Assembly (NCBI GenBank): GCA_963971425.1
Contig: OZ020515.1
Span: 11,424,291 to 11,488,290, forward strand
Source of the DNA: Bryoerythrophyllum caledonicum
Lineage: Eukaryota > Streptophyta > Bryopsida > Pottiales > Pottiaceae
Direction: 5' to 3'
Length of the DNA: 64,000 bases
Shown here: positions 1-64,000 of the stretch, one piece after another
How the letters are laid out: each line of letters begins with the position of its first letter
Numbering within the stretch: the first letter of the stretch is position 1
Made by a program: the position numbers and the translations under genes
The notes under the pieces: generated by a model
What the model saw: only the letters and a program-made list of their open reading frames with translations
What the model was told of the DNA's origin: nothing
Database searches by the model: none

Positions 1-48
1 CCTCCCAGAATCCCCACAAACCCTCAGCCCGACAACAGTCCCTCAGCA

Positions 49-183
49 CGAAGGCCCACTCAACCTACGAAGATCCCGACCCCCCGGAGAACACGAAGAC
101 CCACTCAACATACGCAGACCCCGACCCCTCGGCAAACAAGAAGACCCACTCAACCTACGCAGACCCCGACCCCCCGGCGAACA
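49..183 (+). repeat. 45-bp tandem repeat, three copies, LINE-A leader
   Basis: Three imperfect copies of a 45-bp unit containing CCCACTCAAC and CCCCGACCCC start near 49, 94 and 139. They lie upstream of ORF1 in what should be the 5' UTR. LINE-B also has a tandem duplication (72 bp) in its leader, which suggests promoter-type repeats, but function is inferred only from position. Confidence 0.8.
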
Positions 184-802
184 ACTGCACACTAGCAAGA
201 ACTGGGCACAGGAGATCCCTGCTCACAAGTGACGAGACGATCCAACCTCGACACACCCACTACACACCTCAGACCCGCAACCAGCAGGCCTTGCTCCCCG
301 TCATCAACACACGAAGATCGGAAGACCTTGCTCCCCATCAGCTCCACGCAACCTCCCCAATATGGGAGTGGACACGCTTCACTTCCTACACCCACGCAAA
401 GAGATCAAGCTGCACCAACACCCAACAATTGTCAAGACCAATACTCCCAACACAAGACAAGACCGCATCAACGCACCGGCAATCCCCCCCCCCTAAAGAC
501 ACCCAGAGACTACATACAAGCACCATCTCAACGGAAACTCTACAACAAAGGACGACATCAAACTTGAACCTGACCTCCCAATCGCGCAATCAGCCTCCGC
601 CAACGTCGACACAAAGTGATTGCTCCCACGCCCTCCACCACAAGCAACAAACAACGAATCCAACTCCACCCCGATAGACGCATACGGAGGTGCCAGAAGA
701 CCACAACGCTCCCAATCACCACCAGAAAATCCACATTTACAAAGGTAAGCAATCGACCCTCAGTATTGACCTATTGACAGAAGATGTGCAGATCACAACA
801 AC

Positions 803-3268
803 TTGGACACTATCCAAGGACGTAAGACTAGCGCACCTCTGAAATTGTCTGCTTGGACACCCTCAGCCGAGGGCACGAAGCCAAAGTATACACAAGGACA
901 ACATAAACACAAGACCAGTGCAGCAAACAAGGAGCCTTCGACGACAGACAAGGACGGGAAGACCACGAGCAAGAACAAGGTACACACAAGGACAAGGACA
1001 AACAGGGCAACCTCGAGCACACGAGGAGAATCCCCCGCAGCACACTTAACTTGGGGATTCCCGAAGTCAAAACGAGAGCCTCCGCCAGAAGATCTGTACA
1101 AACAGGTGAGGCGATTACAACAACACAAAGACCAGAGCTCGACGGGGGAGCCTGCTACGAATAGGGAGAGCGACTGGGACTGCTACAAACAAGGAGTGCA
1201 ACCGCATACAAGCAAAGACCGGAGCTCAAAGAAGGAGCACGCACAAAGACGAGAAAATAAGAGCGAGCAACTACAACGATACAGTGCCTGGAGCCCGAAG
1301 TGGAAGAGCGCGGAAGGAAGGGCGCAGGAGAGCAACGAGGAGAAGAACACGAGAACAGAAGCACATTGGGCACCCTCGTCCAACAGGAGGGAGCTCTCGT
1401 GGGAGAGCAAGCGCCAGGAGGCCACTTATACGCCCTACCACAACACGTTTGAAAGGAGAGGCAAGTCCCATCCATCAAGCTCGGCCGCCAGGGGAGAGCT
1501 GACTACTCAAGCTGGCAGTCACATCCAACTGCCACAAGTCCACCTCAAAGACCCAGTTCGTGACCAGATAAGTCCCCTCACCCTCCTCACTCAAAACTTA
1601 CTACATCATAAGGATAATCTAGAAATGAGTAGTAGGAGAGGAATTGTATTTGGTGAAGAGATGGACGTTGACGAAGTGGTTGTGCAAGGAGTCACAACTA
1701 CAAAAGAGAAGGGCTCAAGGAAAAACACAGAAGAATCTGGGAGCAGCAAGAAAAGCAAAAACGACCAAGACACTAGAGGTAAGTCCACTAAACTATCACC
1801 TCTAACCAAAGACCTAAACTTCTGGCTAGGTTTTGAGACCATGGAGCGCATCGCGATAGATGAGGGCTTGGAGGCACCCCCAAATGATGAGACGACAAAA
1901 GAAATGATGGCCAGAGGCTTTAAAGCCAACGAAGCAGAGGAAGCAGCAGAAGCAAGTGTAGCATTCCCACGAATCCCCCAACTTCTTTATCCTTGCAAGA
2001 GAAGAGGAGCACAAAGACAACACTACAATATCACGCAAATCCCACTCGACATCAAGACCAACGAGGCTACAGGTTTGGCTCTAGACTTCCATGTTGCAAT
2101 TTTCTTCGAACCCCCCACACATTGCATGTTGCATGATGATGTCTACAACATAATAACTAAAAGACTAGACTCAATGGACATTAAACTTGGTACGAGTCTA
2201 ATAGACCCTATTTACATCCAATGCCATAGTGTCAAAAGAGGTGGTCAAAAAGGATTGTGGACGGGAATGTTTACGTTACACTTGCTTAACCCCGATACGG
2301 ACGGACTTATGTTGCTCAAAGGCCTTAGGCCCTTCATACTTGTGATAGACAATCATAAAGTCATAGGTAAGGTTTGCAAGACATACCACCATATAGCTAA
2401 CTCCACTAACCTCTCCGTGTGTATTAGAAGTGATGCATTGATAGGTATTACGGCACACTAACTATTCATGGATATTCTCCATAATAGCTTCAACCGGAGC
2501 CAAGACTTCGAAATCACCGGAGTGCAAAAAGTTGTGAGTGATCCTCACGCCTTCATCTCCACCACCACCCCGCAACAAGCCTCGAAGATTCAATTCCACC
2601 ATATCACAACTCAACACGAAGTCCTTCAAGCGAAGAAAACTTTCACCGGTGGCCGTATGACTCCCAAAGCTAAGGCAAAGAAGGACGCCCTCACTCTTAC
2701 CCTCTCCCCTTTGCCCATTCTTATGAGTGTAATGGATACCACGAATGCCATACGTAAAGTTCTAGGTAACAATAACACAAAAAATATTTGGTTTCATAAA
2801 GAGAACGGCGAGAGACATAATGGAAGTACCAATGTGGAATGTGCTAACCCTATTGTGTAGAGGAAGTTCGTGAAGAAGACTATCCACATGGGAGGAAACC
2901 ATGTGGACTTTGCTCCACATAGGAGGAGCTTGGAAGGAGTGGAGCCACCTACTCAAGAACAAGTTGAGAGCTTTGGCTTCAATGACATCAACACCGCCAT
3001 GGTCAACACCGTTGCTACATTCAAAATTCAAGATGCCCCCTCCTCCACCAATACCAATGTGACAAAGAAAGACCTTGAGGAAGCATCGGAAGAAAACAAC
3101 AAGAAGATGGGGAGAGAGAATAGAGAATACACGGACAAGCTACACGAAGAACTTGTTGCTCAAATGGAAAGCATCCAAAACTCCATGCAAGCCACCATTG
3201 AAGCCATGAGAGCCATCAAAGGAAGAGTCAAACCAAGACAAATTGAAGATACACCACCAAACATGTGA
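803..3268 (+). pseudogene. LINE-A ORF1 protein, interrupted
   Basis: One reading frame is open from 803 to 3268 except for TAA at 2459-2461 and TAG at 2858-2860. The likely true start is ATG at 1625 (MSSR), because the LINE-B copy starts at the equivalent place (MTSR at 20909) and the two proteins align from there. The stretch 803-1624 is K/R/E/S/T-rich and may be open leader or an N-terminal extension. The conserved core has FPRIPQLLYP, NITQIPLDI and LLKGLRPFIL, all with counterparts in LINE-B. The last 70 residues (about 3058-3240) are charged and look like a coiled coil, as in many LINE ORF1 proteins that bind the element RNA. I see no classic CCHC knuckle or RRM. Function is inferred from position and conservation between the two copies. 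Confidence 0.72.
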
Positions 3269-3736
3269 AGAACAAAGACCACACCGTAATACATATTTAC
3301 CACAGTAATTCGTATAGTAAAATACCAGTAGTATACGAATACATTAGTATACCATACCGTTACTGTACCTCGAATTATATTCAATACTATTACAGTATAC
3401 TACAAATACGGTCAAAAATACATACAAATACAAAATATATACATCATTACACATACACATACATATGGTTATATACACATATAGACATACATACCTACAC
3501 ATATACATACTTACATACATCATATACCATACCCCCATATATACATACACACATAAGTACACCAATACTTACACATACCCGTACACACATACACACATGG
3601 ATTCACACCCCCACAAAAATATACATACACCCACCAACACAAATACACCTACATAATAAAACAAATACGCCAACACGCACAATTACACACACACACAAAT
3701 ACACAGACATACACACAAATAAACATTCACCCACGC
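3269..3736 (+). repeat. Low-complexity TAC/ACA/CAT tract between ORF1 and ORF2
   Basis: A degenerate tract of short words such as ATACAT, ACACAT and CACATA, with very little G. It is open in one frame (3265-3759) and would encode Thr/Tyr/His/Ile repeats, but this looks like a by-product of composition. It separates ORF1 from the 2A-bearing leader. Confidence 0.7.
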
Positions 3737-5140
3737 ATGTATATAAAAACACACAATGAATCCACAAAAACACATACACACATATACATACAAACAACAT
3801 CACATAACAATACATACTTACAAAAGAAAATACATACGCATACCAACCCATACCCACATATAAACAACCTAACACCCATACAACTTAAAACACATAAAAA
3901 TAAACTCCACCTTTATACAACACCAAAAACACACATACACCCATACCAAAAAAACCATACACCAAATCACATCACCACAAACGCTTATCCAAACACAACA
4001 CTCAAAAACATAAACAAAAAAGAAAACATAACAAAACCCACACACGAAAATATACACTTATACATAAACAAAAACAATAAAACCACAAACAATAAACCAA
4101 ACAACCAACCAAAAAATACACATAAAACATTATACCAAAACATACAAACTAACACATACACCAAAATAAATATGCAGATAAACCCCAACATATATACTAA
4201 CATACCTACGTATAGAGACAACTTTAATACCTCCTCAAATACCAACACAAACCAATATACAAATATCCTCACACATAATAATCACATACACACATGGCCA
4301 ATCACAACCACAAGATTATACAAACAAACATACACACACCTATACATCATGGATAAAACAAAAACAACTACGCAAATAAATATATGGACACATAAAAAAA
4401 CAACAGCAAACACAACTACACCCACCAAAAAAATAAAAAATAACAAAAAACTCATTTCCCTCATACAAAATACAAACACCCACCCACCCCCAAACAAACA
4501 TGACCTTAACAACATAACAAAGACCCAAAAAAATATACAAAAAACAAAAACCTCAAAACACAGTACCAAACATACACCCAAGCACATAAAAATACTATTA
4601 CTACTAAGCGGAGACATAGAAACCAATCCAGGTCCCATGCCTAATATACTAAAAAGACACCCCAAATCACATTAAAAAAATGCCAAAATTTACTTCATAC
4701 CAAATACCATAAAATTCCAACCGGAGTATAAACACATTACAAAATCCTTCGCACCTTTCCTCAAAAGCACACATACACTACACCACACACATAACGATAC
4801 ATACCCAAACATTGTCCAATACGTACAACAAAAAAATACGCACCCACCACCCCACATCCTATACGCCCTAATAGTCACCACCCATCTACACATAGATGAA
4901 TGCAACCACCTCCTAAATCCACAAAACTTAAACACAATCACATGGACTAATACACTTCTACAAACTTTACTAAACTTACAAAATCCATCCGAACGACACA
5001 TCCACTACACACACCCCTATGAAAAGTTTCTTGAAGACAACCAAAATATTATTAACCATAAAAACTCAATACATAAAGAAATGTATGACTTTTTACACAA
5101 CCATACCATAGTAACATACCTCCTTCAAATGAAACAATAA
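3737..5140 (+). pseudogene. N-terminal leader of LINE-A ORF2, with 2A-like motif
   Basis: The frame starting at ATG 3737 is open for 312 codons to TAA at 4673-4675 and then, in the same frame, open again to TAA at 5138-5140. TAA triplets are common in the other two forward frames here, so 900 bases without one in this frame point to a coding past. The first part is Asn/Thr/Lys/His-rich with no domain I recognise. At 4586-4636 it carries a 2A-like motif. The part after the motif (about 4640-5137) is less biased and leads, after a frameshift near 5140, into the endonuclease. Intact copies would probably have one ORF2 running from the leader through the 2A into EN-RT-RNase H. Confidence 0.68.
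4586..4636 (+). other. 2A-like ribosome-skipping motif (GDIETNPGP)
   Basis: The in-frame peptide IKILLLLSGDIETNPGP matches the 2A consensus D-x-E-x-N-P-G-P, with the Leu-rich stretch and Ser-Gly that often precede it. Skipping would fall between the Gly codon GGT (4631-4633) and the Pro codon CCC (4634-4636). In established 2A systems the ribosome omits this bond and releases the upstream protein. In this copy translation would stop 12 codons after that proline at TAA 4673. The motif itself is intact. Activity is not shown by sequence alone. Confidence 0.85.
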
Positions 5141-5142
5141 AA

Positions 5143-6036
5143 CTAAAATTCCCCTACCTCCCTAACAATCTCATTAATGAACTACTAAAATGCTTAGACC
5201 CCATACCGGAATACATCCACCCACCACCACCACCCCCCTACCTCCCCCCACAAAATCAAAACATCAAATCAAATCAAGAAGACACACACATAATCACATG
5301 GAATGCCTCCTCCCTAAACACTGCCTTACCTAGCTTACAAACTTTGATCACACACATAGCCACACCACCGGCCTTCATAGTTATACAAGAAACAAAATTA
5401 TCCGCCACAAAATCTACAAAATATATACAAAATACATTCCAAGATTATAAACTCATATTTAACAATACACATGCACTTACAAGGTGCATCCAACAAAGAA
5501 GACCATACACACCGGGTCGTGGTGGCCTCCTAACACTAATATACAAAAAATATGCCTTCCCAGGTAACATCAACAAAATCCCCACCCCAATGCACATATC
5601 ACCTTATATTCAAATAATAAAAATCACTAACCACCCACTACAACCATGGCTAATCTTTCACATGTATATGCCATCCCATCCAGAAGATACTAGATACGTC
5701 ATAGACATACAAAACACTATTATAACTCATATTAATAATAATCCCAATCACACATACCTATTATGTGGAGACTTCAAGAGAGACATAGCACTAATCGGCC
5801 GCCAAAATGGAAATAATATCACCCCCCTCAAAACATTGACTACCAATGGCTCCGCTTTACGGAAAACCTAAACTTTGTATACATCAATACAGATACACAA
5901 TTCTCTAGACAAGGTGGCTATAATTATAGCGACTCGAGCCTAATAGATGGATTCTATATAAATACAAACAACAACACACACTACACCTCCACAACAAACA
6001 AAGATGATATTCTCAACTCGGACCACTCCCCCATAC
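5143..6036 (+). pseudogene. LINE-A ORF2 endonuclease domain (APE-like)
   Basis: After a Pro-rich linker (about 5215-5250) the APE/DNase I-fold endonuclease begins at IITWNASSLN (about 5290). Visible motifs are the first-strand Asn (WN), the catalytic Glu in IVIQETKL, the RGGLLTLI segment, LLCGDFKRD (canonical GDFN, with Lys for Asn), SLIDGFYI and the terminal SDHSPIQLH. One frameshift near 5820-5850 moves the reading from frame 1 to frame 3, and the second half is perfectly recognisable there. The domain nicks target DNA to prime reverse transcription. Lys in place of Asn in GDFN may be a decay mutation. Confidence 0.85.
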
Positions 6037-6038
6037 AA

Positions 6039-8600
6039 TTGCACAATCCTAGCAACACATTAATTAACAGAACCCCCACAATACCAAGCAATGACACTAT
6101 ACGCATACTCAACCCTATACCAAAAGACAATATAGAAAATTTCAACACTAAATTCTTCGAAGAAAACTCCTCACAAATAGACTCCCTCACAAACACTCTT
6201 GAAAATAATAGTCATCTATCACAAATACAATGGCAAGAAGCATGCCACACTCTAGATAAACTCATCAACAAAATTTCTGATACATTAGAACAAACTTGTA
6301 GAGCTCATCCAATACCTCAAACAACAAACATAACTTCTCAACAAGGTGGTTATTTATCCCGCAAACTTTCCAAAACCTGGAAACAACACCTGAATACATA
6401 CAATGTCATACGGAAAACCATTAGAATTGTAAAAAACAACCCTCAATGGCGTAACCATCCCATATGCAATGAACTACTAACTATACAACACACCCAAATC
6501 CCTACTCCACCACCTTCAGACCTACCTCATGATACATGGATAAAAGATATCGCACTAATTGCAAAAAATGCCAACATACAAGCTCGAAAAATAACCTCAA
6601 AATACGCCAAAGAGAACATTAAGAAAGCCATCTCGAAATACAGACAAATATACGAAATTAGCCCCAAGAAAATTAACAGGAAAGTCTTTAAAAACCTAGA
6701 ATCACTGCCTATGGATTGTATCATAGATCAATACAACAATATTTTAACTAGCCCAGAGGACATTGCAAATGAAATATTCAACCAGCAAACAAAGAGCAAT
6801 AGACCAACAGTACCAACATGTAATTGTCAACCACAACATCCAATTGAATGTACATGTGCAGTACGCCAATACCCATGGCATGACCTTGATGGGTTTACCC
6901 TTGACAAAAGAGGCGAACCAGAAACTCCACTACATAAATATCATAATAGAGCCACATACGACACATGTCTCAAAAACCTTGGTAACAACAAAGCCTCAGG
7001 CCCAGATCGCATACCAAATTCAATACTCAAAAACATGCCCCCAAGATTCCATAAACTATTATCCCTATTCTTCTCTCACTGCTATAAATAAAATCAAATA
7101 CCAACGTCATGGAAATCAAGTACAACAATTCTACTATACAAAAATGGCGATCCATCTATACTACCCAACCATAGGCCAATCGCACTAGCTAACACAATAT
7201 ATAAACTCTTCACTAGCACACTCACCTATATACTATCCTCATACGGAGAAAAATTCAAAATCCTACATGATAGTCAAGAAGGATTTAGAGCAGAAAGAAG
7301 TACCGCTAGACAAATACAAACTATAATAGCCGCACTAGAAGACGCAAGATTTACAAACCAAGATATATACATATTATACGTCGACTTTAAAAATGCCTTT
7401 GGCTCAATAGACCATACCCGACTACTAGCAATAATGATGGACCTTGGTTACCCAAAAGATGCAACTACACTCGTTGGAAACATCTACTCTCAATCATCTA
7501 TTTGCTATACCGGTGAACACTTCGGAAAAACAAAACCTTTACCCATCCAAAGAGGGACTATACAAGGAGATACCCTTAGCCCATACCTATTTATTATATT
7601 TTTAGAACCACTACTTAGATGGCTAGAACGAGGCAACAATGGATACACTTTAGGCACATCACAAATCACAATAAACTCTGCCGCATATACAGATGACCTC
7701 GCCGCCATAACTAACAAAATTAAATCTATCCAAACACAACTTAACAAAATCGATAGATACTGCAAATGGACCGGAATGGACGTAGATGTCTAAAAATGTG
7801 CCGCTACCAGATGCCCAAACAAATCCAAAATAAACCTTACCACTTTCAAAGCTCTAATGCAAGCTACCAACATCAATTACCGCAATCAACCGATCCCCAT
7901 ACTACACCAAAATGAACCATACATATACTTAGGCACAAATCTTGTTCCCTCACTAAAATGGAAAATCCAAATCCACACCACAACGACGAAACTCATCAAA
8001 CAATGCAATGAACTAACAACATGCCCGGCCACCATGAAACAAAAAATAAAAATGATTGATACCGTAATACGTCCAGGTGTGGCATACAGTTTCTACAGTG
8101 TACCATACTCTATGCCTGCTATAAAAAAACTTGATAAAAAAATAATAGCCATACAAAAAACTATATGTGGATTACCAAAATGTATGTCAAATGCAATAAC
8201 CCAACTCCCACATAACCTATTTGGGCTAGAAGCTTTCTCCCTCAAAAATGCATACCTCCGATGTATAGGTGAACAACTATAAAACGCCTTGAATGACAAA
8301 GGTAGACTTGGAAAAATATACAATGGACTAACTCATTATGTCCTTGCCCAATTCGGTGGCGCCGAAAACATACCCAGAATTAAAACAAGTGACTGCATAA
8401 GATCACCGATAACAAGAACATTCTTCTTACCAAAACATATAGCTAAAATCCACCTTAAAAGTACACTCTCAAACTTCTTCATTAATCCTACACCACTAGA
8501 AATGCTATGGCGCCAAGAAACGCTAAACCACAACACACTCAATGCCCATCTCTCCCAAAAACTCCTACAAAACTCCTCTCCAAAAACATCTTTGAACTAA
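6039..8600 (+). pseudogene. LINE-A ORF2 reverse transcriptase domain
   Basis: One frame covers this stretch, broken only by stops at 7089, 7791 and 8280. Reverse transcriptase motifs in order: NKASGPDRIPNSIL (about 6985), NHRPIALANTIYKL, SQEGFRAERST, the first catalytic Asp in LYVDFKNAFGSIDH (about 7375), RGTIQGDTLSPYLF (about 7550) and the catalytic box at 7686-7697. That box reads YTDD instead of the usual YADD. The region before the RT (6039-6900) is a linker with no domain I recognise. The stretch 7857-8600 looks like the thumb and connection. The enzyme would copy LINE RNA at the nicked target. Confidence 0.9.
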
Positions 8601-10199
8601 ACCAAATTACTCTACCCAACGGCACACACATCATGAATAATGAGGATTTCAAAGCCCACCACTTCACCCCATCCAAACTAGTAAAGAGTGCTCTAAATAT
8701 TGCTAAACAACTCTTCTGCCACCCAACATGCCCCACCACATGCCAGACCCCTTGTAACATACACCCATCTTCCTATATACTTCAAGATTCATACATCACC
8801 ATCAACAACTACATCATTCCAAGAAATATTCCCCTACCAATCCACCCCCCTAACCCCCCACATCTATACCACCCCCGGGCCCCAACATACATCCCCAAAA
8901 GCCCTACCACATATCCCATTAATAACATCATACACCATAAACATATCCAATACACAGACACAAATAGTATACAAAATACCTACACAAAATACCTACACAA
9001 AATACCTATGCCAATGGCAACACAATGATAATACATATAACAAATGGCTTCACCAAAGAGCCCTTTTCCCACGACACGACACCAATACCTCCTCACATAA
9101 CATAGAAAAATTAAAACAATACTACCAGAAAACTCAAAAAAATATATACTCGGACATCATCTTAGCCCACCACCCCCAAAAACAATTCCCAGACTCAAGA
9201 TCTGTAACACCACCCAGAATTATCCCACTCTTAAAAATCCATACACTAGAATGTAACCTCGAAAAAGATATCCTTACATTCTCAAATACAGTTAAAATGG
9301 ATAACGATCAAGTACATCTATATGAAGAAAATGGTCGACATTTACACACTATCCTCATTACTCGACTCCAATGGCTTTGGAACCAATACAATACTAAACT
9401 ACAAACCCCTACGAACATTGAACCATCGACCCAACCCTTTGAAACCGAACTAATATGGCTATACCAAAGATATAAATACTGAATACCAAAAACTAACCCC
9501 CTAAAAAATGCGCAATACACAATACCCACTCCCATCCTAGACTCACTAATCTCATCCTTTAACATCGAACAATCATACTTCTCTTCCCCGATCACATGTT
9601 CTATCAAACTAAAAAAATTCTACTCACCTTATGAAAGAGACAAAATATTCGGATCCCTAGGCAAAGCCTTTGACTATAAATGGACCGGTAATGGTATAGC
9701 TCACCCCCACAACGAGAAGGACATGGAACAAGCCATACATTGAGCTAGACTTGCCGCCAAACACGATCCAAATAACACAAATACAATCATCATCACACCA
9801 AACAATAATTGGTACCAAAACAACAACCAACACTTAAACCCATTTCCAGATTCTCATATCATTGCATTATTTGAGGCAGACACAATATCATACGAAGAAC
9901 CTAATATCCCACCCGAGCTAAAAAAACCCCGAATCGAGCCATCTACATTACAAATACTATGCGTCCATCATCAAAATCAAACTCTTGGTTCCCTAGAACA
10001 ACTTGCTGAACTTGTCTCCATAAGAGACAACTTAAACATACGCTGACTATACACAAAACTGGCCCCACCAACACCTATACAAACCCTTGTACACAGAAGT
10101 AAAAACTGGTCAAAACTAAACTATGTTAACAACACATTAAACTACTCCGTCACACCTCTCCCTCTCCCAAACTACCCAACTCATACCTCACCAAAATTT
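8601..10199 (+). pseudogene. LINE-A ORF2 middle region with possible methyltransferase-like domain
   Basis: Coding continues with frame changes near 8590 and 8990, a Cys/His cluster (FCHPTCPTTCQTPCNIH, about 8715) and a Pro-rich stretch. From 9483 the same frame reads through TGA codons at 9480, 9741 and 10044. At 9600-9900 there is a compact conserved-looking domain: SPYERDKIFGSLGKAFDYKW, then GIAHPHNEKDMEQAIH, TIIITPNNNWY and FPDSHIIALFEADT. The pattern (FG-LG-AF-W-G, an N/A-H-P loop, then a hydrophobic strand with P-x-x-x-W) recalls Dam-like N6-adenine methyltransferase domains that I believe have been described in some eukaryotic retroelements. This is recollection of a pattern, not a search. 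LINE-C keeps the end of this region. Confidence 0.5.
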
Positions 10200-11678
10200 A
10201 ACCCTGCACATAGTTATTACACCGACGGCTCCTTCAAACCACCAGAACAAATTAGCCCAGGATCTTGGCGCAGAGAAAAAGCTGGCTATGGCATATATAA
10301 CTCTACCAAGGAAATTAAACTAGCCAAAAGACTCCATGGACTACAAAATATCCTCAGAGCAGAACTCATGGCCATTCACAAAACACTACAAATCATCACA
10401 ACAAAATACAATGATGAACCCGCAAATATATTCACCGATTGTATAAATGCACTCTATCTACTCAACACTCAAATAACACACCCTACCCTCCACAATAGCC
10501 ACCCCGACCAAACCATATTAACATCAATGGTCCAAATGTTACAAAACCGTACACAAATCACAACCCTCTACAAAGTGAGAGCCCATGCCAACATTGATGG
10601 CAATGAACAAGCAGACAAATTAGCAAAAGAAGGCCGAGAAAAAACATATAAAAATGCCAAAGACCCACACGAACATGCCCATGCCACCCCGTACTATTTT
10701 CAAAAAGAAGATTGGCCTTCCAAAGAAGATACCCCCGACAAAGGCCCGATTAGATTTTTGGGCAAATATCTCAAAAAACAAGACCTATACAACAACCTTG
10801 ATACAATCTCAGACAACCTCCCTAACATAGAAAATTGACTAATAACAATGACATTGATAATAAACTCTCTACTAATTTTTGGAAAAACCCAATCATCACC
10901 GATTCACAAATCACATGCCTTATCAAATTCCGTACCGGTCAATATATGGGAAATGCCCTTAAGCAACTCTTCTTTGGGATAGAAAGATTCCCATCCATAA
11001 CATGCCCCATATGCCCGTCAACGGACCCCGACACATGGCTCCATGTTCTACTCAAATGCCAAAACCATCACATACATTCTCTAATTGTTAAAAGACATAA
11101 TAAAGCGGTATGGGAAGTCCGAAAACTAATCACCTCCTACAATAAATCGAGATGTTTTATACTAATGAACGCAAGCACTTCTTAATAACAACCCGCAAGA
11201 AAATACGGTCCCCCCTTGGCTGCTCCCATGCTCATGTATGACCCAAAGATGTCATTGCAACGCTCGGCTCAAACCGGACATCCTTTGTGTTAAAGGTTTA
11301 CCATATAATGACCCACCACCCGATAACATCAACCAAGATTACACCATTCAATTCATTGAATTCACATATTGCAACGATAGATTTCCCTCGGAAACAATCC
11401 AAAATAAAATTGATAAATACCAACCCCTTGTTGACGACATCATTGCTCTCGGGTGGAATGTGGATCCCCTTATTGTAATAACATCTGGCGCTCGTGCCAC
11501 CTCCTTTATCCCCTCTATGAATACTCTTGAAGATGTCTTCAAAATACCCGTTGAAACAATTAAAACCACCTTTAAAAACATTAACACCATTGCTATTCAA
11601 TATGCCATGTCCATTCTTCTACATAAACGCAAAATCGAAAACAACCAAACCCTCCCCGATACACAGGACCCCCCTTAA
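10200..11678 (+). pseudogene. LINE-A ORF2 RNase H and Cys/His C-terminus
   Basis: RNase H motifs are clear: SYYTDGSFKP (first Asp, about 10212), LRAELMAI (Glu, about 10356), IFTDCINALYLL (second Asp) and KVRAHANIDGNEQADKLAKE (about 10578). This enzyme would remove RNA from the RNA-DNA hybrid. A TGA at 10836 and a frame change lead into the C-terminal part (10839-11185) with CPICPSTDPDTWLHVLLKC (about 11000), a Cys/His cluster like those after RT in many LINEs. A last frame (11238-11678) contains a short Cys/His cluster and ends in QTLPDTQDPP with TAA at 11676. LINE-C contains homologues of all these parts, which confirms that they belong to one protein. Confidence 0.85.
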
Positions 11679-11966
11679 ATTCTTCCCCCACCTTGATTTA
11701 TCATGACTAGTTGGTTTTAAGGTTTGTGATTGCTTGCCTAGTTGGTGGTTGGTTAGTTGGCTAGTTGATTTGTTAAGAGTTTGGTTGGTTGGTTGGTTGG
11801 TCTGTGGTTCTTTGGCTACTTGTTACATAGTGTCTACCCTCGAGAGAGGGAAGTAGTTCCAGCTTGCTTTTCCTTGTCCAGTGGGCATGGTCTTAGTAAG
11901 TGGAACGAACAGACACTTTATTCACGCCGGCCTCCTTAGGAGGTTGGCGTTATTCTTCTTCTTCAT
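11679..11966 (+). other. LINE-A 3' UTR and tail
   Basis: After the ORF2 stop there is a TTGG-rich tract (about 11705-11810), then a conserved block from about 11837 to a hairpin-like CGGCCTCCTTAGGAGG near 11930 and a TTC-rich end at 11951-11966. The same block with the same hairpin position occurs in LINE-C (reverse, 59385-59536) and at the end of the SINE (61141-61268). This is the expected pattern when a LINE reverse transcriptase recognises a 3' stem-loop. Confidence 0.78.
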
Positions 11967-12330
11967 TTGAGTCTCGAACTAGCTTAAATGATCGGAATTT
12001 GGTACCTCAAATTTACCTTACTAGGAATGGAATGTCCACCCGAGCAATATACCCCCCCCTCACAATGAAGACATGCGGGCCCCTCAAGCGGGCAGCCATT
12101 GGTGCCACGTGAGGCCAAAATTTCAGTTTTGTTTTATACTTGATTATAAAATATTAAAATTGGAAGATGTTTTAGTGCATGCCAAGGACTTAGGATAATT
12201 TTGGAGATGACCATCAAATCCGGAAGACATTCTTCTTTGCAACATTTAATGTTCATGAATTTCCAGATTTAGATTGCACGTTTGATGTTCTTAACCCAAA
12301 AAAGAAAGTTGCAAAATGTCTTCCACCTTG
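11967..12330. other. Intergenic, no gene seen
   Basis: AT-rich DNA after the LINE tail, with a short GC-richer stretch at 12050-12115. No ORF, repeat or RNA gene that I can support. Confidence 0.6.
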
Positions 12331-12720
12331 TGGCTTTGGGTTGCAAAGGGATTCAAAGGGAGGAGAGGTCAGAGCGGAGGGGACTCAAGTTTTGAGCCGT
12401 GGTGTGGAGCTCACCGTCCACTGGGCGTGGGGGCGGACGACGTGGTGGACGGCCAAGACCGACTGCAAGGATTATTCCCACCGCCCAAACGCGATGCGGT
12501 CAGCCGTGGCCGCCCGCCGGGCGGTCGACATCAGCCGTCTGATCAAGCGGGGCCGTTCGATCGGGCGGTCCGCCCAAGGCTCACAATCGGACGGCCTCCA
12601 ACACATCCTACCGGCCGATGGCATGCGTCCGCCTTGCGCGGACGGCATAAATAGCGGGCGGCCTGCCACTCACTCCGACTTTAGTGGGTGAGCTACACGC
12701 TATGGCCAGGAGCCATATCA
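12331..12720 (+). other. GC-rich segment with hairpins and TATA-like box
   Basis: A sharply GC-rich island in AT-rich surroundings. It holds perfect stem-loops: CCGCCC/GGGCGG at 12510-12524, GGGCGG/CCGCCC at 12563-12575, and CGTCCGC/GCGGACG at 12626-12644. A TATA-like CATAAATAG follows near 12646. This could be a promoter or the regulatory end of a mobile element, since a short ORF begins at 12841. I found no matching second copy in the window. Confidence 0.4.
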
Positions 12721-12840
12721 ATTGCACCCCCTGAAGTTGCCACTCTAAACTTCCACGTGCACCCTAACCAATTAACTATCATTTTGTACATTTTTATTTG
12801 TTTAATAACTTGTCAGTTCAGTGAATTCTCAAGTAGGCAA

Positions 12841-13910
12841 CATGCCTAGACGTCCGAATGCTCCAAAGGGGAAAGCCCCCGAGATTAATTGGGAAGAAAC
12901 GGACGATCCTGATTGTATAGCTGAAGAAGGATGGCAGGATGAAGAACAAACACCTTAGACGTGCACCACGTGCAGAAAATATGTAAAAATGACGCACCTG
13001 ATGAAATTGTGGCCTAGGGTCCAAGCAAGAATATTAGGGCCGCGGCGGGAAGGTCTTGCCAGCAATTGCGTGAGTTCTCATTTCACGCATCGCTATCATG
13101 AAGTCACAATTGCGGTTGGTATACGCAATGCAAGGCTGGAGATAATGTTTTATTCAAACATGGCTATGGTTTGGACTGAAATTGTATTGCACAAAGATGT
13201 GGATTGGCGCACTATGGCCGGTCGTAACATCGACCTCTTAGATCGTAGCCAACATTTTATTTACACAACTTGGAATCAACCAAGTGATTGTTGGCCTCGT
13301 TGGTCAAACCGACACTCTGGGGGGAACTTGGATGGATTACAACCACAACAACAACATGCATAATAGTTTCACGCCCATGACTATAGAGACTGTTTTTATG
13401 CCAACAATCCAAATGCATCTCCCTTTACATTTGGAAATCCAAGCGAAGGCCATTAGTACGAGAGCAGTCAATACAATACGAGAAGCTACACCCCTCCTAC
13501 TTATACAGATGCACATACGAGGAATATATATGAGACGTACCAGATCCCCCGGAGGAAGGAGCCGCCACAAATCATACCAGATAATGTTACTACTACCTTC
13601 CATGAATATGGAAGAAGCATGCATGGAAATTATCATACCCCACCACCGTCCTGTCGAAGTTCTCATGACCAAGAGGAGGATGATTTGAGAGGCAAATGCG
13701 TGAAGCCACCATCCAAAGCCAAGAAGAATACATCCGCAAACTTGAAGACGATTTCCGCTTCATGGAAATGCAATATAATTCAATGCGTGACATGTATTCG
13801 GGTGGGCCATACTCGAGTGGTGCAGGGCCAAGTTGTAGATACAATAGCGACTCTAGTGAAGATTGAGTATGCATTAGCATTCTTTCGGTATAGTCTAGAT
13901 AAGTGATGTC
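12841..13910 (+). pseudogene. Relic ORF fragments of unknown origin
   Basis: ATG at 12841 opens a short acidic peptide (EINWEETDDPDCIAEEGW) ended by TAG at 12957. The following 900 bases hold broken reading frames (for example 12989-13363 and 13284-13688) with Met/His/Gln-rich content and no domain I recognise. The pattern fits a decayed transposon gene downstream of the GC-rich segment, but I cannot name the family. Confidence 0.3.
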
Positions 13911-14370
13911 GTAGTAGTTGGTCACAATTTTTGACATCATTATAAGTATTTTAATATTTTTTTCAAGTAGGATATATGTCAATATTGCGGCCATAACAAT
14001 ATATATACGGAATGTATGTTATCTTATTAGAAATTAAGTGTTTAGATTTATTGTGAAACTTATATGAGATGTAAGAAGTGTCCACAAAGTGTGTTTGGTG
14101 TGAAATAGCCTTAAGCTCTTACAGGTTATATATCATGTTGTCCTCAAAACAATTGCTCTTGTAATACTTTTTCAACACCATTATTTGGGGTATTGGCCTC
14201 TACGACTTGCAGTCTTCTCCAAGTTCCAATTTCACTATACCCATCAATGACATAAGAGGGATTCCTTTCAAGCTTTATATTTTAGAGTTTGGTAGGGAAT
14301 AATATTCAATTTGCACATTTTGTAACCAACATAAATGCCCGTTCTTGTGGCATAAGTAAGAGAGAAACAT
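13911..14370. other. AT-rich intergenic DNA
   Basis: No gene. A short stretch at about 14091-14128 resembles, in reverse, the outer end of the MITE family described next (GTGTTTGGTGTGAAATAGCC), so it may be a terminal remnant. Confidence 0.5.
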
Positions 14371-15006
14371 AACCTTTTGTTTTATATAATTAGCCGTAGG
14401 ATCCTTATAAATTTGTAGCACAAAATTTCACAAAGTTTGACCGGATAGATTGTTTGAGTATGTTTTAGGATGACAACTCAAACAGTCAAGAAGAAGGGAC
14501 ACACCATATGTTGTAGTAGAAAAAAGAAAATGTAAAAAATAAGATGGACTGAAAGATTGTAGTCACGCAACGTTGAGGAAATTGTTCTTTTCCTTCCTTG
14601 CGTTGAGTGGACCAACAACCCTTGACTTCACTTGGTGTCAATTTTTTTATCTACACAAGGTTAGTAAACATTACCAACATGTTAATATGATGTTCTTTCC
14701 TTGTACAACAATTTTTAGAGATAGAGAAGAGGTGTAGCGTATTCAAAACAAATGTGCATGGAGTGGCATTTCATAAAATTGCAAATTCACGTAATATTGT
14801 TTTGTGAACTAAATATATTTTAGAACAATAATTGGAATGGTCAATATAAAGGTTTTGACCACATCTTGTGGTAGAAAAAATAAAATGTAAGAATAGGAAG
14901 ATATCATACTTTTATGTGGAAAAGAAGAAGTGTTTTTTGTACCTTGTTCGACGGAGTGTGACAATGTGTGAAAATGTTTGACTTAGATTATTATGCTATT
15001 TTCCAC
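14371..15006 (+). mobile_element. Partial MITE, long TTAA family (Mite-L)
   Basis: Shares several blocks with the better copies at 24057-25007 and 59602-60533, such as the TTCCTTGCGTTGAGTGG block, the CTACACAAGG block and GAAAATGTTTGACTTAG. It is cut at 15006 by another copy of the same family: the sequence CCACTTAA at 15003-15010 corresponds to an internal TTAA of the copy at 24057-25007. Confidence 0.6.
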
Positions 15007-15893
15007 TTAACCCCTAGGGTGCCGTGATAGTTTCACACCAAAAACACTTTGAAATAGTTGGTTTCTAGTGCAATGAATAAAGAAGGAACAAAAACCTTGA
15101 TTACTAGTTTTGATCGTAGGATCCCAAATACAACTTATTCAGTAACATACTCAAAAAAAATTCATAATCTTTGACCGCACAGATAGAAAGATCTACGTTT
15201 TTCAAGTCAAACAAATGGTTTATTTTCTTCCTTGCGTTCAGTGGATCGGGAGACTTTGACTTCACTTAGTAACAAATGTTTGCACTACACAAGGTCTAAA
15301 TCCATTACCATTGTGTTAAGCGCGATGTTAGTTCCCAACACACCAAATTTTAGAGGTAGAAGAGGGGTGTAGCATATTCTAAACAACTCTCCAAGGAGTG
15401 GAGGTAAAAAAATTGCCAATTCCCGATTGATTTTTTTGTGAGATTGATATGTTTTAGATTGATAATTCAAATGGTCAATAAGAAGATTTACACTACATTT
15501 TGTTGTCGGAAAAAAAAAGTAAAGAATATGAAAATCTCTAAGCTCTATGTAAAAAAAAAGAAGTTTTTTAGGTACCTTGCCCGACAATGTGCGAAAATGT
15601 TTGACTTGGGTTTGTATGCTATTTTTTACTAAATACAAGACATTCTATTTGACACCATGAAGGAAAAAAATATTACTTGCTAATATTAAAATTTTCACAT
15701 TCAATAGAGTGACCTAGCAAAAGTTTTTGGAGGTGCGCGACGTGCCCGCTCTCCTTGTTTGATATTCAAAACCCAATAGATTTTTTCATAGAATGTCGGA
15801 TTTAGGTTAAAAATGGACTCACACAAAGCTTTTAGCAATTTCATCTACAGTAAAAATTTCAAATATGAATGTCATAAATTGATACCATAGGTG
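15007..15893 (+). mobile_element. Mite-L copy inserted into another Mite-L
   Basis: Begins at TTAA 15007-15010 followed by CCCCTAGGGTGCC and TTTCACACCAAAAACACTT, matching the end of the copy at 24057-25007 read in reverse. Homology continues to about 15893 (TTGATACCATAGG). The far terminal repeat is not visible, so this copy is truncated or diverged at that end. It encodes no protein. Confidence 0.62.
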
Positions 15894-16940
15894 GAAATAG
15901 CATCTAGAGCGTGCACTAAAGTCAATAGCTACCCTCCAAAAGTAGATCAACTAAAGGACAAAACGGCATCTAGATCCTAAAATCATGGGTAGCCTAGTCA
16001 CCGGCGGATTACCGGTAGACCGGTAAACTGGAAGACTCCCGGTCCCGGGACCGGTGAACCTTTCCCTAACAAAAGTAAGTAGCCGGAGAAACCACTCAAG
16101 TGGTAATGACCGGGTGCGCAATGGGCTCCATCGACATCACTACTCTCACACTAGTATTTAAATCTAGCAACTTAAAACAACATTCCATCAACTGGTGCGA
16201 TAAATCAACAATAACACATAACATATAACAAAGGCTCAACCGGAAGACCCATCCGGAAGAGTGGAGTTATCTCCCGGTAGATCCATTGAAGGATTAACCG
16301 GAAGATTGAGTTCAAAAACTCAACCACCTACTTCAAAGTATTGTCCTTTCCAATCCCTTCCCACTTGTTCGGGTCAATCTTGGAAAGCGTCCGTGTTACC
16401 GGTGGAGTCATGTTGCCCGGGATGGATTTACTCCCGGTTCTGCCTTGTATTTACAACAATCACCTATCACAAATTATCACAACTTCTGGTCCGGCCCGGA
16501 AACACAAGTCTACCAGTCAACCGGTGGACTACTCTGGAACACTTTGTTAGAATATGTGGATGTAGGTGTCTCACATATCTAGCAACACACGAATGACACA
16601 AGGTCACATAAAATCAATACAAGGAGAGAACTTGGGAGACAAAGACTTAGAAAGAGGTCTTTCCCGGTTGACCGGAAAGACCAGGAAAAAAATAGAAAAT
16701 GTGGGATAAGACTTAAAAATGAAAGGAGGATGGAGAAAACTTAAAAGAAAGACTTGCCAGAAGGCTAGGACAATGAAAATAATTAATATGACACCAACGT
16801 AGACTCACATGTATACTAAGTCACAATATGGTCTAGATAGAGTCCACTGGAGGCCTTTTTCTCTAGATCGGGGAGGATGTTACCGGGGCTCACCCCGTTA
16901 GACAAAGAGAGAAAAAGACTTACAAACAAAGAAATTTGCA
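15894..16940. repeat. CCGG-word-rich region
   Basis: Words such as ACCGGT, CCCGGT and CCGGAAGA recur from about 16000 to 16680, for instance in ACCGGTAGACCGG and CCCGGTCCCGGGACCGG. Short open frames here look like by-products. No gene recognised. Confidence 0.5.
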
Positions 16941-17400
16941 CAAACAAGAAAAACTCAACATGGGCAAGAATCACATTTGTTTTCCAACTCCTGGTTGCAC
17001 CCGCAACCTCCTTGTCTCTTTGATCTTCTCGCCTTAGCCACGAATCTCCTTGCACCACCAAACCCTAGGAATCTCCACCAACTTGTTCAAAAAGGCACCT
17101 CCTTTTCAAACCCTAGTTGCACCACCTCCTCTTCAAATCTTCTCTTTAAAACTCCAACTTGCACCTTATCCTCTTCTTCCGAAACCCTTGTTGCACCTCT
17201 TCTTCTTCTTCAAAATCCCAACTCCAAAAAAAACAAATAGAGAGAGGGAGAAACTATGAGAGAGAGAGGGAGAAACTATGAGAGAGAGAGAGAGAACTAG
17301 AGAAGGAGATAAAGGAGAAAATTTGAGGGGGGGGAGATTTTAGAGAGGGAGGGAGAGAGGAGAGTCCCTAGAGGAGAAGAAAGAAATCTGGAAGGGGGGT
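16941..17400 (+). repeat. Degenerate CTTC/TTGCACC repeat and purine tract
   Basis: From 16985 to 17230 the words TTGCACC, CTTCTTC and AAACCCTA repeat at irregular spacing. From about 17237 to 17390 the plus strand is almost pure purine (GAGAGAGAGGGAGAAACTATG repeats). No gene. Confidence 0.6.
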
Positions 17401-18182
17401 CAAATTCGGGGGAGGTCGGCTGTCCAGAGGGGTCGGCTGCTCCTGCCCGGGTGATACCCGGGTAGCCAGGTATCAGCCCATACCTGGCTTGGTACCCGAG
17501 CTAGTTCATACCTAGATTGATACCCGGGTATGTATTTTTAAATTTTAAACTTTAAAATTTAATCTTTTTTATTTTAAAATTTAATCTTTTTTTGGTCTTT
17601 TTTATTCTTTATCTTTTTCTTTTGTCTTTTTCTTTTTTGTCTTTTCTTTTCCTCCTACAACTAACTACTAATTCTTTCAAACTTGAATTAGCGACTAGAA
17701 AAGAGGAAGTACTACTTCTAACTACCTCCTAAACTTAACTAGTTAATTTAGGTTAAGTGGTGATTTTAGACTTACATCCCAGAATCTCTTCCGGGACGCT
17801 TTGAAATTATTTTCTGGGACTTAAACTAGTGATTTTAAGACCCGATTTTATCACCACTATAAACCTAATTAACTACTTAAGCATTTCCCTATTTTCACTA
17901 TCCACTATCCAATCTAATTCCACACAACACCAACTACTTTTCTAGTTAATTAAGACTAAAAACCCTATTTTAACTAATTTTTTTGTACGGGCAATCAAGT
18001 GGGAGTTTTAGTCTCTCACAATTTACCAGATCATTTTCATTTGGTGATTCATCAATGACGCCGCGGAGGACCTCTTGTGCTGCTTGAGGTTTCAAACGTG
18101 CATATGGGATGATTGGTGGGTATTTTTATCATGTGTGGGTTGTAGAAGAGCCGAGTGTTAAAGTTGTTCGAGAAGAAAAGAT
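17401..18182. repeat. TACCCGGG-word cluster, then AT-rich DNA
   Basis: Between 17445 and 17535 the near-palindrome GATACCCGGGTA and relatives (ATACCTGG, GGTACCCGAG) recur six or more times. The rest to 18182 is AT-rich with T-runs and no supported gene. Confidence 0.5.
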
Positions 18183-18437
18183 ATGGAATGTGGGTCGAGC
18201 AAAGTTCCTAAGTGTTACCTTGAGCTAGCAGTCAATGGCAATACCATAGGGCGTCTGGTGATCCAGCTCCGGACCGACAAGGTGCCCGAAACGGCCGAGG
18301 ATTTTCGAGCTTTGTGCACTAGAGAGAATGGCAATTTGTATGAGGGCAACATATCTATGGATTATCAAAAAATAGTGTCGAAAAGAACCCACTTTGTAGT
18401 AGTGAACACTCGATCCTTGGAGGTGGGAAAAGGATGA
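18183..18437 (+). pseudogene. Cyclophilin-like N-terminal fragment
   Basis: The 84-codon frame starts with KCYLELAVNGNTIGRLVIQL, followed by VPETAEDFRALCTRENG. This matches the start of cyclophilin-type peptidyl-prolyl isomerases, where a Val-Pro-x-Thr-Ala-Glu-x-Phe-Arg-Ala-Leu-Cys segment is typical. The catalytic core that should follow (FHR, GGDF, QFFI) is missing, and after about 18345 the sequence no longer resembles the family. It is either the first exon of a broken gene or a captured gene fragment. It lies about 400 bases before LINE-B. Confidence 0.6.
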
Positions 18438-18838
18438 CTGAGTAGAGCTCCGAGATTTGTAGTGAGGGGAGAGGAAGGACTTAGACTCAGAAGCTAGCAT
18501 CCGAACAACAAGAGGTGGCTGGAGTTGTTGTGGAGCCCTTGTTTGTGGTGGATATGAGTTTATTGTGGAGATTTTGTGGAGTTGAGAGAGACACAAACAA
18601 TTGGAACGGGCTCACACATCAGATCTGTGAAGTAGTCGCTTGATGATGAGTGTATGTGTGCTACATCTACGTAGTAGTAACTGAAAGCAGGGATACTAGT
18701 GTTGGTGCCCAGATCGATGCGACAGTAGTGCTCATACAAGATGACAACACTCAGATCTAAAGAGTAGCAGATTAGATCCACAAACCTCTATTAGTCGTCC
18801 CATCTCCCCGACCTACACACTCAGCAAACAAAATTGAA
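18438..18838. other. Intergenic, no gene seen
   Basis: Unremarkable sequence between the cyclophilin fragment and LINE-B. No ORF or repeat that I can support. Confidence 0.5.
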
Positions 18839-18982
18839 GACAAGACCCAAGTAAATCTCCTGGAGCTGCTAATCGGCAGCAACCCTCCTCGGCCTCCGCA
18901 CACATCAACAGACAAGTCCCAAGCAAATCGTCTGGAACTGCTGATCGGCAGTAGCCCTCCCCCGCCTCCGCACACATCAACA
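18839..18982 (+). repeat. 72-bp tandem duplication in LINE-B leader
   Basis: Two copies of a 72-bp unit (each with GGAGCTGCTAATCGGCAG or a close variant and CCTCCGCACACATCAACA) lie side by side. Position matches the 45-bp repeats of the LINE-A leader although the sequences differ. Confidence 0.78.
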
Positions 18983-20908
18983 TCCGCCCCTGTTACACAG
19001 ATTCAGGCTACATCTAACCTCTCCATCTCAATTTTTTTATTTCAAGCACTCTCTATACTAACCAAGCTTGTTGCACACAACAGCCTTTTTCCTCACGCAT
19101 CGACACCAGCCCTTGCGGCATAGCTCCAATCCAACACCATGCAAAAAATAAGACGGAAGCAACAACAAAAACGCCCAAAGCTGAGAGGAGACCAAGTTAG
19201 CTGCAACAACCACAAGACAAAATTGAACAGGAGCACTTCTTTGTTGGAACACAGATCTGGACAATCTAGACAAACTGGACGACCCAGACCACATCAACCA
19301 CCGACACAGGCTACATCACTCCTTTTAAACTCCCTTCTCTTTTCCATGTTAATCATCACTACATCCTACCACTTGACCTTCTTTCGTTTTTTTCACTTAA
19401 TCTACACTACAACAATTATAAATCAAATTCAACTCTATGAAAAAAGCCATATATACTACTCGTACTACCTACACACACTAGTACTAACACATCATACGAA
19501 AAATCTGAACTGCCCTTTCCAGACTGCTGCAGGTCCAAAAACAAACGGATGTCTACACAGACATATCCACACAAGACAACACAATATCGCACAACGGAGT
19601 GGAGACAAACGACAACATTCTACTTCAAAAAATCCGACAATCATCACCGAATTCAACAGTAACTTCACGACACCTCATGCTATCTCTTCCCTACTCCCTC
19701 CCATACATACACACAAAATCTGATTTTATAGATATTGCAGCTACTCACCCAACTGTTGCAAGACTAATCGGACTTGTAGATCTCATCTCCTCCCTCAACC
19801 TCAGCTATCCAGACAAACAACAACGAAAAGGAGAATTAGAAAACAATACAAAGGCAAAGACTCTAAAGCAACCCTAATCCGGGAAAGGGGTAACAAGAAC
19901 GGCATCAAAAACGACAATGACCACCGTAATGGAGAACGAGAAGTCCGTAGTAGAGACAAAACAGCAAGTAGCGACCACATGACCAGACTCAAGGGTTAGA
20001 ATCAGCCCAACAAACCAGCGCTCCCACAACAAATGCACATCAACAACCACAAACATACATGCCACACCCCTCTAAATCCTCTTCAATCTTGTTTTGTAAA
20101 TTCTTCTACTTTTATTTCCATCTCTCCTTGGACAACATTTGCTCTTGCATTACAACAAAGAACCAACGCCACACTTCTGCCATAATAGTTGCTAGACTAA
20201 AAAACCTTAAACCTACATAAAACGCACTAAATATCACAATCCAGTCTCTAGGCACAACATTGTAGAATACTTACAAAGTGTGCAAAAGTGTTGCAAACCT
20301 TTGTATAGATCTAAGAAGAAGAAACAAGAAAACAACAATCTAAGTCCGGACGACAAAAAGCTCGAGGAAGACCGCCTGTGCATCCTTGATGACTACCGCC
20401 TAAGCCCAAAGGACACAGAACTTGAAGAAAATCAAGTATCCTAGGACAGAAATTGGCGGCTGCAACCAGAACCAAAGCACAACCCAGCTCCAGCAGAAGG
20501 GGCGCAGCCAAAACTCAAGTACAGGGGACAACCACAACCGAAATTGAGACGATACAAACCGCAAGGAGGCGTACAGCTGCAACACCAGACTGCCCGGACT
20601 CTTGAAGGCTGCCTCCAGTCTCACTCGGTGCCCAAAATCGTCGGCTCTGGAACTCTCACCCCAAAATTACTCTCACCTCCAAAGCCTGGAACCGGACAAC
20701 CCCAAGTAAAGGAGCCCGCTACATAGCAGCAGCAAAGATTACAGAAAGAGTAAAAGCGTGGGCATACCCACGAATTAGTAGTGGGAGATTAGTGTGCAAC
20801 ATCCCAATCAAGAAGAGAGAACTAAGCCCAAGGCCCTTTGACATCACCTCAGCCGCAACCCATCACCTCAAGACGGACCAGATCCCCCCTCTCTACCGAA
20901 CAACAAAA

Positions 20909-22205
20909 ATGACAAGTAGAGACCCCAAAAGAAACCTATTCTTTGAGGAAGACATGGAAGTAGAGTCTCCTGCAGAGATCTCCACCACATCCTCAAAGGA
21001 GAAGCTTGTAAGAAAACCAGAACAGGTGACGAGCAGCCTCAAGAAGCACAAAAATGTCTGAGAAAGAAGACGTAAGTCCTTCACACTTGAACCTCTGAAC
21101 ATGGGTTTTAAGTTCTGATTTGGTTTCCAGGTGATGGAGACTCTTGCACAAGAAGAGGGCATGGAGGAGCTTTCTAGAAAGGTGACAGCTCAAGACTTGC
21201 TAGACAGAGGTCTTAAGAAGGAGGAGGCAAAGGAAGCAAGCATTGCCAAAGTAGCCTTCCCAAGGATCTCCCAACAATTGTATCCAAGCACAAGGAATGG
21301 CGTGGAAGGCCAACACTTCAACATAACCCAGGTTCCTTGTGACATTGCTGTGAATAATGCCTCAGGTTTGGCATTAGATTTCCAAGCTGCTATTCATTTG
21401 GAGCCTCCTACCTTCTCCATGATACATGATGAAGTCACAAATATGGTTGTTAAGAAGCTAGAGTTTATGGAAATTGAACTTGGTGAGGACCTCATTGATC
21501 CAATCTCTATACAATGCCTTAGTATTAAAAAAATGTGGAAAGAAGGGAGTATGGGCGGGTATCGTTAAGTTGCATCTATTAAAACCAGAAATTGACGGTC
21601 TCATAATGCTCAAAGGTCTTAGGCCTTTTATACTTAAAATTGGTGGCCATAACACCATAAGCAAGGTTTGTAAGAGTTTCCATCACATTGCAAGTTCTAA
21701 CCTCTACGTGAAAGTGAAAGGCGACTCCCTTGTAGGAATTTCAGCACAAGCAGTCTTCAAGGACATCCTACACAATAGCTTTACAAGGGGGCAAGAAATT
21801 GAAGTCACGGGAGTACACAAGCTTAAAGAGGACGCACATGCTTTCATCATTGCTACAACTCTGGAGCAAGCCAAGAGGATCAACCTCCACCAAATTACAA
21901 CCCAACACGAAGTGCTTCATGTCAAGCACATCTCAGGTGGGTGCACTCCGCAAACCTCTAAGCTAAGAAAGAAGCTCTAACCCTAACCCTCTCCTCCTTG
22001 CCTCTTTGCATGAGTGTCATTGACACTACCAACACAATCCATAAGATTATGGGTGCAAACAATATTAAAGAGACTTGGTTCCACAAGTGGTTGGGACTAG
22101 ACACAATGGTAGTGTCAATGTACATTGTGCTAACCCCATTGTATATCGTGAGTTTGTAGGTAAAACATATACCATTGAAGGGAATTTTGTGGACTTTGCC
22201 AATTC
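20909..22205 (+). pseudogene. LINE-B ORF1 protein, interrupted
   Basis: ATG at 20909 starts a protein (MTSRDPKRNLFFEEDMEVES) that aligns with LINE-A ORF1 from its ATG at 1625. A stop at 21059 and a broken linker precede the main block from 21134 (METLAQEEGMEELSRK). A frameshift near 21540 is followed by GVWAGIVKLHLLKPEIDGL, LLKGLRPF-type sequence and ITTQHEVLHVKH, all shared with LINE-A. A further frameshift near 22095 leads to the end at VDFANS. The shared core between two diverged copies shows that ORF1 was under protein-level constraint. Confidence 0.72.
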
Positions 22206-22660
22206 CTGAACGATAAACCCTAAATTCCTTAAGGATAAACCCTAAATTCCTTAACGATAAACCCTAAAACTCATAACTTTAACAATCTTTCAAAACTTGC
22301 AAAAATTGGAATCTCAAAACTTGCATCTCAAAACTTGCAATTTCAATCTCCACAACTTGAACTTACAATTGTGCAACTCCAACTTTCTATTCCAACTTCC
22401 AAAATCACAATTTCAACATTCATAACCTCAACAACCTTCAAAACTTACAAAACTTGCAATCTTAAATTTACATATCAAAACTTGCAATTTTACCTCAAAA
22501 CTTGCAATTTCAATCTCCACAACTTGAACTTGCAATTTTACAACTCCAACTTTGTATTCCAACCTCCAAGAGCACAATTTCAACTAACTCCGACTCCAAC
22601 TTCACATCTTTTGCATTCCAAGTTTGTAACTCATAATCTAAAACTCAATCTTTAAGTGCA
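22206..22660 (+). repeat. 22-bp and 167-bp tandem repeats
   Basis: A 22-bp unit with GATAAACCCTAAATTCCTTA occurs three times (starts 22212, 22234, 22256). Then a unit of about 167 bp, rich in AACTTGCAATTTCAA words, occurs twice (near 22330 and 22497). The open frame across 22335-22655 follows the repeats and is not taken as a gene. Confidence 0.72.
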
Positions 22661-23099
22661 CATGCCAAAAAATGTTTTGAACATTAAATTTGTAATCAAG
22701 AATTTCAAGTTTGTTTTGGATAAGCACAAATTGCAATACACAAATTGGATTTTCCACACCCACAAGTTTAACAGCTAAATTTCAGAACCGTGCAGTGTAC
22801 CACGCAGTAACTAACCGTGCAGGAACTGCGCAGATTATGATTTTAGTAGTATGATATATATATATATATATATATATATCTAATCTTCCAATTTAACATT
22901 TGATCATATTGCCAATTTCCAAGCCACCAAGTGACATTTCTGTCTTTAGTAATCGGAATACCATCCAATTCCTCAACAAAGATTGACAAACTTCCTATGA
23001 TTGAAGAGCAACAATCCTAATTTTTGTTTACCAAAGCCATCAATCATCCTTGAACCAAGCGTTGTCTTTAAAAGTTGACTAATGCACGTCTCGTTAACC
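22661..23099. repeat. AT-rich DNA with (TA)n microsatellite
   Basis: A pure TA run occupies about 22854-22879. The rest is AT-rich with no gene. Confidence 0.7.
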
Positions 23100-23990
23100 T
23101 TAACCCTTAAACACCGAAGCCTCTGACCGTGGAAGAATCCCAATTTCCATTAAACTCTATGCTCTAATTTCTCATTCAATATACGTGGAAATTTTTTTAA
23201 TTCATTTTGTAGAGATGAAATCACATGTTCTCATTATGTTATGAAAATCATAGATTTTTTAGTAAAAGAATGAAATTATTGTGATTTTCTGAAGAAAAAG
23301 TGAATTAAATTCATATTAAATACAAATTTTGCTAAATAATTCTGAAATTTCACCAAAGGTGCACATCGTAGTGCCAAAACCTCTGGTGTAAATGAGACTT
23401 CCATGTTCAGCTAAAAATAGAATATTTGTTATAGTTCAAAATTTTGAATTGCTATAGCTTATTCAATTTTATGTATTTTTCAAATTTTCAAATTGGAATG
23501 GAAACTAGACTTTATAAACTTCATTTTGTTAGTTATACTCAAGTTCAAAAAATATCAATATAATTGATCAAATTCAGTTTTATAGCTAAAGCTAGAAGTT
23601 TCTAAGATCCACTATATTAAGATCCGTATTACAAACATTTTCTTTCTCAGATAAAACTTGATTACCTCAATGAGAAAAGTTCCATCATCATCTTATGCTT
23701 ATGCATTCAATATATTCTTCACCAAAAAAAAAAGGATGAAAAATGACCATTTACATCAGTGTTCATCCCCAATGTCATCCGAAAGCTAGAAAGTGGTTGC
23801 TTCCACGTTTAAGGGTTAACGTTAACCTAACAACAATCTATGATTTTTGTGACGTAATGAGAACATGTGATTTCATTTCTGAAAATGAAATTCAAAAATT
23901 TCCAGTTATATTGAATGAAACATTACAGCACAAAGTTGAATGGAAATTGGGATTCTTCCACGGTCATAGGCTGCGGCATTTAAGGATTAT
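23100..23990. mobile_element. Foldback MITE with long inverted arms
   Basis: TTAA at 23100-23103 is followed by CCCTTAAACACCGAAGCC. The arm 23100-23275 is repeated in reverse at about 23828-23990 (GACCGTGGAAGAATCCCAAT on both arms), giving terminal inverted repeats of about 170 bp. The right end has decayed from TTAAGGGTTAA to TTAAGGATTAT. A second TTTAAGGGTTAA at 23808-23817 lies inside the right arm. It encodes no protein. Confidence 0.7.
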
Positions 23991-24056
23991 TCCAATTGGA
24001 GGAAATTGATTGTCCAATCAGAAGATGAGTGGTTGTTGTGAGTGGTGAACAACAAA

Positions 24057-25007
24057 TTAACCCCTAAAGGCCCAAGAGTCCCCTTGGGGGACTCTTGAAA
24101 GTTTGGGCAGGTTCCTATGGTGTCAATTTATAACATTTCTTTTTTAATTTTTTATCGTAGATGGACATTGCTAAGAGCTTTGTGTGAGTCCAATTTTTTC
24201 CTCTATCCAAAATTTTATGAAAAAGTTATAGGGTTTTGAATTTCAAATGGGGAGACTGGGCACGTCGGGCAACTCTAAAAACTTTTGCTAGGACAATCTA
24301 TTGAATGTGAGATTCTCAATTATTGCATACAATATTATTTCCTTTCATATTGTAAGAAAAAATCTCTTGTCTTAAGTGGAAAATAGCATAATAATCTAAG
24401 TCAAACATATTCACACATTGTCACACTTTGTCGGGCAATATACCAAAAAAACTTCTTCTTTTCCACATAAAACTTAGAGATCTTCATATTTCTCACATTT
24501 TGTTTTTTCTATCACAAGTTGTTCAACAACTTCTTACTGATCATTCAGATTATCATTCTAAAACATATTTAGTTCATAAAAAAATAAAACGGGAATTGGC
24601 AATTTTTGAACCTCCACTCCTTTCACAGTTGTTTTGAATATGCTACACCCCTTTTCTACCTTTAAAAATTGGTGCACAAGGAAATAACATTGTGGTTAAC
24701 ATGATGGTAGTATTTTCAAACCTTGTGTAGTGCAAAAGTTTGATACCAGGTGTAGTCAAAGTCTGTTGATCCACTCAAAGCAAGGAAGTATAAGAACGGT
24801 TTTCTTTACTTCAAACACTATAATCTTTCAATCCGTGCGGTCAAAGTTTATGAAATTTTGTGAAGATGTTAATGAATAAGTCTTAATTTAGATCCTATGA
24901 TTTTTTGTAGAAATAAAAGGTTTTGATTACCTCATTACTCATTGCACTAAAACGAGCAGTTTTGAAGTGTTTTTGGTGTGAAAGAGCCTTTGGCCTTTAG
25001 GGGTTAA
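24057..25007 (-). mobile_element. Mite-L, complete copy with TTAA flanks
   Basis: Flanked by TTAA at 24057-24060 and 25004-25007, with terminal inverted repeats CCCCTAAAGGCC and GGCCTTTAGGGG. About 950 bp, no coding capacity. Reverse orientation relative to the copies at 15007 and 59602. The TTAA target and CCCCTAAAG ends match the piggyBac element at 45130-50524. Confidence 0.82.
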
Positions 25008-25053
25008 AGTAAGTTTTTTGAAGTGTTTTTGGTGTGAAAGAGCCTTTGGCCTT
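24962..25053 (+). repeat. 46-bp tandem duplication of the MITE end
   Basis: The last part of the MITE plus its flank is repeated with a 46-bp period, so that GGCCTTTAGGGGTTAAAGTA occurs ending near 25010 and again near 25056. The element therefore has two consecutive right ends, each with TTAA. Confidence 0.8.
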
Positions 25054-26527
25054 TAGGGGTTAAAGTAAGTTTTTTGAAGAATTTATCTAAAAATTAGAGG
25101 AAAAAATAATAATTTATTATTTAGAAGTGCATATTTTTTAAGAATTAAAACAATAGAAAAGGTAGAAGTGGAATGTATTACCATGAAAACCGACATAATT
25201 TTAATGTTGCATCCATCACCATGGATCTTTGACTTATTGAAGAATATCTATTTTCAAAATTATGCATGTCAAGAATGAAAAGAGTTAAAAAGGATAGTAC
25301 CGATGAAGTTCGATTTCATCCAGCTTTAGAGCTATTACTTTTACTCCTTCAGCTTCGTCATTAGTATCTCCTTTTCTACAACCATTCTAGTTCCTCTCCT
25401 ATATGGTTGTTCACAGCCCCTCCCCTTCCTAGTCATGCTCAATCCCTCTTGTTCCACTTATTTTCATGAACTTGTTCCAATTTTTCGGTCTTCTAAAACA
25501 TAGATGGATAGCAAGTTTAAAAACAAAGAAGAATGAAGTTAGAAGCATTAGAATTGATTGCCTTCAAATTGTGTGCTCTCTTGAAGGGAAGTATGACAAG
25601 GAGTTCCATAATTAACAATATAGGGTTTTTGTTTCATGCTGCATTTTTTTCAAATCTTTTATTGCTATCATTGGCTTTTCATCATTTTCCATTTGATTTG
25701 CATTTGTTTCTCAACGGTCAGGATATAACCCTTCATTATATGATGTTTTGTGAAGAGTGATTCAAATTGATAGGAGCAAATGTGGTTGAATTTGCAATGA
25801 AGAAATTTGAAAAATCAACAAAAGTTAGCAAGATAAGTGCTTGAGTGTGTATAGTTCCACTTACTTATTATACAGATTGTTGAGAAGTTTCCTTAGTTTT
25901 TCTGGATTAGAATCTGCACTATCTTCAAGCTAATTTTGAAGCTGTGTTTATTAGGGCTAAATCAAATTTCAAACATGATGGAGGGAATTGCAAGACTTAG
26001 ATTTGTTGTTAGGTAATATAGCCAACGACCTAGAAGGAAAGGAAACTTTAAAAAGGACGGGTGCTAGCGACTTTGCTGCTAGAATTGAAGACCCACATAA
26101 TGTATGTTGTCAAATTTTTGATGTCATTTGTTCTTGGCGACCTATCATTTGAATTGTTCTCAACAATTTCATGCCTATTGGCATAGTAAATGTTCATTTA
26201 TAGTTGCTGGAAAAAACAACAAATTCTTGTCAAAAGATTGGTGCAATTTCTAATGCTGTGGTGGTGAGCATTAGAAATCTTCTTCATTTCAACTTTCAAA
26301 TGCCACAGCAAAGCATTTCAAGGTTCTAAAATCTCTTGCAAACTATGTTTACAGCAAGATGTTGTGGGCACAAAGTAGACTTAATCATTGCTACATGTAG
26401 TGATCAAAAAGCTCATACTAAATATCTAATATAAATAATTGTAAAGTGGTTTTTCTCAACACGCAAAAACACCTAAGTCCACCCTCAATATTGAGTTTGT
26501 TTTAGGGGATGGTCAATTCGTCTAGTA
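25054..26527. other. AT-rich intergenic DNA
   Basis: No gene, RNA gene or repeat that I can support. The 75-codon frame at 25533-25760 has no recognisable domain and is not called. Confidence 0.5.
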
Positions 26528-27649
26528 TTAACCTCTAAAATCCCAAGCGTTTTCCCTCATGAAACACTCTAAAACTGCCATCATCAACAAGTGGCAACGA
26601 AATCTAACATTAAAGTCTAATTTTAGACTTTTAAACATACAATCTTAAAATAGACACGTATATGAACTTACAATACAAATTTGGTTGCAATCCACCGCAC
26701 GGATGTGAAGATTATAGCATTTGAAGTGCAAAGAAAAGTATTTTTCCCCCCTTGCCTGGCAAGGTCAGCCTACTTTGACTAGGTATATCTTCTAGTTTTA
26801 CATTGAAATGTGATCAAATCTTTTATCAATATGAGTGATATGTTGTTAGCTATTTGTGTGCAAAATTTGAGGTCAATTTGAGGGGTAATAGATGTAGAAA
26901 TATACACTTTAGTGAAAGGGGGTACAAAATGTTGACAATTACTACGTAAGTGATATGAAATTGTTTGTTTCATACAAGTTGTTGCATTTGAGGATCCCAA
27001 TGGTGGAAACTTTCAATTTATTTTTTCACTAATTTTAGAAAAAGAAACGACTAAAAATAATAAAATCCACAATTTTCATAAATATATGGAATAAATAAAG
27101 CATTATGGAAAAGGACAGTGCTTGAAATTGGGTGGCCAATTTGTCCCGTCATTGACCACCCTTGCAACTGGACAGAGCAAAAAAAATAAAAAGATAAAAA
27201 TAAAATAAATAAAAAAATTTGGCCGGTCTGCTTCTGGCGCAGGATGCTGGCAGGCCAATTGACGGCTGATTGTTTGCCCTTTTTTTAAAAATTATTTTAA
27301 CAACTCTTTTAATAATTTTCAATGATTTTTCTACTTGGACTTCGTGCATAGAAGTCTGGATTCCTTTCCTTGCCCCTTCTGTCCCTAAATTCTACCCCTT
27401 TTTTCTCCTCAAATTGCATTGGTTGACATGGCTGCCCTTATAGTCCAGACTCCCCATTTTGACCTTTGAAGGCTAATAACTTTTGAACCAAAAGTCCAAA
27501 ATCATATTTGAAAAATTCCCCATATAGATTTCTTAAAGGACACTGCAGTGTAAAATTTTCATAAAAATCGAAGTATTTTTTCAACTCAAAGTTACATGCC
27601 CAAAATCCAAAACGTACCAGATTGGTACACTTGGGCTTTTAGGGATTAA
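26528..27649 (+). mobile_element. TTAA-flanked element of 1.1 kb, Mite-L relative
   Basis: TTAA at 26528-26531 followed by CCTCTAAAATCCCAAGCG; right end CACTTGGGCTTTTAGGGA followed by TTAA at 27646-27649. The left arm shares blocks with the Mite-L copy at 59602 (AAAACTGCCA, TTGGTTGCAATCCACCGCACGG split across both). The interior is different from Mite-L, so it may be a chimera. No intact ORF. Confidence 0.68.
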
Positions 27650-28914
27650 GTAATTGGACTTTAATTCTATTATAAAAGCTCTCTTCTATTGACTTTAATA
27701 CTTAAGTTTAAATCTAAACTTTAAGGATTTAGGTTGGTTATGCATCACTCTTAAGGAATCACTTGTTAATTAAATCCAAGGAATTAAGTGCCTAGAAGGA
27801 ACATTTTTCCTTTTTTTCAATTTGTGCATGTGCCCAACCGTGAAGACTCCTAACCTATGCCTAGATAGGCCAATGGAAGCTTCCATTGAGGTTCATTGCA
27901 AATTCCTTAATTAAGTTCGTTTAGAATTCATGCAATAAAGCTTTCTCCAATATCAATTCTCAAATCACGTCCCTTCTAACATACAGGTTAGTCTCAAACA
28001 AACATACAAAATTAGATTAAGTCTAAGGAGCTCTCATCACGTTCACTTAACTTAACTCTAATAGGCCTCAATCACACGAGTCACGTAAGTAAATTAGCCT
28101 ACCTTAAGGAATCTCTTTTACCAAGGCTAGACCTAATTCTACTTATGAACATACTCACAACACTCTTAACATGCCATGCATCAAGATATGCCACTCTTGA
28201 TGATTTGTGATGTTACTGGCCATAAGAATAACTCTCGTACTCTTATGCTCCTTAAGTTCTATCACTCTTACTTAAGTTCTGATCAAGTGCTCATGCATTC
28301 CTGAGAATATTGCATTAAGCCACTGATTTATGCATTAACTCTCACAAGTCTCACACACACTTATGAGGTCTTTCCTTAAGTATTTACACTCCTACTTAAG
28401 GTCTTAACTTATGCTTTCACTTACAATCAAGTTTGGATTAAGTTATTTTAATCACATACTCATAAAATCACACTTCCATATGAGTAATTCTTACACATCC
28501 AAGGTCATGCCACTTGACCTAAATGATTAGGGTATTTCCTTAATTTCTACAATGAAGACCTAATATATAATGCACCTATGCATAGGACTTAACTCACACT
28601 ATTAAGACCTAATGCATACAAGTACAAAACATTAACACAAAACAACACAAAATAATACAATAACAATGTATTAAATAAACAAGGACTCTTACAACCATTA
28701 AGAGCTCCTTTACTAACTTTCTCCTTAAGCTCAAGGAGCAATTTTTCATATTTAATCTGAAAGGTGCCAACTTGATACAAAATTTTAATAGCTCAAAAAT
28801 CATCTAGGCCCTCAAATATATTGTAAAGTATGTGGTATTTGTTATGGGTTGGGTCAAAACTATTAATCGGATGAACTTACCGATATATTACTTTCGTTGG
28901 TGTACATTAACGCA
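27650..28914. other. Intergenic DNA rich in CTTAAG-type words
   Basis: Words such as ACTTAAG, CCTTAAGG and CTTATG recur through 27720-28600 without a fixed period. It lies just downstream of the ankyrin gene, so its 3' UTR may extend into 28700-28914. No other gene seen. Confidence 0.45.
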
Positions 28915-31900
28915 TCATACAGGAGCCGAATTTCCTATATTACCAGCTGACTCCTTGTCGTTCGATAATCTCTGCGACACCATAAAAAAATAAGTCATGA
29001 GCAAGACCAAGATGATTCCGGTCCAGTGTTAAAAGGCAACAATTATTGAATTCGGTGATAGAAAACTGTGTTCCCGTATACCAACTCTAAAACAGGGAAC
29101 AAGCGTGAAGAAATTCAAGCACCTACTATGAAAGTATGACCACAGGAAATCAATCAATATTTTCGTGCAGGGAGGAGAGCATAATTCTAACAGAGAAGAG
29201 CACTTTTACATCATTTGAGTAAGATTTCATACCAGTTGGCCTTTCTTGAGGAGTTTGACAACGTGGTAGTAAAGAAAACCTTTTCCATATGATAGCGCAA
29301 TATCAAGGGAAGTGTTCCCATTCTGCAACGTTAACATGCCAAAGAGTGAGTTCAAAGTAGAAAAGTAGAACTTAATGCATGAACAAAGGCTGTCAAGGTC
29401 AAGGACTATACCTTGTTCTTTATATTAGTGTCAGCACCCCTATTAAGAAGAAGCTTGATTACATCTAATCGTCCACTCTGTACAGCTATGTGAAGAGGCG
29501 TCCACCCATCCTGCAAACTCAACGGCAAGCACGTCAGTTTGAACTAAGCTATTCCGGAGATGTGACAATTATGTGAAACAAATCGTGACGTGCTAAATTT
29601 TGAAAAAGTTTCGCTTTTGCATAACCCAAACTCGGAATACGACAACGGCATTCAAGGGATTGTATTGATGAATCTATCAATATTGTCGCAATTGTAAACA
29701 GACCAATGAAGAACTTGCATCTAAACATGCTGAAAATACAACCAAAGCGTGCAAGATAATCTACATATTCAGCAGATAAGCAATTAGTTGTACTGGGTCA
29801 AACATTACTCCTACAATAAGTAAGGTGTCGAGAGCAGGATCCTACATTATCACAAGCATTAACGTCGGCATTTTGACGCAGCAAGGCTTTTATGGCGAAA
29901 GTGTTGGAACTTCGTGTTGCATAATGCAGAACACTAGCCCCATCCTGCAGTCCAAAGACCACATCCGCATTTGAATTAGCGAAAGATTGACAGAGTATTA
30001 ATAGAAATCCAGCATACACGGCATTGAAATAGGACAATTGAGCTTTTCTATCACCCTGGAGTTCCAAATCTCCAGATAATCGCTACTAATAACAATAGGT
30101 AGCTTGGATTATACTGCTCGAATACTATCTAGATATAAACCTGGAACATTCTCAAGGCAGAGGAAAAACAAGCGAGTGACGTATGTGATACTTTTAGGCA
30201 ACGCAAAGGGAAATGTAGACTTCTGGAGTTTGAAAATTGTCAGGTTGGGCACATATTGAAGTTACTAACCTTGTCAACAGCATTAGCGTGTGCACCGAAT
30301 TTTAGCAAAAAACGAATTATTGCATCCCGCCCACAAATGACAGCCCAATGCAGTTCTGTGAATCCATCCTGAAATAACGCCAATTTCAAAGGCAACTCAG
30401 TAAGCACCAAAAGTGATTTCAACAATATCAACGGTAAACTAGAGGAGCCCCTTATTGGAAGATGACTTGATCGGCAAATGACAACTGAACTAAGTGCATT
30501 CTCGATAAACTCTCTTCTTCAAGAGTATCTGTGAAAACCGCAGCCCATAGCACATAACTTTCTCAACATAAATTCTAGTTTAATATTTCACACATGAATA
30601 TATAAACGTCAAGGACTCTTTGTTCGGATGAACTTACCATGTCCCGTGAATTTACGTCAACACCGTGCCTTAACAGCATGTCCACATGTTTGATTTGCCC
30701 CGATGCCGAAAACGTATGCAAGGGATTCCACTTTTTCTGCAATGCATTATAGAACAAACAGTTAGGTTCCTGCTTCAAAAACTACCAGTTCAAATGCGGC
30801 TTATGAATAGTTGCATACTACACAGCGTAGGCTTAATATAATTATAGAAACTTCAACGATATTGTACGACTACATGCGGAAGGCTTAACCTCCAGGGAAG
30901 AACTAAGTGAGAAGACCCTAGAAGGGAGAATAGACGCTCACAGAGGTGATTGTTGAGAGCTCGGGAGTAACAGTTCTGAAACGATCGCTTTCCTCCTCGG
31001 TCATTAGTTTATACGACTCCTGGATCCAATTCAGAATGTTAATTCGTTGTCACAAGAACCTTCATAGGCGTGATAGCATAACAGCTGACAGGCCTCGAGC
31101 CTTACCCCGTTTTCGTCGTTGCTACCTTCTATGTTTGTCTCTGCTGATCGTGGTTGCTCAACCATTTCATCAACTGACAGTTGACTAGCCATCCCCTGGA
31201 ACGAACATTATTGAGGTTTAATGGACATTATAATTTCATATCAGTTCAAGAACAGGGCGGTTATTAACATTATAGTTGATAACCTTGTAAAAGTGTTAGA
31301 TGATTACACATTCACAAATGTACATAAACAGTAAATAAATTTGACAGGTTCAACCCACCAAGACCATGGGCAATGATCAATTAGAGTACATTAACATTGC
31401 TACATATATTGTTCACATAAACGTTGCACAGCTGACTTACCTTCATGACAATTTTCAGCAATTTGACTACTTCAAAGTACCTAAACTCTTTGCCGTAAGA
31501 CAGCGCCATATCAAGAGGGGTATTTCCGTCCTGTTAATTCACCATGCAAGTCCATGAGATTCACAAAATTTCTGCATATGAACAAGACCGAGATAATCTA
31601 ACAAGCAAATCAACAAACCAACAGACAAAGCATGTAAGGGGGAAAAGATAGATGTTAATCAAGATGCATTGCCTGGTTTCGAACGGTAGGGTCAGCACCC
31701 CGAGCTAAAAGAAGATTAACTACATCCGTGCGTCCACCCTGTACAGCTACATGAAGCGGTGTCCAGCCTTCCTGTAGAACCACACAAAATCATGTAACGT
31801 CAACACAATGAAATCGAACCGTTCTCAAAGAAAAAAGCCGCAAACTCATCAGCGACCAACCCGCTGAAAATTTGACCATAAACAACGTATTCGCAAAAAT

Positions 31901-33948
31901 AGTAATGATGAAAGAATAATAAATTTCCTTTCTAGTATAGTAGACGCACATTGTCGCGTGCATTGATGTCAGCGTCGTGCCGAAGCATAGCCTTGATTGC
32001 ATAGGTATTCGCAAGACGTGCTGCATGATGCAAAACAGTAGCCCCATCCTGCATACAAAGGACAAGCTGGTAAGACACTCTGTAACATTCCTGACTAGCT
32101 CCCGTCGCTGAGAGCTTTTTGCGGTCGCCAAAGAAACATAGCACGCCTGACTCACACACGATTAAAGAAAACCGTGAAAACGGTTGCAAACAGCATGAGC
32201 AATTGGGAACTTCATACATCGCCGGTATGAAAATCAAAAGGGAAGACAGAGACTTAAGAAGTGCTAACTACGATACTCGTTTTACCCAAAAGGGGGGCGG
32301 GGGGGGCGCGAAACGTAACCTTGTCTGCAACTGTAATGAGATCTTCAGTTTTCAACAAATACCGAAGTATGCTATCTCGAGCACCACCACAAATAGCAGC
32401 CCAGTGCAACACTGTGAAACCGTCCTGAAACACAATGCACCACAATGAAGCTTGCGCACAAGTTTGTGATACACTCTCCTCTACAGTACGGAACTTCTTT
32501 GCTCGTCACTATATCGCATCATTGCATTAAAAGGCAATTCAGAGAGAATTAGTACCACATCTTGCGCATTAATATCACTGCCACGCCTCAAAAGCAAATC
32601 CATTTGGTTAATTTGGCCTGATGCAGCAAAAGTGTGCAAAGGATTCCATTTTTTCTGCAAAGCATCAAATTTGAATCATTGTCAGATTTTTGCATGTTCC
32701 TAGTTTCAGCGAGAAAAACACTGACGGCAAGTCCCCAATTCTTGGTAAGTGGAGGTGACCACAGAATTTGGGTGAAACAGCTAGAAATCGGATATGAATA
32801 TTTGATAGTGATTGTATCAAGTGGAATCAAATTTGAGAGGAGAGCTAGATACTCGAAGTAACATGGACGTTCATTGGATGCTCACCGAAGTAATTTTTGC
32901 GAAAATGACTTCGGTAATCTTAAGTAGAGCCTTCTCCTCTGCGGTCAAAAGTTTTGAACCTGACACCTCCTGCAACAACACAGATATGATTGAATCTAAG
33001 AACAATCTCGCGAGTCCCCACCTATAGTTAGGCGGTAAAGAAATAGACAAATAATTAGATAAATAAGATACTATTCCAATACAAACTGGACAGAGCAATT
33101 TACTGTTATGCTTGAAGTGCAACTAACAACTCGTTCAAATGAAGGACTTTCCAGACACAAAACCTTTGGAGTGTCCAGAAAAGCCCCAGGAAAGGCACCT
33201 AAAGCCTTACCATATTTTCAACATCGTGTGACTTCTTAGACGATTCGGCTGATGGTTGGCGCTCACCAAGTTTCCCAACTGACAGCATCCGCGACATGTC
33301 CTCGAAAGTTGCGTTACCAAGAACTGCGCGGGGATTCATCGGTGTTGCCCGCTTCACAGAGGCAGAAACGTCTGCGTCCCGATGACCAATTCTATCGTAT
33401 CAGTGCATAGAATAGAAGTACCCGCTTACCAAGGGCATCAAAACAATCTCTGAACTGTAGTTCAAGGGATATTGAGAAGCCAATGAAGCAATCCGAGAAG
33501 GAGAATATTCATAAGAAAATACGCAATCTTCAATTGTGAAAGAAGTTAGAGGCTCACCAGGAGTTTTTTCGGGCACCAGGGGACCGTCCTCGTCATCAGA
33601 AGCATCGGTAGTTACATCCTCCGGAAGCACCCGGGGAAAGAACTTCTGCTTATACACCTCCCTACCGGCGATTTGCTTCTCCAGCAGCATTCGCTCACGC
33701 TCCTGCCTTTCTCTAGCTCTCCTTACAAGAAGATCCAGCGTCTCCCGTTTCCTCTGCTTCTTTGACTTCGACAACTCTTGCTGAACTGCCCTCCACTCTT
33801 GTGGAATCAACCCCGAAGACTCAGCCACTTCGTCCTCCGTTTCGCTTTCATCCTCTGGCAACACTGGTGCCGGAAATAAATCCTCAAACATCCCATCTTC
33901 CTCCTCAAACCCGGGCACACTATTCAATACACCAAAAACACCAGACAT
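28915..33948 (-). CDS. Ankyrin-repeat protein, AKRP/EMB506-like, with duplicated repeat block
   Basis: Sixteen exons join into 1,839 coding bases (612 residues). Exons: 33948-33558, 33371-33211, 32969-32886, 32654-32556, 32424-32320, 32048-31950, 31771-31673, 31530-31441, 31195-31106, 31019-30942, 30736-30638, 30368-30270, 29944-29846, 29510-29412, 29322-29233, 28971-28915. The N-terminus is acidic ([20 protein letters not shown]) and then basic and coiled ([19 protein letters not shown]). A linker [10 protein letters not shown] precedes repeats beginning [44 protein letters not shown] and [10 protein letters not shown]. This order matches plant AKRP/EMB506, ankyrin proteins needed for chloroplast and embryo development. 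The linker plus five repeats then occurs a second time (exons 10-15), so there are ten repeats where I expect five. Ankyrin repeats bind partner proteins. Start chosen at the ATG giving [11 protein letters not shown] did not see a convincing transit peptide, so plastid location is uncertain. Splice sites were chosen by eye. Confidence 0.85.
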
Positions 33949-35300
33949 ATCAAACCTACGTACAAACACTCCAAAGCCTCACCACAAACAAGTCAAAATT
34001 CTCTGAAAGTACTTCCGAACATGGAAAACCACCAGGATGAGTGCAGGCGCTGCGCACCTACAATCATAATCGGGAACAGCGGAGTTCATAGCCGCCCGCG
34101 CCACTAGCTTCGTGCTGCTACTACTGCAAATAAAGTCCACACGCAGACCGTAAGACGGGGAGTGCAACCGCCAAAGCATGAATTTTTATTTTATTTTTAA
34201 AAAGCGGTGACTTGTAAACTGATATGTCGTGGCGCAATCTCAAAATGTCTCCAACAGAGAGTACACCCACACATCACTGTTCCCAGACTCAACAATTCAT
34301 CATCCGAAAAATCATAGCATATTAAATTCAGATAACACGCCCTAAAGATAGTCAGTACAACGCTTAAACCATAGAAACTGAGAATGCAGAGACTTAAGAA
34401 CCAACACACTGCAGCGCGCAATGAGCGCTTCCTCCAGGCGCGTGCTCACAAACGAAAACAATCCAAAGTAGATATGCAAGTCACCGTACAGACACAGTTT
34501 GAATTCATTTTGTCCACCAATCTAGAAGCTTGCTCTTCTATATTTTTTTTCCAGCAAATTACTCATAGAAATCCACGTTTAAAGAGAATATCTAAAATTC
34601 AATGAACAGACTCTAAAATTTGCCGCTGAAAACATTGGAAGCCCTTCACCACATGAGTCTATTGAAGTGGTGATTATTGTGCGGTGATTAAGAGCTTCTC
34701 CAAAATACTTTGTGGTGCCTGTGTGATGTTAGAACGTGTGCCTTAATATCCTTAAAGCCAAGAGTACCTACAAAGCCTCAAAAGGTCGCCAAGAAAGTCG
34801 ATAAGATTGCCCGAGCACAGAAATTAAAAATGCGGAGACCTGTGCACCAATACATAGCGGCCTCACAGCCTACACAAATTCATCATCCTAAATTCAACGC
34901 CACATGCCAGAGCAAGCAAGAATCCTAAAACGGCCACGACAATCAACGCAACTGCCAAACCTCCGCCTCCTCAAAACCTACGGAACGTCGTCATCCTCAA
35001 ACGAACTGAAACCCTAGCAAGAGGTACTTACACGGCAGGGCAAGCTCTGGTCAGCAGCGAAGGCAAGCAACTGGCGGAGCTCCAGGCCTGCACCTGCAGC
35101 TGCTGGTGCGGCGTCGCCACCATGGCCACGTTCGCCATCATCGCAGCATTCGCCATCACCGCAGCATGCACCATTCCGAGGCTGCGCAACACCAACTCCT
35201 CGCTCGCTGCTGCAGCTTCAATCCAACACTTGAATGCTCGTCGCTCTCACTCGACCTGTGCTTGACGCCAAAAACACAATCTCTTGGTTAGAGTGGATGA
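33949..35300. promoter_or_regulatory. Upstream region of the ankyrin gene
   Basis: Region between the ankyrin start codon and AT-rich DNA. It is likely to hold the promoter and 5' UTR, possibly with a leader exon near 35000-35290, where GC content rises and CATCGC-type words repeat (35100-35180). I could not place a TATA box or a transcription start. Confidence 0.35.
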
Positions 35301-37580
35301 AGATGATAGGATGAATGTAGACGATGTGGATGGATGGATGAGAAGGGATTGATGTGGAATATGAGCCTGAGGATCTTGTATATTTTTGAAAGTCCACAAA
35401 CTATTTTCTCTTTATGACCATCAAATTCATATTATTACTCGCTACAAATAAAATATTCCATTTATAAAATAGATGTAGAATGATATATTCATTATTTAAT
35501 TCAAACTAATTGTGAATAATCATCAATGACAAAAACTATTTATAAATTGATCTACAATCTATCTTTAAGATTTTATATGTAATAATCCAAATTTTCCAAT
35601 CAAATAATACACTAGATGTATATGAGTACTATGATGAATCAATAGACTATGAATTTAAACATTGCATAGTCTTTTTTAATGATTTTATTTATATGATTCA
35701 ATGTTGATTGCATCTGATTAACACAAATAAATTCATATGTTTAATACCATTTTTATATTATGTAATTCGTTCAATCAAAAAAATTAGTTGAATTTTACTA
35801 ATTTTCTTTCATCTACAGTTTATTTTTGAGGTTTACATGACCTTGATGATTTAGAAATATGATTGATACTCTTATTATACTTGTTGCTCATACTTTTACG
35901 ATATTTACGAGATGTTATTAGTTTTCAACATATGATACTACTCAAGTTGCCCATGGAAAGACTATCATGAATGTCATTGTCATCAGAATGTCACTATCAT
36001 CAAAACTCAATGTCAAAAGTCTCACCAAATATTGTTAAAGTCTCACGACTAGAATTGAATACCAACACAAATCTTATTCAAAACCTCACAAAAAAATCTC
36101 ACAAAATCACTTTTAGGTCAAGCACTACTAGAATCAACTTCAAGGTTTCTAAATCAATTGATATAATAAATACTTCAAATTTTTTCTTAAACATTACATG
36201 TTACCTCTATACATCTCTATAATAAAATCTAATGAAAAAGATCTAAATTCCAATATTAAAATAGAAAAATCCACCATTGTATATTTCAACCAGAACTCTA
36301 TTTGAGCCCAATCTATTACATACCCGTGTTAAAATTCAATGTTTTTGAATAATGATTTCCGAAAGTTTTTGTACTTTATTTTTAGACTTCATTTTTAGGC
36401 TTTATTTGTGCCAAATATGTCCCTCACGCAATATGATAAAACCATAGCATGGGACCACCTTGAGACATTTCTTGGGGGGAAATTAAGGTTCTCCCGTCAT
36501 AGAATGTTGTTTCTAAGTTTTTACGTTGAAAATGACCTTACAGCAGACAAAAAAAAACAAAAAACCAGAACAACAAAATATCACCAAAAAGAATACAACC
36601 TCATAATTTTCTTGGACCATATATCTTTCCAATTTTTGTGTTCTCTACTAAAATGCTTTACGGCAAACATGCTATGCTGCTACAATACAAAATCACATGT
36701 AGAATTTAATGCTAAGAACACCAATATTACTCGAAATCCAATGATTTCACAAAAATCAATTGAAGTCAAACACTTCCAAGTCTTCCAAGTACTTTCGTAC
36801 ATGATTACATCTTTAAAAAAAACAAAAAAAAACGCTACAGTTCATCTCAAATGTCACACTTGACAAAATACTCAAATGAAATGTACCTAACAATTTCCAA
36901 CATAGGATTGAATCATATCATCTTATCCTAATCCTATTCATAAAAATCCAACAAAAGTAGAATTCAATGCCAACAATGATCTCACAAAAATGAACTCAAG
37001 TCAATCACCCCACAAATCTTCCAAGTCAAATCTAATCATAACCCTAAACGAGCCCCACTAAACCTCCAGTACTGAACGAACGAACTCTCAACCGACGAAA
37101 CCCGTCCATCAACTGTGCGCCTCCATTACGACTCAACGAACGAACAACCAGTTCACGTCCATCCCCGACGCATAAATATCATCCAGAACCCAACCTCCAT
37201 CCGCAATATTTCATCTAAAGACTGACCCTGAAGAGAATTCATACATCCAATTCCATCGAAAGAGATGAACTTCATCAGTTTATTATTTCATCGTCTTTAT
37301 ATCATTCATCTCAAAGAAACCATCATCCCCCTACACGATATTCATCCATCATTCATCCACTAACATGGACGAAACCTAGCTTCATTCATCCGGGTAACAC
37401 GGGAAACAGAGGATCTCGCCTGCGACGAGTTCCTCTGGTTTTTGAACAAGGAATTTTGCGGGTGTGCGCTCGAGGAAGAGTGCGCCGCAAGGGAATTTGC
37501 ACGCGCGGATCGCGCACAATGCGTCTTTGAGGAGGAGGGAGCTCGCGGCGATCGCTTTAGGTGGTGGGTTTTTTCTGTCG
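35301..37580. other. AT-rich DNA, then upstream region of the EDM2-like gene
   Basis: 35301-37000 is AT-rich with no gene that I can support. 37040-37580 is less AT-rich, with CATC-type words (CATTCATCC) near 37320-37400, and probably holds the promoter and 5' UTR of the plus-strand gene that starts at 37581. Confidence 0.4.
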
Positions 37581-40500
37581 ATGCGATCTGGTGAAGAGAC
37601 AGAAGCGATGGAGACGACGGAAGTAGCGATCGAGTTTCTGGACGACTTCTTTCTCAAGGCCGGGAGCCGGCGGCCGTCGCTGATGGAGCTCCCGTTCGCC
37701 ATTCAGGAAATCCAGTGGGAGCGGGCCGCGGCGGAGAAGGTGTACGCGCAGGGGCGCGCCAACGGGAGCGGCGGGCAAGAAGTCACGGTGGAGGTGGATT
37801 TGTGGAAATTGGAGCTCCCCGTTGAGGGCAAGCCGAAGTTCTTGGTGCACCAAGTGGTCGGGGCATGGTGAGTAGTTGGTCGCAGTTTTCTTCTCTTGAG
37901 AGAGAGAGACAGTTACTGATGTCGTTTCTCCCCCCGCGCAGGATGGAGCTGCGGAAGCCCCGGGATTTCTACCTCGAGACCATGAAGGTGGTGATGGTCG
38001 CCGCGCATTTCTTGATCTTCGCCAAACAGAGCCCGAATTCTACTAAAGGCGATGTGTGGCGCTATGTACGCAAAGAGTGCAGTGAATTCAAGACGAAGGC
38101 GAATCAGAAAGATCTCGCGCAGGCGTTCCTTCTGCTGCAATCGATTGTGACGAGCGACCCCAAGCTGCAGACGTCCTCTGTGAGTTTTACATTGTATTTT
38201 CCATGCGTTGTGTCTCTATTTTCGTCCTGTGCAGCAGCTTTGGTTCTTTCTCTTTTGACAACACAGAGACGGACATCGCATGAGCTAACCATGTGTGAGC
38301 TCATACAATGTCATGCTAACAATGAGATAAGTCACAAATCCTAGTCTTTTTTAACAAACCGAAGTCTTCTCTCTTCTGTTCTGATGTCACTTACACTTGC
38401 ACTTACACTTACACTTACACTTACACTTTCCTTGGAGTGTAAATGTTTGATGTGTGCTATGCCAGAAAATGCTGCATCAAGAGCCCTGATTAGGTTAATT
38501 GTTTGTTCAATCTTTCACCAACTTTGGGTTCCTCTTTTGATTTTGCAGATCATTCCGCAGTTCTTTCCACATCTGTTCAAGAAGCTGGGGTCACAAGTTG
38601 TGATGGTGAGTCAGACCTGAGTGTTTCGACGTTGTTTGATGTTGTTTGATGAGTTGTTGGATGAGTTGTTTGACGTTGTTGGATGTTGTTTGATCTTGCT
38701 TTCAATTGCAGTCACTGAATTGATCTTTGAGCTTGTTTTTTAGGCCTCAAATGCTTTGGACAAGAAGAGGCCGCGTGTGAAGAGGGAGTGTGAATCACCA
38801 GTTTCAGAGACCTTGGGGGCATGTGAAGGAGGAGGAGGACTAAGCATTCAAGTGAAGGTGGAGAATTTCACTTCCAGTCAAGAGGATTTCACTTCACCTG
38901 CTGGCGATACTTCGCGAGGGGAATCAAGTGGTACACAGGGTCCCCGGATGCGTAGCCTTGCTGAGTTTTCCATGGAGGCGGACCTTCCCCTTTCCAAGCG
39001 GCTCACTCTTGCCAAACAGAAGAGGAAACCAGGGCGGCCGTCGCGTCGAGGCTCGCTCAGGAAGGGGAAGGAGACTCGCGATGACTGCGTGAGCGCGGGA
39101 GACGATGAGTGGGTTGACGAGCCTGAAGTTTGCGCATTTTGTGACGATGGTGTGGAGAAAACTGAACGGCTCCTTTGGTACGTTTGAAAGGAATATTAGT
39201 AGTAGTTGTTTTTTTCTGACTTGTTTGAATGTTCTATCATTGTTAGTTTATGCCACTGAATGTAGCTGCTACTTTTTCTTTCTTTGTGCAGCTGCGATGG
39301 GCCATGCATGCGATCCTTTCATCCCACTATAGATTCTGGATGGCAGAACAAGTGTCCAACGCTTCGCCTTACAAGAGCAGCTGTCAGCGTAAGCCCATTC
39401 GGTGTTGTCTGGAAAGTGGGACATTCTTGTGCTAGAAATTGGATTTAACAGCAATTCTTGCTTGTAGTTGGTTCAACTCTGCTTACCAGTTGTTTTTATT
39501 GGCTGTGATGGTTCTTTGTCTGTATACTCTGTGAAGATGGTCGTCAGATTCTGTGTTTGAAATGAACCAGCTACCTTATTCACTGGCAGAATGAGTACTA
39601 CTGCCTGAACGTGTTTTCGGATATATGTTCAGCTGACATCTTTCTCTTCTTCAATTCAGGTTCAGACTTGGATGTGCCCTAATTGTGAGGCTGGGCAGCA
39701 CCAATGCTTTGCTTGTGGGAAGCTGGGGTACTCAGCTGTGCCAGCTGATTCAACGGAGTCCCAGGAGGTGAGAAAACTTGCACTTCAGGATTTGACTGTT
39801 TTCCTTTGTCTGTCGCAGCTTATTTACATGCATATTCATTCTACAGAGCTCACGCAGTCGTACAAGTGTTCGTGCATGTATTTCTTCTAAGCTTGTTCCT
39901 ATTGTTCTCATTCTCATGGCATCTGTAAGCGTAATTTTTTGAACTAAAACGAACTCTGGGTTTGTATTCTCGTTCAGGTCTTTGCGTGTGGGGCGAAGCA
40001 GTGCATGAGATTTTACCATCCCAGTTGTGTGGCCAAGCTCCTCGTTCCAGAAGCAGCTCAAAACAATTTAGCATGTCGCATCCAGCTGAAATTGGAGTCA
40101 TTTATCTGCCCACTTCACAAGTGTGCAAGCTGCAACTTGGATGAAGACAAGTCAGATGAATCCTTGCACCTCATTAAATGCAGACGTTGCCCTGTTGCAT
40201 GGCACGAGAAGTGCTTGCCCCCGTATGCTTCTTCTACCATCCCAATGTTTGGTACCCAATGTTTGGTACCCAATGTGTAGTGAATTTTAAAGTATATGCG
40301 GTTTTGAGTAACTGCACACTGATCGTGTGCTCTGTTGTTCGTGAATCTCAGAATATGCCGGACTCAACTCTGGGAGCTTGAAGGTGGCAAGTGCGTCATG
40401 TATTGTGGGTTCGTATTTCATAACCTTGCCTCCGTAGCCTAAATTCGTATTCTAATATCGGTGATTTGCAGACTTCGAGATTGATTTTTAATAACACATC

Positions 40501-40836
40501 GTTTCCATCTATCCTAGTCCCTTCCCTACCCATTGAAAGATAGATTCCAGTTTTCCTCGCCTTTGGTAAGTGGATTGTAACTTTTCCTTGTTTATGCTCA
40601 GGCATCACACTGTTGACCCAGTGTTGCTGACTCCAGAGCGGAATCACATTACATTTCCAGCTGTGGAAACGGTAAGTTGGTCTCCTCTTTAATTTGAAAT
40701 TGAATGACATGCTTTGACCTTTTTCCAACTGCATGGCCTTTCTCACTCTATCAAAACTCTTTTGCAGAATGCTATCCCCAAGGAATCAAAATTTTCAGGT
40801 GCTTTGCTGTCATACAAGGCACCAGCCTCAAGGTGA
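37581..40836 (+). CDS. EDM2-like PHD-finger chromatin protein, short form
   Basis: Ten exons give 553 residues: 37581-37867, 37942-38179, 38549-38605, 38744-39177, 39292-39388, 39660-39767, 39978-40222, 40352-40408, 40602-40671, 40768-40836. The N-terminus (MELPFAIQEI, GKPKFLVHQVVGAW, MELRKPRDFYLETMK) matches the plant EDM2 (ENHANCED DOWNY MILDEW 2) N-terminal domain. A basic linker KKRPRVKRE precedes the zinc fingers: VCAFCDDGVE, LLCCDGPCMRSFH (created by the 39177/39292 junction), MCPNCEAGQHQCFACGKLG, then FACGAKQCMRFYHPSCVAKL and FICPLHKCASCN. This is the typical EDM2 PHD plus extended-PHD array. EDM2 binds modified histone H3 and controls intronic heterochromatin and transcript processing. 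Family members continue with a methyltransferase-like part. Here the reading stops at TGA 40834-40836, so the gene is shortened or continues through exons I could not join. The two ends of exon 8 use weak donor sites and are uncertain. Confidence 0.75.
38393..38431 (+). repeat. (CACTTA)n microsatellite in intron 2 of the EDM2-like gene
   Basis: Six-base unit CACTTA repeated about six times with one variant (CACTTG). Confidence 0.8.
38612..38698 (+). repeat. GTTGTTTGATG tandem array in intron 3 of the EDM2-like gene
   Basis: Units GTTGTTTGATG and GAGTTGTTGGAT repeat in a degenerate array between exons 3 and 4. Confidence 0.7.
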
Positions 40837-41200
40837 TGATGACGACTCTTTTCCAAGGCTAATATGGTGAAATGTGTCATTCAGTCGTCTGATTTTTCTG
40901 ACGCACATCTATCTGATCACGGTAATTAACTTTATCTGATGTCAAACAATAGGTGCCCAAGTTCTGGTGCACGTTGTTTGTTAGGGATCTTACAGTTTAA
41001 TCTAGTTTGAAAGAGGTAATTTCAGAATCCTGGAAACCTGTATCTCTTGAGGCGGTCAAGTTGCAGGCCTTAGTTGCTCCACCGGATTGAATGCAGGCAA
41101 GTGTTTCCCCAAATCACCCAACAGAATACCCCCTCTTCTCTACTATTACCTCACTCTCGACAGAAGAGCTTGATGGTCTTATCCTTAAACCTGGTGGTCT
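40837..41200. other. Downstream region of the EDM2-like gene
   Basis: No clear exon. It may be 3' UTR or an intron if the gene continues. Confidence 0.4.
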
Positions 41201-41431
41201 TTAACCCTTAAATGCCAGAAGGTGCTGCTGGTGGCCACAATATTCTACGCGTATAATGTCGTATTTGAACATGATAAGGTTGAGATATTGAAATGATCTC
41301 CAAATGAAAGATGTTGGTTGAAGAATTTTCAATCCAAAGGTGTAAGTCTTGCTAGACTTCAGTATTTTTGGCTATTCTAGAGTAAAATACATCCCTGTAC
41401 ACATGGTCTCCGACTGACGTTTAAGGGTTAA
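41201..41431 (+). mobile_element. Small MITE with TTAA flanks (Mite-S1)
   Basis: TTAA at 41201-41204 and 41428-41431 with ends CCCTTAAATGCC and GACGTTTAAGGG. The interior contains GGTGGCCACAATATTCTAC, found in reverse in the copy at 44436-44674. 231 bp, no coding capacity. Confidence 0.8.
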
Positions 41432-42573
41432 GGTTAAATAGAAGTACTTTTAGTTGTCTTTGCATGAGATGAATACTTTCTATCCTGTTGTGTTAACTAG
41501 CTGTAATCCTTGCTGATGAATGTGCAGGAGCGAGATCAATGGACGAGGACCAAGTGTGTTGCCCAAGCATGCAAAAAAATGAAGAAGCTATTGTTGAGGT
41601 GTACAGAGTGCGAGGAACACTCTTCCATTTTATTTTTATCCAGGTTTTGTTTCCATTTTCCTTCGTTCAATCAGCGCAGACTCCTCAATTTTGCACCTGA
41701 TATGCACTTCAGTGATTCTGAAGGTCGGCATTATTATGTTTTCTTTTTGTACAATCATTATCGTTCTATGCAATCTTTATGATTGCATATAACTTTTTAT
41801 TTTTTGCCATACAAGTAATCAAATCATTTTGGAGGAAGCACTGTAGGGACATTCTAAGCGTTAAACTATACAAGCTATGGAGTCATCACCATCAAATGTT
41901 TATACTACTTCTGGAAGTGTTTTTTTTTTTGTTTGAATAAAAATTTAGGTTATAATCTCCAAAAACCCTTCAAAATTGTTCCTTCTAGTGCAAAGAGTAG
42001 AATGTAGGTTTTATTTCCATTCACAATTGTAAAATTTTATCTATACTAATAAAAAGACATGCTCATGGACTCTCATTAACTTTGATTGAATGGATGACTA
42101 GATTATGAGGTTTGAAGTAATATATGTTGATTAAATGAAGAACTCGGTATTATATGTGGTAAAAGCACATGAACATCTTCGAATCGAAAAGAAGATTATA
42201 TCACAGATTATTATGTAAATTACTAGGATTAGATAAAGTAGAATAAGATTGAAGCAGTCTGAAATCTTGATTTAAAAAGTAAATGAAGTACCAATATTTA
42301 CAAGTTTAGAGGAGAATTTAAAGACAACAATTAGACAAACAAGGGCACAATCCAACATCATTTTGTTTACTTAGTGCACTCCACCTTGTACACTACACTT
42401 TTGATCCTTAATTATAAAAAGAAATATAAAGAGAAAGATATAGTTCAGTTGTCACATCACTATTATAAAGAGAAAGATATAGTTCAGTTGTCACATCAAT
42501 ATTATTATAGGTGTATATATGTTCCTCCTCTATGCCAATGTGTGAAAGGCATTGGTTAGTGATATAGAATTAC
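41432..42573. other. Mostly AT-rich DNA with one exon-like stretch
   Basis: A frame at 41527-41640 begins after a splice-like TGTGCAG and encodes ERDQWTRTKCVAQACKKMKK followed by LLRCTECEEH, with spaced Cys residues. It could be a leftover exon of the EDM2-like gene or of another zinc-binding gene, and I could not connect it to anything. At 42425-42502 a 39-bp unit with AAAGAGAAAGATATAG occurs twice in tandem. The rest holds nothing that I recognise. Confidence 0.4.
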
Positions 42574-43284
42574 TACACTAATAATGTTCATTAGTGTTTG
42601 CAACACTATTTACGAACTTAAACACTAAATGTCAATTACCCTACTAATGTAACAACATTAAATGTCAATTTAAACACTAACCATATTTTAACACATTGTT
42701 ATTTTAAGAGATTTTAACATATTTTAACAATGTTACATTTTAACATATTGGCATTTAGTGTTGGTTATGTAACAATTCATTACAAGTCACCCAAATCTAG
42801 CCACATGTCAAAAGCAAACCTTCCATGTTGGGCTGATTTTTTGAAGGTTGGTTTTTCAAATGATGATTTCGTGGGCAATTTTTGTCCAATTTGAGAGTTT
42901 TTGGTGCCTATCTAAACTGATTTGAAAAGACGCTTCCAATGGCACCTTACCCATCTTCAAATTCGTCTTAAATAAAAAGTTATAGCAAAAAGTTTTGGGC
43001 AGATTTCTTGAGTTTTGGTTGAAAGTTTGAGGTGGCATATCTTTATCAATTTCGCACCAATTCTATCGAGTGAGGTGACCAACCTATGTGTTTTTTCAAG
43101 GAGATTCCATCGGTATAGGGTACATTTTCTAACTCGCCGTGATGCAAAAGTTATGAGCAATTTTGTTAGGCTGATTTTTTTGACATTAAACACTAAATGT
43201 AAACAAATTGTCATTTAGTGAAAGTCAGGTCATAGGGGTAGTTACACTATTGGTGCCATAACACTAATGAACATTATTAGTGTA
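42574..43284. mobile_element. MITE with exact 25-bp terminal inverted repeats and TA flanks
   Basis: The ends 42574-42598 and 43260-43284 are exact inverted copies of 25 bases beginning TACACTAATAATG. Reading the outermost TA as target site makes it a Tc1/mariner-type MITE. The interior holds words such as AACACTAAATGTC in both orientations. No ORF. Confidence 0.75.
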
Positions 43285-43291
43285 CTCATTT

Positions 43292-43584
43292 TCTACCCTT
43301 TAATGCCAAGCGACCCTTTTTACGTAGTTTTGGCACAGTAATCTCAATAGCAATTGCTAAAGGCCACCTCCACAAAAGATTTAAAGTATGAGAAAGAGGT
43401 GGAGGAAGATGGACACCTATTGAGACAATTGCCACAAAAATCGGTGCAAACATAAATAGTGACAACGATTTCCGTGAATGGGGGTTGTGATGAAATGTAT
43501 CCTATGTATAAATGTTGGAATCCATTATCTGAATGCTTGTAGATGCTCGTAGGCTAAGAAGTCTCATTGGCCTTAAAGGGTTAA
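43292..43584 (+). mobile_element. Mite-S2 copy 1
   Basis: Ends CCCTTTAATGCCAAGCGACC and TTGGCCTTAAAGGG followed by TTAA at 43581-43584. The left TTAA has decayed to TCTA. It shares GGCCACCTC, GGTGGAGGAAGAT and CAATTGCCAC-type blocks with the copy at 44832. No ORF. Confidence 0.72.
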
Positions 43585-44435
43585 GGTAGGCGATTTAAGA
43601 ACCAATATCCAATGACTAAGATTCAATGAACATGATCTTTCTAGTCAAGTGGCAAGTTTAATTTATTTATAGGAGGCTAAATTAAGGTTTATAATAAAGA
43701 TGTACCATATATTTTGTGAGCTCATGTTGGTTGGTTAGGGTGGTTGTAGTATATGATTGATTAAAGCACTACTATATTGTATGGCTCTAGTAGTGGTTGC
43801 TTGTTTTTGAGTCATGGACCACATAAAACAAATACGTTTTGGTATCTTATTTAACATGGATTGAAAACATTGATATACTTTACACTGATATTAAAAGTGC
43901 GAGAGTATTTATGGGATGATAATGTGAAAGATGATCATATTAATTAGATGTATAAAAAGTTCATTGGTGATAAAAGGATGTAGCAAAAAACACCAAGCTA
44001 CCCAAGTTTGAGGATAAATCACTTTTGGGTAGTACAATCGTTTCTAGAATTTCTTTCCATCAACATGATGTTTTTCCGCAACACACTCATTATTTGTAAA
44101 ATCATCCAAAGTTTCAATAAAGTATCCCTTTTTTTAATTCTATACCATCCTTTCTACACTCTTAACACCTATTAAATTTGTGAAAGAGCTTGATGGTCTC
44201 TAAACTCAAGTTTCAATTGCCTTTTACAACAAAAAAGAAGCAAACATATTGTACCATGAATCTTAGCCTTTTTCAAGTTCACTTTTGGACTAATTTTAAG
44301 ATTAGAATGAGAAAAGAGGTCAATCTCTTGGTATCTTTGTCACACTTTACAAATAACTCAAATGCCCATTTGATACCAACAACTAGAAAATTAATCCCTA
44401 AGGAACCAAAGCATTTTTAAGGACTCTCTACTCCA
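43585..44435. other. AT-rich intergenic DNA
   Basis: No gene or repeat that I can support. The 76-codon frame at 44190-44420 shows no domain. Confidence 0.5.
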
Positions 44436-44674
44436 TTAATTATCCTTTAAACGTCAGTCAAGAACCATATGTACATGCACGCATTTTCTCTATAGAATAC
44501 AAAAGGTTTTATAATATAGCAAACACCTTAAACCTTTGGATTGAAGATTCTTCAACTAACATCTTTCATTTGGAGGTCATTTCAATCAATGTGAACCTTA
44601 TTATATTCAATCCCAACACCGTACATGTAGAATATTGTGGCCACCAGTGGCACCTTCTGATGTTTGTGGATTAA
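44436..44674 (-). mobile_element. Mite-S1 copy 2, reverse orientation
   Basis: TTAA at 44436-44439 and 44671-44674. The interior is the reverse complement of the copy at 41201, including GTAGAATATTGTGGCCACC and AACGTCAGTC. The ends have diverged, so this is the older copy of the pair. Confidence 0.75.
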
Positions 44675-44831
44675 AAATTGCTAAGATGAACTTCTTCAGA
44701 TTCACGTAACCATAGAATCTTCTTCTAAACTCGTACGAGATGATGTGGCAAATAAGTTATGAATTTTGAAAATTACTAACAATCAAAGTGAAAACCTTTG
44801 TACCGCGAACAAACACTTGGTCCTTGAGGAG

Positions 44832-45129
44832 TTAACCCTTTAAGGCCAATCGACCATGTATGGATCATTTTGGGACAAAAATCTTAATAGAAAGCGCTAC
44901 AGGCCACCTCAAAAGAAAAAATAAACCATGACATATAGGTGGAGGAAGATAGACATGTGTTGAAACCATTGCACACCGCAATCAGTGCAAACAAATGCGA
45001 GCTAGAGTGATATCCGTGAAACGAGTTTGTAGATTTTTATGCTCAAATGTACCCAGTGCACAGATGCCATTCTCCATGATCTAAAACACTCGTAGATCCA
45101 AATAGGCCAAAAAAGCTCATCGGCCTTAA
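44832..45129 (+). mobile_element. Mite-S2 copy 2, split by the piggyBac element
   Basis: TTAA at 44832-44835, CCCTTTAAGGCCAATCGACC, then a body homologous to the copy at 43292. The right end reads CATCGGCCTTAA at 45118-45129, where copy 1 has ATTGGCCTTAAAGGGTTAA. The missing end AGGGTTAA sits at 50529-50536, on the far side of the piggyBac element. Confidence 0.78.
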
Positions 45130-46747
45130 CCCCTAAAGATCCTTGTAAGTCGATTTGGCTTTTTGAGGTTCTGGTCAGGTGAGTTTCAGGGGTTAAAATA
45201 ACAATTTGGGGTTGAGATTTTTACTGAAGGTGGGGAAACATGTAAGCTATATGTGGTCAAAATCTCAACGGTAAATTCCTATTTTTGAGCCTAATTATGC
45301 AAATTTTTGGGTTTCAGTTTGGGGAGGGCAGGGTGGGCAGGGTTGGGAGCCAATGAGGAGTGAGCTTGTCGATCGGGCAGTTTTGCCGGTTTGTGCATGT
45401 TATTAGGCAGGGGCAGGGGGGTTACAGTGGGTTTAGTCTGGACCCATGATTCTTGGAAAGGAAAGTGACAATCAAGTTCAACCACCCTCGTAAATGCTCA
45501 TTCCGTTGGGGTGATTATCAATACAGCCACCAAAGCCACCACTTTCTCATGGCTGTTATGAGTCCTTCAACTTTGAATTCGAAATCTCCAATAAACATTC
45601 CATTCACTACGCAGACAAGATGGATTTCAGCAATTGCAAATGTTGTTCCAAACCGAACTTGCATGCATGTAGAGAAGGATTCATCGAGAAAGAAGAACAA
45701 GGTCATGAGCTGCAGATCGAGAGTGCATCATTTGTGACAGAAACTAGTGAGATCAGAGTGGGAGGGATCATTGGGAGCTCTCATTTCAATACAGTACATG
45801 AGCCTGATGTCGATGTGCAGGTGCTTCTAGCAGGTAGCTGCGACCGACGTGGAGCGGCAGCTGCGATCGAGGTGCATGAGGATAGAGTCGGCATCGAAGA
45901 GGGGCGGGAACTCAAGCTCTAGCAGGCGGCACCTACAGCAGGCGGTTTCGGCGATCCACATGAGGCAGTTCCAACAGGCGGGTTAGGTCGTCGAGAGAAG
46001 GCAGCAGGTTCAACGAGCCCTAGCGTCGACTGTGGCCGAGGGCAGGAGAAGGCAACAACATCGTTGAAACGACCCCATCCAGTGGCAGCTTCCGAGAGTG
46101 AGGCTGCTCAGCAGCTGCGTAGTTGGGCTGCGAAAAGAAATCTTAGCGAAGGTCAAATTATTCGATTACTCTCCTTGCTTGATCCCACATACCTTCGTAT
46201 CTTCCTGTGAGAAAAAAGAGTAGACAGTGGCCTAAAAATCCTCAAGCTGATACTTTCAGGCATCACTTCTACCGCCAAGCTATGCATATTTGAGGGTAGA
46301 TAGAGCAACAGAGTTTTGATTCCAAGTTCCTCAACATTGTAAGATCAGTTTGGCAAGACTAATAAAATGCCGAAGCGGAAATCGCACAAAAGGGGGAAGC
46401 AGGTAAACCCGATTTCAATGAGAAGCAAAATTCATGACATTTGGACTTTGTATGACTTTGTATCTCCCTCTTACCATGACTTTGTATCTCCCTCTTGCTA
46501 GATGGAGTGGGATGGAATTCCTCTTCGAAAGAGTACCAGATTGCACCGCTCCCCACCTCCAAGCCCACCTCCACCGAATTCGCCACCTCCTGAAGTCCAC
46601 GATACGGATGAGGCATTCAATGGAGATTACTTGACATCGCAAGAACCTGCTGGCTTCCACTACGAATCTGATGACCTTCTGTGCTCTGATGATTCAAAAA
46701 CAGACCATGAATGAGGAGGTCTAGAGGACATTCTGTGGCCTCCGGAG

Positions 46748-47128
46748 ATGCTTTTGCAGGCTAGAAACTACGGAATGAAACGACCAAGAAGGCCGGTGGA
46801 GAGTGAGAGAGGATGCGAGGACGAGAGTGACTCCATTCGGCGAGCGCTGAGAGCTGTTGAGCGATGCGGACGAGCCGGATCGAGCGCCGAAGGTGCGGCG
46901 GGAGGAGACGCCGAGCCAAGTGGAGGAGCCGCCGAGGACGACAGTCACGGGCTGCCAAGCCCCATCAGGCCCGGTGGGATGAGGGGGATGCTAGGTGGCG
47001 GACCTAGGTTGGATCAGGCCGGCGATGCGGAGGAGCTCTCAAGCTACCAAGCCCCGTCCTCCCACTTACTGGCCTCACAGGCTGCCTTACCGGCCCGGGA
47101 GACTGCCGCTCGGAACGCTAGACCTTAG
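46748..47128 (+). other. GC-rich ORF block inside the piggyBac element
   Basis: A 126-codon frame with Arg/Gly/Ala/Glu-rich low-complexity protein (RAVERCGRAGSSAEGAAGGD) in DNA far richer in G and C than the rest of the element. The preceding frame at 46502-46714 is Pro-rich, then acidic (PPPSPPPPNSPPP, SDDLLCSDDSKTDHE), as piggyBac N-termini often are. They may be transposase N-terminal exons or captured host DNA. I cannot decide. Confidence 0.35.
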
Positions 47129-47177
47129 CTCTACAGTCAGGACCTCACAACAGGTATATATCCTGATTTGCCTAACT

Positions 47178-48932
47178 AGGAAGATGATGATAATGAAGAA
47201 ATTCCATCCCACAGAAGTCATGGTGTAAGACAAGGAAATGATAGCGAGGAATATCCTGAACTTGGTAGTGAATCTGGAAGTGAAGGGGAAGATGGAGACA
47301 TTGGCTTGCAAGATAATCAAACCGGCCTAAAGTGGGAATTTAGGGACGAAACATGGAAAGTGTCAAGTTTTTACTACCAACCCAATCCCTTGCCTTTTAG
47401 TGGAAGACCAAAAGGTCCTTCCACAAACTATCGTGGTGTTCCAACTTTCAGGACTTTGTTTGTTTTTTTTTGGACCCCGGTCATGTTGCAGTCCATTGTA
47501 AGAGAAACAAACCGCTATGCCAATGAACCAAGGTAATACAAAAGGAGGCCCTAAGTGGGAGGATATGACTGTCAATGAACTGAAGGCATTCATGGCACTA
47601 GCAATTTACATGGGTTTGAAACACCAACCCAACTACTACACCTATTGGATGCAAAATGAATTGTTTCGATGCCCGGTGATTTCTTCTATCTTGACTAGAG
47701 CTAGATTCCAAACTCTTAGAAGATGCCTTCACCTAACTAAGATGAATGGTGTCTGTAGAGGTGACTCGGGCTATGACAAAATAGGTCAAACTAGATTGCT
47801 TGTAGATGCAATTAGAGATAGATGTAAATTGGCATGGTGTCTTGGCAAGTATTTGACTGTAGATGAAATGATGATACGCTACAAAGGTACGTACTCCCCC
47901 ATCCGCCAATACATGCCTAAAAAGCCCCAGAAATGGGGCTTGAAGGTATGGTGTCTTGCTTGTTCCATTTCAAAGTATGTGTATAACTTTGAAATATATT
48001 GTGGTAAGGAAAACATTGTTCTACCTTCTCTTGGTGAAACTATTCAACCTGGTCCTACAGTTGGTGGAACTAATTTAGCTCAGAATGTGGTTATGAGGCT
48101 AGTTGATGGTCTTTGGAATTTAGGTCATTGCATCACTATGGATAATTTTTTTTCTAGCATTAGCCTATTCACCTCTCTTCTAGCACGTGGCATATATGCT
48201 ACAGGTACAGTTAGGTAGAACCGTGTTGGTCTTCCCACAGATTTGAAGAACTTGGCGGCATTCAAGAATGTGCCCCAAGGCACAACTCTATGGAGAATGC
48301 ATGTAAGTCGTTCCATTTCCTCTGTAATGTGGAAAGATAAAAAATCTGTTCTACTAATTTATACACATAGCATGCCCATTCAAGCCCCATGTTCTAACCC
48401 CGTTGTCACCGTGCCTAGCAGAAATGGTGCCATTCGGGAGATGGTCCAAACTTCTCCTATGTTGAAGGAGTACACCACCCACATGCGTGGGGTGGATGTA
48501 GCAGACCAACTCCGGGCCTCTTACTCATATCAGATACGAAGCCACAAGTGGTGGCATCGAATTTTCTTCTTTCTTTTGGATGTCACGGTTGTAAATATGT
48601 ACATTATTTACTTGGAATGTGTGGCAAACTCTAACCCTCGCAAGCCAGTCACTCCAATGACGCATCTCCAGTTCAAGCAAGGTTTGTGTGAGTTTTTATT
48701 GGCGGATTGGCCAAAAAGAACCCCACAAGCAACTGACTTACCTCCAAGACCACACCAACCGGTAATATGTGTTCCTACTCATACCAAATTGCGTAGACAA
48801 TGTGTTGTATGCAATGTGAGGCAACCACATTATTTTTGTCGCAATTGTGGTGACAAATGGATGTGCCTAAATGAGGGTTGCTATGAGAGATGGCATACGG
48901 CTTTGGCATTACGACGGCGACGCCGACATTGA
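47178..48932 (+). pseudogene. piggyBac transposase, nearly intact
   Basis: An acidic N-terminus (about 47178-47300, SESGSEGEDGD) leads to FFWTPVMLQSIVRETNRYA. A frameshift near 47525 moves the reading to the frame of NELKAFMALAIYMGLKHQPN. One in-frame TAG at 48216-48218 follows GTVR, where family members have Lys or Arg. All three catalytic aspartate motifs are present: LTVDEMMIRYKG (Asp 47862), ITMDNFFSS (Asp 48141) and GVDVADQL (Asp 48495). The C-terminal Cys/His domain CVVCNVRQPHYFCRNCGDKW ends with CYERWH at 48932. The enzyme cuts and pastes DNA at TTAA. With one stop and one frameshift this copy is recently dead, and related copies elsewhere may be active. Confidence 0.88.
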
Positions 48933-49190
48933 ATATAGGTACGTTTATCTCAAAAGAAAAATGGGTTTATCTGTTTGCATTCCAAATTTTGTGTAGTTTT
49001 CCTCCTAAGTTTTCTAATTATTTCCTATAGAAAATAATTTTTCAATCACATTCACTCTTACATTTTATTTCCACACCTACTGCAGGGATTACTATGAGCC
49101 CTGATTGCAGGAAATACATGAGCCTGATTTCTGGAGCCAGTGGCCAGGTCTGAGGCCGTGGGCAGGAGTCGCTTGCAGGGCTGAGGCTAC

Positions 49191-49300
49191 GGTGGAGGGC
49201 GAGGGCCGCTGGAGTCACTTCGAGGGAGGAGGGCCACGGTGGAGGGCGAGGGCCGCTGGAGTCACTTTGAGGGAGGAGGGCCACGGTGGAGGGCGGGGGC
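49191..49300 (+). repeat. 47-bp tandem repeat in the piggyBac 3' region
   Basis: Units start at 49191, 49238 and 49285 with GGTGGAGGGCGAGGGCCGCT and GGAGTCACTT. The third is partial. Confidence 0.85.
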
Positions 49301-50524
49301 CGGCATCGAGCTCCCGATAGGCTGCCCAGCCAGATGAGGTCATGAGCTGGAGTCAGGGCCTTACCACACGGGAGGGGGAGGAAGTTTCACAACTTCCTCC
49401 AACATGGCACTAGTGGCACAAAAAATATTCTTTTCCTCCAACAAGGCACTAGTGCCTGTGGACTTTCAGGCACTAGTGCCTGGTAGTTTTCAACGGCAAT
49501 TATTGTGCCAAGTCATTGCCATGTAGATTCCAAAGCAACATCCAATGCAAATTCCAAAGCTACAAAGTTGCTCCATGTCATTCTTGCCACTCCCCCTACT
49601 TCCTCTCATGTGGCAACCACTTGCTAATTTGAACCAATGTGAGTCATCCAACTCACTGCCTTTCCTCTCGTGTGGTTTGGCCCTCAGTTCTGCTTCGCAT
49701 CCAAGCTGGCAATGGCGGTCTCTTCCGAGCTGGAGCATCAGCTGCAGATCAAGAGGGCATCAACCTCTTTCGAATTTAGATCCCCTTGCATGCTATAAAT
49801 GTACCGGACCCACACCTGACCATTTGAAGAGCTGTGGTTATTACTACAGGCATCCCAATTCGAAATTGACTCAATGGGCACGGGAAACACCTCTTGGGCT
49901 CCAATATTACATGGCTGCCCACCTCATTTTTCTCTCAATTCTCTTCTGAATGACTTCGGTAATTCATCGAAATCGGAGATTTTAGTATTTTTCAAAAATA
50001 ATTGGACCTAAATTTCACTCACTCAGAAGGCAACAATCTTACCATTCAGTTTTTCAAAATTCCGAATTTCCATTCTGTTATGCAAATTTCTCCTCATCAA
50101 CGCCCAAAGTGTGATTTTAGACCTCCCGGTACAAAACAATTTAGATGAAGGTTCAAAAATCCAAATGAGTTTCTGAAATTTTGCATTTGCATGCTCAACT
50201 TAGTCTCCCACATGAAAAAAAATATGAGCAACAAGTTTGGGGTACAAATCATCAATTCTCCCTTGCCACCATGTACACAATGCCTCCCGGGCAACGGTCA
50301 AAAAAAGTTTCCAGTCAACTTTGAACGTTATGATCTCACGGATGAAAAACATCCAACGGTTGAAACTTGGATCAGTTCTTCTAAACTAGGTCAGGTACAA
50401 GATCTTACGGTTGAAATTCTAAAAATGGTAAAAAAATCCGGATCACACCCCCGGGAGGGCATAGAGGTAGAAAACGGCAGTTTCTGACTCTTCAAGCTTC
50501 CAAGCACACAAGGATTCTTAGGGG
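49301..50524. other. Non-coding 3' part of the piggyBac element
   Basis: Contains palindromic GGCACTAGTGCC words (49400-49480). The 134-codon frame at 49545-49949 has no domain that I recognise. The end is the right inverted repeat at 50505-50524. Confidence 0.5.
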
Positions 50525-50536
50525 CTAAAGGGTTAA

Positions 50537-51563
50537 GAAATCTAAAATTGCAATAATCATCATCTAGGCAGTTGATACGTTTTGCTTTCAATATCCGGTT
50601 GCCAATCAAACAACCATGCTAGTAAGGTAAGCCCCCCTAAAACCAACAAGTTAAGAAATGTGCATATATGGAGAGAAGAGATAAATATACTATTATTTTT
50701 CAGTAATAGCCAATAGAATTCCGATTCCAACCCAAGTGATTTCATATTTTTTCAATGAAAATTGAATTTTCAAACTGTGCATCATGTTTAATGGGTGGCC
50801 AGCAGCAGGTACCCTCCATAACCAATGACCAAAAGTAATGGTCTTGGCTAATAGCAAACCTCCATTTGGAGCTGAGTTGGTGGGAATGGGATGGATGAGG
50901 ATTAGAAATACCCCAATTTTATAGACGTTGGCTATGGGGTTTTGTTGGTTACGGGGGGAGCTCACCTTATTTGGTTTTGGAACTAGGTAGAAAGCTCTCT
51001 TGAAGAAATAGAGTCTTAGATTTGATTGGTGGGTAGTAGTTGCACCTAATGAGGCTAAGGAAACGTTGGAGTATAAGCCGCAGATATGAGGGTGAAATCC
51101 TAAATCTCACAGCTCTTGAGATTCCAACCAACAATTTGCTCTCTGTCTCTCTGCCCTTCCACCATTGCAACCATTGTTCTGCCTTCACTCTCTACACACC
51201 ACATCACTGCCAAAACTGGGCCCATCACTAGTAGTACTCTCCCTCACCAACCTCCAAAAGTTGGGATATCTCAGCTAACACAGTGCCTTTATTTTCTTGT
51301 GTGATTTTTGGTGGTTTGGTGGTGTTCTGAGGTTCCTCCAAAAGATGTCATGAGCTGGGATATTATCTGCAAGAGTTCAGCTAAAAACAGTGCAGTGCTT
51401 TTATTTTCTTATGTAATTCTTGGTAGTTTGGTGCTTTTTGAGGTTTCTCCAAACGATGTCATGAGCTGGGATAATATCTGCAAGAGTTCAGCAAAAACAG
51501 TGCCGCCATTATTTTCTGATAATTTTTTTGGTGGTTTGGTTTGTTTGATGTAGTTTTGCAGCG
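50537..51563 (+). promoter_or_regulatory. Upstream region of the pectate lyase-like gene with 111-bp repeat
   Basis: 50537-51260 is AT-rich with no gene. At about 51275-51545 a 111-bp unit containing GATGTCATGAGCTGGGATA and TGCAAGAGTTCAGC occurs twice, plus a partial upstream copy. It ends directly before the start codon at 51564, so it probably lies in the promoter or 5' UTR. Confidence 0.55.
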
Positions 51564-54500
51564 ATGGCCGGCCAGAAGATGGTGTTTGCTGTGCTTGTGC
51601 TCCTGTTTTTGAGCACACATTCATGTGCAGCAGAGCAGCTGCAGGAGTCGGAACTCCTAGCGCCTCAGCCTGCGGCAAGCGACGAGTCTGGGTCTGAGTA
51701 CACGTACACGATGAGGGCGCTAGGTAACATCACGAGCCATTTGCAGCGGATGGTGATGGAGGGCGAGGTGGTGGCGCAGGACTGTGGGTGGCAGATCCAG
51801 AGTGCCAATGACACGCTCACCTGGCTGTCGGTGCAGCTCCCTAGTGCCACTGCCACGCTTGGCTTGATGGAGAGCGCGGATTTCTTCCGCAGCGCCGCCA
51901 AGGCCGTCGCTGCATGCAGTGTCTACCTCTCCGTGCGCGCTGTAAGTCCAACCTAATGCATGTGAAGTTCATGTCTCCACAATTGCATTCAAGAGGGATC
52001 ACGAGTCAGGTAGCCAGAACAAGGTGTTTACGGGGTAAACTTCACTATTTAACGGCCATAGTGTCTAGAAAAATGTGTCATCTTCCCACGGAAGACCATA
52101 AACTTGCAGGACATCTTAGCATATGGAGAAATTCTGAGCCAAACTTCATCATCCTCTGTCTTTGTTCACATTGATTGCTTACATGCGAGTTTGTCGTGGG
52201 GATGACAGGAGAGCTTGCCAGCTTCAGTGTACCACACGAGCAGAAATGCATTGTTCACGGCACACCAAATGCTCACCCAATTGTCCACCGATTGTGAGCT
52301 GCTGGTGGGAAACATGGACAGTGCACTCTCCAACAACTCCAAACTTGTCATACCAAGTACTTCAAAGAACCTCACCTCCCAATTTGTCTGGCCTTGTCAA
52401 AAACCAGATGCCTGCCCATTCGATCAACTGGCGGTTTTCAGAATCATATCCTCTACTTGTCATCTATCATAGCTCTTACAAGGGTAGAGAAAACAACTCA
52501 AAGACATAACAGTCTACAAAAGGATAGGCGGAGGTATCCAACCAGAAAACCAGCTTCCATAGAATGAAAAGAAAACACACAGTCACATCTTGTGAGGTTG
52601 TATGAAAGTAACCCACGTGATGGTTCCCGAAACTGATTGGTTGGTGTGGATGATGTCCCACAGCTGATGACAACGAGGGAATACAAGGTGGATGCTCAAA
52701 CGTAAACCCGACCACGTGCCAATTCTCGGCGTGCGGCAAGGGGAAGCGTCTGCCGCTGTGCGCGTTCGGATACGCCAGCGGCGTCTCGGGAGGCCTGAAA
52801 GGAGCGGCGTACGTGGTGACCAGCGACGAGGACGATCACAGGAAGCCCAGCCCGGGGTCGCTCCGCTACGGCGTGCACCAGGGCGGGCAGGCGCACGGCG
52901 GCGTGTGGATCACCTTCGCACGCAGCATGGTCGTCACCCTCACCGACTTGCTGTGGGTCAAGAGCGGCACCACCATCGACGGACGAGGCTCCATCGTCAC
53001 CATCACAGGTCTCCACCACCAACACTCATTAGTAAAGGGAGCGCCGCATCTTGTATTCTCTAACCTACTATTTGCACTCTCTTATTCATCACCATCTTGG
53101 GTACGTCACCAACAAGAACTGAGAAAGATGATAGAGTTTGTGGGAGAGCCCTTGTAAAGTCAGTGTTGCATCTTGTATTCTCTAGCCTACTATTTGCAGT
53201 CTCTTATTGATCACCATCTTAGGTATGTCACGAACAAGGACTGAGAAAGATGGTAGAGTTTGTCGGAGGCTCTTTGTCTTTCTAGAGTTTGAGGGAGGCT
53301 CTTTGTCTTCCTAGAGTTTGTGGGAGGGCCCTTGTAAAGTCAGCGTTGCATCTTGTATTCTCTAGCCTACTATTTGCACTCTCTTATTCATCACCATCTT
53401 AGGTACGTCACGAACAAGAAATGAGAAAGATAGTAGAGTTTGTGGGAGGCCCTATGTCTTTCTAGAGTTTGTGGAAGGGCCCTTATAGAGTCTGCGTTGC
53501 ATCTTGTATTCTCAAACCTATTATTTGCAATCTCTTATTGATCACCATCTTAGGTACGTCACCAACAAGAAATTAGAAAGATGATAGAGTTTGTGGGAGG
53601 TCCTTTGTCTTTCGAAAGTTTGTCGGAGGGCCCTTGTAGAGTCTGCGTTGCATCTTGCATTCTCAAACCTACTATTTGCGGCCTCTTACTAATCACCATC
53701 TTAGGTATGTCACCAACAAGAAATGAGAAAGATGATAGAGTTTGTGGGAGGGCCCTTGTAAAGTCAGCATCGCATCTTGTATTCTCTAACCTACTATATG
53801 GAGTCTCTTATTGATCATTGTCATAGGTACGTCACAAACAAGAAATGAGAAAGATGGTAGAGTTTGTCGGAGGCCCTTTGTCTTTCTAGAGTTTGTAGGA
53901 GGACCCTTGTCTTCTTTGTATCTTCATATCATTGTTTTCTTGTGTATTACATAGGTATTGGTTGAGAACAAAGCACATTGTTAACCACTATCACTACAAG
54001 CAACCATGTTGCTCCTCTTCACTTACAAAGTGTCACCCTTAACTTACGTAGAATGTGGAACTTGGTGCTTTTTCTTGTCTTTTATGACCTAGCTAACTTA
54101 CCAACTTGGAATAGTAAGTGAGGGGCGACAAGGTTGCCAGTAGTGAACATATCAGTGACAAGCCATGTTAGCGGTAGGGAGGTTATCATACACAAATAGA
54201 CCTCCCATTGTCCTTGAAGGAGCGTAGGCAATCCCTATTGAGTCCTAGCTCAATAGCTTTAGTGTTGTCCTTTTATGATGTAGAGAGATAACCAGTTGTT
54301 CATTCTTTGATTGCAACCCTTCCATGCGGGGTGATAATGCGGCTTGACGAATGGATTGCTGATGTTGTAGAGAGCAGATATTTGTCGCTTCTAGATCCAA
54401 CTTGCCACATGTTATTGAATAAATTTGTTGTTGTTGTATCAGATGCTCCATTTGTAAAGGGAGGGAGCTGGCTCTTGTATTGATTGAGCTAAAATTGTTG

Positions 54501-55362
54501 TTCTATGAGATACTGCTTTTGTAGACGGAGGGAGTTGACTGTGATTGATTTTCATGTAGGGCGGAGCATTGTGTTGTGCGGTGTGTCGAATGTGATTTTG
54601 CACAACTTTGAGATCAGGTCGGTGGGCGAGAGCGACACGGTGCACATCTTCGCGGGGTCGTCGCGGGTGTGGGTGGACCACGTGACGTCCACCGACGCAA
54701 AGTTGGGCCTGGTGTCCGTGTTGCAGGGCTCCACCGACGTCACCATATCGAACTGCCACCTCTCCAACTACAACTTCAACCAACTGTTGGGCGCGTCGGA
54801 CTTCGACAAGGAGGATGCCGATATGCGCGTCTCCGTCTACCGCAACTGGTTCAAGGACTCCATGCAACGGATGCCGCACTGCAGGTCACTCCCATCTTCT
54901 TCATCATTCGAGGTTGTTCATAGTTGTCTTCGTGATCCAAGAGGAAAGTGTTGGATTCATGATGTTGTGTTCCGCAGGTGGGGGAAGTGTCACGTGCTCA
55001 ACAACTTATACTCCAATTGGGGCTACTACGCGCTCGGCGCGCGCGTGAGCGGCAAAATCTACTCTGAGTACAACGCGTTCGTGGCGAGCCGCCGCACTGA
55101 GATTACGCCGTGGTTCAATGGCATTGGACCCAACTACGACCACACCATTCTCATCTCCAGCTCCAATGACGTCTTCCTCAACGGCAGCACCTTGCATGAG
55201 TTTCTCAGCCCGGAGACCAGCGAGTCCGGGGTTGCGGAGCAAGGCGCCATCTACAAGAATGACAAGATGTATCCTCCCATCATCCCGCCCTCGTCCCTGC
55301 CCAATGCGCTCCCGAGATGCGTCGGCGCTGTCTTTGGTCACCGCATTCAACAATGTTCATGA
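51564..55362 (+). CDS. Pectate lyase-like protein, secreted
   Basis: Exons: 51564-51941, from 52209 (3' end unresolved), about 52664-53008, 54560-54884, 54978-55362. Residues 1-23 form a signal peptide (VFAVLVLLFLSTHSCA). The next two exons encode a helical region with regular Cys residues and no clear family match. Exon 3 has the pectate lyase start: CGKGKRLPLCAFGYASGVSG, AAYVVTSDEDD, PGSLRYGV, WITFARSMVVTL and TTIDGRGSIVTITG. Exons 4-5 give the beta-helix core: VWVDHVT, GSTDVTISNCHLSNYN, QRMPHCRWGKCHVLNNLY. The catalytic Arg in RMPHCR is present. In typical plant enzymes VWIDH is followed by a segment with two Asp (DGLVD) that bind calcium; here the matching positions read LGLVS. The enzyme would cleave demethylated pectin in the cell wall, if active. 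The donor of exon 2 is unresolved. Confidence 0.78.
53040..53935 (+). repeat. Intronic minisatellite in the pectate lyase-like gene
   Basis: A unit containing GCATCTTGTATTCTCTAACC, a CATCTTAGGTACGTCAC segment and GATAGAGTTTGTGGGAGG repeats about six times between 53040 and 53935. Unit length varies from 122 to 180 bases because an inner GTTTGTGGGAGG block is present once or twice. It fills most of the 1.55-kb intron. Confidence 0.85.
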
Positions 55363-55384
55363 AATTAGCACTTCTAAGGTGGAA

Positions 55385-55745
55385 TTCTTCTTCAGCGACC
55401 CACGTTCTTCCTCTTCTTTGGAGACCGGAGTTCTTCTTCTTTGGAGACCGGAAGTCTTCTTCATCTTTGGAGACGAGAGTTCTTCTTCTTCTTTGGAGGC
55501 CGGAGTTCTTCTTCTTCTTCTTTGGAGACTGGACTTTTTCTTCTTCTTTGGAGACTGGAGTTCTTCCTTCTTCTTTGGAGACTGGAGTTCTTCCTTCTTC
55601 TTTGAAGACTGGAGTTCTTCTTCTTCTTTGGAGACCGGAGTTCTTCTTCTTTGGAGGCCGGAATTCTTCTTCTTCTTCTTCTTCTTTGGAGACTCGAGTT
55701 CTTCCTTCTTCTTTGGAGGCTGGAGTTCTTCTTCTTTTTGAGGTT
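55385..55745 (+). repeat. TTCTTC/GGAGAC minisatellite after the pectate lyase-like gene
   Basis: Degenerate units of TTCTTCTTCTTTGGAGACCGGAG, about 27 to 39 bases, repeat more than ten times. It starts 20 bases after the stop codon. Long open frames here (Ser/Leu/Phe-rich) follow from the repeat. Confidence 0.82.
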
Positions 55746-57148
55746 GGTAAAGTTATTATTAATAAGGTTTAGTTTCTTTAAGGAATGTTCACAGTTACTT
55801 TTAATATCTAAAATTATTCTTTTTCAAGTTACACTTGTAAGAATGACACGATGTGTCCTCTACATCAGGATAGATATTATATTGAGTAGATAACATTGGG
55901 CATGTATTATTGATTTCTGGTACTCATATTCTTTTGATGTGATGAAAAAACAATGACATATGATTTCAATATTAAAATTCATTATATTGAATCAAGGTTG
56001 TTAGAATTTTTATTAAACTAATATACATCATGGAATGATTTTATGTAATAACTTCATATAAATTATTTTATACTCGTAAACCTTACATTAAGTGATTGAA
56101 TCAAAATATTCAGGACCATTCATCTAGAGATATTTCTTAATGTGGTCTATCCCTCTTGCTTCCTTAAATAATATGTTGCCAATGTATGTGTGGACGAGTT
56201 TGGTCAACAAGTTCACAATAAGGTTCATACCACATCTTACAGTAGTAAAATGAACCCAATATTAAGATGTCTAACTATCATTTATGCAAAAAAGTTGTTT
56301 TGGTACCCAATCCAACTCTGTGAAAATGATTGCCTTGTATTAAGATAGAGGTAAGATCCGTTTTCTATAACAATCTCATACAAACTAATGAAATATATCT
56401 ATATAAATTTTTTTGAATGTCTATAGAAGGTCGTCGAAGATAGATTGAAACTACCTAGTAAGAAAAAACCCAACAATCTGCACTTTGAATAGAATTGCTA
56501 TTATTCTAAAGGTCAAATGTGAAAACCAATTATGTTTCCATGAAACTAACATGATGGCATTTTCTTTAAACAATTCAAAATTTGACACCATAGAAGCTTT
56601 AAAAAGGCCATTTCGGATAGGTCAAATAGGTTGAGCGTAGGTTGCATTGATGAGATTATAGAACACTTTGTATATTCGTTACAAACATATATGAATACAA
56701 TATCAAAAACAGTGTTTCATACCAGCATTCAAAATGAAGGAGAAGGGAATCTTGGATCTTCATGAAACCACGACCAGCACGAAGAGGAAAATGAATCAGT
56801 GTGGAGCATCTCTCACTCTAGAATCCACTCAAACACGCACATAAATATAGGTCCAGCTGGAGAAGAAAAATCCACAAATAGGTTACCTGCAATATAATGT
56901 ACTGATGCAACAATGCATCAGTATAATATGCGTGAAGACCACGTAACTGTAGCGGCCAGTCTTTGGAGGCCCCTGTTTAGTCAAGGCAGCGTTTCTCGGC
57001 GATGGATGTTCTCTTGAAGATTGCCAGGACTAGTAATTGTCTGTTTCCCCGTGTAAGTTGTGGTTTGGGATTGATGGTCAAGAGAAGACCATGTGGGGTG
57101 TGATAAACCACCCAAACTTCAGGTGATGTGGAGCTTGGATTCAAGGCT
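55746..57148. other. AT-rich DNA, then SSU72 3' region
   Basis: 55746-56900 is AT-rich with no gene. 56900-57148 is next to the SSU72 stop codon and probably holds its 3' UTR (minus strand). Confidence 0.45.
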
Positions 57149-59007
57149 TTAGTAGAAGCGGATTGTGTACATGAGCCTTCTCCGGTGTTGCTTTTCAAAG
57201 CGAGAGATGATGTCATCGATCTCGTCCTCCCAAGCCTCCGCCATTTCAAGCTGCACATCACCGAATTTGCTTATCAGAAAAAGAAACTGATCTCTCCAAA
57301 GCGGCTACAACTCAGTTTAGAGACCACACTTCATGATGAAATTCCACCAAGCTCTTCCATTGATCTAATAGCTGTTAAGAGTGAGAAGAGAGTAGTACTG
57401 AATCAAAAGAGAGCTATCTTGATGAAACTTTAGGTGACTTTACAGAAGCTGCACATTAATTAAAGTTTTAATGAGCTATGAAAATGGATACTTTTGTCCT
57501 CATGTAGGGGTTAATCCACAAGTGCACAAGTGGAAAAGGAAAATGGGACTTCAATCCTCTATGATTAATGATAGAAACTTTCAATGCGTGTTTGGTTGTA
57601 GGACTAACTTTTTTTCATTCCGCCCGTTTTCTAGTAATTCATTTGAGGTTCAATGAGCTGTCCTCACGAGTTTCATGAAGAAAAAGTAGTCCTCACCCTT
57701 TGGCACAGGTCAAGGGCAAGCTTGCCGCCAATCGCAGCCTCTTCGTGATTATCTTTCACATCCAGATTGATTATCAATGCTAACTTCAGTAGCTTCGTTT
57801 CCCTATTTTCAAGATCTGCAAGAGTAACAAGTACTGTAAGCAAGAAATTTGGCAGTACTTTAACATCGCCACAAAAAAAACATCCCACGTATGTCCAGTT
57901 CCAGCAATCAACAGTAACTCAAGTGTTCGTGTATTAGAAGCACAATCACCGTACCATCAATCACCATGTCAAAAACCCTTTCCTCAAACGTGAACACAAC
58001 ATCAAACGCGCCATCTGCCGCATTGTCCTGCCACCGCTGCGGCGACTCCTTCACTCCTGAATTACGCTTCAACATCTGAAGTAGACCATTTCGCTTGTAT
58101 CTACATCGCCAAAGTCAAGGCAGAATCTCCAAAATCCAGAATAGAAATAACACCAGTAACCTCCAACATCACCAACCTCCCAGTCCTCACAACCTAAATA
58201 ATCTCTAATAATCATATTGGCATCTTAAAAATCGAAACAAAATCTCAGGAGAATCACAAAAACTCTCACACCTACTCTAATATATAATCCAAAACCCTAC
58301 ATCAACTGCTTCAAACCCGAAAATTCTCAATAAATTGCAAAACGCACTACTAAACCCCTAGAACCGACTAACGAGGGAGAAAACAACGAAAGAATCCCAC
58401 AATAATAGAGAGCCAAATTGTTAGATTGAGAATAATTCGATAACAAGTAGAGGAATTGAGACGAATTGGCAACTCCTACAGCAGCTAAGAAACTAAAACA
58501 GGAGCTTACGCTGGGAGGATACAATTCCAGGTCCAACGAGCATCACTTCAAACCTACTCAAAACCCTACCTCAATTGCTTCCAACCCTAAGAAGTCCAAA
58601 ACCTACGAGACTTCTTCTAAACCCTAACCCCGAGCAAGAGGTCGCAAAAAAACAACTAACGAAAAACGAAAAAGATGGAGACAAATTAAAAACACCTACA
58701 GATTCAAAGAAAGAATTCAAAATACGGAACTGACTTCTAAACCCTAGAGCAGAGCAAGAGGTAAAAAGAAGCGAAAGCGACTAGGAGGATACAATTCCGG
58801 GTCCTTGCTCTTGAGATCCTCCAGCATCTGGCGATACGGCGTGCCAAACTGGTAAACGTTCGGCTCGCGTGCGGACGGGCCGGGCAGCTTGACGTTGGTC
58901 CCCGTGCCGTAGGAGCTCACGTCCAGGCCCTGCTTCTGCAGCAGCGCGTGCGCTTCCATGCTGCGGTTCTGGTTGCTGGCGCACACCATCGCATGGCGCA
59001 GCTTCAT
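57149..59007 (-). CDS. SSU72: SSU72, RNA polymerase II CTD phosphatase
   Basis: Four exons join in frame to 582 coding bases (193 residues, as expected for this family of about 194): 59007-58793, 58100-57955, 57815-57697, 57250-57149. The start MKLRHAMVCASNQNRSMEAH carries the CX5R phosphatase loop (CASNQNRS). Then SSYGTGTNVKLPGP, VYQFGTPYRQM, NSGVKESPQRWQDNAADG, VKDNHEEAAIGG and the typical ending HRRRLMYTIRFY. SSU72 removes phosphate from Ser5 (and Ser7) of the polymerase II C-terminal repeats and acts in 3' end formation and termination. Intron 1 has a 5' site GTATCCTCCT and, close to its 3' end, CCTTGAC, as in U12-type introns. The gene is convergent with the pectate lyase-like gene. Confidence 0.93.
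58250..58793 (-). repeat. 270-bp tandem duplication in SSU72 intron 1 with decoy splice site
   Basis: The exon 1 end and its 5' splice site (GGATAC on the plus strand at 58787-58792) recur 270 bases further into the intron (58517-58522), with the same GAATTGTATCCTCC context. Neighbouring words such as CAAAACCCTAC and AATTGCTTC-like sequence are also paired. The duplicate would offer a second U12-type donor. Confidence 0.72.
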
Positions 59008-59384
59008 CAGCCGCCAATGTCGCCAATCTTCAACGTCTGCCAGCTTTCCTCCTCCTTCTCTCCCTCTGCCCGCCCTAAACCCTAGCCTTCCCACTGCATC
59101 CTCGATACAGCACCAAAATCGATGGCGCTGGGGTCGTTGGAGACAGAGGAGCGCGGCGAGGGTGACAGAAAAGTGCAGTGAGCGAGCGGAGGGAGGGAGA
59201 GCGCGCGCTACGAGAGTGGTGGTGCCATCGCCATTCCTCGTGAGCTTCGTTAGGGTTCTGCGAGTTCGCAAGTAATTATTCCTTCGTTTCTCTAACCAAC
59301 CTTCATTCAACCGGGTTTCACAATGGTATCGTTCCTGGCTATCACGACAGGGTATCACGACCGGGTATCGTACGGGTCTGTAAA
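59008..59384 (-). promoter_or_regulatory. SSU72 upstream region
   Basis: Probable 5' UTR and promoter on the minus strand. The GC-rich part (59040-59250) fits a 5' UTR. No TATA box placed. LINE-C begins at its far side, so the promoter is short or includes transposon DNA. Confidence 0.4.
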
Positions 59385-59601
59385 GAGAAGTAGAAGAAGA
59401 AGAACTCCAGTTTCTGAAGGAGGCCGTCATGAATAGAGTGTTTGTTCGTTCCACTTACTAAAACAATGCCCACTAGACAAAGGATTAGCAAGATGGAACT
59501 ACTTCCCCCTTTTGAGGGTAGACACTATAGTATAAACATGACAAACCAAGAAAAGGAGAATATTGGCAATTTTGAAAACAAGAGTAGTAAGTTTGATTAG
59601 T

Positions 59602-60533
59602 TTAACCCCTAAAGGACCACGACCACTTTCGCTCTAAAACCAGTCCAAAACTGCCACTGCCAAAAAGAGACATGAAAATCACATTTTAAAGTGTATTTTG
59701 GAATTTCAACCGTAGAATCTTAAAATAGGCTTTTACATAACCATGCCAACAAATTTTGGTTGCAATCCACCGCACGGATTGATAGATTTTAGTGTTTAAA
59801 GTCAAAACAATGGTTCACATTCTTCCCTGCGTTGAGTAGATCAGCAGACTTTGACTTCACTTTGTATCAAATTTTTGCATTGTACAAGGTCTAAACCTTT
59901 TAACATTGTCTTAAACATGATGTTATTTCCCATCACACCAATTTTTAGAGGTAAAAAAGGGTGTAGCATATTCAAAACAAGTGTGCAAGGAGTGGAGGTT
60001 CAAAAATTGCCATTTCACGTTTTATTTTTTTGTGAACTACGTGTGTATTTGAATGATAATCCAAACGGTCAATAAGAAGGTTTTAACCACATATTGTTGT
60101 TGAAAAAATAAAAAGTAAAAAATATGAAGATCTCTAGGTTTTATGTAGAAAAGATGATTTTTTTTTTCCCCGTTGCCCGACAATGTGTGAAAATGTTTGA
60201 CTTGGAATAAAATGGCTTTTTACACTAAAAACAAGATTTTTTTTTGAAAATTTCCAAAGAAGGAAATATTCTTTATATGTGTGAAAAATCTCAATGTCAA
60301 TAGAAACTTTTGTCAAAAAATTTGGAGGTGCCGGGAGTCCCCACTTTTGGCTTTAAGTGGTACTAACTTTCAAACCACAAATCCAAAAAATAAAATAAAA
60401 ATATCTCCACGAAGCTCCTATAAGAGGCAATCGAGAATACAAATTTTAGAGAAAAAGGATTTTTTTTCAAATTTTAGGAACTTGCCCAAAATCAGAAATC
60501 CCTCCGAAGGAGATTTGGTCCTTGAGGGGTTAA
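59602..60533 (+). mobile_element. Mite-L copy inserted in the LINE-C 3' region
   Basis: TTAA at 59602-59605 followed by CCCCTAAAGGACC; right end GGTCCTTGAGGGG followed by TTAA at 60530-60533. LINE-C sequence continues on both sides: ORF2 C-terminus at 60534 and 3' UTR at 59601. About 930 bp, no coding capacity. Confidence 0.84.
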
Positions 60534-60895
60534 GAGGTATGTGGGTCGGGAATGGGTTGGTTATTTTCTATTCTACGCTTGTGGAGGAGGACGGACATAG
60601 CATGTTGGAAAGCAATGGTCTTAAAGTTTTTGAAGGTATATTTAATGGAGGTCATAGAGATTTTAAATGTGGATTCCAATGATTTCATGGGAGGAATATG
60701 TGTGGTGGCTCTAGCTCCAGCCGTGATTACAATTAGAGTGTCCACTTTCCATCCTAATGAGCTATTTCCATCTAGAAGAAGCTGGTATTTGTTTATCTTG
60801 TATCATATTGTTTCTGGAGAGAACCGGTCATTGCAATATGTGAATTCTATGAATTGTATTGTAATGCTTGGATTTGGGATTATTGGTAGAGGGTG
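60534..60895 (-). pseudogene. LINE-C ORF2 C-terminal fragment
   Basis: Minus-strand protein with DTLIVITAGARATTHIPPMK and AMSVLLHKRRIENNQ, aligned with the LINE-A end (DPLIVITSGARATSFIPSMN, AMSILLHKRKIENNQ). Reading stops near 60530, where the Mite-L copy is inserted. Confidence 0.82.
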
Positions 60896-60910
60896 GTTGT
60901 GCGGCACACC

Positions 60911-61268
60911 AAAGCACCACGGCCTTGGTGAAGTGGTTTGGGTCATGGCACACCGGTGAGGTGGTTGTGGATTCAAGTCCTATTGTCGGCGTGGTGCCTA
61001 CCACCATAGTCCACCCAATTATGGTGGGGGGTCCCAAGGCCTCGTTGTATGGGGATCCACGAAGCCCTTTGGGAAGATGACATGTCGGTTGTCTCTAAGG
61101 CAATTAGTGTAAGGAAGCACTTTATGCAGAAAAGTCTTTACCATTGAGAGGGGGGAGTAGTTCTATTACACTAGCCTATGCCCCGTGGCCATATGCTTAG
61201 GCAAGAGAATGATCAAACACTATATTCACGTCGGTCTCCGAAGGAGACCGCAGTTGTTCTTCTTCTTT
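60911..61268 (+). mobile_element. tRNA-derived SINE with LINE-like 3' tail
   Basis: Flanking direct repeats are GCGGCACACC (60901-60910) and GTGGCACACC (61269-61278), 9 of 10 matching. The 5' part has an A-box-like TGGTGAAGTGG (60926-60936) and a B-box-like GATTCAAGTCC (60970-60980), about 34 bases apart, as in RNA polymerase III promoters of tRNA origin. The 3' part from about 61141 resembles the LINE-A 3' UTR from 11837, including TATTCACG, a hairpin (GGTCTCCGAAGGAGACC) and a TTC-rich end. The plus orientation is opposite to the LINE it entered. 358 bp. Confidence 0.8.
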
Positions 61269-61278
61269 GTGGCACACC

Positions 61279-62360
61279 GCGGATGCATAGTAAGTTAGGT
61301 TTAAATCTAGCGTTGCAGTGACATCTTTGAGTGTTGCATGTACATGGTAGAAACCATTGTGGGACCGTGTTTTCTAGACGGTCGTTGTGGAAGGTTCCCG
61401 TGTTCATAAAGGTGAGGCATCTAGGTTTACTAGAGGATACGAGCCGTTTTCTGATTTCCCATATTGCGTTGTCCTGTCTTTTGACAATCAGTGCATGGAT
61501 GTGTGGTTGTTGACATTTGAGTAATACATGTAGCCATGTGTGTGGTTTAGTGGAGTTACAGATGGGACATATAATGAAGGGGAATCTTTCTCGACCAAAG
61601 AATAGTTGTTTACGTGCATTTCCCATATATTGGCATGTTCTAAATTTTATAACACATGTTTTCTATGAATTTGTAATAAGAGGGTTTGTCCAAAATTCAT
61701 TGGAGAGTCCCTTGTCAATGTTTCTATTTCCTGTCTATTTTTCAATATTTGGAAGATTTCTAGCTAGTTCTGTTAAGTTGATGTCTAAGTCATATCTTTT
61801 AAGGTATTTGGGTAGGAATCTGATGGGGCCTTTGTCCGGGGTGTCTTCCATAGACGGCCATTCCTTTCTTTGATAATAGTATGGTGTGGGGTGGACATGT
61901 TCGAATGGTTCTCTAGCTTCTCTATGTTCTTTGTCTCTACCAATTTTTGCTAATTCGTCACCTTTTTCGTTGCCATCAATGTTCACATGAGCTCTTACTT
62001 TGTGTAATGATATGGATTGGGTACGTGTTTGTAGCATTTGCACCAATGATGCTAAAATAGTTTTATTGAGGTGGCTATTGTACATAGTAGGATGTTGAAT
62101 TTGCGTGTTTAAAAGGTATAATACATTGATGCAATTTGTGAATATGTATGCGGGCTCATTTGGATATTCAGCATTTAGGATTCGTAGTGTTTTACGGACA
62201 ACCATCATTTCGGCTCTAATGATGTTTTGTAGTCCATGTAGTTGTTTGGCTATTTTAATGTCTTTTGGTGCATTATATATGCCAAAGCCGGCTTTTTCTC
62301 TGTGCCAATGTCCCGGGCTTACTTCTTGTGGTTCTTTAAAGGATCCGTCTGTGTAATAGC
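61279..62360 (-). pseudogene. LINE-C RNase H and Cys/His domain
   Basis: Read on the minus strand: YYTDGSF near 62350, IIRAEMMVVRKTLRIL, YIFTNCINVLYLLNTQ (Asn where LINE-A has the catalytic Asp), KVRAHVNIDGNEKGDELAK, then a TAG at the same place as a TGA in LINE-A, and ICPICNSTKPHTWLHVLLKC. The catalytic Asp to Asn change and stops show decay. Confidence 0.82.
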
Positions 62361-62745
62361 TATACTCTAGATTAAATTTAAAGGATATATTTGTGTTATA
62401 GGGTGGGAGTGGTATTGGAATAACGATGAGTGTTTGATATGGGTTTTGATGTTTGGCTTTGGACCATTGTTTGTTACGGTTAACCGTGATGGGTGTGGGT
62501 GTTGATGGGGCTAATTTGGCATATATTTGTTATATGTTGAGGGTATTTGTTAGTGCTTTTAGATGTTCTATATTTATTTGGGTGCCTATTGTTTTGTTTT
62601 GTTGATGTATACATATTATTTGTAAAGTGGATTATTCTGTTCAGGGTTTTTTGTTTAGTTACTCTGGTATGGTTGGTTCAAAATAAGCTATGGTATCTGC
62701 TGGGAATAGACATATGGGAAAGTATGCAAGAAGTTGCACTTTAGC
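62361..62745 (-). pseudogene. LINE-C fragment of the ORF2 middle region
   Basis: Minus-strand words such as STLQIICIHQQN align with STLQILCVHHQN of LINE-A at about 9940-9975. Several stops. The copy begins near 62745, which is the 5' truncation point. Confidence 0.68.
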
Positions 62746-62795
62746 TATTATCACGGGACGTGGCGTCGAGGGCCTCTCCGTATCGTAGATTTTAG

Positions 62796-63070
62796 CGTAG
62801 ATTAGTTTGTTACTAATCTACGTGTGTAGGGACGAACGGCGGCGCACCGTTTTCATCCGTGGATGATTTTCATCCACTTAGGGTTGTTTGCGTGTGCGTA
62901 TAGCGCCGCACACGTCCTTGACTTGACGTCTTTGTCAAGTCAAGCTTTGTGAGTGTGTTTAGAGAGTGATTAGTGAGTCCTTGCTTGTTAGTGATGGTTT
63001 GTCATTAGTAAAGACTCTACATTCTCTAGTTCCACTCGCACTCGTTGATTCTTCCTTCGTGGAGTGCGAG
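62796..63070. other. Cluster of five perfect stem-loops
   Basis: Perfect hairpins: CGTAGATTAGT/ACTAATCTACG (62796-62822, 5-nt loop), GTGGATGA/TCATCCAC (62859-62877), CGTGTGCG/CGCACACG (62891-62914), CTTGACTTGAC/GTCAAGTCAAG (62917-62944) and CTCGCACT/AGTGCGAG (63035-63070). No ORF explains them. They may be part of a mobile element end or a structured RNA. Confidence 0.6.
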
Positions 63071-64000
63071 ACGCTTGACTATTTGTGATTCATACATCTT
63101 TCACTTGACAAAGACCCTCCCACGTTTCTTGCTATAGTTCTCAAATTTGACATTGAGTGATTTGAAAAAAATTGTGGGTACTTTGAATTTACGAATAGAG
63201 CGCGTGGAGACGGAGCCAACGCCACCGACCGCGCCCAAATCGGACGATTTTTGGAGAAGTTGTGGAGATTGGAAGTTGTGGAGCAAGAAGTTCTGGAGTT
63301 TCTGGAGTTTCAGCAGTTTCATCCAATTTGCGATTTCTCATCCATTGTCGACGTTTCATCCGCTGCGCACGACTTCATCCATCCGGAGCAGTTTTCATCC
63401 GGGTATGCATATGCACAAGGGTCGCAATTCCGTTAGGGACCCTAAACCGTGCCGAAGTTCCCAATTCCGTTAGTTTGAGTGCTGAAATTTCAGGGAGTCC
63501 CTGGAATGAACACTTAAAATTTCAACTTTTGGAGTTTTACATATTTTTTGATTCTGATTGCGGATTTGAGTTATGTTATGTGATCTCTTAAAAAAAAAAA
63601 AAAGATAGTGCTAAACTTTGGGAGTAGATTTCAAAGGCATTGTCACTCGGATGTAAGTGACATTTATGCTTATAGTTAGGGTTTCCGCCATTTGACCTAA
63701 TTTTAGCATTAGTTTGGCGTTTGTTGTGATTATCTACCAATGTATGTGATTTCATTGGATGGATAGTGTTTTTAAACACCACGGTCAATCTCCACTACTC
63801 CCTTAGTTTTAGACGTTAGGGGGGAACACTTTCAGTGTTTCTCTTTGATTTGTAGGTTTTGCGACTTTGAGGCATCCACTGCAGGCGTGTGCTAGTGGCG
63901 CTGTCTCTTTCATTTTCCTGCTTTTATGTTGTTGGGGGAGAGGATCCGGTTTTGATTTCTGGATTCTTGTGCAGTACCTCCCCCGTGTTGCGGGCTTGTT
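63071..64000. other. No gene recognised to the window edge
   Basis: A short A-run at 63590-63604 and TTTCATCC words near 63340-63400. Open frames at 63147-63473 and neighbours overlap in three frames and show no domain. It may continue the element with the hairpins. Confidence 0.4.

Follow-up and report, generated by a model that had tools for sequence, protein, structure and literature searches.

The 2A peptide of L1Tc from Trypanosoma cruzi was reportedly described by Heras in 2006, and Odon is said to have described, in 2013, 2As of non-LTR elements from sea urchin and further species. L1Tc is presented as a non-LTR element in which a 2A accompanies an AP endonuclease, a reverse transcriptase (RT) and an RNase H (PMC4748587, PMC5972666), and according to published accounts, non-LTR elements of trypanosomes, sea urchin and "a range of other species" carry 2As (PMC4981915, PMC5972666). 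One of these accounts defines a 2A by a C-terminal D[V/I]ExNPGP, states that Leu residues near this core are important for activity, and reports that 2As function in plant cells (PMC4981915). In established 2A biology, as outlined in PMC5972666, the ribosome stalls at the Gly of NPG, the upstream product is released, and synthesis restarts at the Pro. Also relevant are the Dualen/RandI LINEs, whose make-up is given as an APE-type endonuclease, an R2-type endonuclease and an RNase H (PMC3636483, PMC4640811).

The element analyzed here lies in a 64 kb stretch of DNA, which we call the window. On the descriptions cited above, it resembles L1Tc in that a 2A-like motif occurs in a non-LTR element encoding AP endonuclease, RT and RNase H. 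It differs from this trypanosome element in having a long basic leader, a separate ORF1, a putative helical domain between the 2A and the endonuclease, and an R2-like C-terminus recognized by eye. With the 2As of sea urchin and other species, as characterized in PMC4981915, it shares a hydrophobic tract followed by D[V/I]ExNPGP in an APE-type element; it may differ from these in its host, which is probably a plant, and in the tandem 2As of one relative. A literature search, beyond which reports may exist, found neither a plant LINE with a 2A nor a 2A-like sequence in Dualen LINEs, and a plant or Dualen-like LINE bearing a 2A may therefore be new.

The element and its leader frame

The features of the window are listed below, with the basis of each in brackets.

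770-3268 (+): ORF1, a single frame with in-frame stops at 2459-2461 and 2858-2860 (ORF list, copy comparison)
3557-4675 (+): leader ORF, basic, N/T/K/H-rich, of low complexity (ORF list, stop counts)
4586-4636 (+): 2A-like peptide IKILLLLSGDIETNPGP (six-frame motif scan; 2A-like motif in frame in 21 of 24 relatives)
4637-5140 (+): conserved post-2A domain, beginning MPNIL after the 2A proline, with an in-frame TAA at 4673 (relatives; low-confidence all-helical model)
5089-5871 (+): N-terminal part of an APE-type endonuclease, its frame shifted relative to the leader (Pfam Exo_endo_phos, E 0.0016)
5817-7091 (+): end of the endonuclease (NSDHSP) and linker to the RT (resemblance to the relatives P0143 and P0145; no Pfam match)
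7092-7793 (+): RT, with YVDF.. and YTDD (Pfam RVT_1, E 1.8e-24)
7794-10046 (+): broken fragments between RT and RNase H (ORF list, Pfam)
10047-10838 (+): RNase H (Pfam RNase_H, E 7.7e-14)
10826-11185 (+): CCHC-type motif, C-x2-C-x9-H-x4-C (by eye; spacing identical in the copy at 61393-61734)
11169-11678 (+): candidate R2-like restriction-type endonuclease, KPD..IEFTYC..KIDKYQPL (by eye; copy at 60545-61398)
20846-22143 (+): second copy of ORF1, broken (copy comparison)
60545-62736 (-): third copy, with RNase H and C-terminal domain, interrupted near 60960-61270 (copy comparison)
29412-32424 (-), 39975-40226 (+), 54493-55359 (+), 57956-58998 (-): host-like genes, with ankyrin repeats, NSD-like PHD fingers, pectate lyase, and Ssu72 in pieces (Pfam)

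The initial annotation had placed GDIETNPGP in frame in the ORF2 leader, after a Leu-rich stretch, and this we could confirm: the core occupies 4610-4636 within IKILLLLSGDIETNPGP (4586-4636, +), in the frame of the ORF at 3557-4675, and the hydrophobic tract ILLLL lies upstream of it. Across the six frames of the window, NPGP occurs once, in this motif. An identical nine-residue core is tabulated for several sources, Senecavirus A and cosavirus D among them (PMC8623073). It had also been noted, correctly, that the motif is intact and is followed by a stop in frame; the frame continues as MPNILKRHPKSH and ends 12 codons on, at TAA 4673-4675, so this copy is unable to make the enzyme part by way of the 2A now. 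The remainder is broken by more stops and frame changes, and the window copy of the element is dead. Core motif and hydrophobic upstream tract are thus both present here, whereas coding sequence on both sides of the motif is found in relatives and not in the window copy.

From its first in-frame ATG (3737; additional ATGs at 4172 and 4349), the leader ORF runs for 299 residues to the Gly of NPG and carries a net charge of +37. Over 3560-4672 its frame contains no stop, compared with 18 and 20 in the other two frames. The leader DNA is poor in G (41 G per 1113 bases), and fewer stops are therefore to be expected. Nevertheless, when 20,000 sequences of matching composition were simulated with a first-order Markov model, none stayed open over this full length in any frame, and a run of at least 312 codons arose in one of 20,000. 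Because the frame lacks stops and the simulated sequences did not stay open, we think it probable that the leader has been maintained as an open coding sequence, unusual though its composition is.

The first protein of the element is not the leader, as a separate ORF1 (770-3268) lies upstream. Between the two, a stop-free frame at 3247-3759 (+), in which no Met occurs, shares 22 bases with the end of ORF1 and lies in the -1 frame relative to it; over 3269-3737 it contains no stops, versus 4 and 7 in the other frames. The leader may once have been continuous upstream to ORF1, by frameshifting or otherwise.

As regards the other copies, the six-frame NPGP scan of the window found no 2A with the second ORF1 copy (20846-22143). 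Upstream of that copy are two 72-base tandem repeats (18838-18981, +; 86% alike), possibly representing the LINE's 5' region. In the minus-strand copy both C-terminal stretches are recognizable, with KPD changed to KPN and KIDKYQPL to KINKYQLL.

Host genes were sought by six-frame Pfam searches of 28-58 kb on the plus strand and of 28-43 and 49-64 kb on the minus strand. The pectate-lyase gene (54493-55359, +) has as its best PDB match the plant pollen allergen Jun a 1 (E 2.7e-15), followed by VexL (6e-11), and the Ssu72 gene (57956-58998, -) is presumably plant-like as well. We regard a plant, or a close green relative of plants, as the probable host. Repeats of approximately 23-29 bases lie at 55385-55766 (+), directly 3' of the pectate-lyase reading frame. 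A PiggyBac-type transposase (DDE_Tnp_1_7) with an internal stop is located at 47502-48932 (+) in this plant-like genome.

Relatives and conservation of the motif

We searched for relatives with the 2A and the following domain, reading through the intervening stop, and obtained 19 proteins at E <=1. A second search, restricted to long proteins (up to ~2800 residues allowed), added five, giving 24 in total. Scans of viral contigs and genome contigs found no relatives, and a plasmid search gave four distant bacterial records with 24-29% identity.

The 2A-like motif is in frame at the same place in 21 of the 24 relatives, which were retrieved with a query that contained it. Strict DIExNPGP is kept in 17 of the 24, and four others have an altered E or I. 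Among the 21, the cores are GDIETNPGP (nine), GDIEPNPGP (four), GDIHPNPGP (three), GDIELNPGP (two) and, once each, GDIESNPGP, EDIETNPGP (P0137) and GDTAHNPGP (P0126). All nine motif residues, which intact copies had been expected to keep, are thus found in nine relatives, and strict DIExNPGP in the 17; the cores of P0126 and P0137 are altered. GDIHPNPGP is similar to GDVHPNPGP, a yadokarivirus sequence reported as 2A-like (PMC10817634).

Copies that lack the motif or carry it out of frame would have argued against a function, and the three exceptions are not clear cases of this. The ORF call of P0129 begins at the Met directly after the motif. P0132 and P0134 are probably frameshifted copies, since at their N-termini they look like a translation of the same DNA in a different frame. 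That the motif arose by chance in low-complexity DNA with few stops is a reading to which the scarcity of G, lowering the number of stops, lends something; given that no simulated sequence stayed open and that the motif is in frame in 21 relatives, we consider it hardly conceivable. An origin as a stray piece of virus was also rejected: the motif is part of an element that also encodes RT and RNase H, and its surroundings are the same in the relatives.

In all five long relatives, a single uninterrupted frame leads from the leader through the 2A and a conserved domain of ~200 residues into an AP-type endonuclease. Pfam detects the endonuclease in four of the five, above the cut-off in P0143 (26.8 bits) and P0145 (31.4 bits); in P0144, the first endonuclease motifs were recognized by eye. 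The window's own Exo_endo_phos match scores 18.7 bits, under the Pfam cut-off of 24.5. The initial annotation had envisaged a 2A between an N/T/K-rich leader and the endonuclease, with intact copies open into the RT. The order is as envisaged, but the 2A and the endonuclease are not adjacent, the conserved block lying between them. Similarly, the frame is open into the endonuclease in five of five long relatives, but none reaches the RT: Pfam found no RT domain in these proteins, which have 358-680 residues after the 2A (the longest protein has 1261 residues). The predicted fold of the post-2A domain has a pLDDT of 57, and its best PDB match has E 7.

For the analysis of conservation, we aligned 22 sequences, including the window, which form 15 clusters at 90% identity. 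Only rows with NPGPM were taken, which by itself makes the Met and the final four core columns invariant. Between pairs of sequences, identity averages ~0.15 over leader positions -60 to -20, 0.47 over the Leu-rich tract and 0.87 over the nine core residues, the final four of which owe their invariance to the selection of rows. The five free core columns average 0.77 (G 0.91, D 1.00, I 0.91, E 0.68, x 0.33), which is only slightly above the 0.72 of the second of the two 20-residue blocks after the core (0.61 and 0.72). Within the core, variation is greatest at the x of DIExNPGP (T 11, P 7, L 2, S 1, H 1), as in known 2As, and positions -9 and -8 are L or I in all 22 sequences.

This pattern bears on whether the peptide, conserved and translated, might skip poorly and function chiefly in targeting or arrest, as a hydrophobic peptide at the N-terminus of ORF2. 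According to PMC4981915, a 2A-like sequence can also serve as a signal sequence, and two relatives keep the frame despite altered cores. We nonetheless think such a role unlikely, because the D is invariant, the G and I are nearly so, and variation falls mostly at x, which is what skipping needs; moreover, P0145 carries the same core twice.

Tandem 2As and the leaders of relatives

P0145 contains two in-frame 2As with the same core, 159 residues apart. When the sequences after each 2A are aligned in the register set by the motifs, over 40, 50 and 60 residues, only 0, 1 and 2 of 20,000 shuffles, respectively, are as good. An unregistered BLAST of the same parts is weak (9 of 200 shuffles as good). 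Because the fixed-register alignment beats shuffles, we propose that a block consisting of the 2A and part of the downstream domain was probably duplicated in tandem. P0139 has the inter-2A block of P0145 (62.4 bits; 0 of 200 shuffles as good). An upstream TNPGS in P0128 might be the remains of a first 2A, but the upstream part of this protein does not match the inter-2A block of P0145 (16 of 200 shuffles as good). Multiple in-frame 2As in one ORF are also described for picornaviruses (PMC11512398); those are viruses, whereas P0145 belongs to a retrotransposon and has part of the downstream block duplicated too.

The called leaders of seven relatives that we measured have 100-902 residues, with net charges between +21 and +119. 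For eight relatives, an alignment of the leader is possible across 61 to ~100 residues preceding the core, and because conserved positions are present there, part of the leader may be under selection too. These alignments are also pertinent to the alternative that ORF2 truly starts at the Met directly after the motif (4637) and that the upstream frame is transcribed as a mere leader. All 22 aligned sequences have that Met, as they must when rows are selected by NPGPM, and the ORF of P0129 is called from it. However, the upstream frame is free of stops, and the residues before the Met are conserved, in those eight relatives over the whole alignable stretch, which makes this start very improbable.

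Several recurrent motifs were observed in the leaders. That of P0144 has an RPTGLAT-like repeat near residues 121, 497 and 780, and a weaker one near 627; the P0138 leader has one such motif. An ASAYRPRH-like motif is common to the leaders of P0125, P0141, P0142 and P0143, occurring twice in P0141, ~190 residues apart. The P0141 leader further contains a stray endonuclease-like piece (YTHGRGGL, residues ~380-395), with GRGGL again near residue 790; this is perhaps a template jump or an assembly artefact.

Affiliation and predicted recoding

Elements of the Dualen/RandI group have a cysteine protease domain, and we know of no 2A in this group. In the broken fragments at 8283-10043, no protease was found at E 1. 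Shared with the group are the APE-type endonuclease (above the cut-off in relatives, below it in the window), the RT and the RNase H; a candidate R2-like endonuclease, read by eye, is probably a further resemblance. PDB sequence searches with this candidate and the CCHC piece gave weak, unrelated matches only (best E 0.07), and the predicted fold of the C-terminal piece is uninformative (pLDDT 40). Compared with PDB chains, the RT profile matches three R2 chains at 7e-31 to 5e-30 and L1 at 6e-18; 8gh6, which we take to be Bombyx R2, also scores 6e-18, and because it scores like L1, these values leave the clade unsettled. A difference lies in the hosts, those named for the group being green algae (PMC3747384, PMC8226300), and a 2013 table of plant LINEs likewise puts RandI under green algae (PMC3747384). 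Given the combination of APE, candidate R2-type endonuclease (by eye) and RNase H, we describe the element as Dualen-like rather than assigning it to the group.

Judging from sequence comparison, we consider it probable that the motif is a genuine 2A (StopGo) of a non-LTR retrotransposon family, which recodes ORF2 in intact members. Such members would have one ORF2 in which a basic, low-complexity leader is followed by the 2A, the putative helical domain and the APE-type endonuclease; we infer that ORF2 continues to the RT, the RNase H and the R2-like C-terminal domain. The ribosome would stall with the Gly of NPG in the P site, and the leader would be released. The predicted skip site lies between this Gly (4631-4633) and the Pro (4634-4636), and synthesis would resume at Pro-Met-Pro-Asn, the enzyme part beginning PMPN. 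By resuming at the Pro, the ribosome would make the enzyme part as a separate protein without an internal start. It is important to emphasize that we infer skipping and its efficiency by analogy with established 2As.

More tentatively, and with slightly more doubt than belief, we suggest a broader picture: Dualen/RandI-like dual-endonuclease LINEs might thrive in plants and produce their ORF2 enzymes by way of a conserved 2A, a tandem-2A sublineage might obtain three proteins from one frame, and the leader might be a strongly basic nucleic-acid-binding protein.

If active, the 2A would explain how a separate leader and enzyme part come from one frame. It would also add a plant-like host, and perhaps a deep-branching type of LINE, to the non-LTR elements known to use 2A recoding in nature. 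This would bear on whether 2As arose more than once in retroelements, and the family offers native 2A sequences that are likely to work in plants.
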